DNA of 64,000 nt from Bolinopsis microptera (lineage: Eukaryota; Ctenophora; Tentaculata; Lobata; Bolinopsidae), in the NCBI RefSeq assembly GCF_026151205.1, contig NC_087073.1, positions 22,886,987-22,950,986 of the forward strand, in the 5' to 3' direction. Both the position numbers and the translations under genes were made by a program. Shown here in pieces: positions 1-64,000 of the stretch; position 1 is the first letter of the stretch; every line of letters begins with the position of its first letter. The notes under the pieces are model-generated. The model was given only the letters and a program-made list of their open reading frames with translations, did not search any database and was not told where the DNA came from.

Positions 1-369
1 GTGACCTTAAGAAAATGACGAATATGGTGATCATTACTTAACGAAACAAAAATGTTGCAGATGATGTAAAATGTTGACAATGGTTACGAAAAGGTGTGGC
101 ATATGAACTACGGGTGTTCAAGACCAATTTCTACTCACGTACGGCTAATGTAGCAGTATTAACAATTAGAGGATGAATTATCGGAGGATTCCACTGAGGA
201 AGACGAATAAAGTGAGAGAAGAAAAAGTTGTGGCAGTATGGAACTACTTTGAGTACAAGACTCGTTTACCAATTTCAAGTGCAGCTCAAAAATTAAGAAC
301 TAGCAAACTGGTTTAAATTTTTTGCATCTTGCGTATACATTTAAAATAAGTATACATGAATACAGGCCT
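1..369. other. Unassigned left-edge sequence
   Basis: AT-rich sequence before the satellite. A short open stretch (about 225-315, + strand) reads like the end of a small protein, but nothing identifies it. No RNA gene or repeat is visible. Confidence 0.4.
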
Positions 370-3300
370 GAAAGTTGCTTCGGGTCGGAGGAAGCTCACA
401 GGAGAAATCTTAACAAAACGAAAAGTTTTATGTTTAAAACTCAGTCCCATTTTCAGATATGAAAATTCTGAACACACATTTTGTCAGATTATATGAAAAT
501 AATTGCCCACAAACCAATTAGTCAGTTAATTGAAGATGGGGAAACACAAATTGGGTACTGGAGTCTCAAAATCTCGAAAAAATTGCAAAATCATACGTCC
601 CATACTCTGTCCATTTTCAGTTTTGGTAGCTGAAATTTACCAGGCCGAAAATTTTAACATATTCGGCCGATTTCTGACACTGCAACCAATTAGTCAGTCA
701 ACTATAGATGGCAAAAGACACGAATCGAGGTGAAAACTATGATATTGGTCGGAGGAAGCACACAGAGAAATCTTAACAAACGAAAAGTTGTATTTTATAA
801 AACTCCTGTATTGAATATGGTATTAAACAAATTGGGGAACAGGAAGTCAAAATCTCGAAAAAAATTGGAAATCAATGAACTGACCCATACTCAGACCCCA
901 TATTCAGTTTTTGGAGGCTGAAACATCAGGGCCGAAATTTTACAGTTTTCGGCCGAATTTCTGACCTGCAACCATAAGTAAGTCAACTATATGGCAAATG
1001 ACACGATCGAGGTGCTGACATTTGATTTGGTCGTGATGAAGATCACAGGAGTATCATAAAACAAAACGAAAAGTGTATTTTTAAAACTCTGTCCATTCAT
1101 AAATTAAAATTTCAGAACGCACCTTTGACAGAATGGTGAAGAATTTTTTGCCCACATCCCAAATTATTCCAGTAATTGATGATGGTAAGAAACCAAAGAT
1201 GGGATACTGGAATTCAAATTCTCGAAAAAATTGGAAAATCATACTGAATCATACTCTGTCCCATTTTCAAGTTTTTGACCTAAAATAATCCAGGCCGAAA
1301 ATTTAACAGTTTACGACCGAATTTCTTACCCTGGCACCACAATTAGTCATCAAACTTATAGATGCCAAATGACACTATCGAGGTGCTGGAAATTTGATTT
1401 GGGTCGGAGGAAAAGCTTCACAGAGAAATCTTACAAAACGAAAAGTTGTATTTTTAAAACTCAGTCCCATTTTCAGATATGAAAATTTCTGAAGTCCACA
1501 TTTGACATATTGGTATGAAATTTTTGCCCACAAACTAATTAGTCCTTAAATTAATGATGGTATGAAACCGAATTGTGGGTACTTGAAAATCAAAATCTCG
1601 AAAAAATTGTTAAAATCATACTGTCCCATACTCTGTCCCCATTTTCAGTTTTTTGGAGCGAATTTTTTCCCACCCTGTTCCAGTCCGAAATTTAACAGTT
1701 TTTTCGTCCGAATTTCTACCTGCAAACCAATTAATCATTCAACTATGATGCCAAATGAAACGATCGAGGTGCTGGAAATTTGATTTGGGTCGATGAAGCT
1801 CACAGGAGAAATCTACAAAACGAAAAGTTTTATTTTAAAAACTCTGTCCCATTTTCAATATGAACATTTCTGAACGCAATTTTGACAGATTTGGATTAAT
1901 TTTAGCCCACAAATCAAATAGTTCCCATTTAATTGATGATGGTATGAAACCAAATTGTGGTATGGAATTCAAAATCCTCGAATAAAAATGAAAATCAACT
2001 GTCCATACTCTTGTCCCATTTTCAGTTTTTGATGCATAAATATCCATGTCAGATATTTTACAGTTTCGGCCGAATTTTTCCTGACCTGCTACCAAATAGT
2101 CATTCAACTATAGATTCCAAGATGACACGATCGAGGTTCCAGAAAAATTTTGATTGGGTCGAGGAAGCTCACAGTGATAAATCTTAACAAAACGAAAAGT
2201 TGTATTTTTAATCCACTCAGTATTGAGTGAAGGTATGAAACCAATTTGTGTGTACAGGAAGTCAAAATCTCGAAATAAATTGGAAAATCATACTGTCCCC
2301 ATACTCTGTCCCATTTTCAAGTTTTTGGAGCTGAAAATTTCTCAATGGTCCGAAATATTAGAGTTTTCGGCCGAATTTCTGACCTGCAACCAATTAACAG
2401 TCAAATATTATATGCGAAATACACATCTGAGGTGCTGGAGTTTGATTTGGGTCGAAGAAGCCTCACAGTATAAATCTAACAAAACGAAAGTTGTATTTTT
2501 AAAACACTGTCCCATTTTCAGATATGAAAATTTCTGAACGCACATAGCCAGATTGGATGAGATCATTGCAACAACCAATTAGTCATTAATTGATGATGGT
2601 ATGAAACCAATTGTGGGTAATGGAAGTCAAAATCACGAAGTAAAATTGGTAAAATCAACTGTCCCATACTCTTCCCAATTTTCAGTTTCTGTAGGCTGAA
2701 ATTCCCCAGGGCCTGAAATTTTACAGTTTCGGACCGAATTTCTGACCTGCACCATTAGTAAGCAACTATAGATGCCAAATGACACGATCGAGGATGCTGG
2801 GGAAGTTGATTTTGGTCGGAGGAAGCTCACAGTAGAAAATCCCCCCATAACAAAACGAAAAGTTGTATAATTAAAAACTCCGTATTGATTGATGGTATGA
2901 TAACCAAATATGGGGTAACTGGAAGTCAAAAATATCAAAAAAATTGGAATCACACTGTCCCCATACCTGTCCCATTTTCAGTTTTTGAGCTGAAATTCCA
3001 GGGCCGAAATTTTACAGTTTTCGGCCGAAATTCTGACCTGCAACCAATTAGTTCAGTCAATATCATATGCCAAATGACACGATCGAGTTGCTGGAAGTTT
3101 GTTTGGTGTCGGAGGAAGCTCACAGAGAAATCATAACAAAACGAAAAGTTTTATTTTAAAACTCTGTCCCAATTTCAGATAATAAAATATCTGAACGCAC
3201 ATTTTGACAGATTGGATGAGATTTATTGCCCAAAAACCAATTAGTCCATTTAATTTATGATGGTATGAAACCAAATTGGTGTACTGGAAGTCAAAAACCA

Positions 3301-5445
3301 ACGAATAAAAATTGGAAGATCATACTGTCCATACTCTGTCCCATTTTCAGTTATTGGAGCTGAAATTTCCAGGGCCGATATTTTACAGTTTCGGCCGAAT
3401 TTCTGACCTCAACCAATTAGTCAGTCAAATATAGATGCCAAATGACACGATCGAGGTCTGGAAGTTGATTTTGGGTCGAGAAGCTCACAGAGAAAATCTT
3501 ACAAAACGAAAAGTCATGAATTTTTAAAACTCTGTCCCCTTTTCATATATGAAAATTCTGTAACGCACATTTGACAGATAGGATGAGATTTTGCCCAAAA
3601 ACCAATTAGTCATTAATTGATATGTATGAAACCAAATTGTGGGTACTGGAAGTCAAAATCTCGAATAAAATTGGAAATCACACTGTCCTTCATACTCTGT
3701 CCAAATTTCAGTTTTGATCTGGAAATTCCAGGGCCGAAATTTTACAGTTATATCGCCGAATTTCTGACCTGCAACCAATTAGGTCAGTTCAAAAAAAATG
3801 CCAAAAGACACATCGAGTGCCTGGAAGTTTGATTTGGGTCGGAGAAGCTCCACAGGAGAAATCTTAACAAACGAAAAGTTGATATTTTTAAAACTCTGCC
3901 CCATTTTCAAATATGAAAATTCTGAACGCCACTTTGACATATTGGATGAGATTTTAGCCCAAAAACCATTAGACTTAAATTGATGAATGGAAAGGAAACC
4001 AAATAGTGGTACTGAATACAAAAATCTCGAAATAAAATTGAAAATCAAACTTTCCCATACTCTGTCCATTTTCATTTTTTTGGAGCTGAAAGATTCAGGG
4101 CCGAAATTTTACAGTTTCGGCCGAAATTACTGACGCTGCAACCAATTAGTTCAGTCAATAAATATGCCAACTGACACGATCGAGGTTCAGTAAGTTTGAT
4201 TTGGGTCGCGGGAATCTCACAGAGAAATCGAAACAAAACGAAAAGTGTATTTTTAAAGCTCTGTCCCATTTTCCAGATAAGAAAATTTCTGAACGCACAT
4301 TTGGACTTATTGGATGAGATACTTTTCCAAAAACCAATATAATCCAGTAATTGATGATGGTATTAAACCGAATTGGTGTACTGTAAGTCAAAATCCTCGA
4401 ATAAAATTGGTAAATCATACTGACCCATACTCTGTCCCTCCCATTTTTCAGAATTTGAGCTGAAATTCCAGGGCCGAAATTTACAGTTTTCGGCGAATAT
4501 CTGACCTGCAACCATTATTAAGTCAAATAATAGATGCCAAATGACACATCGAGTTGCTGGAATTTGATTTGGGCTACTCGTGAGGAAAGCTCACAATTAG
4601 AAATCGCTAACAAAACGAAAGTTGTATTTTTTAAAAACTCTGTCCCATTTTCAGATATGAAAATTTCTGAACGCACATTAGACAGATTGGATGAAATTTT
4701 GTCCACAAACCAAATAGTCGTAATTGTTGAGATGATATGAAACCAAATTGGGGTGACTGGATGTCAAAATCTCGAAAAAAAATTGGAAAATCTTACTGCA
4801 ACCATACTCTGTCCCATTTTCAGTTATTTGGATGCTTAAATTTCCAAGGAGGGCCGAAATTTACAGTTTCGGCCGAATTTCTGACCTGCAACCAATTTAA
4901 TCAGTCAACTATAGATGCCAAATGAACACTAATCGAGGTGCTAAAAGTTTTGATTTGGGTCGAGGAAGCTCACAGTAGAAATCTTAACAAACCGAAAAGT
5001 TTATTTTTTAAAACCTTCCATTATTCAGATAAGAAAATTTTCTGAACTCACATTTTTTTTTTTTTTTTTTTTATTATTTTATTTTTTTGGACAGATTGTA
5101 TGAAATTTTTTGTCCACAAAACCAATATACGGATAATTATGATGGTATGAAACCAAAATTGGGGTAACTGGAAGTCAAAATCTCGAAAAAAATGGAAAAT
5201 CTTACTGCAACCATACTCTGTCCCATTTTCAGTATTTTGGATCTGAAATTTCCAGGGCAGAAAAAGTTAACAGTTACGCCGAATTTCCTGACCTTCAAAC
5301 CAATTTAATCATTCAACTATAGATGCCAAATGACAACTATCGAGGTTCCAAAAAGTTTTGATTTGGTTGAGGAAGCTCACAGGGAAAACATAAAAAACTA
5401 CAAGTTGTATTTTTAAACTCTGACCATATTCAGATATGAAAATTT
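370..5445. repeat. Satellite array, ~365-bp unit, about 14 copies
   Basis: The landmark ATCGAGGTGCTGG recurs near 723, 1005, 1375, 1757, 2126, 2423, 2784, 3078, 3446, 3810, 4176, 4545, 4930 and 5338. Most spacings are 360-408 bp and a few are 280-300 bp. The short units lack a block of about 75 bp that starts at the first CCCATTTTCAG. Each unit contains two related CTGTCCCATTTTCAG segments, so it probably grew from an internal duplication. Copies differ mainly by single-base indels, and every small ORF here is broken between copies, so I call no gene. A T-rich insertion lies at about 5052-5085. Confidence 0.9.
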
Positions 5446-5995
5446 CTTTCCCCCCCCCCGCAAATTTGTTCCCCCCCGCTACATTGTTAACCCCCCCGCT
5501 ACAGGGTTAAACCCCCCGACATTTTTTAAAAAACCCTCCCCCCCCTTTTTTTTCCCCCCTTTCCCCCCCTACTTTTTAAACCCCGCTTAAGGGTTTTTAA
5601 CCCCCCCCCCCCGCACTTGTTACCCCCGCTACATGTTACCCCCAATTAACCCCCTCCCCCCGCTACATTGTTACCCCCGCTACATTGTTAACCCCCCGCT
5701 ACATGGTTAACCCCCCGCTACATTGTTAAACCCTCCCCCCGCTACATTGTTACCCCCTCCCCCCGCTACATGGTTAACCCCCCGCTACATTGTTAACCCC
5801 CCCGCTACATTGTTACCCCCCTCCCCCCCGCTACATTGTTACCCCCTCCCCCCCGGCTACATTGTTACCCCCTCCCCCCGCTACATTGTTAACCCCCGCT
5901 AAATTGTTAACCCCGCTACATTGTTACCCCCCCCCCGCTACATTGTTAACCCCCACTACATGGTTACCCCCTCCCCCCGCTACAACCTATTTAAC
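5446..5995. repeat. C-rich minisatellite, ~20-bp unit
   Basis: Imperfect repeats of CCCCGCTACATTGTTAAC with C tracts of variable length. It directly abuts the last satellite copy. The 110-codon frame through it is a by-product of repetition. Confidence 0.9.
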
Positions 5996-6541
5996 ATACC
6001 CTATTATAAAAATGGGGTGCCAACAAATTCCATTCGTCTGCATTATTATAATTAATAAACCGCAAAATATCCGTCACAAGTTGACAGTGCTAATAAGATC
6101 AGTAGGTTACTGGGGGATATAGTGTATAGTATTCGCCATTTGCTGTGCAGAATCAGGCTCAAACGTGTCATACTGGAGCGAGTACTTGTTAAAATGTAGT
6201 ACGTAGTACGTAGCATTTCAAGCAAACGTATTTGTCGCCGAAAATTCGCGTATTTCGATTTCCACTGTAGAGTAAGAATTTTTATTTATTTATTTAACGC
6301 TCAGAAAATTCAACGGATTCAAAATGCGCGGCGATAATTCGATCTGCGCACGTATTTCGGACAAATTTTAGACGTACTCCGGACAAAATTTAACAGGGTC
6401 TAAATTCAATTTTTTTCGGGCTTATTGATTGGAAACTTCACGAATTCTTACGTATTTCTCTCGAACATTGAATACGCCGTATTTTGAGCCGATTTTTTGA
6501 CGTATTTAACAACGATGAGTAGTATACCTAGCACCCACATG
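5996..6541. other. Unique sequence, no gene seen
   Basis: AT-rich non-repetitive sequence. AGTAGTATACCTAGCACCC at 6518-6536 recurs at 7973-7991, so this 19-bp direct repeat brackets the TIR element. Confidence 0.5.
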
Positions 6542-7936
6542 GGCACATATTAGGTGCGATGGGTGCGGGATCGCACAATTTACCGTTTTCCGCACACTTT
6601 CGCATAATTTATTGTTTTCCGCACATTTTCGCACATTTTGTAATTATCTGCATATTTCCGCATAATCTAGCATTTTCCGCGTAATTTCGCATAATTTTGA
6701 AATTTTCGCGTTAAGATTTTCGAGTGTAAAAACCAAAATATGTTAAAAGTCGGGCCCTTTTAGGACCGTGACTCAGGCCCTTTCGGGACCCTGACCCAGG
6801 CCCTTTCGGGACCGTGACCCAGGCCCTTTTGGAACTCATATTTAGGCCACGTGACCCAGTTACCACGTGACTCAGGCCCTTTCGGGACCATGACCCAGGC
6901 CCTTTCGGGACCCTGACCCAGGCTCTTTCGGGACCGTGATCCAGGCCCTTTTGGAACTCATGCTTAGGTCACGTGACCCGGTTACCACGTGACCCAGGCC
7001 CTTTCGGGACCCTGACCCAGGCCCTTTCGGGACCGTGACCCAGGCCCTTTTGGAACTCATGCTTAGGTCACGTGACCCGGTTACCACGTGACCGAGGCCC
7101 TTTCGGGACCCTGACCCAGGCCCTTTCGGGACCTTGACCCAGGCCCTTTCGGGACCCTGACCCAGGCCCTTTCGGGACCCTGACCCAGGCCCTTTCGGGA
7201 CCGTGACCCAGGCCCTTTTGGAACTCATGCTTAGGCCACGTGACTCAGGCCCTTTCGGGACCGTGACCCAGGCCCTTTCGGGACCGTTACCCAGGCCCTT
7301 TCGGGACCGTGATCCATGAGGCCTTTTCGGGACCGTGACCCAGGCCATTATGGAACCCTCGTCGTTACTGTACTTCGATTATAGTGTATCAGTTATCATT
7401 CGTAGGTGATAATAGAAGAAGTAGGTGTAAAGGGTAATGAGCTTTATTCGTTGTAGCGTTGGCTTTATAGTGGGCTTAATGGATCTTGGATTAAATGGTT
7501 CACAAGTACTGACGATCAATGCCAACTTGAAGCGTGTCACATATTTGCGATCACGCATGGGATCTGATCGACTCTATCAAGAGGCGTCTTCAAATAACTG
7601 TATCCTGATTCCTGATCTCTACCAGATCAAGTAACTGTTCTCAGATAACTGAATCTCGATATAGGTTCAATCATGGTCTTAGTAAAGAACTACACCCTCA
7701 GTAACACATAAACAGACCTATTTTTGATAATAGCGGCGGTTATACGTTTAGAATTTCCAAAGTCCTTGAGAAAATGCAAAAAAAACCCGCACAATTCCCG
7801 CACAAATTTCGAAAAAATCGCCGCACATTTGCCGCATAATTGGTAAAAAATTACCGCACCTTACCGCACATTTTACCTTTATAGTCGGGTGCGGTACCGC
7901 ATAATTCCGATTTTTTTACCGCACCTAATATGTGCC
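6542..7936. mobile_element. Putative non-autonomous DNA transposon with 17-bp TIRs
   Basis: The left end GGCACATATTAGGTGCG (6542-6558) is matched by its reverse complement ending at 7936. Next to both ends lie clusters of short CGCACA / CGCATAATTT motifs (6565-6720 and 7780-7910), a subterminal-repeat layout common in DNA transposons. No transposase is visible. The interior carries a separate 23-bp minisatellite and about 430 bp of unassigned sequence (7346-7770). No clear target-site duplication was found, so the superfamily is unresolved. Confidence 0.6.
6755..7345. repeat. Minisatellite, ~23-bp unit with CACGTGAC variants
   Basis: Repeats of GGGACCCTGACCCAGGCCC alternate with longer variants that contain GGTCACGTGACC and TTACCACGTGACC. 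A minus-strand frame of 158 codons stays open only because of the repeat. Confidence 0.9.
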
Positions 7937-7991
7937 TCTGAGCACCCAACCCCACGGCTATGGGTATTGGGTAGTAGTATACCTAGCACCC

Positions 7992-8351
7992 CCCCCCCCG
8001 GCTATTAACATTGTTAAACATCTCCCTCCGATAAGCTGATACTGATAAGCGGAAGAGAGGGCCTGTGTGTGCCCCTCTGTTTCACAACAATAGGGTACAC
8101 TCCCAGTTACACACCGATACAAAGCAGTAGTAACTAGTAGTTAAGGTAGTGTAACTAGTAGTATTAGGGTAGTGTAACTATACTACTAGTAACACAGTAG
8201 TAACACTCAGGTCCTGGGACAGCGGAAACCTTGTAGTAGCCTTCTAACAACTCTAGTAGCCTTGCAAATACTCACTTTTTGTGGAAAATTCCAGATTTTA
8301 TAGAGAAAATAACAACTGACTAGTAGGATTACTGAGTCGCTATGTTTAGTA
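7992..8351. other. Low-complexity spacer
   Basis: Contains scattered TAGTAGTAACTAG-type motifs but no gene signal. Confidence 0.5.
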
Positions 8352-8427
<76 letters not shown>

Positions 8428-8428
8428 G
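8352..8428. repeat. (CTA)n microsatellite
   Basis: About 25 trinucleotide copies with one interruption (AATACTA near 8400). Confidence 0.95.
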
Positions 8429-8453
8429 TTTGTGTTTAGTAGGGTATACTATA

Positions 8454-9347
8454 CCTTATCGGACCTTATTTGGACGGACATTACTTGAACGCTGGAGGCC
8501 CTAGCGTTCATCTTAATGTCCGTTCAAATAAAGTCCGTTCAATTAATGTCCGTCCAAGTTAAAGTCCGTTGAAATTTTTTCAAAAATTTTTCCATTTCGA
8601 ACTTTTTGTCCAGAATATGACAACTTTGAGAACTTGATTGTGCCGTAAGTTAACGATGGAAAGGTTCTCCTTGGTCTGCCGGAGGCACAGAAAATTCTAC
8701 TAGTATATGATGTTTTCAAGGGTTACTTGGCGGAAAAAAGTCAACGAAATTATGGCACTCAACAATATAGTTCATGAACTAGTCCCCGCCAACATGACAA
8801 ACTTGTTCCAGCCTCTAGATATTACGGTAAAATCGTGTTTCCAAGGACATTGTCCGACGTTGTTATATTATAGTTCATATTACTCAGGGGAGGTAATGGA
8901 ACAGTGCTAGGAAAGCTCCACGTGATGTTAAGGTTAACCTTAAGTTGTCTAAGATAAAACCACTTCACGCCGAATGGTTTGTAAAAGTTAACACTGAAAT
9001 GCAAGACCGGGGTAGTTTGATAAAAAAGGTTTCCATATAGCTAGAAATCACTGATGCTTTAAGCATGGACTATTTCATGCACGAAAACCCATTTGATGAA
9101 GATGATATGTGATATTAGACACTGATCATGTACACATATTTTAACATTTTTACTGCTCAATGACTGCTTTTCTTACTTACTGTAGAAAAAATGGATTTAA
9201 AAATCATTTGCTGAAATTTAAAAACGTCAAAAAATTGAAAAAAATTCGGATTTTTGATGGTTTTGAATGCCTTCGAGCGTTCATATTAATGTCCGTTCAT
9301 AATTATGTCCGTTCATGTAATGTCCGTCCAAATAAGGTCCGATAAGG
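8454..9347 (+). mobile_element. Degenerate pogo/Tigger-like DNA transposon, 894 bp
   Basis: Terminal inverted repeats start CCTTATCGGACC and match over about 37 bp with one mismatch (8454-8490 against 9311-9347). They are flanked on both sides by TA (8452-8453, 9348-9349), the target-site duplication of the Tc1/mariner/pogo superfamily. Additional GTCCGTTCA motifs lie inside each end. The interior contains a decayed DDE transposase C-terminus. The element is too short for a full transposase, so it is an internal-deletion derivative. Confidence 0.85.
8652..9113 (+). pseudogene. Pogo-like DDE transposase relic
   Basis: Conceptual translation in shifting frames gives a block resembling the end of the pogo/Tigger DDE_1 catalytic domain: LLVYDVFKGYLAEK, then ELVPANMTNLFQPLDITV, where the D of QPLD is expected to be the third catalytic acid. 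Further on come KIKPLHAEWFVKVN and HENPFDEDDM, the usual C-terminal tail. At least two frameshifts (near 8740 and 8890) and one in-frame stop break it. The N-terminal DNA-binding region and first catalytic acids are missing. Confidence 0.75.
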
Positions 9348-9349
9348 TA

Positions 9350-10403
9350 TCTACTATATAATTCGAAAGATTATTTCTGTGACCTGTATGTACGACCTCC
9401 CACGTGCAAATTAGGTAAACAAATTAGGTAAAAAGCAAGGGTTGCATAATATTAACAACCATGGTAACGGTGATGAACGCGCACGTGCACGACGCACGTG
9501 CAAAGATTTTCGAGCGACGTTGAATATATTCCTTTTGTAACATCCTCAATAAATGTAATAGATTTGCAGTGTTGCAATTTTTTACAACTTTATAGTATGA
9601 GAATTAGTGTTTTAGGTGATTTGATGTATGTGCGTATGTTTTGCCATAATGAAACTGAATTGTGGAAGTATAACCAAAGTGAACAGAAGATGAAAGTGAA
9701 ACCAAGAGATAACTTGAAACGGAAAGTGAAAGTAAAACTAACCGATCGGACGGAGCAGCTAGGTTTGAAAGCTTCAGTACCGCAGATAAAGAGATCCTGG
9801 TTTCTCAGTTTTAAAATAACCTTAAAATAGTTCTGGCAGTCGTCCTGAAAATAACTAAGCTAGTTCATTTTAGTGTTACAGTACTGTTATTAATGTGACA
9901 GTACTGTTATTAATGTGACAGTACTGTTATTAATGTTACAGTACCCCCACAGTTACTCACTACCTTGCTAGCTGTCTTGTTCCTGGCACTACGATTAGCA
10001 GGGCAGGAATTACACAGGTTGTGTTTTGAGTTTTATAAATTTACAGAACGGATTACCTGCCCTGCTAATTATTCAGTGGGAATAATTCAGAAGTATATAA
10101 AGGAGGACATGGCAATATAAATTAGAGAAATAGAGTACCTACTACGTAGCTAGCAGTATATATACCTAATATAAATTAGAGATGGTCAGTAATTTGGTGG
10201 GGGGAGCATTAGCCTCCTCAGGTCCATGCTGACTACATTAGCCTCCTCAGGTCCATGCTGACTATATATTAAACTATATATTCAATATAATATTATATAT
10301 TTAATATATTGCTAATTTAATCCTTGCTAATTTAATCGCAGAATGGTTCATATCCTAATGTAAGTAGTGTAAAATTATAGTATTATAGTGTATAAGGTTT
10401 TAC
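9350..10403. other. Intronic or flanking sequence with small repeats
   Basis: It lies 3' of the last visible exon of the minus-strand sema-like gene. It holds a 20-bp tandem repeat (9874-9945), an inverted pair ATTAGCAGGGCAGG / CCTGCCCTGCTAAT (about 9988-10071), and a 29-bp direct duplication at 10208-10263. The 110-codon frame at 9498-9830 has no recognisable motif, and I do not call it a gene. The next sema exon was searched for here and not found. Confidence 0.5.
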
Positions 10404-10457
10404 CTGATTCTGTCCGTACGAGTTGGTACACACATCGAAATTAGCGGGTGGAACGGT
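10404..10457 (-). CDS. Sema-like gene, exon 4
   Basis: Acceptor ATTTTCAG and donor GTAAAACC flank 18 codons, in phase 0 at both ends. It contains one Cys (FDVCTNSYG) in the position of the first conserved Cys after the sema WxxP-like segment. Confidence 0.65.
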
Positions 10458-13400
10458 CTGAAAATAATAACAAATTAGATAATTAGGTAATTGGATGGAA
10501 CTTTACTGGTAATCACTCAAAACCACATAATTACACTTAAAACCGGGTATCAATGTGTCACGTGATATTGACTACTAGTAATATTACCAGTGTATAATTG
10601 TGTATAATTATGTTTAATTTGCTATGTGTAACAATTACAAGTCGGAATGGCGAAAAACCTGCTGTTTCTAAATTTAAACGCTAAGGATTAGTGCCCCTAA
10701 ACGGATTTAAACGGATTTGTGAATATATAATAATGGGTATTGAGTTAATCACATCAGTAGGGCGAATATTACCCAGTATCAGGTTACTATGGTTACCGGC
10801 TTTGTAATTACCACGCTTCATTGTAATCACGATAATATCAATAATATCTTCTGATTGGTCTGTGTCATCTGGACCTTATCCAGTTTGCACGCTGCTTTAC
10901 CAAAACACAACAGTAACTAACTAGTAACTAACTAGTAACTAACTAGTAACTAACTAGTAACGAACTAGTAACTAACTAGTAACTAACTAGTAATAATTTC
11001 ACAGTAACCATATTCCACTTGCGAAGTAAGGCTTGCCACAATGGCTAAATGACGTTATCACCAGCTAAACAACGTCATCACTAATAAGCAGACTGTCATA
11101 ACTGAGTTCCCGGTTGTGTGTTGCTACTAAAATAATGGTTCTAGTAAAACTGGAACTTTGATTAGTTTATATAACTCCCTACTTTATAACTCCCTGGTTT
11201 TAAGTGGTTCCTCACACAATTATATAGATATCTGGTATAGTGATTTTTTATTCGTCTCAGTTCTCAAATTATGAGGTTAGTAATTTTTTAAATTGTTAAA
11301 TTTGGATAAGGTGATGTTAGAAATGTTTTAACTGTGGAGTGATGTTAGAAATGTTGTGGTACACTCTGGTGCTGTCATAGTGCTCACGTGATGCCCATAT
11401 AAGGGCATATAAGGTAGTACTCACATTAAACAAGCCATATTATTCCTTATACGGTAAAACCATCAAAATATTAACTTTAAGCTTTCAGACGGTGCAGTTT
11501 ACAGTGGGAGCATTTCATTGGTTGTCATAGTCACGCGACAAAGGTAATCTAACGTGATTGGTTACACGGAAACTTGGATAAGTATATATAGTGTATAACT
11601 CTATAAAGTATAACTCTATAAAGTATAACTCTATAAAAACAATCGTTGAAAAGTTTCTTTTTCTTCGTCGCTCCTAATCTGACAATTTAAAAATTATCTC
11701 ATTACAAAAAGGTCCTCTTAGTATTATACTCCTTCATAAAGATGATCAGATTGTGATGAGTACTGATGGTTACATGATTAGAAAAGTATAGGTCTACAGT
11801 GGTGCAGGTCTACAGTGGTGCAGGTCTACAGTGGTACAGGTCTACAGTGGTGCAGGTCTACAGTGGTGCAGGTACAGGTCTACAGTGGTGCAGGTCTACA
11901 GTGGTGCAGGTCTACAGTGGTACAGTTCTACAGTGGTGCAGGTCTACAGTGGTGCAGGTCAACAGTGGTGCAGGTCTACAGTGGTGCAGGTCTACAGTGG
12001 TACAGGTCTACAGTGGTGCAGGTCTACAGTGGTGCAGGTCTACAGTGGTGCAGGTCTACAGTGGTGCAGGTCTACAGTGGTGCAGGTCTACAGTGGTGCA
12101 GGTCTACAGTGGTGCAGGTCTACAGTGGTGCAGGGACAGGTCTACAGTGGTGCAGGTCTACAGTGGTGCAGGTCTACAGTGGTGCAGGGACAGTGGTGCA
12201 GGTCTACAGTGGTGCAGGTCTACAGTGGTGCAGGTCTACAGTGGTACAGGTCTACAGTGGTGCAGGTCTACAGTGGTGCAGGGACAGTGGTGCAGGTCTA
12301 CAGTGGTGCAGGTACAGTATAGGTCTACAGTGGTGCAGGTCTACAGTGGTACAGGTCTACAGTGGTGCAGGTCTACAGTGGTGCAGGTCTACAGTGGTGC
12401 AGGTCTACAGTGGTGCAGGTCTACAGTGGTGCAGGTCTACAGTGGTGCAGGTCTACAGTGGTGCAGGTCTACAGTGGTGCAGGTCTACAGTGGTGCAGGT
12501 CTACAGTGGTGCAGGTCTACAGTGGTGCAGGTCTACAGTGGTGCAGGTCTACAGTGGTGCAGGTCTACAGTGGTGCAGGTCTACAGTGGTGCAGGTCTAC
12601 AGTGGTGCAGGGACAGTGGTGCAGGTATACAGTGGTGCAGGTCTACAGTGGTGCAGGTCTACAGTGGTGCAGGTCTACAGTGGTGCAGGTCTACAGTGGA
12701 GCAGGTCTACAGTGGTGCAGGTCTACAGTGGTGCAGGTCTACAGTGGTGCAGGTCTACAGTGGTGCAGGTCTACAGTGGTGCAGGTCTACAGTGGTGCAG
12801 GTCTACAGTGGTGCAGGTCTACAGTGGTGCAGGTCTACAGTGGTGCAGGTCTACAGTGGTGCAGGTCTACAGTGGTGCAGGTCTACAGTGGTGCAGGTCT
12901 ACAGTGGTGCAGGTCTACAGTGGTGCAGGTCTACAGTGGTGCAGGTCTACAGTGGTGCAGGGACAGTGGTGCAGGTCTACAGTGGTGCAGGTCTACAGTG
13001 GTGCAGGTCTACAGTGGTGCAGGTCTACAGTGGTGCAGGTCTATAGTGGTGCAGGTCTACAGTGGTACAGGTCTACAGTGGTGCAGGTCTACAGTGGTGC
13101 AGGTCTATAGTGGTGCAGGTCTACAGTGGTGCAGGTCTACAGTGGTGCAGGTCTACAGTGGTGCAGGTCTACAGTGGTGCAGGTCTACAGTGGTGCAGGT
13201 CTACAGTGGTGCAGGTCTATAGTGGTGCAGGTCTACAGTGGTGCAGGTCTACAGTGGTGCAGGTCTATAGTGGTGCAGGTCTACAGTGGTGCAGGTCTAC
13301 AGTGGTGCAGGTCTACAGTGGTGCAGGTCTACAGTGGTGCAGGGACAGTGGTGCAGGTCTACAGTGGTGCAGGTCTACAGTGGTACAGGTCTACAGTGGT

Positions 13401-16400
13401 GCAGGTCTACAGTGGTGCAGGTCTATAGTGGTGCAGGTCTACAGTGGTGCAGGTCTATAGTGGTGCAGGTCTACAGTGGTGCAGGTCTACAGTGGTACAG
13501 GTCTACAGTGGTGCAGGTCTACAGTGGTGCAGGTCTACAGTGGTGCAGGGACAGTGGTGCAGGTATACAGTGGTGCAGGTCTACAGTGGTGCAGGTCTAC
13601 AGTGGTGCAGGTCTATAGTGGTGCAGGTCTACAGTGGTACAGGTCTACAGTGGTGCAGGTCTACAGTGGTGCAGGTCTACAGTGGTGCAGGGACAGTGGT
13701 GCAGGTATACAGTGGTGCAGGTCTACAGTGGTGCAGGTCTACAGTGGTGCAGGTCTACAGTGGTGCAGGTCTACAGTGGTGCAGGTCTACAGTGGTGCAG
13801 GTCTACAGTGGTGCAGGTCTACAGTGGTGCAGGTCTACAGTGGTGCAGGGACAGTGGTGCAGGGACAGTGGTGCAGGTCTACAGTGGTGCAGGTCTACAG
13901 TGGTGCAGGTCTACAGTGGTGCAGGTCTACAGTGGTGCAGGTCTACAGTGGTACAGGTCTACAGTGGTGCAGGTCTACAGTGGTGCAGGTCTACAGTGGT
14001 ACAGGTCTACAGTGGTGCAGGTCTACAGTGGTGCAGGGACAGTGGTGCAGGTATACAGTGGTGCAGGTCTACAGTGGTGCAGGTCTACAGTGGTGCAGGT
14101 CTACAGTGGTGCAGGTCTACAGTGGTGCAGGTCTACAGTGGTGCAGGTCTACAGTGGTGCAGGTCTACAGTGGTGCAGGTCTACAGTGGTGCAGGTCTAC
14201 AGTGGTGCAGGTCTACAGTGGTGCAGGTCTACAGTGGTACAGGTCTACAGTGGTGCAGGTCTACAGTGGTGCAGGTCTACAGTGGTGCAGGTCTACAGTG
14301 GTGCAGGTCTACAGTGGTGCAGGTCTACAGTGGTGCAGGGACAGTGGTGCAGGTCTACAGTGGTGCAGGTCTACAGTGGTGCAGGTCTACAGTGGTGCAG
14401 GTCTACAGTGGTGCAGGTCTACAGTGGTGCAGGTCTACAGTGGTGCAGGTCTACAGTGGTGCAGGTCTACAGTGGTGCAGGTCTACAGTGGTACAGGTCT
14501 ACAGTGGTGCAGGTCTACAGTGGTGCAGGTCTACAGTGGTGCAGGTCTACAGTGGTGCAGGTCTACAGTGGTGCAGGTCTACAGTGGTGCAGGGACAGTG
14601 GTGCAGGTCTACAGTGGTGCAGGTCTACAGTGGTGCAGGTCTACAGTGGTGCAGGTCTACAGTGGTGCAGGTCTACAGTGGTGCAGGTCTACAGTGGTGC
14701 AGGTCTACAGTGGTGCAGGTCTACAGTGGTGCAGGTCTACAGTGGTACAGGTCTACAGTGGTGCAGGTCTACAGTGGTGCAGGTCTACAGTGGTACAGGT
14801 CTACAGTGGTGCAGGTCTACAGTGGTGCAGGGACAGTGGTGCAGGTATACAGTGGTGCAGGTCTACAGTGGTGCAGGTCTACAGTGGTGCAGGTCTACAG
14901 TGGTGCAGGTCTACAGTGGTGCAGGTCTACAGTGGTGCAGGTCTACAGTGGTGCAGGTCTACAGTGGTGCAGGTCTACAGTGGTGCAGGTCTACAGTGGT
15001 GCAGGTCTACAGTGGTGCAGGTCTACAGTGGTACAGGTCTACAGTGGTGCAGGTCTACAGTGGTGCAGGTCTACAGTGGTGCAGGTCTACAGTGGTGCAG
15101 GTCTACAGTGGTGCAGGTCTACAGTGGTGCAGGGACAGTGGTGCAGGTCTACAGTGGTGCAGGTCTACAGTGGTGCAGGTCTACAGTGGTGCAGGTCTAC
15201 AGTGGTGCAGGTCTACAGTGGTGCAGGTCTACAGTGGTGCAGGTCTACAGTGGTGCAGGTCTACAGTGGTGCAGGTCTACAGTGGTGCAGGTCTACAGTG
15301 GTGCAGGGACAGTGGTGCAGGTCTACAGTGGTGCAGGTCTACAGTGGTACAGGTCTACAGTGGTGCAGGTCTACAGTGGTGCAGGTCTACAGTGGTGCAG
15401 GTCTACAGTGGTGCAGGTCTACAGTGGTGCAGGTCTACAGTGGTGCAGGGACAGTGGTGCAGGTCTACAGTGGTGCAGGTCTACAGTGGTGCAGGTCTAC
15501 AGTGGTGCAGGTCTACAGTGGTGCAGGTCTACAGTGGTGCAGGTCTACAGTGGTGCAGGTCTACAGTGGTGCAGGTCTACAGTGGTGCAGGTCTACAGTG
15601 GTGCAGGTCTACAGTGGTGCAGGTCTACAGTGGTGCAGGTCTACAGTGGTGCAGGTCTACAGTGGTGCAGGTCTACAGTGGTGCAGGTCTACAGTGGTGC
15701 AGGTCTACAGTGGTGCAGGTCTACAGTGGTGCAGGTCTACAGTGGTACAGGTCTACAGTGGTGCAAGTGCAGGGGTACTATACAGGGACAGGGGGCACGG
15801 GGGGCTAACTTTGTTACATACAGTAAATACAGGGTGTACGTCTGGACTCTGGAAACATTTCAAATAGAGTTAACCCCATGTAGCAGCTTGTTCACATAAA
15901 CCAGACTACCAAACCAGTTGTTTACTGACTACTACTACCTTATATGGGCATCACGTGCTAATTATTACATAACACAGTTTGGGGGGACTAATTTGACCAA
16001 AAGTTGTCGAATAAATGGGATTTTCATCATTTTTCGGCTAAATAGAAAAAAAACGAAAAACAAATGTTTCTCATAAAATTTTCATTTAGCTCTACTTACT
16101 AATTAAAGAACGGCAAACACAATGGTTATCTTTATTTTCATCATCACTCAAGTTCACTGTAGTAGTTACGTTCTATGGGCATCACGTTACTACTACAGTT
16201 CACCTTATATGAGCATCACGTGACTACTACAGTTCACCTTGTATGGGCATCACGTGACTACTACAGTTCACCTTATATGGGCATCACGTGACTACTACAG
16301 TTCACCTTATATGGGCATCACGTGACTACTACAGTTCACCTTATATGAGCATCACGTGACTACTACAGTTCACCTTATATGAGCATCACGTGACTACTAC

Positions 16401-19400
16401 AGTTCACCTTATATGGGCATCACGTGACTACTACAGTTCACCTTATATGGGCATCACGTGACTACTACAGTTCACCTTATATGGGCATCACGTGACTACT
16501 ACAGTTCACCTTATATGGGCATCACGTGACTACTACAGTTCACCTTATATGGGCATCACGTGACTACTACAGTTCACCTTATATGAGCATCACGTGACTA
16601 CTACAGTTCACCTTATATGGGCATCACGTGACTACTACAGTTCACCTTATATGGGCATCACGTGACTACTACAGTTCACCTTATATGGGCATCACGTGAC
16701 TACTACAGTTCACCTTATATGGGCATCACGTGACTACTACAGTTCACCTTATATGGGCATCACGTGACTACTACAGTTCACCTTATATGGGCATCACGTG
16801 ACTACTACAGTTCACCTTATATGGGCATCACGTGACTACTACAGTTCACCTTATATGGGCATCACGTGACTACTACAGTTGTAGCTGTTATAGTTGTAGC
16901 TGTTATAGTTTGAGTAAGAATTAAACAATTTCCACCCTTAAATAAAATGGATAAACCTCTCAATTCCCGCTAAAATCAAAAGATATATTTTGTGGTGAAC
17001 TTGAGCCGTGTAAATGTGAGGACAGAAGAATTACGCAGCTTAATTAAGAGAGAGGGTACTAGAGAGGGAGCTGCTAGCTGGTTACATAAGGGAAGTTGGT
17101 CGTTTAGCTCCGGACAGCACGGTCCCTTTTTTGTAATAACAGCTCCTCAACTTCACATTACCAAAACGGCTACTAACCGGCACTTAAAAAGTGGTCACTA
17201 GCCGGCTACTAACCGGCTACTAACCGGCTAGTAGCCACCAAGTGGCTACTAACTCAGCTAATAGCCGGCTAGTGACCGCCTAGTAGCCGGTTAGTAGCCA
17301 CTTGGTGGCTACTAGCCGGTTAGTAGCCGGCTAGTGACCGCTTTTCAAGTGCCGGCTAGTAGCCGGTTTGGGACCTAGAGAAAGTAGGTCTGCTTTAGAG
17401 CTCAGCTTATAGCCGGCTAGTGACCGCCTAGTATGTTCGCAGTATGTTAGTTACAACTTAAATCCGGTAATCAGAAGTCAGTGCAGTATACAATAAACAA
17501 TGTATATAAACCAATCAATCAGAGCACAATATTAACACCACGTGACATAAACCAATCAATCAGAGCACAATATTAACACCACGTGACATAAACCAACCAA
17601 TCAGAGCACAGTATTCACACCACGTGACACAAACCAACCAATCAGAGCACAGTATTCACACCACGTGACATAAACCAACCAATAAGAGCACAGTATTCAC
17701 ACCACGTGACACAAACCAACCAATCAGAACACAGTATTCACACCACGTGACACAAACCAACCAAAAAGAGCACAGTATTCACACCACGTGACACAAACCA
17801 ACCAATCAGAGCACAGTATTCACACCACGTGACACAAACCAACCAATCAGAACACAGTATTCACACCACGTGACACAAACCAACCAAAAAGAGCACAGTA
17901 TTCACACCACGTGACACAAACCAACCAATCAGAGCACAGTATTCACACCACGTGACACAAACCAACCAATCAGAACACAGTATTCACACCACGTGACACA
18001 AACCAACCAATCAGAGCACAGTATTCACACCACGTGACACAAACCAACCAATCAGAGCACAGTATTCACACCACGTGACACAAACCAACCAATCAGAGCA
18101 CAGTATCCACACCACGTGACACAAACCAACCAATCAGAACACAGTATCCACACCACGTGACACAAACCAACCAATCAGAACACAGTATCCACACCACGTG
18201 ACACAAACCAACCAATCAGAGCACAGTATCCACACCACGTGACACAAACCAACCAATCAGAGCACAGTATCCACACCACGTGACACAAACCAACCAATCA
18301 GAACACAGTATCCACACCACGTGACACAAACCAACCAATCAGAGCACAGTATCCACACCACGTGACACAAACCAACCAATCAGAGCACAGTATCCACACC
18401 ACGTGACACAAACCAACCAATCAGAGCACAGTATCCACACCACGTGACACAAACCAACCAATCAGAACACAGTATCCACACCACGTGACACAAACCAACC
18501 AATCAGAGCACAGTATCCACACCACGTGACACAAACCAACCAATCAGAACACAGTATCCACACCACGTGACACAAACCAACCAATCAGAACACAGTATCC
18601 ACACCACGTGACACAAACCAACCAATCAGAGCACAGTATCCACACCACGTGACACAAACCAACCAATCAGAACACAGTATCCACACCACGTGACACAAAC
18701 CAACCAATCAGAACACAGTATCCACACCACGTGACACAAACCAACCAATCAGAGCACAGTATCCACACCACGTGACACAAACCAACCAATCAGAACACAG
18801 TATCCACACCACGTGACACAAACCAACCAATCAGAACACAGTATCCACACCACGTGACACAAACCAACCAATCAGAACACAGTATCCACACCACGTGACA
18901 CAAACCAACCAATCAGAGCACAGTATCCACACCACGTGACACAAACCAACCAATCAGAGCACAGTATTCACACCACGTGACACAAACCAACCAATCAGAG
19001 CACAGTATCCACACCACGTGACATTAACCAACCAATCAGAGCACAGTATTCACACCACGTGACACAAACCAACCAATCAGAGCACAGTATCCACACCACG
19101 TGACACAAACCAACCAATCAGAACACAGTATCCACACCACGTGACACAAACCAACCAATCAGAACACAGTATCCACACCACGTGACACAAACCAACCAAT
19201 CAGAGCACAGTATCCACACCACGTGACACAAACCAACCAATCAGAACACAGTATCCACACCACGTGACACAAACCAACCAATCAGAACACAGTATCCACA
19301 CCACGTGACACAAACCAACCAATCAGAGCACAGTATCCACACCACGTGACACAAACCAACCAATCAGAACACAGTATCCACACCACGTGACACAAACCAA

Positions 19401-22400
19401 CCAATCAGAACACAGTATCCACACCACGTGACATTACCCGAGCCCCGTGCGTGATCATCACGCAGCTTTCTGAGTGGTTAATATATTATAACTACTAACT
19501 ACTGTACTAATATATATTATATAAGAAAGCTGCGTGATGTTATATATAATTATAACTTGGCAATGTTAAAATTGATAAAATTACAACCTGACACTCTTTT
19601 AGGAGACTATTAAATTGTTAAACGAAATCCTACAAATGTTGTTTAAGGGGGCCGGGGGGGGGGGGGCCTTAACTCACCCTGCAGGATTACACAGTACCTA
19701 GTAACTTAGCTAATTATTTCTAACAACTTCACTACTCCTGCTTCCACCCCCAGGGAGAAAGAGTGTTTAATTAGTGAATAATTAGTAGGTGATTCTAATG
19801 AACCAATGAGAGCTGAGTAAACCCACCTCGTCTGGGAAATAGCCGACTGTTTCCTGCGTGAAGTCCAGGTAGTAGAGTGCGTTCCTGAAATGGTGTTACT
19901 ATGGTAACTAGTTGTGTAACTATGGTAACTAGTTCCTGAAATGGGAACATATTACCTCACACCATACATTAGAAGGGGGGTCAAGGTTCCTGAAATGGGA
20001 ACATATTACCTCACACCATACACTAGTATAGAAGGGGGGGGGGGGGTCAAGGTTCCTGAAATGGGAACATATTACCTCACACCATACACTAGTATAGAAG
20101 GGGGGGGGGGGGGGGTCAAGGTCCCTGAAATGGGAACATATTACCTCACACCATACACTAGTATAGAAGGGGGGGGGGGGGGGGTCAAGGTCCCTGAAAT
20201 GGGAACATATTACCTCACACCATACACTAGTATAGAAGGGGGGGTCAAGGTTCCTGAAATGGGAACATATTACCTCACACCATACACTAGTATAGAAGGG
20301 GGGGTCAAGGTTCCTGAAATGGGAACATATTACCTCACACCATACACTAGTATAGAAGGGGGGGGGGGGGGGGGGGGGGGGGGGGTCAAGGTCCCTGAAG
20401 GAGTTGTAATGTTATCCTGCATTTAGTATTGCTAGATAAGCTCCACACATTATAACAATGTATTGTAGAAATGTTACCCTCCACAAAACCCATTCATACG
20501 AAACTAGTGGGATTTAAAGAGGGAGCTGCATGGGATTTAATAAATGTGTTATAATGTGATATAATGTATTATATATACTGTGTTAATATACGTATCCAGT
20601 ATCTTATAGCGATGGATTTCACTTGAAATAAGAAAGGGGGAGCCAGTATTAGTAGTACGATAATATGTATAAGTTATTTCTAATAGTAGTAGTATATATT
20701 ATAGTTATTTGTAATAACTATTATACTGTAGATTATATTAATTGCCATTGCTTGCTACTGATAGCAAGTGATGTGTATTAAAGTAAGGTGTAATATATGA
20801 TCTACATGATCCTTTCCTGCACCTATTTCATGAAATATACCTCTATTAGAATTCAAGTCGATTAGAATACGATACGATGTTATTTTATCATTATAAAAAT
20901 GTCGATAAATAAACCTATGTGTATCAGTATTACATTATGTATTTTGCCAGTAAAGAGCAAAAAGAGTTATAATATTTGTTGTAACGAAATTAACCTAATT
21001 TTTACCATGCGATGTTTAAATTGTACCACTGTTAATATATTACTGGTGGGTGGTTGTAACAGTGCTTAAGCTGGTATTATTTGTTCAGATATCATCAAGA
21101 GTCTGTGACAAAGTAAACTTGTTTGCGCCTTCTGTGTTTTATTTGCTTATAACTATGTGATATGTTTACAATTCTCAACACATCCAAGTCATCAAATGAT
21201 GCTACACTACTCAGCATTCCTTGTCAGGGTGCCCTAAACATTCCTCATATATTTTTCTTAAATATGTGACAGAATTAACCAGGGGGCACCAGTTATATGT
21301 TATAATGTAAGTAATGGTATCCATTCCATCAGCCGGCAGCAAAGGATCCATATTCAATATTCACAGTGTCACATAGTGTCACATAGTGTCATATATTCCA
21401 TATTCACAGTGTCACGATGTAAACATTTCCATTATGACGTGACTAAATTTGCCTAGAGGATGAGATGAATATCCTAACAATCAAGGGTTTATACAATTTT
21501 TAGAGTGACAATTTTAGTGGTACACTGTACACTGTACAGTGGGGGGGGGGGGGGGGGGGTACAGTGTACCACTACTCACAGTGTACAGTGTACCACTACT
21601 CACTAAATATATATTTATTAAACCAAACAGTATATCATTACCAGTCTGCAAACAGGATGTCACATTGGCACCTTCTGCAGGTCTGGTGTTACCAAATAAC
21701 AGTAGCTAATAATAGTGAGGTATCACACATAACAAAGTAATGGGGTAGGAATACAAATCTAAAATCTTAAGTTACAACAGTAACTGTTAAAATAATAACA
21801 ATATCATAAGATTAATATAATTTACTAAAAAGAAAAAGAAAGATTTTGAGAATAATTATTTTGTTTACAGTCCCCTTGTTGAAGCTTGGGCCACTTTGCG
21901 CTCGTTGTTGCGCGAGAAGACTCGAAGAAACTAAAGTGTTACTGTTACTGTTAGCAAATACAAAATGAACTGGTACAAGATAGCGTCACATATTCAATAT
22001 TCGCAAGATAGCGCTAGTGAGGTAGCGAGATTATCAAATATTTATATAATATATAGAGTACTTACTTAGCTCCTACAACCAGCTTCCCGTCCACCATGAT
22101 TACAGAACTGAAGTTAGCTCCAGGTTGGCTGAAGAACTTACACTGAGGGCAATCTGAAGTGATTGGTGTTAGTCGTTAGAAATAGGAGCTTTATTATAAT
22201 CAATATCTAAAATAATCCCTCCCCCCTCCCTCCCTCCCTCCCTCCCTCCCTCCCTCCCTCCCTCCCTCCCTCCCTCCCTCCCTCCCTCCCTCCCTCCCTC
22301 CCTCCCTCCCTCCCTCCCTCCCTCCCTCCCTCCCTCCCTCCCTCCCTCCCTCCCTCCCTCCCTTCCTCCCTCCCTCCCTCCCTATAAGTACTAACTATTT

Positions 22401-24303
22401 TGCAAATGTTGTTAATGTCTAGGTTCGAGGCTGAGTGAGGGATTAAATTAAACTAATTGAGACGTGATTATTACAAACTAGTGTGTGCCTACTTCACTTA
22501 TTGCAAATACCTAACACTGACTATATACACTCTGTTTATAACACTACTACTAACACTACTACTAACACTACTACTAACACTACTACTAACACTACTACTA
22601 ACACTACTACTAACACTATGAGGGTGCAGTTGATGCATGAACCATGTCGACCATAAGGGGGGGGGGGGGCTATCCTCTCCGTCCCATTGGAGAGGGGGGG
22701 GGGGGCTTTCCTCTCCGTCCCACTGGTAACGCTATTCACTCCAGAATAGAGATTAAAGGTTTCACAGCTTGATACAAGGTGTGGGCCACTAATTAGGAGT
22801 CAATTAGCGGCCCACTCAGCTAGCTCTCTGTACAGTCCTCTCTTCCCAATCTTACTTGAACACCACTAACCCCCCCCCCCCCCCCCCATTAATGGGGCGA
22901 CATCTCTAGCCTTGAGGGCTGATTATTTTAATCTGGTGTGCCCTAATTGCAGTAGTAAACCCCCAACTGTGACTGTGTAAAAGCAATCCTATCAGTCGGT
23001 ACTGAGCACTGTATAATATAGTATATCCTCTCTCAATATTATACATGTTAATGGTAATGAATTTTGATTAATATACACTGGAGCTGGTAGAGTTGTGTGT
23101 ACAGTAAGAGCGGACGTTAAGGGGGGAGTGTAGTGAGGTACCTACTCTCTAGTCCCATCTCCCTCCCTCCCTCCCTCCCTCCCGGACGTTAAGGGGGGAG
23201 TGTAGTGAGGTACCTACTCTCTAGTTCCATCTTACTCCCTCCCTCCCTCCCTCCCTCCCTCCCTCCCTCCCTCCCTCCCTCCCTCCCTCCCTCCCTCCCT
23301 CCCTCCCTCCCTCCCTCCCTCCCTCCCTCCCTCCCTCCCTCCCTCCCTCCCTCCCTCCCTCCCTCCCTCCCTCCCTCCCTCCCTCCCTCCCTCCCTCCCT
23401 CCCTCCCTCCCTCCCTCCCTCCCTCCCTCCCTCCCTCCCTCCCTCCCTCCCTCCCTCCCTCCCTCCCTCCCTCCCTCCCTCCCTCCCTCCCTCCCTCCCT
23501 CCCTCCCTCCCTCCCTCCCTCCCTCCCTCCCTCCCTCCCTCCCTCCCTCCCTCCCTCCCTCCCTCCCTCCCTCCCTCCCTCCCTCCCTCCCTCCCTCCCT
23601 CCCTCCCTCCCTCCCTCCCTCCCTCCCTCCCTCCCTCCCTCCCTCCCTCCCTCCCTCCCTCTCACAAATACAATTCAGCTCTCTTCTACCACACAATACT
23701 CCTTTATAAATACATTTCCTACCTCACTTCACCCTGTTCTCAGTAACAATATGCTTCCTTGAAACGACCAACTAATACAGTTAGAGAGCAGAACAAAATA
23801 AGAGTACTATAAATTTTACTGCCTCTCAATATTATATTGATTTCTTTCAGTGAGGAGGACACATTTGCTGCAACAAAATGCCCTAAAGGCAATACTATAA
23901 AGTTAAATAGTATACCCCGATAGTATATTACTATAATGCTTACAGCACACTTGACAGTGGGGTCTTTATAAATTCTCAACATCAAGAAATTTCAAGAGCA
24001 CCTGTTCTACTACTACTAGTTTATACAATTTTTCTTAACACTCACTACAGCTTTTTGCAACATTAACCAGGCAGAGGACTGAGGAGTCAGGTGTTTCCTA
24101 GTCGTCTGTCTGTCTGACAGTTAACAGCTATACATTTTATGAGTGAATACTGAATATATATATACTATATTAGATACCATTCAATTAAGTGATCTTTCAT
24201 CAGTTATAAAACGATAATAAAGTTCAAATGGTTAGGATTTTAAAATCTAACAAAATTTCGCTCTTATTAATCAACTATCTGCCAAAACATGAATGTTCAA
24301 ACT

Positions 24304-24346
<43 letters not shown>

Positions 24347-24813
24347 CCCCCCCCCCCCCCCCCCCCCCCTATTTCAAGCAAGGTTTGAAATACCAGAACC
24401 TTCATAAGGTTAAGGTAAAATTGTTCTGTGCTATTGTGTGTTAGAAAATATGTGTAAGCTAATTATGGGACCTGATGATCAGCAGACGCCCTAATTAGAA
24501 AGTGATTTCTCACTTGTTGCTTTGTGTTCTATTAGAGGGTCAGTCAGGAAAACATACAATAAGCAGTTTTCCAAAGTGGTTACTCAGGTAGTTAATTAGG
24601 TAGATCAATTACTGTTTATTTTGAGATAAGGTGAGGTGTACATAACACGTGGTTAGTGTATAGTACTACCTGGGTACCTGGGTACTACTATAGTATCTCA
24701 CCTGGGTACTACTATAGTATCTCACCTGGGTTGTTTTCCGAAGTAGGCCAAACCAAATGCTCCGCTTTTGTGATGAAAAGCAAAGCACATAGAATCCATA
24801 ATGTTGAAATCAT
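10404..24813 (-). CDS. Sema-domain-like secreted or membrane protein, 5' part, four exons (partial)
   Basis: Exons at complement(24726-24813, 22066-22153, 19827-19884, 10404-10457) join with phases 1, 2, 0 and 0 and no stops, giving 95 residues. Residues 1-17 form a signal peptide: a hydrophobic LWILCALLFI core with likely cleavage after TKA. Next come a CPQC motif and VIMVDGKLVVGAKNALYYLD, which matches the first blade of sema domains (family pattern LxVGAxNxLYxLDL). The fourth exon, TVPPANFDVCTNSYGQNQ, fits the segment leading to the conserved Cys-rich C..NYI motif, expected in the next exon, which I cannot find. Sema proteins (semaphorins, plexins, Met-like receptors) act at the cell surface in guidance signalling, and the subfamily is undecided. 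The introns hold about 7 kb of tandem arrays. Confidence 0.7.
10917..10992. repeat. 11-bp tandem repeat (TAACTAACTAG)n
   Basis: About seven copies in sema intron 3, one with a G substitution. Confidence 0.9.
10993..11792. other. Intron 3 unique sequence
   Basis: AT-rich, with no exon seen. CTCACGTGATGCCCATATAA near 11390 is the reverse complement of the core of the 34-bp array at 16.2-16.9 kb. A short TATAACTCTATAAAG triplication lies at 11594-11637. Confidence 0.5.
11793..15768. repeat. 16-bp minisatellite, ~245 copies
   Basis: The unit is GGTCTACAGTGGTGCA. Variants are GGTCTACAGTGGTACA, GGTCTATAGTGGTGCA, GGTATACAGTGGTGCA and a 14-bp GGGACAGTGGTGCA. Because 16 is not a multiple of 3 and the unit has no stop in any plus frame, all three plus frames stay open for up to 807 codons. 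These are not genes. A higher-order period of 794 bp is visible (variant markers at 14036 and 14830, 14237 and 15031). It lies inside sema intron 3. Confidence 0.97.
15769..16165. other. Intron 3 spacer between arrays
   Basis: Unique sequence. It holds one isolated TTATATGGGCATCACGTG at about 15940, the core of the following array. Confidence 0.5.
16166..16877. repeat. 34-bp minisatellite containing GGGCATCACGTGA, ~20 copies
   Basis: Nearly identical units built of CTACTACAGTTCACC plus TTATATGGGCATCACGTGA. The main variant is ATGAGC for ATGGGC. Each unit holds one CACGTG palindrome. Confidence 0.97.
16878..17178. other. Spacer, no gene supported
   Basis: A 69-codon plus-strand frame (16992-17201) runs into the foldback repeat and shows no known motif. 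It is not called. Confidence 0.4.
17179..17353. repeat. Foldback inverted repeat rich in TAGCCGGCTA
   Basis: The left arm begins GGCACTTAAAAAGTGGTCAC and the right arm ends GTGACCGCTTTTCAAGTGCC. The arms are about 65-75 nt and nearly complementary, with a loop of about 40 nt. The arms themselves are made of repeated GGCTAGTAGCC / CCGGTTAGTAG palindromes, and more copies follow to about 17430. It could be a foldback-type MITE. Confidence 0.85.
17505..19432. repeat. 41-bp minisatellite with CCAATCAG and CACGTG in each unit, ~47 copies
   Basis: Units contain ACCAACCAATCAGAGCACAG followed by TATCCACACCACGTGACA. The variants (GAGCAC/GAACAC, TATTC/TATCC, AATAAG, AAAAAG) are unevenly distributed: TATTC dominates the left part and TATCC the right. 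It lies in sema intron 3. Confidence 0.97.
19456..19541. repeat. Short inverted repeat
   Basis: CATCACGCAGCTTTCT near 19456 pairs with AGAAAGCTGCGTGATG near 19526, a 16-bp perfect stem around an AT-rich loop. Confidence 0.8.
19542..19826. other. Intron 3 sequence next to exon 3
   Basis: Unique sequence with a G/C tract (19648-19665). No exon is seen. Confidence 0.4.
19827..19884 (-). CDS. Sema-like gene, exon 3
   Basis: Acceptor CCATTTCAG and donor GTGGGT flank 58 nt that complete the split Lys codon of exon 2 and add 19 codons, beginning NALYYLDFTQE. This continues the VGAKNALYYLD strand of a sema first blade. The acceptor and first exon bases are copied in the array immediately upstream (19935-20396). 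Confidence 0.72.
19935..20396. repeat. Minisatellite carrying copies of the exon 3 acceptor
   Basis: Seven units of about 57-85 bp share GGGAACATATTACCTCACAC, a CACTAGTATAGAAG block and a G tract of 6 to 26. Each also holds TTCCTGAAATGGGA, whose reverse complement is TCCCATTTCAG followed by GAA. That is the acceptor of exon 3 plus its first bases. The 161-codon plus-strand frame is a repeat artefact. Confidence 0.9.
20397..22065. other. Sema intron 2, unique AT-rich part
   Basis: About 1.7 kb without an array. At 21520-21600 a G run of about 20 sits between GTACACTGTAC-type inverted motifs. An apparent exon at 21652-21716 was examined and rejected on phase. Confidence 0.5.
22066..22153 (-). 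CDS. Sema-like gene, exon 2
   Basis: Acceptor CACTTCAG and donor GTAAGT flank 88 nt. The first two bases complete an Asp codon split from exon 1, then come 28 codons with CPQC, one possible N-glycosylation site (NFS) and VIMVDGKLVVGA. The last two bases start the Lys codon finished by exon 3. Confidence 0.75.
22210..22383. repeat. (CCCT)n microsatellite in intron 1
   Basis: About 43 tetranucleotide copies with one CCTT interruption near 22363. Confidence 0.97.
22543..22617. repeat. 12-bp repeat (ACTACTACTAAC)n
   Basis: Six copies. The valine/leucine-rich minus-strand frame through it is an artefact. Confidence 0.9.
22655..22728. repeat. Two-copy repeat with G tract
   Basis: A poly-G run followed by CTCTCCGTCCCA occurs twice, about 38 bp apart. 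Confidence 0.8.
22729..23110. other. Intron 1 spacer
   Basis: Unique sequence with a C run at 22869-22887. No exon is seen. Confidence 0.5.
23112..23236. repeat. Direct duplication next to the CCCT tract
   Basis: CGGACGTTAAGGGGGGAGTG through TACCTACTCTCTAGT occurs at 23112 and again at 23183. Each copy ends in a CCCT run, one short and one very long. Confidence 0.9.
23233..23661. repeat. (CCCT)n microsatellite, ~107 copies
   Basis: An essentially pure 430-bp homopurine/homopyrimidine tract. Since four is not a multiple of three, frames on both strands stay open as repeated LPPS or GREG. They are not genes. Confidence 0.98.
23662..24661. other. Intron 1 spacer with poly-C
   Basis: AT-rich sequence with a C run at 24305-24369 broken by a single G. 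No exon is visible. Confidence 0.5.
24662..24735. repeat. Tandem copies of the sema exon 1 donor
   Basis: CTCACCTGGGTACTACTATA repeats with a 24-bp period (24697, 24721), with partial CCTGGGTAC copies from 24669. In gene orientation each reads CCCAG followed by GTGAG, the exact end of exon 1 plus its donor. Confidence 0.85.
24726..24813 (-). CDS. Sema-like gene, exon 1 with start codon and signal peptide
   Basis: The ATG (24813-24811) opens 29 codons and one extra base before donor GTGAGATA. Residues 2-17 are hydrophobic with a small residue (TKA) before a charged one, a typical secretory signal. An alternative frame through the same bases is open but does not agree in phase with exon 2. Confidence 0.7.
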
Positions 24814-25024
24814 GAGCTGTAAAATATGATTGGTAGAATGATATTTCAAAATGAATTGTGTTAAGATTATATTTGATATTATTATAAGGTAATAATCGGG
24901 GAAGTTTCAAGACAAATTTGGGGCACTGTAAATGGTTGGTTTAAAACGATTTTAATGAAGGTTCAGAAAATGAAACATTGTATAAGAAAGGTCGTTTTGA
25001 AGTTGACATTCTAACAATGTTGTG

Positions 25025-25640
25025 TACAGGGTGTTACAAGACTTGTGTCCAAATTTGAAATTATAATTTTTCTATTGAATGAGTAAGTTAACAGAAATCG
25101 GTTGGGAATGCTTGTTACATTTTAGTTATTTCTTGCAAAATCGTATCAAAACCCGTTTTTTCACAATTTGGTGAAAAGCTAGACATTTTCAAGGTTCTCT
25201 GTGTCAACGGAAGCAGTTGGACGGCTGCTAGGAGTGCACTTTCGAGGAAATACGGAAAATCAGGCAGGACAATTCATCCTAAGACTATTCAACGACAGAC
25301 CGTGATGAAATTTGAGACTGTGGAAGGTCCAAAGACCAGGGAAAAGGAGACTGTTTGGATGGGCCAGAGTAACCATGGTGTCTTCGGATCACACTTTTTC
25401 GAGAATGAAGATGAGAAGGCAGACATGATAAGGAAAGCAAATTATATCGCTTTGTTGCGTGGGAATGGCCGATAAATCTTCAAAATATGCGTGCAAATTT
25501 CAAACCTCTCTATACCAAGCTTCCCCGAGGAAACAAAAAGTGCCCGGTAGAGAAAAGGCCATAGAGAGGTTCACATGATCCCAATTTCTAGTATCTAAGG
25601 CCTCTCAAATAACCTGTCAAATGTCTCATATACTCCATTA
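25025..25640 (+). mobile_element. Mariner-like (Tc1/mariner superfamily) relic, left copy
   Basis: It starts near TACAGGGTG, a common terminus of this group. From about 25160 to 25475 one frame stays open to TAA. It reads EKLDIFKVLCVNGSSWTAAR..., like the N-terminal helix-turn-helix of these transposases, and then passes directly into TVWMGQSNHGVFGSHFFENE, which resembles the late DDE-domain block (VWxGxxxxGxxGPYFFE). About 200 residues between the two are missing in frame, so this is an internal-deletion derivative. Confidence 0.65.
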
Positions 25641-27829
25641 GTATGCAAAACCCATTGTTAGGTGAATTGTATACAGATAATTTCAGCAATGGTAATTGTC
25701 TAGCTATAAGGATAGACACCCTCTAAAAAAACCCAGATATAAAAGAAGAAAGCCCAAATATCCAGTAGCCCAGTATATCGAAACCCAAATTATGTATTGA
25801 AAGACGAGTCACCAAAACACGGAAGTATGCAGTATTGAATACTGCACCCGCGATAACATTGGCCCCTTGCAAAAAACTAATTAATCAATGAATCAAAACA
25901 TATAATATTGTATTTATAGAAACTATAAAACTCTCAAGGCTCCTTCTCCAAGCTAACGACTCTAAAGTTCCTGATTATACAGTTCCTGATGGTACAAATT
26001 TTTAAAACCGGGGTAAAAAATAAAACCCTTCGTAATATATAAATGGTCAACTAAAACTAAAATGCACAAATTCACATCATAAGCATTTATACCCTCACCT
26101 AACAAGCACTCCATGACTTTTTAGGATCTAGGAGTGTTGATCAGGTTAAGGTCCAAATCACTTATCGCTGTGGGTGGAAGAGTTCTGGTACCTCTGTAAA
26201 CCCTGATAGAGATTAAATCAAAACGCAGTCTGCATCTGACAGCACCATTGGCCTTTCTTAAGGCTTATCTTTTCAGCGAGATGTTTTAGGAACTGTGAAG
26301 CCTCAAACGCCATTCCTCCTGTAGTACTGAACATCTAATCAGTGGCGTGAAGGTAGCCTTTTTACGTTGAGGACTCTGTCATTGTACTCACGTTTTTTGT
26401 TTTTCTCGTGAGATTGGGACTGCGAGATGCTCTTGTCACTGTTGGACTGGGATTGAGGGTGAAGTACCCTTACATCTGTTAGGTGAATTGATTTATTATG
26501 CTATTGCTTTGTTGTTATATTGTGTAAGTCTGTGGAGTAGTAGCGAGAAGGTATTGTATATATTTTAATTTGTTCTCCTATTTGTAAATGATTTAAATTC
26601 TGTATTTTATGTAGGGTCGGCACCAATGTAATTATGGTTCACAACCGTGTTTCGGGTTATCCGAAATGGATTTTCCAGTGATGTTTCATATAATGTTTCT
26701 CACTCCAGCTGCAGTCTGGTAGTGCTAAGTATCACAATAATTTGTCTAGCTCTCATATTCCATGTTCTTTGCCTCATAGTATATATATAAAATAATATAT
26801 TTTGGTATTTTGTAGATGTAACTGTAATATATTGATATATATGATGTAAATATGAAATATGATGTAAATATATGATGTAAATTTTATTTGAATTTTGAAA
26901 TAAAATTATGGACCTTGAATTAACAAATTTTGTTACCTGGAGACCCCAGGCTATTATGTTAATAAACAAATAAAGATTCGGCGGAATAAAATATTTGCTT
27001 CAAATAGGACCGTCGACGAGTCCAATTCGGCGCGCGTCCTGGTAGGTTATAAATTTGGTTGACGATGTCAGAATGCTAGTTCGCGCGGCGCGTCAAAGCG
27101 GCGAAGTCCTCCAAGTTATAAACCTACAAAAAAACTACGCGCAAAATCAAATATTTAGCTCTATTATATTATCCATAAAATTTTTGAGTTCAACATTACA
27201 TAGTTTACTTTGGTAACTGTAATACTCAATACGCCAAAATTTTAAAAATTCTTGTGAAAAGGCCCTTTGGGCATATAATAAAAGTGATCCTATAAACATA
27301 AACAATGTATTTTTGGACGCTGATTCCGAATCACCCCCAATGACGTAGGGTTAAAATGCTTCCCTGGAGAGTTATGGGCGAAAAACCCTTTTCGTCACGT
27401 AACAGGATAGTAAAATAATAATTCGATTGTTTAGAGCTCGGGTTAGGGTTAGGTGTTTGGGTTGTGGTAAGGGTTATGGTTAACTTCGGGGTTATGGTTA
27501 GGGTTTATGTGAAACCGTTTTGTACGGCTGCAAAACCATAAAAACCTTATATCACATGGTGACCCCCACGGTCGCTTCACTATAAAGTTTCACTGTAGAG
27601 TTGCTTCACTGTAGAGTTTCGCTTCACTGTTGACTGTAGAGTTTCGACTATACAGGGGGAGCCGCGCACTCGTGCGCGGCGGGTCATACAACGTATGACA
27701 ATAAAAACCAAAGTCACGTGAAATGTTTTGGCGAGCGAATTAGTAAAAGCCATTTTATTTATACTATAGTATTCATTTTTTTGAATATTTGCTAAATTTA
27801 AATAACAGTAGGAGTAGTAATATGAAACA
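25641..27829. other. Intergenic sequence between inverted mariner-like copies
   Basis: About 2.2 kb without a supported gene. The stretch 26120-26970 has moderate complexity and ends TTAATAAACAAATAAAG, which may be the 3' tail of an unrecognised retroelement. Near 27550-27650 a GTTTCACTGTAGAG-type motif repeats. Confidence 0.4.
27435..27512. repeat. Degenerate TTAGGG-like tract
   Basis: GGGTTAGGGTTAGGTG followed by diverged GGGTTATGGTTA copies. Too short and diverged for a telomere. It may be an interstitial remnant. Confidence 0.6.
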
Positions 27830-27830
27830 T

Positions 27831-28085
27831 TTGACAGGTTATTTGAGAGGCCTTAGATACTAGAAATTGGGATCATGTGAACCTCTTTATGGCTTTTTCT
27901 CCATCGGGCACTTTTTGTTTCCTCGGGGAAGCGTGGTATAGAGAGGTTTGAACTAGCAAATTAGCACGTTTATTTTGAAGATTTATCGGCCATTCCCATG
28001 CAACATAGCGATATAATTTGCTTTCCTTATCGTGTCTGCCTTCTCATCTTCATGCTCGAAAAAGTGTGATCCGAAGAGTTGCTGC
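27831..28085 (-). mobile_element. Mariner-like relic, inverted copy
   Basis: The reverse complement matches 25378-25635 at roughly 90% by eye, from CTTCGGATCACAC to TCAAATGT. It encodes the same FGSHFFE block ending in a stop. The outer part (the N-terminal helix-turn-helix) is absent here. Confidence 0.75.
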
Positions 28086-28229
28086 TAGGTCGTGCTGTTG
28101 GATTGGCACATTCTCTCCTAATTTTAAAATATCTTTTATTGGCACAATTTCATTTCATTAGGAAATGTTCATTTAACATTCATCAAGTTAAAACGTTTAT
28201 TGGAAATTAATATATACGGCAAAGCACTT

Positions 28230-30956
28230 CATTTAATATAGTAAAGTAAAAGTAAAGTAAAATTTATGACATCACATCATCACACATGTCTACAAACTAT
28301 CATCGCACTGTGTGAAAAAATATATAATAAATATTTCCCCACCCACATTAATTAATTATCAAATACAATATTTAAAAACAATTTCATCAAAAACATTATC
28401 CTATTTTAAAAACTTCCCAGTGGAATAAAGATTTATAAAACGCTTCTTTGCCACATAAGGATGGAACCAAAGATAATTGTTATGTTTCTCTTTATTACTG
28501 ACATAACTGGCTCCCTCAATTCTCACTAAAACTTCATTAGAAACATTCCAAAAAAAGCAATCATTTGTGATACTTTTAGAAATCATATCTATCTTATATC
28601 CTTCTAATTTAATTTTAAAACCTAAAACTGTCACAGAGTTCTTGACGTCCGGAGGGAGTTTGTTCCAATATGGAATAACTCGCTCCGGGAGAAAAGACTT
28701 CTGGATATTCTTGACCTTTGTCACACTTTTACTACATCTATTGGATGAAACCAGATTAAGACCTGATCTGCTTGGTCTGAACAAGTCTGTACCATAATCA
28801 GTCATACCATTAATAACCTTAAAAGCTTCAATAAGGTCCCCACGTATTCGCCGCTCTGCCAGCGTTGTCAAATTGAGGATTTCCAGTCTACGGCTGTAAG
28901 GAAGAGTACCCACCTCATCAATCAGACGGGTAAACCGCCTCTGGACGCTCTCCAGCTCCAAAACAGTCCCCCAACTTCCATGAGCCGCAGGTGGATTCCA
29001 CAATTGGACACAATACTCAAGATGAGGTCTTATTAAAGCTTTATATATAGCAATCATAACAGCCTTTTCTCTAATAACTAAATTCCTTACAATCCAACAA
29101 ATCATACGATTTGCCTTAGCGATACATGCTTTGATCTGTTCGTTCCAAAGCAGGGAGCTATGGGTAATAACCCCCAAATCTTTTTCCTGTGCAGATACTT
29201 CAAGTTCTATACCATTTACCTTATAATTTAAATTAGGATTGTTGTTAAAATTAATGTGCACTACTTTGCACTTGGCAGGATTAAATTGTAAAAGCCAAAT
29301 ACTTTCCCAAACTTCTAATTCTTCGATATCTTCAGCAACACTACCGTGGTTAGCTGCATTACCAATTAATTTAAGATCATCAGCAAATAACTTTATGTTA
29401 TTTTTTACAAGGTCAGGCAAATCATTAATATACAGAATGAATAGGAGAGGGCCTAGAACTGACCCCTGAGGAACACCAGATAAAACATGTTTAACCTCGG
29501 ACCATTGTCCTTCTACAGAAACCCTCATAGTCCTGTCTGTCAGAAAATCTTTAATAACATCTAAAACCTTTCCTTTGACACCAAAGCCTTCCAATTTAGA
29601 CAGAAGTCTAAAGTGGGGGACTGTGTCGAATGCCTTACTAAAATCAAAGTATAGAAGATCAACCGGGGCACCTTCATCTAAAATGTCAAGAATGTCATCA
29701 AATGTCTCTAAAAGATTAGATAAACACGATTTACCCTTAACAAATCCATGCTGATGCTTCGAAATTCGATGTTCTAGAAAATGTAATACATGTGCTCTCA
29801 CCAACTTTTCATACACTTTGCACAAAATACAAGTTAATGAAACTGGTCTATAATTTAAGGGGTCTGATTTAATACCCTTTTTAAACAATGCTACAACAGA
29901 TGCAGATTTCCACACTGCAGGTAAAGATCCTGTATCTGAACACTTTTGAAATAATTTAGTCAATGCTTCAACAAAATTGTTGTCATAAGCTAGCGATTTC
30001 AACAACTTCGGATGAACACCATCCGGACCAGAACTCTTAAAAATGTTAAGCTTTAAAAGTTGCTTTTTTATATCAGAACTACTGACTTCCATATCATCAA
30101 TATCATCAATACTCTCATTGTCAGGTCTTAAATTCTCAGTTTTAGGGAGAGGGCCAGGTGGTTCACGCACAAAAACAGAGCTAAAGGCACTTGCGAGTAC
30201 CTCAGCTGACTCAGTCGAACTATCTGTGCGTGTACCATCTCCTCTATCTAAAGAAACCACACTAGATTTAATTTGACGTTTATTTCGTAAATAAGAGTAA
30301 AAAGACTTACAATTCTGCTTCAGATTAGATGTAATTTTCTTTTCATAGCTAACTTTAGCTTTAATCTCTGCTACTTCATAAGTATGTTGTTTGCTACTTG
30401 CATAACTAAAATTAACATCAGATGGATTAATATCAAACTCAGCCCATGCTTTATCTTTATTCTTTCTCATTCGTTTAAGTGCAGATGTACTCCATGGCAA
30501 CTTGACAGGTCTGTTGTCGAGATAAACCGAAGCAGTCGGAACAGCTGCAGCAACAGTCTCCAGTTTACCATGTAATTCAGCCCACATATCTTGAACATCA
30601 TTGGTAGAACTATAATCCCAGTCGATATTTTTCAAACTAAAATTTAATAACTCTTCAGAGGAAATCTTACCCAATATAGGTTTGATAATCTTCTCTTTTA
30701 AACATTTGCTAGTATCCGGCGAAACAACTAGTTCGACAAGTATCCCAACATGATCACTCTTACCAAGCGGAGAAACGATCTTACAACCGTTGACAAGAGC
30801 ATCATTTGTATACAGGACCTGATCAAGAAGACTCTCCTGGAGAGTATCCTTCACAAGCCGTCTTCTAGTTGTCTCGTTGGTGAAATACCAAGTTAAACCA
30901 CTGTCATTGAAAACATCCATGAATTTCTGTTGAGTAACTAAAAACTGGTTCTTGCT
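28230..30956 (-). mobile_element. LINE (APE-type non-LTR), 5'-truncated
   Basis: A minus-strand element whose 5' end stops inside the endonuclease domain. The 3' region after the stop codon at 28401 is AT-rich and ends near a TTTACTTTTACTTTAC run. 5' truncation is the usual result of incomplete target-primed reverse transcription. Confidence 0.85.
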
Positions 30957-31004
30957 AGCAATATTACTATTTATATATATTACTATTAATATACTGAAAA
31001 ACAA
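28401..31004 (-). CDS. LINE ORF2 (reverse transcriptase), N-terminus truncated
   Basis: The open frame has 867 codons, but the first 16 or so probably come from flanking DNA. The end of an EEP/APE endonuclease is visible (GKSDHVGI at residues 81-88, with the catalytic SDH). Reverse transcriptase motifs follow: SSGPDGVHP (324-332), NYRPVSL (384-390), FDFSKAFD (453-460), GVPQGSVLGPLLF (510-522) and FADD (540-543). A thumb and C-terminal domain include HLEYCVQLWNP (661-671). The style is that of the CR1/L2/Jockey group, but the clade is not settled. No internal stop, so the insertion is fairly young. It needs no host function and lies head-to-head with the next LINE. Confidence 0.93.
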   Translation of the reverse strand: MFFSILIVIYINSNIASKNQFLVTQQKFMDVFNDSGLTWYFTNETTRRRLVKDTLQESLLDQVLYTNDALVNGCKIVSPLGKSDHVGILVELVVSPDTSKCLKEKIIKPILGKISSEELLNFSLKNIDWDYSSTNDVQDMWAELHGKLETVAAAVPTASVYLDNRPVKLPWSTSALKRMRKNKDKAWAEFDINPSDVNFSYASSKQHTYEVAEIKAKVSYEKKITSNLKQNCKSFYSYLRNKRQIKSSVVSLDRGDGTRTDSSTESAEVLASAFSSVFVREPPGPLPKTENLRPDNESIDDIDDMEVSSSDIKKQLLKLNIFKSSGPDGVHPKLLKSLAYDNNFVEALTKLFQKCSDTGSLPAVWKSASVVALFKKGIKSDPLNYRPVSLTCILCKVYEKLVRAHVLHFLEHRISKHQHGFVKGKSCLSNLLETFDDILDILDEGAPVDLLYFDFSKAFDTVPHFRLLSKLEGFGVKGKVLDVIKDFLTDRTMRVSVEGQWSEVKHVLSGVPQGSVLGPLLFILYINDLPDLVKNNIKLFADDLKLIGNAANHGSVAEDIEELEVWESIWLLQFNPAKCKVVHINFNNNPNLNYKVNGIELEVSAQEKDLGVITHSSLLWNEQIKACIAKANRMICWIVRNLVIREKAVMIAIYKALIRPHLEYCVQLWNPPAAHGSWGTVLELESVQRRFTRLIDEVGTLPYSRRLEILNLTTLAERRIRGDLIEAFKVINGMTDYGTDLFRPSRSGLNLVSSNRCSKSVTKVKNIQKSFLPERVIPYWNKLPPDVKNSVTVLGFKIKLEGYKIDMISKSITNDCFFWNVSNEVLVRIEGASYVSNKEKHNNYLWFHPYVAKKRFINLYSTGKFLK

Positions 31005-31199
31005 ATTAGGAATTTACCGCATCCGATTTTCCGCAAACCCCGATTCACTGCAGTCATCTCTTTTCCCCCAAATAGAGCTTAACATGTATAATGTAAAAAA
31101 CAAAACACAAATTTACCCTGAACCCTGATTTACCGCGGATGTTTCCTTCCCCCAACTAGGGTTTAACATACATAATGTATGTTTTAATACTTTCAACAC
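31005..31199. repeat. Imperfect ~90-bp duplication between the two LINEs
   Basis: AATTTACCG... through TTAACATGTATAATGTA occurs twice (31011-31100, 31110-31185) with about 75% similarity by eye. Confidence 0.55.
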
Positions 31200-31228
31200 T
31201 ACTATATAACAAATAATTTGAGGATGTA

Positions 31229-31493
31229 CCATGGAAGTCTAGAGTACCCGCAACAAGATATGCAGCTGTAAACGACTTGGTAATGGGGTGCATGTGAGCT
31301 CTGGGGGCCAGTGGCATCAGAAGACTGGCTATCAGCCTTGAAAATAAGATGAGTTCTCTTTAGATCCATGTCACATCTGCACAGTATCTCCATCACCATG
31401 ACACAAACACTCTTACACTCTTCTCACTACCCTGCCCCACCCTAACCCAGCCCCTCCCTCCCTCTACCTGTTGCGGGTACTCTGGACTGCATG
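31229..31493. repeat. Long-range inverted repeat in the LINE 5' region
   Basis: GTCTAGAGTACCCGCAACAA (about 31237-31256) pairs with TTGCGGGTACTCTGGAC (31470-31486). The pairing extends to about 33 bp with few mismatches and encloses about 210 nt. Confidence 0.8.
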
Positions 31494-31817
31494 GACATCC
31501 TTGAATGGAGGTATTTTATATAGTAGTGTTGTATCTATATTCTATATCAATAATTTGCTATAGACACCCTATCTAGCCCAACCCTTCCCTTAACCCTCCA
31601 CTCCCCTTCCTTTATACATTGTACTCTTATCCCATGCCCAACCTGCTATAGACATATTAAATAACCTCTATTCTTCCCCTTTGGGACACTGCAGTCCACC
31701 CCGCTCCCCTGCCTCTTCCCCTCCCTCCCAGTCACCCAAAACATCACTACAACATACTCACTATACACTCATATATTTAGGTTTTTTGCTTTCGAAAATT
31801 CTCTCTGTTTATTCTTC

Positions 31818-34196
31818 TTGATCAATCTATCTTTCCCCATGATACCACTCATTCACGTCAAAACTGTGTTACTCTCATCATCTTACTTTCAGGCTGTTGG
31901 TTGGTTCGATGGTGTCCTGGCCCCAATCTCATCATGTGCTCCCTACCATTTTCTCTTCATGCAAGACACAACTATTACTGAAGACAACCCTCGATCTACC
32001 AGATCGAGAAACAATTCCTCTCCTTCTGCTGGAAATGTCATTGACTTCACGAGACCTATTACCATCACAACCCCTGGACGCTACTTGCTTAGCAACCCTG
32101 ACTCTGGCTGTAGTATCAGTCTCTTCCAGGATGTTTTCGCAAGTCAATTGTGTGATCAGTTCTCTTGTGAAATCGAAAACACTGGTGCCCTCAAACAGTA
32201 CACCACAATCCACAAGCAGGCTCAAGTGCATCTCCCACGACTGTCATCATGGTACGGCCCTGTTGACTATGCATTCTCAGGAATCGTGATGAAAGCCAAC
32301 TCCGTGTCAGAATGTCCTCGTCTTGTTGCAGCATATCAGCACATGGTGGAAAATCTCTTTGAACCCAACAACATCGATTGTTCCTCTGACTGCTTTCTGA
32401 TCAACCAGTACAGAACAGGTCGGGATTCTTGCGGAGAACATAGCGATAATGAGCCAGAGGTCGACCTCTCAAAACCTGTTGTTACTCTGTCACTCGGACA
32501 ACAACGCTGTATGCTCATCAGAGAGGCTAAGAACTCTGGAAATGCCATCACAATTAAACTTGACCAAGGTTCAGTTCTTGTTATGCATGGTACTGATTTC
32601 CAGAAAAAGTACACTCACCAAATACCCAAAGACAATGCAATCACTGCTGCACGCACATCAGTGACCTATAGGACCTGCAGCTCCAGCTTCCTGCGTGAAA
32701 GAAACGCCTTATCTACACCTCTTACTGAGATGCCTATCACTCCTGTACTTGCGAACCTGTACTCACGAACTGTACTTGCCCCCAAGTCTACAGCTGAACC
32801 AGTAAGCTCCCCGTCGCTGCACAACAGACGTAGATCTTCTCTGTCACTATCTGGCCTCTCGCAAATCAACAGCATGGACAGCTCCCCAGTTGGATCTCCT
32901 CTGGCATCAAGCTCTCCCTCCGTGACCAGCAGTAAAACTTCAGTGTCTAATAGTGAGACATTCCCTCTCAGTTTGGAAGCCATGTTAGAAGCCATTGACT
33001 CATTGAAAGAAAAAACGGTGAAAAACGAACTTTCTCGTCATGGCAGCTCAAACTCAGGGTCCCTCATTGACTGTAAGAAACGACTCAAGAAAGCTGTGAA
33101 AGCATGCCACAAACGCCTTAGCGTGCTTCTTCTTGAGCCTCCTTCCACCTCAGCTGAGCCTGATTGCGTCACCCATTCCCTCCAAACCATGGAAAACTCT
33201 GTTATTGATCTTCAAGCTAAAATTAGTCTGCAACACACCACCCTGCAAACTCTTGTATTGTGTTCTGACGATAAATCCAGTCAAAAAGGTAGCACCAGCT
33301 CCCCTAATTTGTCCAACGAACTGAACACTGTGGACAAGAGACTCGAGAAGCTTGAAGAAATCATGAGCAGCATCAACTCAAAACAACAAGACACTGCTAC
33401 CTCCCTCAAAGCCTTTGAAGTTAATATCACTGCTATTAAGAGCGAGGTTGAGGACTCTAAGGCCTGCCTGCAGTCTCTCCAGCTCAAAGACCATACAAAT
33501 CCCTCAAACAAAAGGCCCTTGCCCCACTCTGCTCAAAACCAGAACCGTGGAAGGTCAAATGGCACATTCCCTGACTCTCATAGAAAAACCAGAAAACCAA
33601 GAAAAGTTCTCCTCCTTCATGACTCCCAGATGAACGGATTTATAGCAGAGTCTTTCTCCTCTGGGTTTAAGGTTGAAAAAATGAAAGTAGGTTCCTATTC
33701 TGACCTAAACGGAAAACACATGAGAGATGTGATTAAACAACCAGAGGTTGACTGTTACATTCTTCAGCTTGGAGTAAATGATTACAGATATAAAGACCGT
33801 CCTGTAAATAAAGCAGTCGAGGATGCAAAAAAAGCCATTGACACACTCCTCTCTAGCTCCAGTGCTAAGATTGTCGTCTCCCTGCCCACTCCAACTCCTG
33901 GCCCATTAAGTGATTTAACAAAACAATTTGTCTCGGAAATCACCCAATTTGTCTCCACGCAAAGAGAACTAAGTGACTTACACCGGCGCCTCTTCACTGT
34001 AAACAACACTGGAAACTTTTCCCGTGCCATCTCTGCTGCCGGGTCATCCCAAGACTCTCCTAACCCACTGAAGGAAGACCAACTTCATGTCTCAGAGTAT
34101 GGTCTAAAAAAACTTTGTGTTAACATAAAACTTGGCCTTTATCGTGCCTTTGGTATGAGATCCCATAGAATGCAGCCCTCTACTGCAGAGCGCTAG
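31818..34196 (+). CDS. LINE ORF1 with AlkB-like and SGNH-like domains
   Basis: 792 codons from the first ATG. The Met at codon 48 (31959) is a likely alternative start, because residues 1-47 show no conserved feature. Residues ~100-290 look like an AlkB-type Fe(II)/2-oxoglutarate dioxygenase: RLSSWYG (141-147), LINQYRTGRDSCGEHSDNE (194-212, metal ligands H208 and D210), H267 in YTHQIP, and R279/R285 in ARTSVTYR. The spacing of +12 and +18 after the His matches the ABH2 pattern. A Ser-rich linker follows, then a Leu-rich coiled coil (495-555). Residues 595-780 resemble SGNH hydrolases: LLLHDSQ (block I, S603), LQLGVNDYR (block III, N654) and EDQLHVSEYG (block V, D754/H757). AlkB enzymes remove alkyl groups from nucleic acids. 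SGNH esterase domains occur in ORF1 of some CR1-type LINEs. I infer a nucleic-acid chaperone or repair role for the RNP. Confidence 0.88.
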   Translation: MINLSFPMIPLIHVKTVLLSSSYFQAVGWFDGVLAPISSCAPYHFLFMQDTTITEDNPRSTRSRNNSSPSAGNVIDFTRPITITTPGRYLLSNPDSGCSISLFQDVFASQLCDQFSCEIENTGALKQYTTIHKQAQVHLPRLSSWYGPVDYAFSGIVMKANSVSECPRLVAAYQHMVENLFEPNNIDCSSDCFLINQYRTGRDSCGEHSDNEPEVDLSKPVVTLSLGQQRCMLIREAKNSGNAITIKLDQGSVLVMHGTDFQKKYTHQIPKDNAITAARTSVTYRTCSSSFLRERNALSTPLTEMPITPVLANLYSRTVLAPKSTAEPVSSPSLHNRRRSSLSLSGLSQINSMDSSPVGSPLASSSPSVTSSKTSVSNSETFPLSLEAMLEAIDSLKEKTVKNELSRHGSSNSGSLIDCKKRLKKAVKACHKRLSVLLLEPPSTSAEPDCVTHSLQTMENSVIDLQAKISLQHTTLQTLVLCSDDKSSQKGSTSSPNLSNELNTVDKRLEKLEEIMSSINSKQQDTATSLKAFEVNITAIKSEVEDSKACLQSLQLKDHTNPSNKRPLPHSAQNQNRGRSNGTFPDSHRKTRKPRKVLLLHDSQMNGFIAESFSSGFKVEKMKVGSYSDLNGKHMRDVIKQPEVDCYILQLGVNDYRYKDRPVNKAVEDAKKAIDTLLSSSSAKIVVSLPTPTPGPLSDLTKQFVSEITQFVSTQRELSDLHRRLFTVNNTGNFSRAISAAGSSQDSPNPLKEDQLHVSEYGLKKLCVNIKLGLYRAFGMRSHRMQPSTAER

Positions 34197-34248
34197 AATA
34201 ACTCTAAAATTCAAAAACAAACAAGCCTCACGAGATCAAGTCGCTGTA

Positions 34249-37200
34249 ATGTCCTGGAACATTCAGGACAGTACAGGAGACGGATCTAACAAATTTGAAA
34301 ATAACGAATTTCTGACAATCCTCAAACAAGCAAACATTCTATGTCTCCAAGAAACTAAGAAGCAGGTTAAAATCGAAGGATACCTTTCCTTTAATAGCAA
34401 CCGCAAAAATTCTCGCTCAGGAGGGGTCTGCATTCTTGCTGAAAATGATTTAAGAAAAGGTGTTTCCTGTGTTCCTTGTAGTGAATCTGAAGATATTATT
34501 GTTGTTAAACTTGACAAAAACTTTTTTAAGCTTGATTTTGATCTATTTTTAGTATGTTATTATATTAGCCCTGCATATTCGTCCTATGTCAAGAAATATC
34601 CAGACTATACTGCTAAGACCTTCTCTGCTCTTGACACCCTCTGTATTAGACTACGTCAAAAAGGAGAAGTTATCATGTGTGGCGATGCAAATGCAAGAAC
34701 TGGAAAACTCCCAGACTATATCCTCTCTTGTAATGCACCTGCCATGCATGACATCTATAATGATATTGGACTTGAACATGACATTGAAGAACCCAGAAAC
34801 AACTCTGACCTGACTATATCTGAACCCCACTGCCAACATTTTCTTGACATGGTTATTAATAACCAACTGAAAATTCTTAATGGGCGTACCCTCGGGGACA
34901 CCACTGGAAAAATGACCTGTCACAAATATAATGGAAGCAGTGTGGTCGATTATTTTGTAATCACCTCGTGGGCAAGAGATCATGTAAACTCTCTTCAAGT
35001 TAAAGAGTTTACATCATACTCTGACCACTGTCCCTTAGTCTTGAAACTCACCACATTCGAACCATTTGTTGCCAACTTCCAGCTCCCAGACTTTTCTAAT
35101 TTACCGTGTGGCTATAAGTGGGACAACAACAACTCCCACTTACTATTTAAAGCAGCCCTCAACTCACCCGAAATTGTCCATAATCTGGAATACATTGTAG
35201 CAAACGAATTTAGCGGCACCTTGGAGGGCAATAATGAACTGAACGATGCAATTACTAACTGTCTCCACAGTGCTGCTGATATAGCATTAAAAGTGAAAAA
35301 ACCTCCTAAAAATTCTGCCCAAAAGAAATGGTTTGATCCACAAGTCAACTCCTCGAGACGCAACCTAAATAGGCTAGCAAACCGGCTAGGTAGTAAACAC
35401 TGCAACAACATTCTCAGACGAGAATATTATAAGCAACGCAATAAGCACAGCAATCTTGTTAACAGTAAGAAATTATCCTTTCTTAGGAAGCTAAATGAAG
35501 CTATTGAAGAGGGTCATATTCTTGACTGGAAAAAATTTAAAAGGCTAAAACAAGAACATGACACTAGTCCCCTACTAGACAAATTCGATCTGGCTAGCTT
35601 TCATGATTTCTTTGCTTCCCTCTATAATAAACCAGACCAGGAACCAGATCTCACTCACCACAATCACAGACATTACCCTGAACCACCAGATCTGGACATC
35701 CTAAACAAGCCCATATCTGATTCTGAACTTACTTCCGCAATCAAAAAGCTCAAAAAGGGTAAAAGTTGCTCAAATGACTTGATCTCAAACGAGATGCTTC
35801 AGAGCCTAACTCCGCTTTGTTTCCAAGTCATCCTCAAAACATTCAACCACTCTCTGGTCTCAGGCTACTATCCATGGCATACCAGTATTATCACTCCTAT
35901 CTATAAATCAGGCAACCCCTTCAGCCCAGACAATTACAGAGCAATAGCAGTTGGCAGTTGTATGGGTAAGCTGTTCTCTAGCATCTTACTTGAACGTCTG
36001 TTACACTTCAAAAAGCTCTACTGTCCTGACCCAAAAGAACAGCTTGGATTTTCGAAAGGTGCCCAAACTAACGATCACGTTTTCACCCTCAAGACAGTAA
36101 TTGACAAATACACAAAAGCTAAAAAGGCTCGTCTTTATGCATGCTTTGTTGATCTAAGAAAGGCCTTTGACACTGTATGTAGGGACCTCCTTCTGCACAA
36201 AATTACATGCCTTGGAATAACCGGTAACTTCTTCAACTGCCTAAGTGATATGTACAAAAACTCTATTGCCCATATAAAAATTTCCAAACTCTTGTCGCCT
36301 AAAATTGATATTGGCAAAGGAACGGAGCAAGGACACCCCCTATCGCCAGACCTCTTTAAAATCTACATTAATGACTTTTCATCTCTCCTGAAATCTGTTG
36401 GTGACTATCCAGTTCTTGCTGACGTTCTGATATCACATCTGCTGTGGGCTGACGATCTTGTCCTTCTTGCTCTAAGTCCCGAGGCCTTGCAAGTCAATAT
36501 CAACATTCTATTTGATTTCTGTAACTCCATGGGCCTTGAAGTAAATATTAAGAAAACTAAGATTGTAATATTCAGCCCTCCCAAACGAAAGCAGTCCTAT
36601 GAAACATTCACATTGGGAGGTCAGCCCATCCAGCACACCGATAAATACTGCTATCTTGGCATAATATTCCACAGAAATGGATCGTTTACAGCAGCAAATA
36701 CTGAGCTGAGGGCCAAGGCTCTCCGTGCTCTCTATGGCCTCAAAGGCAAAATAGTTAAGGATGCCCTCTCACACCGTGCCCTTAATATTCTATTTGACTC
36801 CTTAATAAAACCAATCCTGCTTTATGGCTGTCAAGTCTTATGCCCCCACTCAAAAACCATGAGATACCTTTCAAAAATAGATGACAAAGCCAACCCCCAG
36901 CATACCTTGAAGTACATTGCACAAGACCACTATGAAAAATTCCACCTAAAGTTTATCAAGTGGTCTTTGTCTGTACATTCAAAAGCATCAAATATAGGTT
37001 GCTGGGGCGAAAGCGGGCGCCACCCTCTATTCTTTGAAGCCTGCAAACTTGCAATAGATTACTATAGTCGCCTTGAAAACACTGAAAACGAACTACTCTG
37101 TGCTGCATTTCACGAACAAATCATGTTGGGACTTCCTTGGTATACCAACATCTCAAAGCTTCTCACCAAATACAACTTCACCCCCTCATCTTCCTCAAAA

Positions 37201-37737
37201 TCTAAGCTCTCCACCCAAATCAGTCATAACATGAGGGAAGAATTCGTGAATACCTGGAAAGCTGCCAAGGCCTCCTCGCCAAAACTAGAATTCTATAACT
37301 TAATTAAACATGATTTCGAACCAGAGGCATACCTACGAATTATCAAAATACCGGATGTTCGAAAAAGTCTGACAAGGTTTCGTATCAGCTGCCACAACCT
37401 CTACATCGAAAGGGGCAGATACGAAACCCCCCTTGTACCAAGAGAAGAACGTTGGTGCACCTACTGCTTTTTCCGCAAAGGGCTCAAGCCTATTGAGGAC
37501 GAAAGTCACGTATTGATTGACTGTTTGCTCTACTCCTCAGTTAGGGAAAAATTCAATTTCCATCCCCTAAACATTACTGACCTAGTCGGTTTGCTCTCCA
37601 ACAAAACTCTAGATCCTACCACACTCACTGCCACAGCAAGAGCAATCCATTCAATTCTCTCTGTGAACGAAAATTATACAGCCTACTATAAGAGCCCAGA
37701 TTTCCACTCAAATACTGGCAAGTGCATAATGCTATAG
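34249..37737 (+). CDS. LINE ORF2: APE endonuclease and reverse transcriptase
   Basis: 1,162 codons starting 52 bp after ORF1 in another frame, so translation needs reinitiation or a similar mechanism. The N-terminal EEP endonuclease shows N5 (WNIQ), E35 (QET), GDAN (145-148), D234 (VVDYF) and SDH (258-260), all catalytic positions present. The reverse transcriptase shows NYRAIAV (562-568), FVDLRKAFD (633-641), GTEQGHPLSP (691-700) and WADD (733-736). A C-terminal zinc knuckle C1070-x2-C1073-x13-H1087-x4-C1092 follows. The frame is intact, consistent with a young or active element. The polymerase and nuclease would drive target-primed reverse transcription. The clade is not assigned. Confidence 0.95.
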   Translation: MSWNIQDSTGDGSNKFENNEFLTILKQANILCLQETKKQVKIEGYLSFNSNRKNSRSGGVCILAENDLRKGVSCVPCSESEDIIVVKLDKNFFKLDFDLFLVCYYISPAYSSYVKKYPDYTAKTFSALDTLCIRLRQKGEVIMCGDANARTGKLPDYILSCNAPAMHDIYNDIGLEHDIEEPRNNSDLTISEPHCQHFLDMVINNQLKILNGRTLGDTTGKMTCHKYNGSSVVDYFVITSWARDHVNSLQVKEFTSYSDHCPLVLKLTTFEPFVANFQLPDFSNLPCGYKWDNNNSHLLFKAALNSPEIVHNLEYIVANEFSGTLEGNNELNDAITNCLHSAADIALKVKKPPKNSAQKKWFDPQVNSSRRNLNRLANRLGSKHCNNILRREYYKQRNKHSNLVNSKKLSFLRKLNEAIEEGHILDWKKFKRLKQEHDTSPLLDKFDLASFHDFFASLYNKPDQEPDLTHHNHRHYPEPPDLDILNKPISDSELTSAIKKLKKGKSCSNDLISNEMLQSLTPLCFQVILKTFNHSLVSGYYPWHTSIITPIYKSGNPFSPDNYRAIAVGSCMGKLFSSILLERLLHFKKLYCPDPKEQLGFSKGAQTNDHVFTLKTVIDKYTKAKKARLYACFVDLRKAFDTVCRDLLLHKITCLGITGNFFNCLSDMYKNSIAHIKISKLLSPKIDIGKGTEQGHPLSPDLFKIYINDFSSLLKSVGDYPVLADVLISHLLWADDLVLLALSPEALQVNINILFDFCNSMGLEVNIKKTKIVIFSPPKRKQSYETFTLGGQPIQHTDKYCYLGIIFHRNGSFTAANTELRAKALRALYGLKGKIVKDALSHRALNILFDSLIKPILLYGCQVLCPHSKTMRYLSKIDDKANPQHTLKYIAQDHYEKFHLKFIKWSLSVHSKASNIGCWGESGRHPLFFEACKLAIDYYSRLENTENELLCAAFHEQIMLGLPWYTNISKLLTKYNFTPSSSSKSKLSTQISHNMREEFVNTWKAAKASSPKLEFYNLIKHDFEPEAYLRIIKIPDVRKSLTRFRISCHNLYIERGRYETPLVPREERWCTYCFFRKGLKPIEDESHVLIDCLLYSSVREKFNFHPLNITDLVGLLSNKTLDPTTLTATARAIHSILSVNENYTAYYKSPDFHSNTGKCIML

Positions 37738-37908
37738 GACCTTAAAATAAGATTGAACTATACAAACTCAATTTATCTATTTTTCTAAAACTAGCATTAT
37801 ATATAACATTTCTAAATTATCCCTACACACTTGTAAATAATTAGAATTGTGTAACTTAAATTATTTCAGAATTACAACTATTGTGTACTCAATAAAGTAA
37901 TTATCACT

Positions 37909-37941
37909 TTTGTATCCTTGTATCCTTGTATCCTTGTATCC
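37909..37941. repeat. LINE 3' tail, (TTGTATCC)n
   Basis: Four copies of an 8-bp unit end the element. Short tandem tails are typical of non-poly(A) LINEs. Confidence 0.8.
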
Positions 37942-38241
37942 TAATGTAAACAATCAAAACAACGATTTACCTCAAACCAAGTCTTGAGAGCACCCATGTA
38001 ATTTCCAGTTTAACGGCACTGCTATGTAAGATCAGGGGTTTACTGTGAATGACAGTACTTTACTTGCTGGTGAAGTACTGTCATTGTTCTAGTAAATCGC
38101 TGGTGGAGTACCGTCCTTGTACCAGTAAATTGACCCAAAGGTTCATCGATATGCATTATGCATATTCATCTTTAATGTAGGTACTATGGTAATGGGTATT
38201 AAAAAAACTTTCAAAGTAACTTTTCATTCGCTCTAGCTGTG
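37942..38241. other. Upstream region of the mannosidase gene
   Basis: Unique sequence of 300 bp holding the presumed 5' UTR and promoter. A GAAGTACTGTCATTGT / GGAGTACCGTCCTTGT near-repeat lies at 38062-38120. No TATA box is placed with confidence. Confidence 0.4.
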
Positions 38242-38325
38242 ATGATACGACGAACATACGGAAAATGGCTTTTTCTGATGGTAGTCTGCTTCACTGTTTT
38301 CCTCATGTTTCAATACACCTCACAG
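38242..38325 (+). CDS. MAN2A: Mannosidase exon 1: start and membrane anchor
   Basis: The ATG is followed by IRRTYGK and then a hydrophobic WLFLMVVCFTVFLMF segment (residues 9-23). Positive charges before the anchor predict the N-terminus in the cytoplasm. It ends at CACAG before donor GTTTGT, phase 0, 28 codons. Confidence 0.9.
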
Positions 38326-40845
38326 GTTTGTGATCATAAATTGTTATTTCTTTATTGAACATTTCAAATACATATTTAGTATTCTAATGTTTTCTTTCAA
38401 CATAAAATATCTCAATTTTTTTGGTTTGAATTACAAAAGTTTCGTCTAAAGGCTAAAGTTTACTCAAACTCAGCTATCAAAATTATCTATAATTCTTACT
38501 TCTTTCACTAATAGACAAAGTTTAAAAAAATCGAAAATGATACTTGTATATTTTATTTATCATCTGCAGTTCCAGAAGATAAACACAAATAAAATTAAAA
38601 GCGAAAAATGTCGTCATTTTGACGTGTTAGTAACGTTTAAATTCAAATCTCAAACAGAAAAATATATATTTCAAAGCTTTGTGTTTTGATCATATGATTG
38701 TGGGTGTATAGTGATTTTGATTGCATAATTTTGATTGGGCAGTGATGGTGAGTGAGAAAATGATGGGAGTGCCAGCCAGGGACAGTATCTCTGTCAAATG
38801 AACAGCCCACTGAGGAGTGGCTGAGCGCAAACGCGAGAACAGCAGAGAGGGCGGCACAAAACGGCACACACGGCCACGGAAAAGACACAGAAACTAAACC
38901 GTGTGCGGTAAGTTAGCCAGTGTCTGAGAGCTAGTGCTGCCCGGCAGAAGGCCTCCAAAAGAGGTGTTGTGGTGAACTGTGGAGGCAAAGTTCGAATGCA
39001 AGGCAGCTCTAACTGATAATGAAGAGGTAGACTGAACGGGAAGTAAAAAAAGGGATAGGAAGGATCCAGCTGAGTCCGGCTCATGTCAGGAAGTGATGAA
39101 AAAATCACAGATTTTCTACCCCGTACGTAGGCAGTGTCCGAGATTTCAGGCATCAGGATACACTGAAACAGTGCAGAGCTGATTACGACCAGGGTCCTCA
39201 CGGATACCCCGCCTCGGAGGTCGAGCCAATGCCCTGCTTTCGAAAACCTTCATATTTTTTCTACTAGCAGTCACTGTAACCCTATCACTCGGAAGGCCCT
39301 GGGATGATGCATCTCCAAACCTGAGAGATTTATTCATGTGGGACATTCCCATGTAATTTGACTTTTGAATCGTTTAATCTGTTTATGTGATAAACCTATC
39401 TCTATATCTTATTCAATTTCAGGATATTGAGCACCTAGACACGCTACAGACAGATAACGCATTACCCAGATTACAACCATTTGTATGTTTTATTAAAATT
39501 TCAAGTTAATCCATAAGTTCTTTGAGCCTATTAGGGGGCAGTGGGGTCTTCGTGCAAATTTTCCCGAAATCGACTTTTTAGTTTTTTAAATAGAGTTATT
39601 AAATCTTCCTAGCTGAATTTATCGCCGGTCAAAGGTCAAAGTGGGTGGGGGTGTCATGTCATGTCGCCCCCAGTGTTGTTTCAAAGAAACAAAAACAATC
39701 GCACCCTCTGAAAATCGAGTCTAAAAAATCTTCCTTTACAGTTTTTGAGCAATCACCCTGAAACTATCAGGAAAATCAAAAAAAGTTTTGAAAAAAAGTT
39801 TTGAAAAAAAAAGAAGTTTTTATTTACTGTCACCAATATGAAACTAGGTCGAACGGAAAAATTAGGTCTCACGCAGGAAAAGCGTGTGAATGGAAAAATT
39901 TACAAATGACATTCAGACACAATTTTTACTTTGCAACACTAGTTCGGCGCACTGGTTTACATTTCCGAACTACAGCGTTCATCAAGAATTCTTGTTTAGT
40001 GTAAATTAATTTATTAATTTATCACTTGTAGTTGTACACTTATTAAAAATGGCTTTATTATAATAAAACCACTTCTGTGAAATGGTTATGTTGACTTTAA
40101 ATATTTGAACTAAATATGAATTGAATGTGGGTATAAAATAAAGTTTTGTTTTATTCTGTGAGCAAGATTGAAAATCGCTTGCACAATACAATTACTGACC
40201 TTTGACCGATGGGATCAAAAGCAGCTGATAGATATAACTCTCTTCTATTAGAAAAATTAAAAGGTCGATTTCGAGAGAATTTCCATGAAGACCCTGGCCT
40301 TGCCCTCTTAAACAGCTAAGAAATAACTTTTCAGTTTATAAATTCAAGATCCTAAATCTTACCGCTACCAGGCCATACTGTGAACCAGGCCATACTGTGA
40401 ACCAGGCCATACTGTGAACCAGGCCATACTGTGAACCAGGCCATACTGTGAACCAGGCCATACTGTGAACCAGGCCATACTGTGAACCAGGCCATACTGT
40501 GAACCAGGCCATACTGTGAACCAGGCCATACTGTGAACCAGGCCATACTGTGAACCAGGCCATACTGTGAACCAGGCCATACTGTGAACATTGAAATATA
40601 CATTTTTCCAGTTATCAACCACTGAAAGTTCACTAATTCGTTTTCATTATTTAAATAGAAAACAGAAGCTTCACAAGTCAGTGTTATGGACTCGTGTATG
40701 GAGATAAAACTTGATAATAATAATAAAGCAGACATTCAGGTCAGGTTTTTATCGTATATATTGTTGTATCAATAATAAGAAATTAATAAATAATCATTAA
40801 TGTATTAAAATTTGAGTCCCCAACTTGTGGTAACGTATATTATAA

Positions 40846-40876
<31 letters not shown>

Positions 40877-43800
40877 GTGGGTAGGGAATAAAACAACAAT
40901 GAACTTAAATTAAAACAATGGCTACAAAGATTGTTTAAAACCAGTAATATTCTCATTTATTTGATAGTTTGAATAATCGGATCTAGCCGTATTCAATTGT
41001 GTTATTATCTTTCTACATAAATTTAAAATTTAAATCCTCAGATTTCCTCCTTGGTAGAAGAGTTAGATTTTCACCTTGACCACGGAGGTAAAGTAGTAGT
41101 AAGTGGGGAGGTCAGACCCCCCCCCCCCCCCCCCCCCCCCCCCATGTAGTATTGGTATGGATTATTCACCAGAACTTTCACTGTAATCTTTCTTTCTTCT
41201 TTTAAATCCTGTTTAATCTATAGTATTGTTAACCTGCTGATATGATTTCAGGGCACAACCAGACCTCATTTCCAGACTTGCAGCCTTTACCAAACTCACA
41301 AAATTTGAGAGTATTTCTCATTCCGCATTCGCACTGCGACCCAGGTTTACTATTATCTGGTAACACCTAGATCTCAGATCCAGTCTTACTTTTTGTAATC
41401 TTACGTCAAATTGATGTTTAATCTCAATAAAAATTAACAAAATATAGTATTTAACAGTTACTATTATTAACAGTGTCTCACTGTGTTCTCCTCCAGGCTG
41501 GCTGGAAACTTATACTAAATACTACGAGAATAAAGTGCGATATATATTATCTTGGTTGCACATATTTGCTATGGAGCATTCTGACTTTAAGTTCATTTAT
41601 GCAGAGGTAAGTTAATACTACTAGTTAAATCTATCAGCTCTCGGAAAATTTTATAATTCTCAGGGGGCAGAAATTCACTATCAGCCACAGAGCTTATTAC
41701 CAAAGTCTCATTATGTATTGCAATATCTATCTTAGCTTCTCATTAAGTATTGCAATATCTATCTTAGCTTCTCATTAAGTATTGCAATATCTATCTTAGC
41801 TTCTCATTAAGTATTGCAATATCTATCTTAGCTTCTCATTAGGTATTGCAATATCTATCTTAGCTTCTCATTAGGTATTGCAATATCTATCTTAGCTTCT
41901 CATTAGGTATTGCAATATCTATCTTAGCTTCTCATTAAGTATTGCAATATCTATCTTAGCTTCTCATTAAGTATTGCAATATCTATCTTAGCTTCTCATT
42001 AGGTATTGCAATATCTATCTTAGCTTCTCATTAGGTATTGCAATATCTATCTTAGCTTCTCATTAAGTATTGCAATATCTATCTTAGCTTCTCATTAAGT
42101 ATTGCAATATCTATCTTAGCTTCTCATTAAGTATTGCAATATCTTTCTTAGCTTCTCATTAAGTATTGCAATATCTATCTTAGCTTCTCATTAGGTATTG
42201 CAATATCTATCTTAGCTTCTCATTAGGTATTGCAATATCTATCTTAGCTTCTCATTAAGTATTGCAATATCTATCTTAGCTTCTCATTAGGTATTGCAAT
42301 ATCTATCTTAGCTTCTCATTAAGTATTGCAATATCTATCTTAGCTTCTCATTAGGTATTGCAATATCTATCTTAGCTTCTCATTAAGTATTGCAATATCT
42401 ATCTTAGCTTCTCATTAGGTATTGCAATATCTATCTTAGCTTCTCATTAAGTATTGCAATATCTATCTTAGCTTCTCATTAGGTATTGCAATATCTATCT
42501 TAGCTTCTCATTAAGTATTGCAATATCTATCTTAGCTTCTCATTAGGTATTGCAATATCTATCTTAGCTTCTCATTAGGTATTGCAATATCTATCTTAGC
42601 TTCTCATTAAGTATTGCAATATCTATCTTAGCTTCTCATTAAGTATTGCAATATCTATCTTAGCTTCTCATTAAGTATTGCAATATCTATCTTAGCTTCT
42701 CATTAAGTATTGCAATATCTATCTTAGCTTCTCATTAGGTATTGCAATATCTATCTTAGCTTCTCATTAAGTATTGCAATATCTATCTTAGCTTCTCATT
42801 AAGTATTGCAATATCTATCTTAGCTTCTCATTAAGTATTGCAATATCTATCTTAGCTTCTCATTAAGTATTGCAATATCTATCTTAGCTTCTCATTAGGT
42901 ATTGCAATATCTATCTTAGCTTCTCATTAAGTATTGCAATATCTATCTTAGCTTCTCATTAAGTATTGCAATATCTATCTTAGCTTCTCATTAAGTATTG
43001 CAATATCTATCTTAGCTTCTCATTAGGTATTGCAATATCTATCTTAGCTTCTCATTAAGTATTGCAATATATATCTTAGCTTCTCATTAAGTATTGCAAT
43101 ATATATCTTAGCTTCTCATTAAGTATTGCAATATCTATCTTAGCTTCTCATTAATTATTGCAATATCTATCTTAGCTTCTCATTAAGTATTGCAATATCT
43201 TTCTTAGCTTCTCATTAATTATTGCAATATCTATCTTAGCTTCTCATTAGGTATTGCAATATCTATCTTAGCTTCTCATTAAGTATTGCAATATCTATCT
43301 TAGCTTCTCATTAAGTATTGCAATATCTATCTTAGCTTCTCATTAGGTATTGCAATATCTATCTTAGCTTCTCATTAAGTATTGCAATATCTATCTTAGC
43401 TTCTCATTAAGTATTGCAATATCTATCTTAGCTTCTCATTAAGTATTGCAATATCTATCTTAGCTTCTCATTAAGTATTGCAATATCTATCTTAGCTTCT
43501 CATTAAGTATTGCAATATCTATCTTAGCTTCTCATTAGGTATTGCAATATCTATCTTAGCTTCTCATTAAGTATTGCAATATCTATCTTAGCTTCTCATT
43601 AAGTATTGCAATATCTATCTTAGCTTCTCATTAAGTATTGCAATATCTATCTTAGCTTCTCATTAAGTATTGCAATATCTATCTTAGCTTCTCATTAAGT
43701 ATTGCAATATCTATCTTAGCTTCTCATTAGGTATTGCAATATCTATCTTAGCTTCTCATTAAGTATTGCAATATCTTTCTTAGCTTCTCATTAAGTATTG

Positions 43801-46800
43801 CAATATCTTTCTTAGCTTCTCATTAGGTATTGCAATATCTTTCTTAGCTTCTCATTAAGTATTGCAATATCTTTCTTAGCTTCTCATTAATTATTGCAAT
43901 ATCTATCTTAGCTTCTCATTAAGTATTGCAATATCTATCTTAGCTTCTCATTAGGTATTGCAATATCTATCTTAGCTTCTCATTAAGTATTGCAATATCT
44001 ATCTTAGCTTCTCATTAATTATTGCAATATCTATCTTAGCTTCTCATTAGGTATTGCAATATCTATCTTAGCTTCTCATTAAGTATTGCAATATCTTTCT
44101 TAGCTTCTCATTAAGTATTGCAATATCTATCTTAGCTTCTCATTAGGTATTGCAATATCTATCTTAGCTTCTCATTAAGTATTGCAATATCTATCTTAGC
44201 TTCTCATTAGGTATTGCAATATCTATCTTAGCTTCTCATTAGGTATTGCAATATCTATCTTAGCTTCTCATTAAGTATTGCAATATCTTTCTTAGCTTCT
44301 CATTAGGTATTGCAATATCTATCTTAGCTTCTCATTAGGTATTGCAATATCTATCTTAGCTTCTCATTAAGTATTGCAATATCTATCTTAGCTTCTCATT
44401 AAGTATTGCAATATCTATCTTAGCTTCTCATTAAGTATTGCAATATCTATCTTAGCTTCTCATTAGGTATTGCAATATCTATCTTAGCTTCTCATTAAGT
44501 ATTGCAATATATATCTTAGCTTCTCATTAAGTATTGCAATATATATCTTAGCTTCTCATTAAGTATTGCAATATCTATCTTAGCTTCTCATTAATTATTG
44601 CAATATCTATCTTAGCTTCTCATTAAGTATTGCAATATCTTTCTTAGCTTCTCATTAATTATTGCAATATCTATCTTAGCTTCTCATTAGGTATTGCAAT
44701 ATCTATCTTAGCTTCTCATTAAGTATTGCAATATCTATCTTAGCTTCTCATTAAGTATTGCAATATCTATCTTAGCTTCTCATTAGGTATTGCAATATCT
44801 ATCTTAGCTTCTCATTAAGTATTGCAATATCTATCTTAGCTTCTCATTAAGTATTGCAATATCTATCTTAGCTTCTCATTAAGTATTGCAATATCTATCT
44901 TAGCTTCTCATTAAGTATTGCAATATCTATCTTAGCTTCTCATTAAGTATTGCAATATCTATCTTAGCTTCTCATTAGGTATTGCAATATCTATCTTAGC
45001 TTCTCATTAAGTATTGCAATATCTATCTTAGCTTCTCATTAAGTATTGCAATATCTATCTTAGCTTCTCATTAGGTATTGCAATATCTATCTTAGCTTCT
45101 CATTAAGTATTGCAATATCTTTCTTAGCTTCTCATTAAGTATTGCAATATCTTTCTTAGCTTCTCATTAGGTATTGCAATATCTTTCTTAGCTTCTCATT
45201 AAGTATTGCAATATCTTTCTTAGCTTCTCATTAATTATTGCAATATCTATCTTAGCTTCTCATTAAGTATTGCAATATCTATCTTAGCTTCTCATTAGGT
45301 ATTGCAATATCTATCTTAGCTTCTCATTAAGTATTGCAATATCTATCTTAGCTTCTCATTAGGTATTGCAATATCTATCTTAGCTTCTCATTAAGTATTG
45401 CAATATCTTTCTTAGCTTCTCATTAAGTATTGCAATATCTATCTTAGCTTCTCATTAGGTATTGCAATATCTATCTTAGCTTCTCATTAAGTATTGCAAT
45501 ATCTATCTTAGCTTCTCATTAGGTATTGCAATATCTATCTTAGCTTCTCATTAGGTATTGCAATATCTATCTTAGCTTCTCATTAAGTATTGCAATATCT
45601 TTCTTAGCTTCTCATTAGGTATTGCAATATCTATCTTAGCTTCTCATTAGGTATTGCAATATCTATCTTAGCTTCTCATTAAGTATTGCAATATCTATCT
45701 TAGCTTCTCATTAAGTATTGCAATATCTATCTTAGCTTCTCATTAAGTATTGCAATATCTATCTTAGCTTCTCATTAAGTATTGCAATATCTATCTTAGC
45801 TTCTCATTAGGTATTGCAATATCTATCTTAGCTTCTCATTAGGTATTGCAATATCTATCTTAGCTTCTCATTAAGTATTGCAATATCTATCTTAGCTTCT
45901 CATTAAGTATTGCAATATCTATCTTAGCTTCTCATTAAGTATTGCAATATCTTTCTTAGCTTCTCATTAAGTATTGCAATATCTATCTTAGCTTCTCATT
46001 AGGTATTGCAATATCTATCTTAGCTTCTCATTAGGTATTGCAATATCTATCTTAGCTTCTCATTAAGTATTGCAATATCTTTCTTAGCTTCTCATTAAGT
46101 ATTGCAATATCTATCTTAGCTTCTCATTAGGTATTGCAATATCTATCTTAGCTTCTCATTAGGTATTGCAATATCTATCTTAGCTTCTCATTAAGTATTG
46201 CAATATCTTTCTTAGCTTCTCATTAAGTATTGCAATATCTTTCTTAGCTTCTCATTAAATATTGCAATATCTATCTTAGCTTCTCATTAAGTATTGCAAT
46301 ATCTATCTTAGCTTCTCATTAGGTATTGCAATATCTATCTTAGCTTCTCATTAAGTATTGCAATATCTATCTTAGCTTCTCATTAGGTATTGCAATATCT
46401 ATCTTAGCTTCTCATTAAGTATTGCAATATCTTTCTTAGCTTCTCATTAAGTATTGCAATATCTTTCTTAGCTTCTCATTAGGTATTGCAATATCTATCT
46501 TAGCTTCTCATTAAGTATTGCAATATCTATCTTAGCTTCTCATTAGGTATTGCAATATCTATCTTAGCTTCTCATTAGGTATTGCAATATCTATCTTAGC
46601 TTCTCATTAAGTATTGCAATATCTTTCTTAGCTTCTCATTAAGTATTGCAATATCTTTCTTAGCTTCTCATTAATTATTGCAATATCTATCTTAGCTTCT
46701 CATTAAGTATTGCAATATCTATCTTAGCTTCTCATTAGGTATTGCAATATCTATCTTAGCTTCTCATTAAGTATTGCAATATCTATCTTAGCTTCTCATT

Positions 46801-49800
46801 AGGTATTGCAATATCTATCTTAGCTTCTCATTAGGTATTGCAATATCTATCTTAGCTTCTCATTAAGTATTGCAATATCTATCTTAGCTTTTCATTAAGT
46901 ATTGCAATATCTATCTTAGCTTCTCATTAAGTATTGCAATATCTATCTTAGCTTCTCATTAAGTATTGCAATATCTATCTTAGCTTCTCATTAAGTATTG
47001 CAATATCTATCTTAGCTTCTCATTAAGTATTGCAATATCTATCTTAGCTTCTCATTAATTATTGCAATATCTTTCTTAGCTTCTCATTAAGTATTGCAAT
47101 ATCTATCTTAGCTTCTCATTAGGTATTGCAATATCTATCTTAGCTTCTCATTAAGTATTGCAATATCTATCTTAGCTTCTCATTAAGTATTGCAATATCT
47201 ATCTTAGCTTCTCATTAGGTATTGCAATATCTATCTTAGCTTCTCATTAAGTATTGCAATATCTTTCTTAGCTTCTCATTAATTATTGCAATATCTATCT
47301 TAGCTTCTCATTAAGTATTGCAATATCTTTCTTAGCTTCTCATTAATTATTGCAATATCTATCTTAGCTTCTCATTAAGTATTGCAATATCTATCTTAGC
47401 TTCTCATTAAGTATTGCAATATCTATCTTAGCTTCTCATTAAGTATTGCAATATCTATCTTAGCTTCTCATTAAGTATTGCAATATCTATCTTAGCTTCT
47501 CATTAAGTATTGCAATATCTATCTTAGCTTCTCATTAGGTATTGCAATATCTATCTTAGCTTCTCATTAGGTATTGCAATATCTATCTTAGCTTCTCATT
47601 AGGTATTGCAATATCTATCTTAGCTTCTCATTAAGTATTGCAATATCTATCTTAGCTTCTCATTAAGTATTGCAATATCTATCTTAGCTTCTCATTAAGT
47701 ATTGCAATATCTATCTTAGCTTCTCATTAGGTATTGCAATATCTATCTTAGCTTCTCATTAAGTATTGCAATATCTATCTTAGCTTCTCATTAGGTATTG
47801 CAATATCTATCTTAGCTTCTCATTAAGTATTGCAATATCTATCTTAGCTTCTCATTAAGTATTGCAATATCTATCTTAGCTTCTCATTAAGTATTGCAAT
47901 ATCTATCTTAGCTTCTCATTAAGTATTGCAATATCTATCTTAGCTTCTCATTAAGTATTGCAATATCTATCTTAGCTTCTCATTAATTATTGCAATATCT
48001 ATCTTAGCTTCTCATTAAGTATTGCAATATCTATCTTAGCTTCTCATTAAGTATTGCAATATCTATCTTAGCTTCTCATTAAGTATTGCAATATCTATCT
48101 TAGCTTCTCATTAAGTATTGCAATATCTATCTTAGCTTCTCATTAGGTATTGCAATATCTATCTTAGCTTCTCATTAGGTATTGCAATATCTATCTTAGC
48201 TTCTCATTAATTATTGCAATATCTATCTTAGCTTCTCTAAATTGAGATCTCCAGACACTTGGTTGTGTCTAACATTGGATGAGCATTATATTAAGTTGAC
48301 CAAAAGGTATAAGCCCTTGAACATGTTGAAAGTAAATACTGAGTTTACCCGCATTCCCCACATTTGCACTTAGAGGAAGCGGTCCAGGGTTAACAATACC
48401 AGGATTTACTATTATTACCAAGATAAGATTCATCCCAAGCAGCCAGATTATGCATTCTGTAAAAGCTTTGCCCATTTTACCATTAAATGGACTATTCCTA
48501 TATGTTGAATTCCGACAGAACTTATGTAACCACAGGCAAACCTTAAATAACTTACGTAATTATTGCACATAAATTTCAAAGAATATAGATATTTCGTGGA
48601 TCTAAATATTAACTGTTTCAGGTGTCGTTCTTCAAGTTGTGGTGGGAGGAGCAGGATATGGACGTTAGACTGGACATGAGAAGGTCGTTAAATTTAAAAT
48701 TTGGGAATAGCTAGCTAGCCGTAGCTATGCGCCTGTTTCCACTCTAACAACTCTAATAGCGCATTAATATGATAATTTCAACTAAAGGCAACTTTAAATG
48801 TGCTCAGCTATGTTTTGTTCGACAAGCTCCATTTTAATCGTTTTAATAAGATCTAATCTTGTGTGAGTTTTGACTTTGAATTTATAACACTTATTATATA
48901 CATATATATTTTTTGAGTAAACATTGGCTGGTACTTCGGGCCGGTCCCCAACAAAAAAGGTATAGTAAGGTATAGTATGCTGCACCCTGTAAAGTAGGGT
49001 AACTATGCTGCACCCTATATAGTAAGGTATAGTATGCTGCACCCTATATAGTAAGGTATAGTATGCTGCACCCTGTAAAGTAGGGTAACTATGCTGCACC
49101 CTATATAGTAAGGTATAGTATGCTGCACCCTATATAGTAAGGTATAGTATGCTGCACCCTGTAAAGTAGGGTAACTATGCTGCACCCTATATAGTAAGGT
49201 ATTAGTGCTTTTCATGCAACAAGTAAAACAAATCCTTTATGTCATGTTTCCAGGGTTTGGACTGGAATTGCCTGCTTAAAGAACCTCCATCGCATTACAT
49301 TACATAATTTTCTGAAACATATATTACATTTACAATAAATTATGCAATATCACAACATTACAATCAACAAAATAAATTTAATCGCAGAATCTCAAATGCA
49401 AATAATCGTAAATTAAACACAAAAAACAAACAACAGAAAACAACTTAAACATGCAATAAATGAATATACGAATGCGCATCTTTTGTCAACTTACTCCTTC
49501 ATAAAATTAATTTTTGACAAAAAAATTTTTTTAGACGGTAAAATAATGGTTACTAATTTATAAGTCACAAATAATAAATCAATACAAATTAATCACAAAT
49601 ACTAGAATAATTAATAGATATTAGGTAACTTATATAACTGAAAAACGATATATGTCGATACAAATTACAAAATAATATTAGGTGATTGAAACATTTCAAT
49701 AAATTCATCATAAATATCACTACCATATTTACCCCAAATATTTAATCTTGATTTATAAAACTTGACAAACTTGTTGCGCAAAGCAGCTAACTTAAATCCT

Positions 49801-52800
49801 TGCGCAACCAATTTACCTAAAAGTTCGGTAACACAATTTTTGAAACCCTTAAGTGTCGAATTAATTCTGGCTAATCGTACTAATTGAGAAATAAATATTC
49901 CATAAGACAAATTATTTGGAACGTTTCCATCCAAAAAAGGATAAGATATAACTTTAAAATTATAATCTTTTCTTTTATCATATAACGTCACTCTAAACTT
50001 TCCTTGATAAATACTAATGTTTAAGTCTAGATAGCAACATTTACGAGCCGAAATATTAGTATTATTTACTATCATTTCCTTAGGATAAATATCTTCTAAT
50101 ACATTCTGTAATAAATTGAAATCATTAAAAACTATCAAATCATCTTGATAACGAAAAGTGTCTTTTAATCTTTTTAGATTTTCTGTATCCCCTTGTTCTA
50201 TCAAAAGTTTAATATATTTATATTCGTAAACATGTAAATAAACATTAGCTATTTGTGGTGCTGCATTGGTACCCATTGGTATTCCAATAACTTGTCTATA
50301 AATTTGACCCTGATAAGTAACATAAGAATTATCAATCAAATAATTAAGACATTCCAAAAGTGTATCTTTAGAAAAATGAACTTTATTTTTACTAACATTA
50401 TCAGAGAAATAGGCCTTCTTAGTATAAAGATTAGGAATAATATAAGACTTATCTTTAAAATCAAATACTCTTTCTACAAACATACGAAGATTATCCTTCA
50501 ATTGAATATGAGGAATAGATGTATATAAAGTTGAAAAATCATAAGTACTGACAGACTTTAAACCTTTCTGGGTATTATCATAACTAAGAAAATCTAAGAT
50601 AGGCTCATTATTATCAATAACAAAATAATCATTTCTAACGTGAAATTTATTATCATATATAGATTTATTTTTAGCTGAGTGAAGCATAGATTTAATACAA
50701 ATGCTAAGATAGACTGATAATTGTTGTAAACTACTTCCACTACCAGACGTTATATATCTAACTCCGACTGGCTTTTTATGCTGTTTTGGTGTAATATATA
50801 AATAAGGTAATTTGCTATTATCTTCATCAAATTTAATACGATGTTTAAGTAAGAATGCTTTATGCTCATTAATTATATCATCTTCTGAACGATTAACTTT
50901 AGTAAATGTATTCGATGATAATTCCTTTTCAATCATACTAATATAGAACTTTTTACAAACAATAGTAATATTATTTTTGGCTTTATCGGTAGGAACCAAT
51001 ACAAAATCTTTATGAAGCTCATCTGCACCCTGTAAAGTAGAGTAACTATGCTGCACCCTATATAGTAAGGTATACTATGCTGCACCCTCTCAGGTTGGCA
51101 CAGGAGGGTAGGTTTGAGTTGGGTAACTATGCTGCACCCTCTCAGGTTGGCACAGGAGGGTAGGTTTGAGTTGGGTAACTATGCTGCACCCTCTCAGGTT
51201 GGCACAGGAGGGTAACTACTAACTATGGTGCACCCTCTCAGGTTGGCACAGGAGGGTAGGTTTGAGTTTGTACAAGGAGGATGGGTGCAGAATGACGAAG
51301 CTAATACGCATTACTTTGCTATTTTCAATCAAATGTTGGACGGTCACGACTGGTTAAAGAAGAACATACCAGGTTTCTCTCTTACTATAGTCACGCAACT
51401 GATCACATTAAAATAGTAATCCTTCATCACGGGATTTTACGAATTAATAAATGAAAGTAATACTTTTTTGCATTAATTATTTAATGTTAAGACCGAATCT
51501 AAACTCTTATTTCAGAGGCGATGCCAAAGTCGGGTTGGGCCATTGATCCGTTTGGTTTGTCTCCTACAATGGGCTATGTTAACAAACTGTTCGGACTTAC
51601 TGGAATGCACATCCAGGTTTAGTCCCCACAAGGACTCTTAGTGTACTACTATACTAATTTACTACTATGCTAGTCCCCACAGTTCATCTACTCATATCTT
51701 GAAATGTGTTAATCAAATGTTCGCGTGAACAATTGTTCAACATTTTCTATTTTAACTCAATTGTACATCGACATTCGACAGGTGTTTGACAATTTCTACA
51801 AAACTCTACATTTACACGGACTGTGTCACGTGTTGCTGTGGTAACATGTGACACAGTGTTGCTGTGTTGCTGTGGTAACACGAGTATTTCAGAGGGTGCA
51901 CTATGCTGTTAAGAACCATCTGGCACAAACTAAGAATTTAGATTTCAGATGGAGGCAATCCTGGGGTGAGTCTGTAGAGTTAGTAATTAGTTACACTATT
52001 TAGGTCTATTGGGGTCTATAGATAAAAAAGATGTGGGCGAAAATTGCCTGCATAAATGTGTCTTCGAGTCTGTAGTCACACCCTCATTTTGTTTGTTTGT
52101 GATTGTTGGAAACTAATGCTTCGCGATAAACGCCCGCTTGTGGATATAATACATATCATACTCGCCTCGCGGGCGAAAGTTTCATGGGTTTGTGAACAAC
52201 AATCTTCAGAAGATTGTTGTTCACACATCCAAGAAACTTTTAGTTCCTGACGAAAACATCGTTAACTTTGTCACGCTTCTATATACAGGGTGGCCCAAAA
52301 GTGACTACCCACACGCAACCTCTTAATAACTCACGTAATTCGTCTCCAAATTGCACCAAAATTTCAGAGATTATAGATATGGGTCAAACTTAGATTTCCT
52401 GAAAGTTTCGTAAGCCACGCCCAATTACATTGGGCGTGGCGTGACACTCCCTCTTTTTCACTATTGTCTTCATAAAATGAGAACGCTTTAAGCTAAGAAC
52501 TCAAAATTTTTTGCACACATTTGGCTTGATAATTGAAAACCTTTCCCAAAGTTGTAAGTTCATTGGTTAAATAATGGCTGAGTTATGACCATTTCAAAAC
52601 TCATCGGATACGTGATCCGAGCACTCAGTCAGTGATCTCTGCACTTGGTTAATGGCCTGTTTGGCTCACATGCACCGCTTGATTGGTATATATATATAAT
52701 TATGATATACAATATATTATTAAGAAACTGTTTACACCATTAAAATATTCAAAACCCCTAAAAGAAATCAAGTCATCCTAAAATGGTGATCAGTACAGAT

Positions 52801-55800
52801 CAAGACAGCTAGAGTTAAAATTTGTTCCTCCAAGCAACTCTATCATTCGGCTAATATCTTAAGCTTATTAAGATCATTCAAAGAGTAAGTTTTTAAACCT
52901 CTACAGGTCAAATCATTCACAATAATCTTGAACAAATTCTTACGATGCGCACCGACGCGCCCTTTACAGTTTGTTGTGACAGCAAACTTTAACGCTAATG
53001 CAGCGGGGGAGTCATCAGCACTACGCAAGATATGACCTAGGAGCTTCCACCTTGCTTTAGGGACACGATCTGATAGCTTAACTGAGTTACATCTTAGGTA
53101 TAAGTTTGCATTGGATATTGTTCCATGAGGCCAATAAATGTTCAGTAATATATAATATATACCTGTTTATATAAATAGCACTATCATATTATTATAATTT
53201 ACTAGAATATCACTCAATAAGACACACAATACTTCAGATTCTGAAGGAACGACAGATATGCTAACTCACCTGGGCCCTTTCGTGTCGTACGGACAACAAC
53301 ACTCCTGCGGGCCTGACCCTGACGTTAGTTCCTTATTTGGGCATCACGTGGGGTAACACATTGTTAACATTACCTTATTTGGGCATCACGTGGGGTAACA
53401 CGTTGTTAACATTACCTTATTTGGGCATCACGTGGGGTAACACGTTGTTAACATTACCTTATTTGGGCATCACGTGGGTAACACGTGTTAACATTACCTT
53501 ATTTGGGCATCACGTGGGGTAACACGTTGTTAACATTACCTTATTGGGCATCACGTGGGGTAACACGTTGTTAACATTACCTTATTTGGGCATCACGTGG
53601 GGTAACACGTTGTTAACATTACCTTATTTGGGCATCACGTGGGGTAACACATTGTTAACATTACCTTATTTGGGCATCACGTGGGGTAACACGTTGTTAA
53701 CATTACCTTATTTGGGCATCATGTGGGGTAACACATTGTTAACATCACCTTATTTGGGCATCACGTGGGGTAACACGTTGTTAACATTACCTTATTTGGG
53801 CATCACGTGGGGTAACACATTGTTTAACATTACCTTATTTGGGCATCACGTGGGGTAACACGTTGTTAACATTACCTTATTTGGGCATCACGTGGGGTAA
53901 ACACATTGTTAACATCACCTTATTGGGCATCACGTGGGGTAACACGTTGTTAACATTACCTTCTTTGGGCATCACGTGGGGTAACACATTGTTAACATCA
54001 CCTTATTTGGGCATCACGTGGGGTAACACGTTGTTAACATTACCTTATTTGGGCATCACGTGGGGTAACACGTTGTTAACATTACCTTATTTGGCATCAC
54101 GTGGGTAACACGTTGTTAACATTACCTATTTGGGCATCACGTGGGGTAACACGTTGTTAACATACCTTATTTGGGCATCACGTGGGGTAAGACATTGTTA
54201 ACATTACCTTATTTGGGCATCACGTGGGGTAACACGTTGTTAACATTACCTTATTAGAGAATCACGTGGGGTAACACGTTGTTAACATTACCTTATTTGG
54301 GCATCACGTGGGGTAACACGTTGTTAACATTACCTTATTTGGGCATCACGTGGGGTAACACGTTGTTAACATTACCTTATTTGGGCATCACGTAGTGTAA
54401 CACATTGTTAACATTACCTTATTTGGGCATCACGTGGGGTAACACGTTGTTAACATTACCTTATTTGGGCATCACGTGGGGTAACACATTGTTAACATTA
54501 CCTTATTTGGGCATCACGTGGGGTAACATGTTGTAACATTACCTTATTTGGGCATCACGTGGGGTAACACGTTGTTAACATTACCTTATTTGGGCATCAC
54601 GTAGGGTAACACATGTTAACATTACCTTATTTGGGCATCACGTGGGGTAACACATTGTTAACATAATTACCTTATTTGGGCATCACGTGGGGTAACACGT
54701 TGTTAACATTACCTTATTTGGGCATCACGTGGGGTAACACGCTGTTAACATGACCTTATTTGGGCATCACGTGGGGTAACACATTGTTAACATTACCTTA
54801 TTTGGGCATCACGTGGGGTAACACATTGTTAACATAATTACCTTATTTGGGCATCACGTGGGGTAAACACGTTGTTAACATTACCTTATTTGGGCATCAC
54901 GTGGGTAACACGCTGTTAACATTACCTTATTTGGGCATCACGTGGGGTAACACGTTGTTAACATTACCTTATTGTTAACCTAAGTGTTAACATATTACTT
55001 GAAGACTTTTTCTTTCTGTCACACTCACGGAGACTATACTTTCAGGTTTGCTGCATGTTTAACTTTATGGATAGAGGAACGGGGGATTCAGGGAATGATT
55101 TAAAGAGCGGCAGTTTACTTGTTCCATACTACAGAGGAGAACGTTGTAGAGAGCGTTAGTTTACTAGTCCCCTACTACAGAGGAGAACGTTGTAGAGAGG
55201 TTAGTTTACTGGTCCCTACTACGAGGAGAACGTTGAGAGAGAGTTAGTTTACTGGTCCCTACTACAGAGGAGAAACGTTGTAGAGAGGTTAGTTTACTGG
55301 TCCCTACTACAGAGGAAGAACGTTGTAGAGAGGTTAGTTTACTAGTCCCCTACTACAGAGGAGAACGTTGTAGAGAGGTTAGTTTTACTGGTCCCTACTA
55401 CAGAGGAGAACGTTGTAGAGAGGTTAGTTTACTGGTCCCTACTACAGAGGGAACGTTGTAGAGAGGTTAGTTTACTGGTCCCTACTACAGAGGAGAACGT
55501 TGTAGAGAGGTTAGTTTACTAGTCCCTACTACAGAGGAGAACGTTGTAGAGAGGTTAGTTTTACTAGTCCCTACTACAGCGGAGACGTTGTAGAGAGGTT
55601 AGTTTACTGGTCCCTACTACAGAGGAGAACGTTGTAGAGAGGGTTAGTTTACTGGTCCCTACTACAGAGGAGAACGTTGTACGAGAGGTTAGTTTACTAG
55701 GTCCCTACTACAGAGGAGAACGTTGTAGAGAGGTTAGTTTACTAGTCCCTACTACAGAGGAGAACGTTGTAGAGAGGTTAGTTTACAGGTCCTTACTACA

Positions 55801-58800
55801 GAGGAGAACGTTGTAGAGAGGTTAGTTTACTGGTCCCTACTACAGAGGAGAACGTTGTAGAGAGGTAGTTTACTAGTCCCTACTACAGAGGATAACGTTG
55901 TAGAGAGGTTAGTTTACTAGTCCCCTACTACAGAGGAGAACGTTGTAGAGAGGTTAGTTTACTTGGTCCCTACTACAGAGGAGAACGTTTAGAGAGGTTA
56001 GTTTGGGAACCCCCCTATTTAAGAGGGGGAACTTTGGTAGAGAGGTTAGTTTACTGGCCCCGTATTACAGAGGAGAAAATTTTTTGGAGGGGTTAGTTTA
56101 GGCCCATACTACAGGGGGAAAAACGTTTAGAGGGGGTTATTTTAACTAGTCCCTACTACAGAGGGGGAATACGTTTTTGGAGAGGTTGGGTTACGGGGCC
56201 CTAAAAAGAGGGAACCCCAAAGGTTTAGAGAGGTTATTTTTACGGGTCCCTACTACAGAGGAGAACTTTGGGTTAGAGGGTTTTTTTTAAATGGGGCCCT
56301 TTTCAGGGAGAAGGTTTTTAAAAGGGTTGGGGTTTTACTATCCCTACTACAGGGGGAAACTTTGGAGAGGGGTTTAGTTTACTGGCCCTCCCAACAGGGG
56401 AAAAAGGGTTTTAGAGGGGGTTAGTTTCTGGTCCCTATACGGGGGGGAAAACGTTGTAGAGAGGTTATTTTACTGGCCCCTTTCTACAGAGGAGAACGTT
56501 GTAGAAAAGGTTTTATTTACTAGTCCCCTACTCAAAAGGAGAACTTTTGTAAAAGGGGTTTTGTTTCCCTAGTCCCCCCACAGGGGGGAAAAATTTGTAA
56601 AAGGGTTAGTTTACGGGGCCCTTTACAACGGGGAACTTGTTGAGGGGTTTTGTTTTGGGTCCCTCCCAACAGAGGAGAACGTTGTAGAGGGGGTTGTTTA
56701 CTAGTCCCTACTACAGAGGAGAACGTTGTAAAAGGGGTTTTGGGTTTACTAGCCCCAAATAAAAGGGGAAAAAAAATTTTTGGTAGAGGGTTTTTTACTA
56801 GCCCCTATTTCAAGGAAAAACTTGAGAGGGGGTTTTAGTTTCGGTCCTTTTACAGGGGAAAAGAACTTTGGGTAAAAGGGGTTTATTTTAAATGGCCCCT
56901 ACTACAGAGGAGAACGTTGTAGAGAGGTTAGTTTACTAGTCCTTACTACAGAGAGAACGTTGTAGAGAGGTTAGTGTACTAGTCCCTACTACAGAGGAGA
57001 ACGTGTAGAGAGGTTAGTTTACTGGTCCCTACTACAGAGGAGAACGTTTAGAGAGGTTTAGTTTACTAGTCCCTACTACAGAGGAGAACGTTGTAGAGAG
57101 GTTAGTTTAACTGGTCCCTACTACAGAGGAGAACGTTGTAGAGAGGTTAGTTTAACTGGTCCCTACTACAGAGGAGAACTTTGTAGAGAGGTTAGTTTAC
57201 TGGTCCCTTCTACAGAGGAGAACGTTGTAGAGAGGTTAGTTTACTAGTCCCTACTACAGAGGAGAACGGAAAGAGGGTTTAGTTTACTGGTCCCTATTTA
57301 AAACGGAGAACTTTTAGAGGGGTTTGTTTCTGGTCCCTACTACGAGGGAAATTTGGAGGTTTTTTTTACGGGGCCCCTACTTCGAGGAGAACGTTGTAGA
57401 GGGGTTTATTTTACTAGTCCCTACTACAGGGGAGAACTTTTGAAAAAGGGGTTATTTTCTAGTCCTACTAAAAGGGGAGAACGTTGTAAAAGAGGTTTTT
57501 TTACAGGCCCTTACTCCCAGGGGGGGGGGGGAAACGTTGTAGAGGGGTTTTGTTTCCCGGTCCCATTTACAGAGGAAAACCTTTTTTTGAGGGGTTTAAA
57601 TTTTTAAATTGTCCCTACACAGAGGAAAAAACGTTGTAGAGGGTTATTTTAAATAGCCCAACTAAAGGGAAAGAACGTTGTAGAGGGTTATTTTAAAAGG
57701 CCCCCTTAACTACAAAAAGGTTGTAGAGGGGTTAGTTTCCTAGTCCCTACTAAAAGGGGGAAAACCCGTTGTAGAGAGGTTATTTACTGGTCCCTATTTC
57801 AGGGGAGAAGTTGTAGAGGGGAAATTTTTTCCAGTCCTTAAACAAGGGAACGTTGTAAAAGAGGTTAGTTTACGGGGCCCACTACAAGGTAACGTTTTTA
57901 GAGGGGGTTAGTTTACGGGACCCTACTACAAGGGTGAAACCCGTTTTTAAGAGGTTATTTTTACTGGCCCCTACTACAAGGAAACTTTGGTAGAGGGTTG
58001 TTTCCAAGACCCAAAACCAAAACAGAGGAGAACTTTTTAGAAAAGGTTAGTTTACGGGGTCCCAACTACAGAGGAAACGTTGTAGAGAGGTTAGTTTACT
58101 GGCCCCTTTACTACAGGGAAAGAACGTTGTGGGAGAGGTTAGTTTATGGCCGCTACAAACGGGGAAAAGAACGTTTTTGGGGTTTATTTTTATGGTCCCA
58201 ATACAGAGGAGAACGTTGGGGGAGTGGGAAATTTTTAAAGGTCCCACTTACAGAGGAGAACGTTAGAGGGGTTTTTTTCGGGGTCCCTAAACAGAGGGAA
58301 ACTTTGAGAGGGTTGGGGTTTTCTAGTCCCTACAAACAGGGGAAAGAACGTTTTTAAAGGGGGTTATTTTAAAGGGTCCCTACTCCCGGGGAAACTTTTG
58401 GGGGGAGATTTTTGGGGTTTCGGTCCCTACTACAGGGGGAAACGTTGTAGAGGGGTGTTTGTTTTATGTCCCTACTACAGGGGGGTTTTGTTTAGGGGGT
58501 TGGGTTAAACTATCCCCCTACTACAGGGAAAACGTTTTTAGAGAGGGTTTTATTTGTCCCAAATTTCAGAGGGGGAAGGGGTAGAGGGTTTTTTTTACAG
58601 GCCCTTTAACAACGGGAGAACGTTTTAGAGAGGTTTTTTAAAAGGCCCCTACACAGAGGAGAACGTTGTAGGGGAGGTAGTTTTTTAATTTTTGGCCAAC
58701 AGACAAGGGGAACGTTGTAAAAGGTTAGTTTACTAGTCCCTAACAGAGGAGAACGTTTTTTGGGGGGAATTTGTTTACGGGGTTCCCTACTACGGGAGGA

Positions 58801-61800
58801 GAGGGTTAAAAAGAGGGGTTTTATTTTAAATGTCCCTTTTCAGAGAGAACTTTTGTAGGGGGGTATTTTACGGGTTTCCCAAACCCGGGGGGGAAAAACG
58901 TTGTAAAAGGGGGTTTTTACTTTCCTTACTACAGAGGAGAACTTTGGGTGAGAGGTTGGGGGTTTACTGTCCCAAACTCCCAAGAGGAGAACGTTGTAGA
59001 GAGGTTAGTTTATTTGACCCGACTAAAAGGGGAACTTTTGTAGAGGGTTGGGTTTATGGTTTCCCTATTTACGAGGAGAAGGGTTGTTAGAGGTTAGTTT
59101 ATAGACCCTACTACAGAGGAGAACGTTGTAAAGGGTTATTTTTAAGGCCCCCTACCCCAAAAGGGGGGGTTTTTTAGAGAGGTTAGTTTTTAAAGTCCCA
59201 AATAAAGGGGAGAACTTTGGTAGGGGGGTTTAGTTTATGGGTCGCTACTAAAGGGGAGCGGGTTAAAGAGGTTATTTACGGGTCCCTACTACAGAGGAAA
59301 CGTTGTAGAGGGTTTGGGTTTTTAGCCCCTACTAAGAGGAGAACGTTGAAAGGGGAGGTTAGTTTTGGGCCCCTACGAAAAGAGGAGATTTTTTGCAGAG
59401 AGGTTATTTCAAACGGTCCCTACTACAGAGGGAGAACGTTGTAGAGAGGTTAGTTTATAGCCCCCCCCCTACAGGGGAAAAACAATGTAGAGAGGTTAGT
59501 TTTCGGTCCCTAAACAGGGGAAAAGTTGAAGGGGTTGGGTTTATTGGCCCCTACTCCCGAGGAGATTTTGGGAGAAGGTGGGTTTACTAGTCCCTACTAA
59601 AAGGGGAGAAGGGGAAAAGAAAGTTTTTTAATTGGGCCACTACAGAGGAAAAATTTGGTAGAGAGGTTTTTTAATATCCCTATTTCCATAGGAGAACTTT
59701 GGTAGAGAGGTTATTTTTCGTACCCCTAAAAAAGGGAAAAACGTTGTGGGAAAGGTTTTTTTAAACAAGTTTTAACTACAGGGGAAAGAACTTTTTGGGG
59801 GGAGGTTAGTTTACTAGTCCCATTTTTCAAGGAAAAAACTTTGGTAGAGGGGGTTAGTTTTCTGGTCCTACCCAGAGGGGGAAGGGTTGTAAAAGGGGTT
59901 AGTTTTACGGGGCCCCTACTGCAGTGGAGAACTTTGGGTGGGAAGGTTAGTTTTAATAGCCCCTTTAAACAGGGAAAAACGTTGTAGAGGGGTTAGTTTA
60001 AAGTCCCTATAAAAGAAGAACGGGGTTGGGGAGGTTGTTTACGGGTTTCCTACTACGGGAAGGGGGCCTTGTAGAAGGGGTTTAATTTCCCCTTCCCCCC
60101 CAAGGAGAACCTTGTAAAAAGGTTATTTTTACTGGTCCCTACTACAGGGAAAACCCGTTGAAGAGAGGGTTTATTTTTAAAATTTTTTTTAAGGTCTCTA
60201 CTAAAAGGAAAGGGTTTGTAGAGAGGTTAGTTTTTTAAGTCCCTACAACAGGGGGAGAACTTTTGGTTAAAGGGTTATTTAACTGGTCCCTCCCCCCCAA
60301 GGAGAACTTTGGGAAAAAAAAGGGTTATTTTTCTGGTCCCTACAACAGAGGAAAGGGTTGTAGAGGGGGGTTATTTTAAAACCTAGTCCCTCCAACAGGG
60401 AAAAAGTTTTTGAGAGGTTAGTTTACTATTTCCCCGCAGAGGAAAACGTTTTTAAAAAGGTTATTTTATGGCCCCTTTTACTACAGAGGAGAATCGTGTA
60501 AAAAGGGGTTTAGTTTCTGGCCCCTACTCCCGAGGGAACTTTTGTAGAGAGGTTAGTTTACGGCCCCCTACTACAGAGGAGAACGTTTTGTAGAGAGGTT
60601 GGTTTCTAATTTGGTCCCTATTTAACAGGGGAAAAAACGTTTTTGAGGGGGTTAGTTTACTGGCCCCTTCCTACAGAGGAAAACTTTGGGAAGAGGGGTT
60701 TTAGTTTACAGCCCTTTACTTCAGGGGGGAAACTTGTAAAAAAGGTTTTTTACCGGGTCCCTACAAACAGGGGGGAACGTTGTAAGAGGTTGGGGTTTTC
60801 CCTGGGGGCCCAAACAGGGGGAAAACGTTGTAAGGGGTTTATTTATGGGCCAGTATCGGGGGGAGAAGTTGTAGAAGGTTAGTTTACTTATCCAATACAG
60901 GGGAGAACGTAATTTAACTATTGCAGGGTCAAAAAAAAAAATTGGACAGTGGAACTAAAAGCCGCCCTTCACTCCACGAACGGCTGTGTTTAGGGTTTTT
61001 GGGGAACGATTTTTTTAAACCACAAAAGGAAGACGCAAACGGGTGTACGACAACTAAAAAGGTTAATTTTTTCTATTTTATTTTAAACTAATAAAAACGG
61101 GGACGATATATTTATTTATATATTTATATTTATTTTCTGTACTCCTAAACATTAAAAATCGGTGTTGAAAATATATTTAATATATCCTTTCCCTTTTAAC
61201 GGGAAAAACCCCGAACATCAACTTTAACAAAAACTTTCCGCAAAAACCGTGGAGTTTAATCTCCCCCTTTAAAAATTTTGATATTACACATATTTTCCCA
61301 ACTGTTGTTACCCTAGTTTACCCATTACCTGCTATTTTTAACCCTGGGCAAACCTGCAGTTACCAAATTTATACTATCACAAATATACTGTATTATGGGG
61401 GCTTCTTATCTATTGCAGGATATATTTGCGTTAAGTTTAAATTTCCTTCACCAAAAAATAAACTAAAAAAACAGTCCCCTTTTTTGGGAACCCCAAAGGG
61501 GTAAGATTTGGTTCGCCCCATTGAAAATTTCCCTGTGACTTTTTCCCCCCCGGGCCCCCCCTACCCTTTAAGTTCACCCCCCCCGGGCCCCCCCCTGAAG
61601 TTCCCCCCTCCCCTTTTTGTTCACCCCCCCTTTAGCGGGGAAAAAAGGGGATTTCGGGGCCCTTGTACGAAATCGCAAAATTTTCCCATTCCCGCGACAA
61701 ATTTTTTGTAATGTTTAATGTAAAAGGCCTTTTTTAAATTTCGGGGTTTTCCCGCTTTTTTGGGCCCAAAATAATCGCTAAACCCTTTTTTGTCCCCCCC

Positions 61801-61994
61801 GCTGTGGGGTTTTTGGGGTAGTGTTTGTTTTACGGGGGGGGGGGGGGGGGGGTGGGGGGGGGGGGGGGGGGTTGGGGGGTTCCCCCCCCCCTTTTTTCAA
61901 AAGCTGGGGGGGAGTATTTTTGAACCGTGAGAAAATCCGGTACACAGAAACTGGCTGCTTTGGGTCTGGCGACTTCTTCACTTTACTCCGACAG
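38242..61994 (+). CDS. MAN2A: Golgi alpha-mannosidase II-like (GH38), 5' part, 12-14 exons
   Basis: Exons 1-12 (38242-38325, 39423-39482, 40659-40739, 41042-41087, 41252-41344, 41497-41606, 48622-48683, 51242-51372, 51516-51616, 51893-51965, 53238-53323, 55046-55154) join in frame with GT-AG sites. The product begins with a short cytoplasmic end and a membrane anchor (type II Golgi topology), a stem, then the GH38 catalytic domain: VFLIPHSHCDPGW, KFIYAE, VQGGWVQNDEANTH, WAIDPFGLSPTM, KNLDFRWRQ, HSCGPDP. The zinc ligands equivalent to fly H90, D92 and D204 (also the nucleophile) are present. The fourth ligand lies beyond the window. The enzyme trims mannose from GlcNAcMan5GlcNAc2 N-glycans. 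Oddities: N to C in HSHND, H to L in DPFGHS, D to G in SYDxxH, and array-filled introns. Two later exons are in poor sequence. Confidence 0.93.
38640..39370. other. GC-richer segment in mannosidase intron 1
   Basis: About 700 bp with clearly higher GC and no tandem repeat, flanked by AT-rich intron. The overlapping minus-strand frames (135 and 68 codons) have no recognised motif. It may be an inserted retroelement fragment, but I could not identify ends. Confidence 0.4.
39423..39482 (+). CDS. MAN2A: Mannosidase exon 2 (stem)
   Basis: Acceptor TTTCAG and donor GTATGT flank 20 codons, phase 0 at both ends, starting DIEHLDTLQ. A poorly conserved luminal stem. Confidence 0.8.
39483..40364. other. 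Intron 2 unique part
   Basis: No gene or repeat stands out. Short ORFs here lack support. Confidence 0.5.
40365..40587. repeat. 17-bp minisatellite (ACCAGGCCATACTGTGA)n, 13 copies
   Basis: Nearly perfect copies in intron 2, ending about 70 bp before exon 3. All three minus frames are open because 17 is not a multiple of 3. These are not genes. Confidence 0.97.
40659..40739 (+). CDS. MAN2A: Mannosidase exon 3 (stem)
   Basis: Acceptor TTAAATAG and donor GTCAGG flank 27 codons, phase 0 at both ends (KTEASQVSVMD...). The acceptor has a weak pyrimidine tract, so the start is less certain than in other exons. Confidence 0.7.
40845..40875. repeat. Poly-G run in intron 3
   Basis: An uninterrupted run of about 30 G. 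The length is unlikely to be exact. Confidence 0.9.
41042..41087 (+). CDS. MAN2A: Mannosidase exon 4 (stem)
   Basis: Acceptor CCTCAG, 46 nt (ISSLVEELDFHLDHG), donor GTAAAG, phase 1. A C run of about 25 follows in intron 4 (41119-41143). Confidence 0.8.
41252..41344 (+). CDS. MAN2A: Mannosidase exon 5: first zinc-site motif
   Basis: Acceptor TTTCAG, 93 nt, donor GTTTAC. It ends VFLIPHSHCDP with a split Gly codon. The second His and the Asp are zinc ligands in GH38. Cys replaces the usual Asn between them. Confidence 0.95.
41497..41606 (+). CDS. MAN2A: Mannosidase exon 6
   Basis: Acceptor CTCCAG and donor GTAAGT. It completes Gly and gives WLETYTKYYENK...FKFIYAE, aligned with the family's GWxxTFxxYY...KFIWAE segment. 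Phase 0 end. Confidence 0.95.
41693..48238. repeat. 32-bp minisatellite filling intron 6, ~205 copies
   Basis: The unit contains TTCTCATTAAGTATTGCAAT and ATCTATCTTAGC. Variants are AAGTATT/AGGTATT/AATTATT and ATCTATC/ATCTTTC/ATATATC. A 1,440-bp (45-unit) higher-order copy is visible: the blocks at 43021-43260 and 44461-44700 carry the same order of variants. Each unit also holds a pyrimidine-rich TATCTTAG resembling a weak acceptor. Confidence 0.98.
48275..48475 (-). pseudogene. LINE fragment, N-terminal ORF piece
   Basis: The minus-strand frame reads IVNPGPLPLSANVGNAGK, then LSIYFQHVQGLIPFGQLN. This resembles the start of the endonuclease-bearing ORF of some CR1/L2-type LINEs (NPGP followed by IxxxNxQGLIP). 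It is only about 65 codons and isolated in intron 6. Confidence 0.45.
48622..48683 (+). CDS. MAN2A: Mannosidase exon 7
   Basis: Acceptor TTTCAG, 62 nt, donor GTCGTT, phase 2. VSFFKLWWEEQD aligns with the family's ISxFxxWWE segment directly after KFIWAE. Confidence 0.93.
48962..49204. repeat. Minisatellite in intron 7, left block
   Basis: Alternating ~27-bp units CTGCACCCTATATAGTAAGG and CTGCACCCTGTAAAGTAGGG with TATAGTATG or TAACTATG. The same units reappear at 51027-51080 on the other side of the Penelope-like insert. Confidence 0.93.
49205..51027 (-). mobile_element. Penelope-like element, 5'-truncated, inside the intron 7 array
   Basis: A minus-strand element whose ORF and AT-rich 3' region (49205-49664) lie between two blocks of the same minisatellite. 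The ORF's first ~10 codons are array sequence, so the element is truncated at its 5' end. Confidence 0.75.
49665..51056 (-). CDS. Penelope-like reverse transcriptase (partial)
   Basis: 463 codons, the first ten from flanking repeat. It shows LPYLYITPKQHKKP (83-96), TYDFSTLYTSIPH (171-183), GIPMGTNAAP (258-267) and the catalytic RYQDD (302-306), then YDKRKDYNF, SYPFLDGNVP and YGIFISQLVR (370-395). This set of motifs is typical of Penelope-like reverse transcriptases, with Gln in place of the usual residue before DD. No GIY-YIG endonuclease is seen at the C-terminus. The frame is intact, so the insertion is young. The element class is assigned from motifs only. Confidence 0.8.
   Translation of the reverse strand: MQHSYSTLQGADELHKDFVLVPTDKAKNNITIVCKKFYISMIEKELSSNTFTKVNRSEDDIINEHKAFLLKHRIKFDEDNSKLPYLYITPKQHKKPVGVRYITSGSGSSLQQLSVYLSICIKSMLHSAKNKSIYDNKFHVRNDYFVIDNNEPILDFLSYDNTQKGLKSVSTYDFSTLYTSIPHIQLKDNLRMFVERVFDFKDKSYIIPNLYTKKAYFSDNVSKNKVHFSKDTLLECLNYLIDNSYVTYQGQIYRQVIGIPMGTNAAPQIANVYLHVYEYKYIKLLIEQGDTENLKRLKDTFRYQDDLIVFNDFNLLQNVLEDIYPKEMIVNNTNISARKCCYLDLNISIYQGKFRVTLYDKRKDYNFKVISYPFLDGNVPNNLSYGIFISQLVRLARINSTLKGFKNCVTELLGKLVAQGFKLAALRNKFVKFYKSRLNIWGKYGSDIYDEFIEMFQSPNIIL
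51046..51245. repeat. Tandem copies of the exon 8 acceptor and exon start
   Basis: TGCACCCTCTCAGGTTGGCA plus CAGGAGGGTAGGTTTGAG occurs with AG dinucleotides ending at 51093, 51145, 51197 and 51241 (periods 52, 52, 44). The last one is the working exon 8 acceptor. The third copy lacks TAGGTTTGAG. Confidence 0.93.
51242..51372 (+). CDS. MAN2A: Mannosidase exon 8
   Basis: Acceptor CTCTCAG, 131 nt, donor GTTTCT. It completes an Arg codon, then LAQEGRFEFVQGGWVQNDEA, matching the family's GxxEFVTGGWVMxDEANSH, and a HDWLKKNI helix. Phase 1 end. Three decoy acceptors lie just upstream. Confidence 0.95.
51516..51616 (+). CDS. MAN2A: Mannosidase exon 9: nucleophile motif
   Basis: Acceptor TTTCAG, 101 nt, donor GTTTAG. 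GWAIDPFGLSPTMGYVNK holds the catalytic Asp (fly D204). The normally conserved His of DPFGHS is Leu here. Phase 0 end. Confidence 0.95.
51893..51965 (+). CDS. MAN2A: Mannosidase exon 10
   Basis: Acceptor TATTTCAG, 73 nt, donor GTGAGT. RVHYAVKNHLAQTKNLDFRW aligns with the family's RxHYxVKxxLAxxxxLEFxWRQ. A GTGTTGCTGTGGTAACA duplication lies just upstream (51831-51880). Phase 1 end. Confidence 0.95.
51966..52285. other. Intron 10, left part
   Basis: Unique sequence. GAACAACAATCTTCAGAAG and CTTCAGAAGATTGTTGTTC around 52193-52220 form a perfect short palindrome. Confidence 0.6.
52286..52480. mobile_element. Probable mariner-type terminus
   Basis: TACAGGGTGGCCCAAAAGTG is a typical terminal inverted repeat start of Tc1/mariner-like elements. 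The matching other end was not found. CACGCCCAATTACATTGGGCGTG near 52415 is a hairpin. Confidence 0.5.
52820..53110 (-). pseudogene. LINE 3'-end fragment
   Basis: The minus strand reads RVPKARWKLLGHILRSADDS then ALKFAVTTNCKGRVG and DLTCRGLKTYSLNDLNKL, the C-terminal tail found after the reverse transcriptase in many LINE ORF2 proteins (GHxLRxxDDxPA...GRxG...DL). No RT core is present. A frameshift lies near 52840. Confidence 0.65.
53238..53323 (+). CDS. MAN2A: Mannosidase exon 11
   Basis: Acceptor ACTTCAG, 86 nt, donor GTTAGT. DMLTHLGPFVSYGQQHSCGP aligns with the family's [22 protein letters not shown]. The Asp after SY is Gly here. Phase 0 end. The intron 11 array begins seven bases after the donor. 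Confidence 0.93.
53331..54975. repeat. 42-bp minisatellite filling intron 11, ~39 copies
   Basis: Units contain TTATTTGGGCATCACGTGG and GGTAACACGTTGTTAACATT. They share the core TGGGCATCACGTG with the 34-bp array in the sema gene. Because 42 is a multiple of 3 a plus frame is open over runs, but it is not a gene. Occasional 1-bp indels are present. Confidence 0.97.
55046..55154 (+). CDS. MAN2A: Mannosidase exon 12
   Basis: Acceptor CTTTCAG, then VCCMFNFMDRGTG matching the family's VCCQFDFxRxG. It continues through LLVPYYRGERCRE to donor GTTAGT, phase 1. The last ~40 nt of this exon plus the donor are the unit of the following 44-bp array. Confidence 0.85.
55118..60910. repeat. 44-bp minisatellite derived from exon 12, ~130 copies
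   Basis: The unit comprises GTTAGTTTACTGGTCCCTAC and TACAGAGGAGAACGTTGTAG plus AGAG. It is nearly identical to the end of exon 12 with its donor. From about 56.0 kb the copies decay into G-, A- and T-run variants (clean copies return at 56.9-57.25 kb), which looks like consensus error. No frame here is a gene. Confidence 0.95.
60927..61061 (+). CDS. MAN2A: Probable mannosidase exon 13 (damaged sequence)
   Basis: Acceptor CTATTGCAG with the phase needed after exon 12. NWTVELKAALHSTNGCV followed, after a frameshift, by GNDF aligns with the family's [22 protein letters not shown]. The residue count from FNF to W matches the fly enzyme within one or two. An in-frame TAG and homopolymer errors suggest base-call damage rather than a real stop. 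The donor is uncertain (GTTAAT at 61062). Confidence 0.55.
61062..61930. other. Low-quality intronic stretch
   Basis: AT-rich sequence with an apparent acceptor TTATCTATTGCAG at about 61407-61419, followed by C- and G-run smears (61540-61900). An exon may be hidden here, but no reliable frame can be read. Confidence 0.4.
61931..61994 (+). CDS. MAN2A: Possible mannosidase exon 14
   Basis: GCFGSGDFFTLLRQ ends at CGACAG before donor GTAAAA. SGDFFT is a conserved GH38 Golgi-mannosidase motif (FPxLSGDFFTYADR). The acceptor is not clear, so the start is approximate. The downstream array begins at this donor. Confidence 0.45.
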
Positions 61995-63204
61995 GTAAAA
62001 ACCTTCCCTTAAAAAACCCCCCTTAAAACTTTAAAAAGAGAAAAACGGGTATTATAACACCCCCTTAAATTAGAAAATAACAGGTAAAAACCCCCTTTAT
62101 TTTAGTGGTAAACAGGTAACACCCTTTTATATTAGTGAAAACAGGAAACACCTTCTTATATTAGAGGTAACAGGAAAACCCCTTTCTTATATGATGGGGA
62201 ATTAACAGGTAACACCTTTTAATATTAGGGGTTTAACGGAAACCCCTCCTTATTTTAAGTGGTAACAGGAAACACCTCTTTAATTAGTGGAAAACCCAGG
62301 TAACCCCCTTCTTAAAAAAGAGATAAAAGGAAACCCCTTTCTTATTTTAAGGGGAAAAAACAGGAAACCCTTTCCCTTATTTTAAGTGGAAAAACCGGTT
62401 TACAAATTCTTTTTATTAGGGAACGGGTAACCCCCCCAAAAATTAGTGGAACAGGTAACACCCTTTAAAAATTGGGGGGAACGGGTAACACCCCTTTTAA
62501 AATGGGAGAAAAACCCGGAAACGACCTAAATTTTTTTGAGATAACGGGTTTAACACCCCCTTTTATTAGGGGTTTAAAGGAAAACACCTTTTTATTTAGT
62601 GAAAACAGGAAACCACCTTTTATATTAGAGGAAACCAGGTAAAAAACCTCTTTAATTAGGGGAAAACGGGTTAACCCCTTTTTTTATATTTAAGGATAAC
62701 AGGAAACCCACCTCCTTATTTCGGGAAAAGGGGGGAACACCCCCAAAAATTTTGAGAGGTAACAGGTAACACCCTTCGTATTTTATGGAAAAACCGGAAA
62801 ACACCTCCAAAAATTAGGGGGGAAACCCGGGTAACCCCGCCTTATTTTTAGGGATTTTAAAGGTAACCCCTATTTTTTGGGTGAAGGGGGTAACCCTTTT
62901 TTTAAAAGGTGAAACAGGTAAAAACCTCCTTATATTAAAGTAACAGGTAAAAACCTCCTTATAAAAAAGATAAAAAGGGTTTGGCACCCCCTATTATATT
63001 AGTGGTAACAGGTAACACCCCCCTTATATTAGTATAACAGGAAAACACCCCTTATACCCAAGATAAGGGTAAAAACCTCCTTAAAATTAGAGATAAAAAG
63101 GAACCCCCTCCTTTATTAGGGGAAAACCCTGTAAACCTCCTTATTTTAGTGGTAACGGGAAAAACACTTCTAATATTAGTGGTAACAGGAAACCCTTCCT
63201 TTGT

Positions 63205-63247
<43 letters not shown>

Positions 63248-64000
63248 TGGTAACAGGTAACCCCCCTTTATATTGGGAAATAATAGGAACACCCCCCCCC
63301 TTTTTAAACCAGATAACATGTAACACCCTCCTTAAAATTAAAAGGTAACATGATTTTAACACCTTTTATAAAGGGGATAAAAAGGAAACCCCTTTTAAAT
63401 TAGAGGAAACCCGGAACACCTTCTTATTTTAGAGGAAAACAGGTAACCCCAATCATTTTATTAGGGGGGAACGGTAATCCCACCTTTAAAAAATTAGAGT
63501 TAACGGGTAACCCTCCTTTATTTTAAAGAGATAACAGGAAACCCCCTTTCTTTTTTTTGAGGTAAACAGGAAACCACCTTCTTTTATTAGGAAACCCGGG
63601 TAAACCCCTTTAATATTAGGGGTTTAACAGGTAACCCTTCTTATATTAGGGGGATAACAGGAAACCCACCTTTTAAAAAGTGGAAAGGGTACACCTTTTA
63701 TTTTAGAGGTAAAGGTTTAAACACCTCTTTATTTATGGTAACGGGTAACCCTTCTTATAATGGGAGATAACAGGAAAACCCCTTTCTTAAAATAAGGTAA
63801 CAGGAAACACCTTCTTAAAATTAGGGGAAAAGGGTTTAAAAAACTTTTTTTAAATTAGTGGTAACAGGTAACCCCCTCCTTAAAATTAGTGGAAACAGGT
63901 AACACCTTTAAAAATTTAGTGGTAACAGGTAACCCCTCCTTATATTAGGGGAAAACAGGTAAAAACCTCCCTTATATTAGGGGTTAACAGGAAAACCCCT
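61995..64000. repeat. ~29-bp minisatellite to the window end
   Basis: The consensus contains AACAGGTAACACCTCCTTAT and ATTAGTGG, heavily corrupted by G, A and C runs. The ACAGGTAA in each unit resembles the exon 14 end plus donor. A C run of about 40 lies at 63207-63246. Confidence 0.85.

Follow-up and report, generated by a model that had tools for sequence, protein, structure and literature searches.

The window (the whole 64,000-nucleotide stretch of ctenophore DNA analysed here) contains exons of a gene that looks like a Golgi alpha-mannosidase II (GH38), a type of sugar-trimming enzyme, and one of its introns is filled by copies of the exon edge that precedes it. A second, cleaner copy of the gene (copy B) lies inverted on the same contig, outside the window, and provides the clearest evidence for the array. 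The features of the window are as follows.

51069..51268, plus strand: acceptor-side exon-edge array, 52 bp x 4 (CTCAG/GTTGGCACAGGAGGGTAGGTTTGAG), called by TRF; overlaps an exon homology block at 51240-51374 (RLAQEGRFEFVQGGW)
53237..53323, plus strand: preceding mannosidase exon (...LTHLGPFVSYGQQHSCGPDPD), then donor GTTAGT, from tblastn and sequence; the start given is where the homology block begins, rather than a mapped acceptor
53324..55045, plus strand: upstream intron, with a 42-bp x 39 array at 53331-54973 that holds no exon sequence (TRF and sequence)
55046..55154, plus strand: exon VCC..NVVER; array copy 1 forms its final ~43 nt, from 55112, and compared with copy B it has base errors
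55155..60926, plus strand: intron of ~131 lengths of a 44-bp unit (exon tail plus GTT), first donor GTTAGT at 55155 (TRF and sequence)
60927..61061, plus strand: next exon (SLKILEQWRLKAAL..YDNYK in copy B), matching B:35458-35590; degraded by base errors, bounds set by eye against copy B
56000..64000, no strand: stretch of raw-read quality and probable gap fill, running ~2.3 kb beyond the window end, with a homopolymer fraction of 0.15-0.48 per 500 bp

The preceding exon was located by tblastn with a fly Golgi mannosidase II protein. The exons of the gene, when joined, contain no stop and match the solved fly enzyme at E 1e-18; matches at E ~1e-18 over ~101 aa extend to six different alpha-mannosidase II sequences, 1hty among them. 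At the exon end NVVERS aligns over NVAARS of the fly protein, and two paralogs (L015 and L016) share the position of this exon end; by this proxy the tail is conserved and genuine coding sequence. The earlier note had read the exon end in a frame giving LLVPYY, which is an indel artefact, as copy B and homology support the frame SLLVPTTEENVVER. The window exon was also considered as the exon bearing SGAYLFLP; this was rejected, since the motif sits downstream at L010:2414 and the window exon corresponds to VCCQFDF..NVAAR.

By sequence, the window array extends from 55112, inside the exon, through to the acceptor at 60926, with TRF calling 44 bp x 99 at 55112-59599 and 46 bp x 3.7 at 60437-60605. 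The intron of 5,772 bp corresponds to 131 unit lengths, so that the earlier figures of about 130 copies and 5.8 kb were correct. The description of exon and unit as matching almost base for base is a fair one for the window, in which the exonic copy differs from copy B by two substitutions and one inserted base, and the donor by one further inserted base. The intron ends in ...AACGTAATTTAACTATTGCAG, which may be left over from the old intron instead of belonging to the array, or may just reflect errors. Folding of the unit as an RNA hairpin was unconvincing (z -1.6 and -1.7, with 12 of 200 shuffles equally good in each case).

From ~56000 the window reads like uncorrected long-read sequence. 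In 500-bp bins between ~56000 and 66300, in the window and downstream of it, homopolymer runs of at least four make up 15-48% of the bases. The rest of the region scanned (50-72 kb) stays below 10%, and copy B, in 2-kb bins, does not exceed 13%. Unit identities beyond ~56000 are unreliable for this reason.

In copy B, the unit is the last 41 nt of the exon followed by GTT, and the exon tail is identical to it at 41 of 41 positions, confirming the proposal that the unit joins a 3' exon edge to its donor. The intron of 12,394 bp consists of 281 units and a 25-nt part-unit at the acceptor, and of nothing else. Of these 282 units, which fall into 22 sequence types, 272 are 44 bp long, seven are 45, two are 43, and the final one is 25. 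GTTAGT is present at 279 of the 282 donor positions, which bears out the claim of a GT donor on nearly every unit. The acceptor (CCCTACTGCAG/GTCACTG) lies inside the last, shortened unit, where it corresponds to an internal CTGCAG; the final 25 nt agree with the commonest unit type at 23 of 25 positions, and with a CTGCAG type at 24 of 25. Both splice sites are therefore now array sequence. Formally, a 19-nt microexon flanked by both sites can be read in most units (CCCTACTACAG/AGGAGAACGTTGTAGAGAG/GTTAGT), giving ~280 donors and ~270 acceptor-like sites in the array, and among the 282 donors only the first leaves an open frame after joining to the next exon. A 24-unit stretch is repeated 34 units further on (score 35.3; highest of 50 shuffles, 18.4), which reveals a block structure. 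The two gene copies, which may be alleles or paralogs, differ in array length (~131 and 281 unit lengths), the window copy being error-ridden and copy number in general being drawn from a long-read assembly of near-identical repeats, in which length may be wrong.

One alternative is an assembly artefact, in which a repeat was collapsed or falsely expanded and the second copy is an uncollapsed haplotype. The raw-read quality of the window copy from ~56000 would fit this, as would the inverted arrangement of the two gene copies near a contig end and the use of wtdbg assembly with TGS-GapCloser gap filling, reported for a species fitting the host (PMC10232365). However, copy B is clean and regular with its flanking exons in frame, although its length may still be wrong, and four further donor-side arrays occur elsewhere, whether in different genes or at a different exon of this one. 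We consider an artefact very unlikely.

A second alternative is that a satellite already present in the intron spread into the exon, the exon end thus being satellite-derived coding sequence. In its favour, minisatellites abound in the genes examined (95 kb, with 34 merged arrays of at least 60 bp), and the exon tail has the sequence of the units; the tail may also have been homogenised later by the array. Against this, the 41 nt are in frame, and an NV/NL..R core is common to three paralogs and fly mannosidase II, although the SGSLLVP part aligns poorly. In addition, an exact 29-mer of the unit has 266 matches in the genome, all accounted for by copy B (253) and the window copy (13), and so occurs at no other genomic place; the reversed 29-mer, used as a control pattern, had no match genome-wide. 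Spread from a satellite is accordingly the sort of origin to which we give hardly any credence.

The paralogs are informative on the age of the intron. In L015 and L016 the same phase-2 position is occupied by an intron of ordinary non-array sequence (206 and 111 bp respectively), and the intron is therefore older than the array; the earlier claim that the array enlarged it is supported. The same note had suggested intron birth by the AGGT model, in which an uninterrupted coding exon is tandemly duplicated and the AG/GT of the copies become the splice sites of a new intron. AG/GT is indeed present in the unit, both copy B splice sites lie within array sequence, and the position is uninterrupted in a third paralog, L017. 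Birth through the array is nevertheless not supported, because L015 and L016 have the intron without it, unless theirs arose independently at the same base, and because the copy B acceptor is the internal CTGCAG of a truncated unit and not the AG/GT copy that the model predicts. We regard this origin as improbable, and on the comparison of paralogs the array made an intron grow and did not give rise to one. The absence from L017, which groups with fly mannosidase II (84/88) in a weak tree with long branches, suggests that the intron itself may have been gained or lost within the family, though not via the array. In the potato RdRp gene, intron gain by AGGT tandem duplication (the Rogers model) is reported, the duplication crossing an intron-exon boundary (PMC4974935). 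The likeness lies in the tandem duplication of a segment with splice signals; in the mannosidase gene, by contrast, duplication would have enlarged an intron rather than created one.

The closest known kind is the 'mirage' minisatellite of amphioxus, described (PMC3087553, PMC3902484) for Adh3, the globins BflGb6 and BflGb9, TnC and PGBD5. In amphioxus, units are 10-72 bp (Adh3) or 150-160 bp (globins), the BflGb6 array has six and three copies in two haplotypes, and RT-PCR was reported as suggesting normal splicing. As in these arrays, where the unit spans an exon-intron boundary on the donor or acceptor side and many copies have AG/GT signals, the mannosidase unit crosses an authentic boundary, placed by homology and by L015 and L016, with 41 exonic nt and GTT, and its copies retain the splice signal. 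Unlike the few copies of the globin mirages, copy B has 282 units that take up the whole intron including the acceptor, and its host is a ctenophore; in amphioxus, splicing was tested by RT-PCR. It shares block duplications and a difference in length between gene copies with ordinary intronic minisatellites, but these (e.g. the 42-bp array of the preceding intron) hold no exon sequence.

We therefore think it very probable that the array is a mirage minisatellite across the 5' splice site of a pre-existing phase-2 intron, grown to fill it. The genomic DNA itself shows what the unit is made of and how far the array extends, that the exon end is conserved, that two paralogs have the intron without an array and that donor 1 alone gives an open frame. 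On this basis, the last 41 coding nt and GTT would have been tandemly duplicated within the existing intron of the Golgi alpha-mannosidase II gene, and the array would then have grown in blocks, presumably by unequal exchange or slippage, into the whole intron. Each duplication would add intronic sequence only, leaving the exon and first donor intact, so that growth was probably near neutral while the exon-adjacent donor was used. Nothing of the original intron body is left in copy B, where the array bears both of the splice sites presumably in use. More speculatively, and with considerable doubt on our part, copies of its own exon edge may have taken over the whole intron body, acceptor included; ~280 donors and ~270 acceptor-like sites may compete with the outermost pair alone productive, recursive splicing (ratcheting) along AG/GTTAGT might occur, and exon-edge arrays may be a general means by which introns of the lineage grow.

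Exon-edge arrays were found in three of the five multi-exon alpha-mannosidase genes examined, each gene being partly covered. L015 has a 66 bp x 11 array at HSHCDPG/GTAAGT, and a lysosomal-type gene has arrays of 48 bp x 15 at QPSG/GTAAGT and of 20 bp x 50 at YKGG. Over ~6.5 kb each, L016 and L017 showed no array crossing an exon edge (the sole repeat in L017, 54 bp x 2, is intronic), and the process is therefore not universal. In a naive permutation, 12 of the 34 merged arrays start at donors (2.4 expected) and 12 end at acceptors (3.2 expected), with a null that ignores short pre-expansion introns and with both gene copies counted. Collapsing each array to one unit and leaving out the window copy gave nine of 23 at donors (3.6 expected, p 0.004), where the distance window was picked post hoc, exon ends are homology-block ends and several of the nine are purely intronic arrays. 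Donor-specific seeding of arrays is thus suggestive only. A Pfam-family survey was uninformative, as its eight MFS matches have the domain in one frame and are intronless.

The ctenophore host, the scale and the full replacement of an intron including its acceptor are probably new. In the open-licence literature searched, the papers describing mirages concern lancelets only, which is weak evidence of novelty as subscription papers mostly lie outside it; arrays in several ctenophore genes suggest that mirages are not a lancelet peculiarity. With hundreds of near-identical donors and one readable product, the array is a natural test of 5' splice-site choice. It also shows concretely how an intron can grow, since a duplication that spans the donor spares the original exon and donor.

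The exons of the Golgi alpha-mannosidase II gene, recognised as homology blocks, are arrayed along the forward strand of the window. The exon considered here (window 55046-55154) is preceded by HSCGPDPD and opens with VCCMFNF, which corresponds to fly VCCQFDF. A search of the whole genome (264.65 Mb in 232 contigs, with the window on a 23-Mb contig) also yielded a second, inverted copy of the gene, copy B, whose corresponding exon lies 140 kb from that of the window. An ionotropic glutamate receptor encoded in this genome matches the solved Mnemiopsis leidyi receptor ML032222a at E 1e-116, closely but well short of identity, with the next molecule (4zdm) at 7e-66 and the best AMPA-type receptor at about 4e-41; the host is accordingly very probably a ctenophore.

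Mannosidase gene copies and long minisatellites
Window 51243, 51524, 51884 and 53237, forward strand: mannosidase homology blocks upstream of the exon
L009:3238, L009:3680 and L010:2414 (stretches downstream of the window), forward strand: mannosidase homology blocks downstream of the exon
C2:22.78-22.82 Mb (L025-L028), inverted: copy B, counterpart of window 37942-55154 (B position y = C2:22825001 - y)
Window 11790-15765: minisatellite, 16 bp x 250
Window 17508-19433: minisatellite, 41 bp x 47
Window 41706-48237: minisatellite, 32 bp x 204

The first of these minisatellites has long open stretches in all three forward frames. Long open frames of 870, 843 and 1192 aa, LINE-like by appearance, lie at window 28404-31013 (reverse) and 31665-37734 (forward). 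The LINE-like element next to copy B has the opposite orientation. The two gene copies are near-identical (outside the array, larger blocks are mostly 91-97% identical, with two at 84 and 88%) and are either paralogs or haplotypes, one of them misplaced.

From about 56000 to 66300 (window 56000-64000 and roughly 2.3 kb at the start of L009) the sequence is of raw-read quality with inflated homopolymers, and genes and repeats read within it are unreliable. This stretch is probably gap fill. The Bolinopsis microptera assembly is described as built with wtdbg, closed with TGS-GapCloser and purged of haplotigs (PMC10232365), which would account for it. The window intron (55155-60926) spans about 131 unit lengths as assembled, largely in poor-quality sequence, in keeping with the roughly 130 copies of the earlier note; array copy numbers are assembly-dependent.

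As assembled, the copy B intron measures 12,394 bp and is made up of 281 complete units (272 of 44 bp, seven of 45 and two of 43) followed by a final, 25-nt unit. The unit joins GTT to the final 41 nt of the exon, so the earlier description of a coding exon edge plus donor stands. GTTAGT opens 279 of the 282 units, which fall into 22 sequence types, and the mean identity of the 44-bp units (n = 272) to the second commonest type is 98.2%. The final 25 nt close with CCCTACTGCAG, the acceptor, and match the commonest type at 23 positions; the acceptor is therefore array sequence. One run of 24 units containing rare variants is repeated 34 units further along (score 35.3; the highest score among 50 shuffles was 18.4), as expected under block duplication. 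An exact 29-mer of the unit occurs 266 times in the genome, all within the two gene copies (253 in copy B, 13 in the window copy).

The copy B exon (B:22957-23063) ends ...AGTTTACTGGTCCCTACTACAGAGGAGAACGTTGTAGAGAG|GTTAGT, and the following exon begins at B:35458. Joined, they encode VCCMFNFMDMRNGGFRECFKSGSLLVPTTEENVVERSLKILEQWRLKAALHSTNAVFIELGNDFTYSLKEDAHLMYDNYK, which is stop-free and matches the solved fly Golgi mannosidase II (phmmer, E 1e-18), with NVVERS over NVAARS. The LLVPYY frame proposed earlier is a product of indels in the window copy; the cleaner copy B settles the frame. When each of the 282 donors was joined in silico to the next exon, the frame was open with donor 1 and met a stop with the other 281; donor 1 is thus the sole donor predicted to yield a readable product. 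Within the intron the acceptor-like CCCTACTACAG also occurs 267 times and CCCTACTGCAG five times, so that most units formally amount to a 19-nt microexon flanked by both splice sites.

The exon tail is ancestral coding sequence, with an NV/NL..R core common to three paralogs and the fly enzyme; its SGSLLVP part aligns poorly. Two other alpha-mannosidase loci carry an array-free intron at the identical phase-2 position, of 206 bp in L015 (C2:21.24 Mb) and 111 bp in L016 (C5:2.64 Mb), and the array therefore enlarged a pre-existing intron. Intron birth by this array under the AGGT model, as first proposed, is rejected on the same evidence. A third locus, L017 (C3:6.27 Mb), is uninterrupted at that position and groups with the fly enzyme (84/88) in a weak tree with long branches; either L017 has lost the intron or the other paralogs have acquired it.

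Exon-edge arrays recur in other alpha-mannosidase exons.

Further arrays at or near exon edges
L015:376-1106: 66 bp x 11, in frame, LLPTSEELTVFLVPHSHCDPGK, unit of 59 exonic nt + GTAAGTT
Lysosomal-type gene (C3): 48 bp x 15.4, unit of 45 exonic nt + GTA, YSSSPGDKVDNQPSGK, in-frame reading open across the entire array
Same gene: 20 bp x 50 at YKGG
Same gene: small arrays, 10 bp x 3.4 and 31 bp x 2.2
L010:2468-3689, window gene: 23 bp x 53, taking in the donor but no more than 3-4 exonic nt
Copy B: 28 bp x 83, starting at the donor itself
Window 51069-51268: 52 bp x 4, acceptor side

Also on the acceptor side, RQADYWSGYYTSRP, an acceptor together with the start of its exon, has two copies in the window gene and five in copy B, grouped about a 16-bp array. 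Exon-edge arrays were found in three of five multi-exon alpha-mannosidase genes, each partly covered, counting the window gene's two copies as one and leaving out L013 and L014, GH38 matches whose domain lies within a single open frame. About 6.5 kb scanned in each of L016 and L017 held no array crossing an exon edge. Two side observations concern coding repeats: in the lysosomal-type gene (L029/L030, C3:6.59 Mb, reverse strand, joined 5351-7604) five tandem blocks match one exon (LEFNW/LEYRW/LEFRW...) and are candidate mutually exclusive exons, and at L024:3048-3105 a 21-bp repeat (x2.8) within a mannosidase exon gives the lysine-rich coding insertion VKKKKEDVKKKKEDVEKL.

Arrays started at a donor in 12 of 34 cases against 2.4 expected by naive permutation, and in 9 of 23 against 3.6 (p 0.004) when each array was reduced to a single unit and the window copy was excluded; exon ends here are homology-block ends, the distance window was picked post hoc and some of the nine are purely intronic. 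We regard this enrichment as a lead.

Minisatellite-like tandem duplications of exon-intron boundaries, termed mirages, are described in the amphioxus Adh3, globin, TnC and PGBD5 genes, with splicing reported in these accounts as seemingly undisturbed (PMC3087553, PMC3902484). Judged by its sequence, the window locus is a mirage, its unit likewise spanning an exon-intron boundary. It differs from those of amphioxus in scale, in host and in that the intron has been wholly replaced, including its acceptor.
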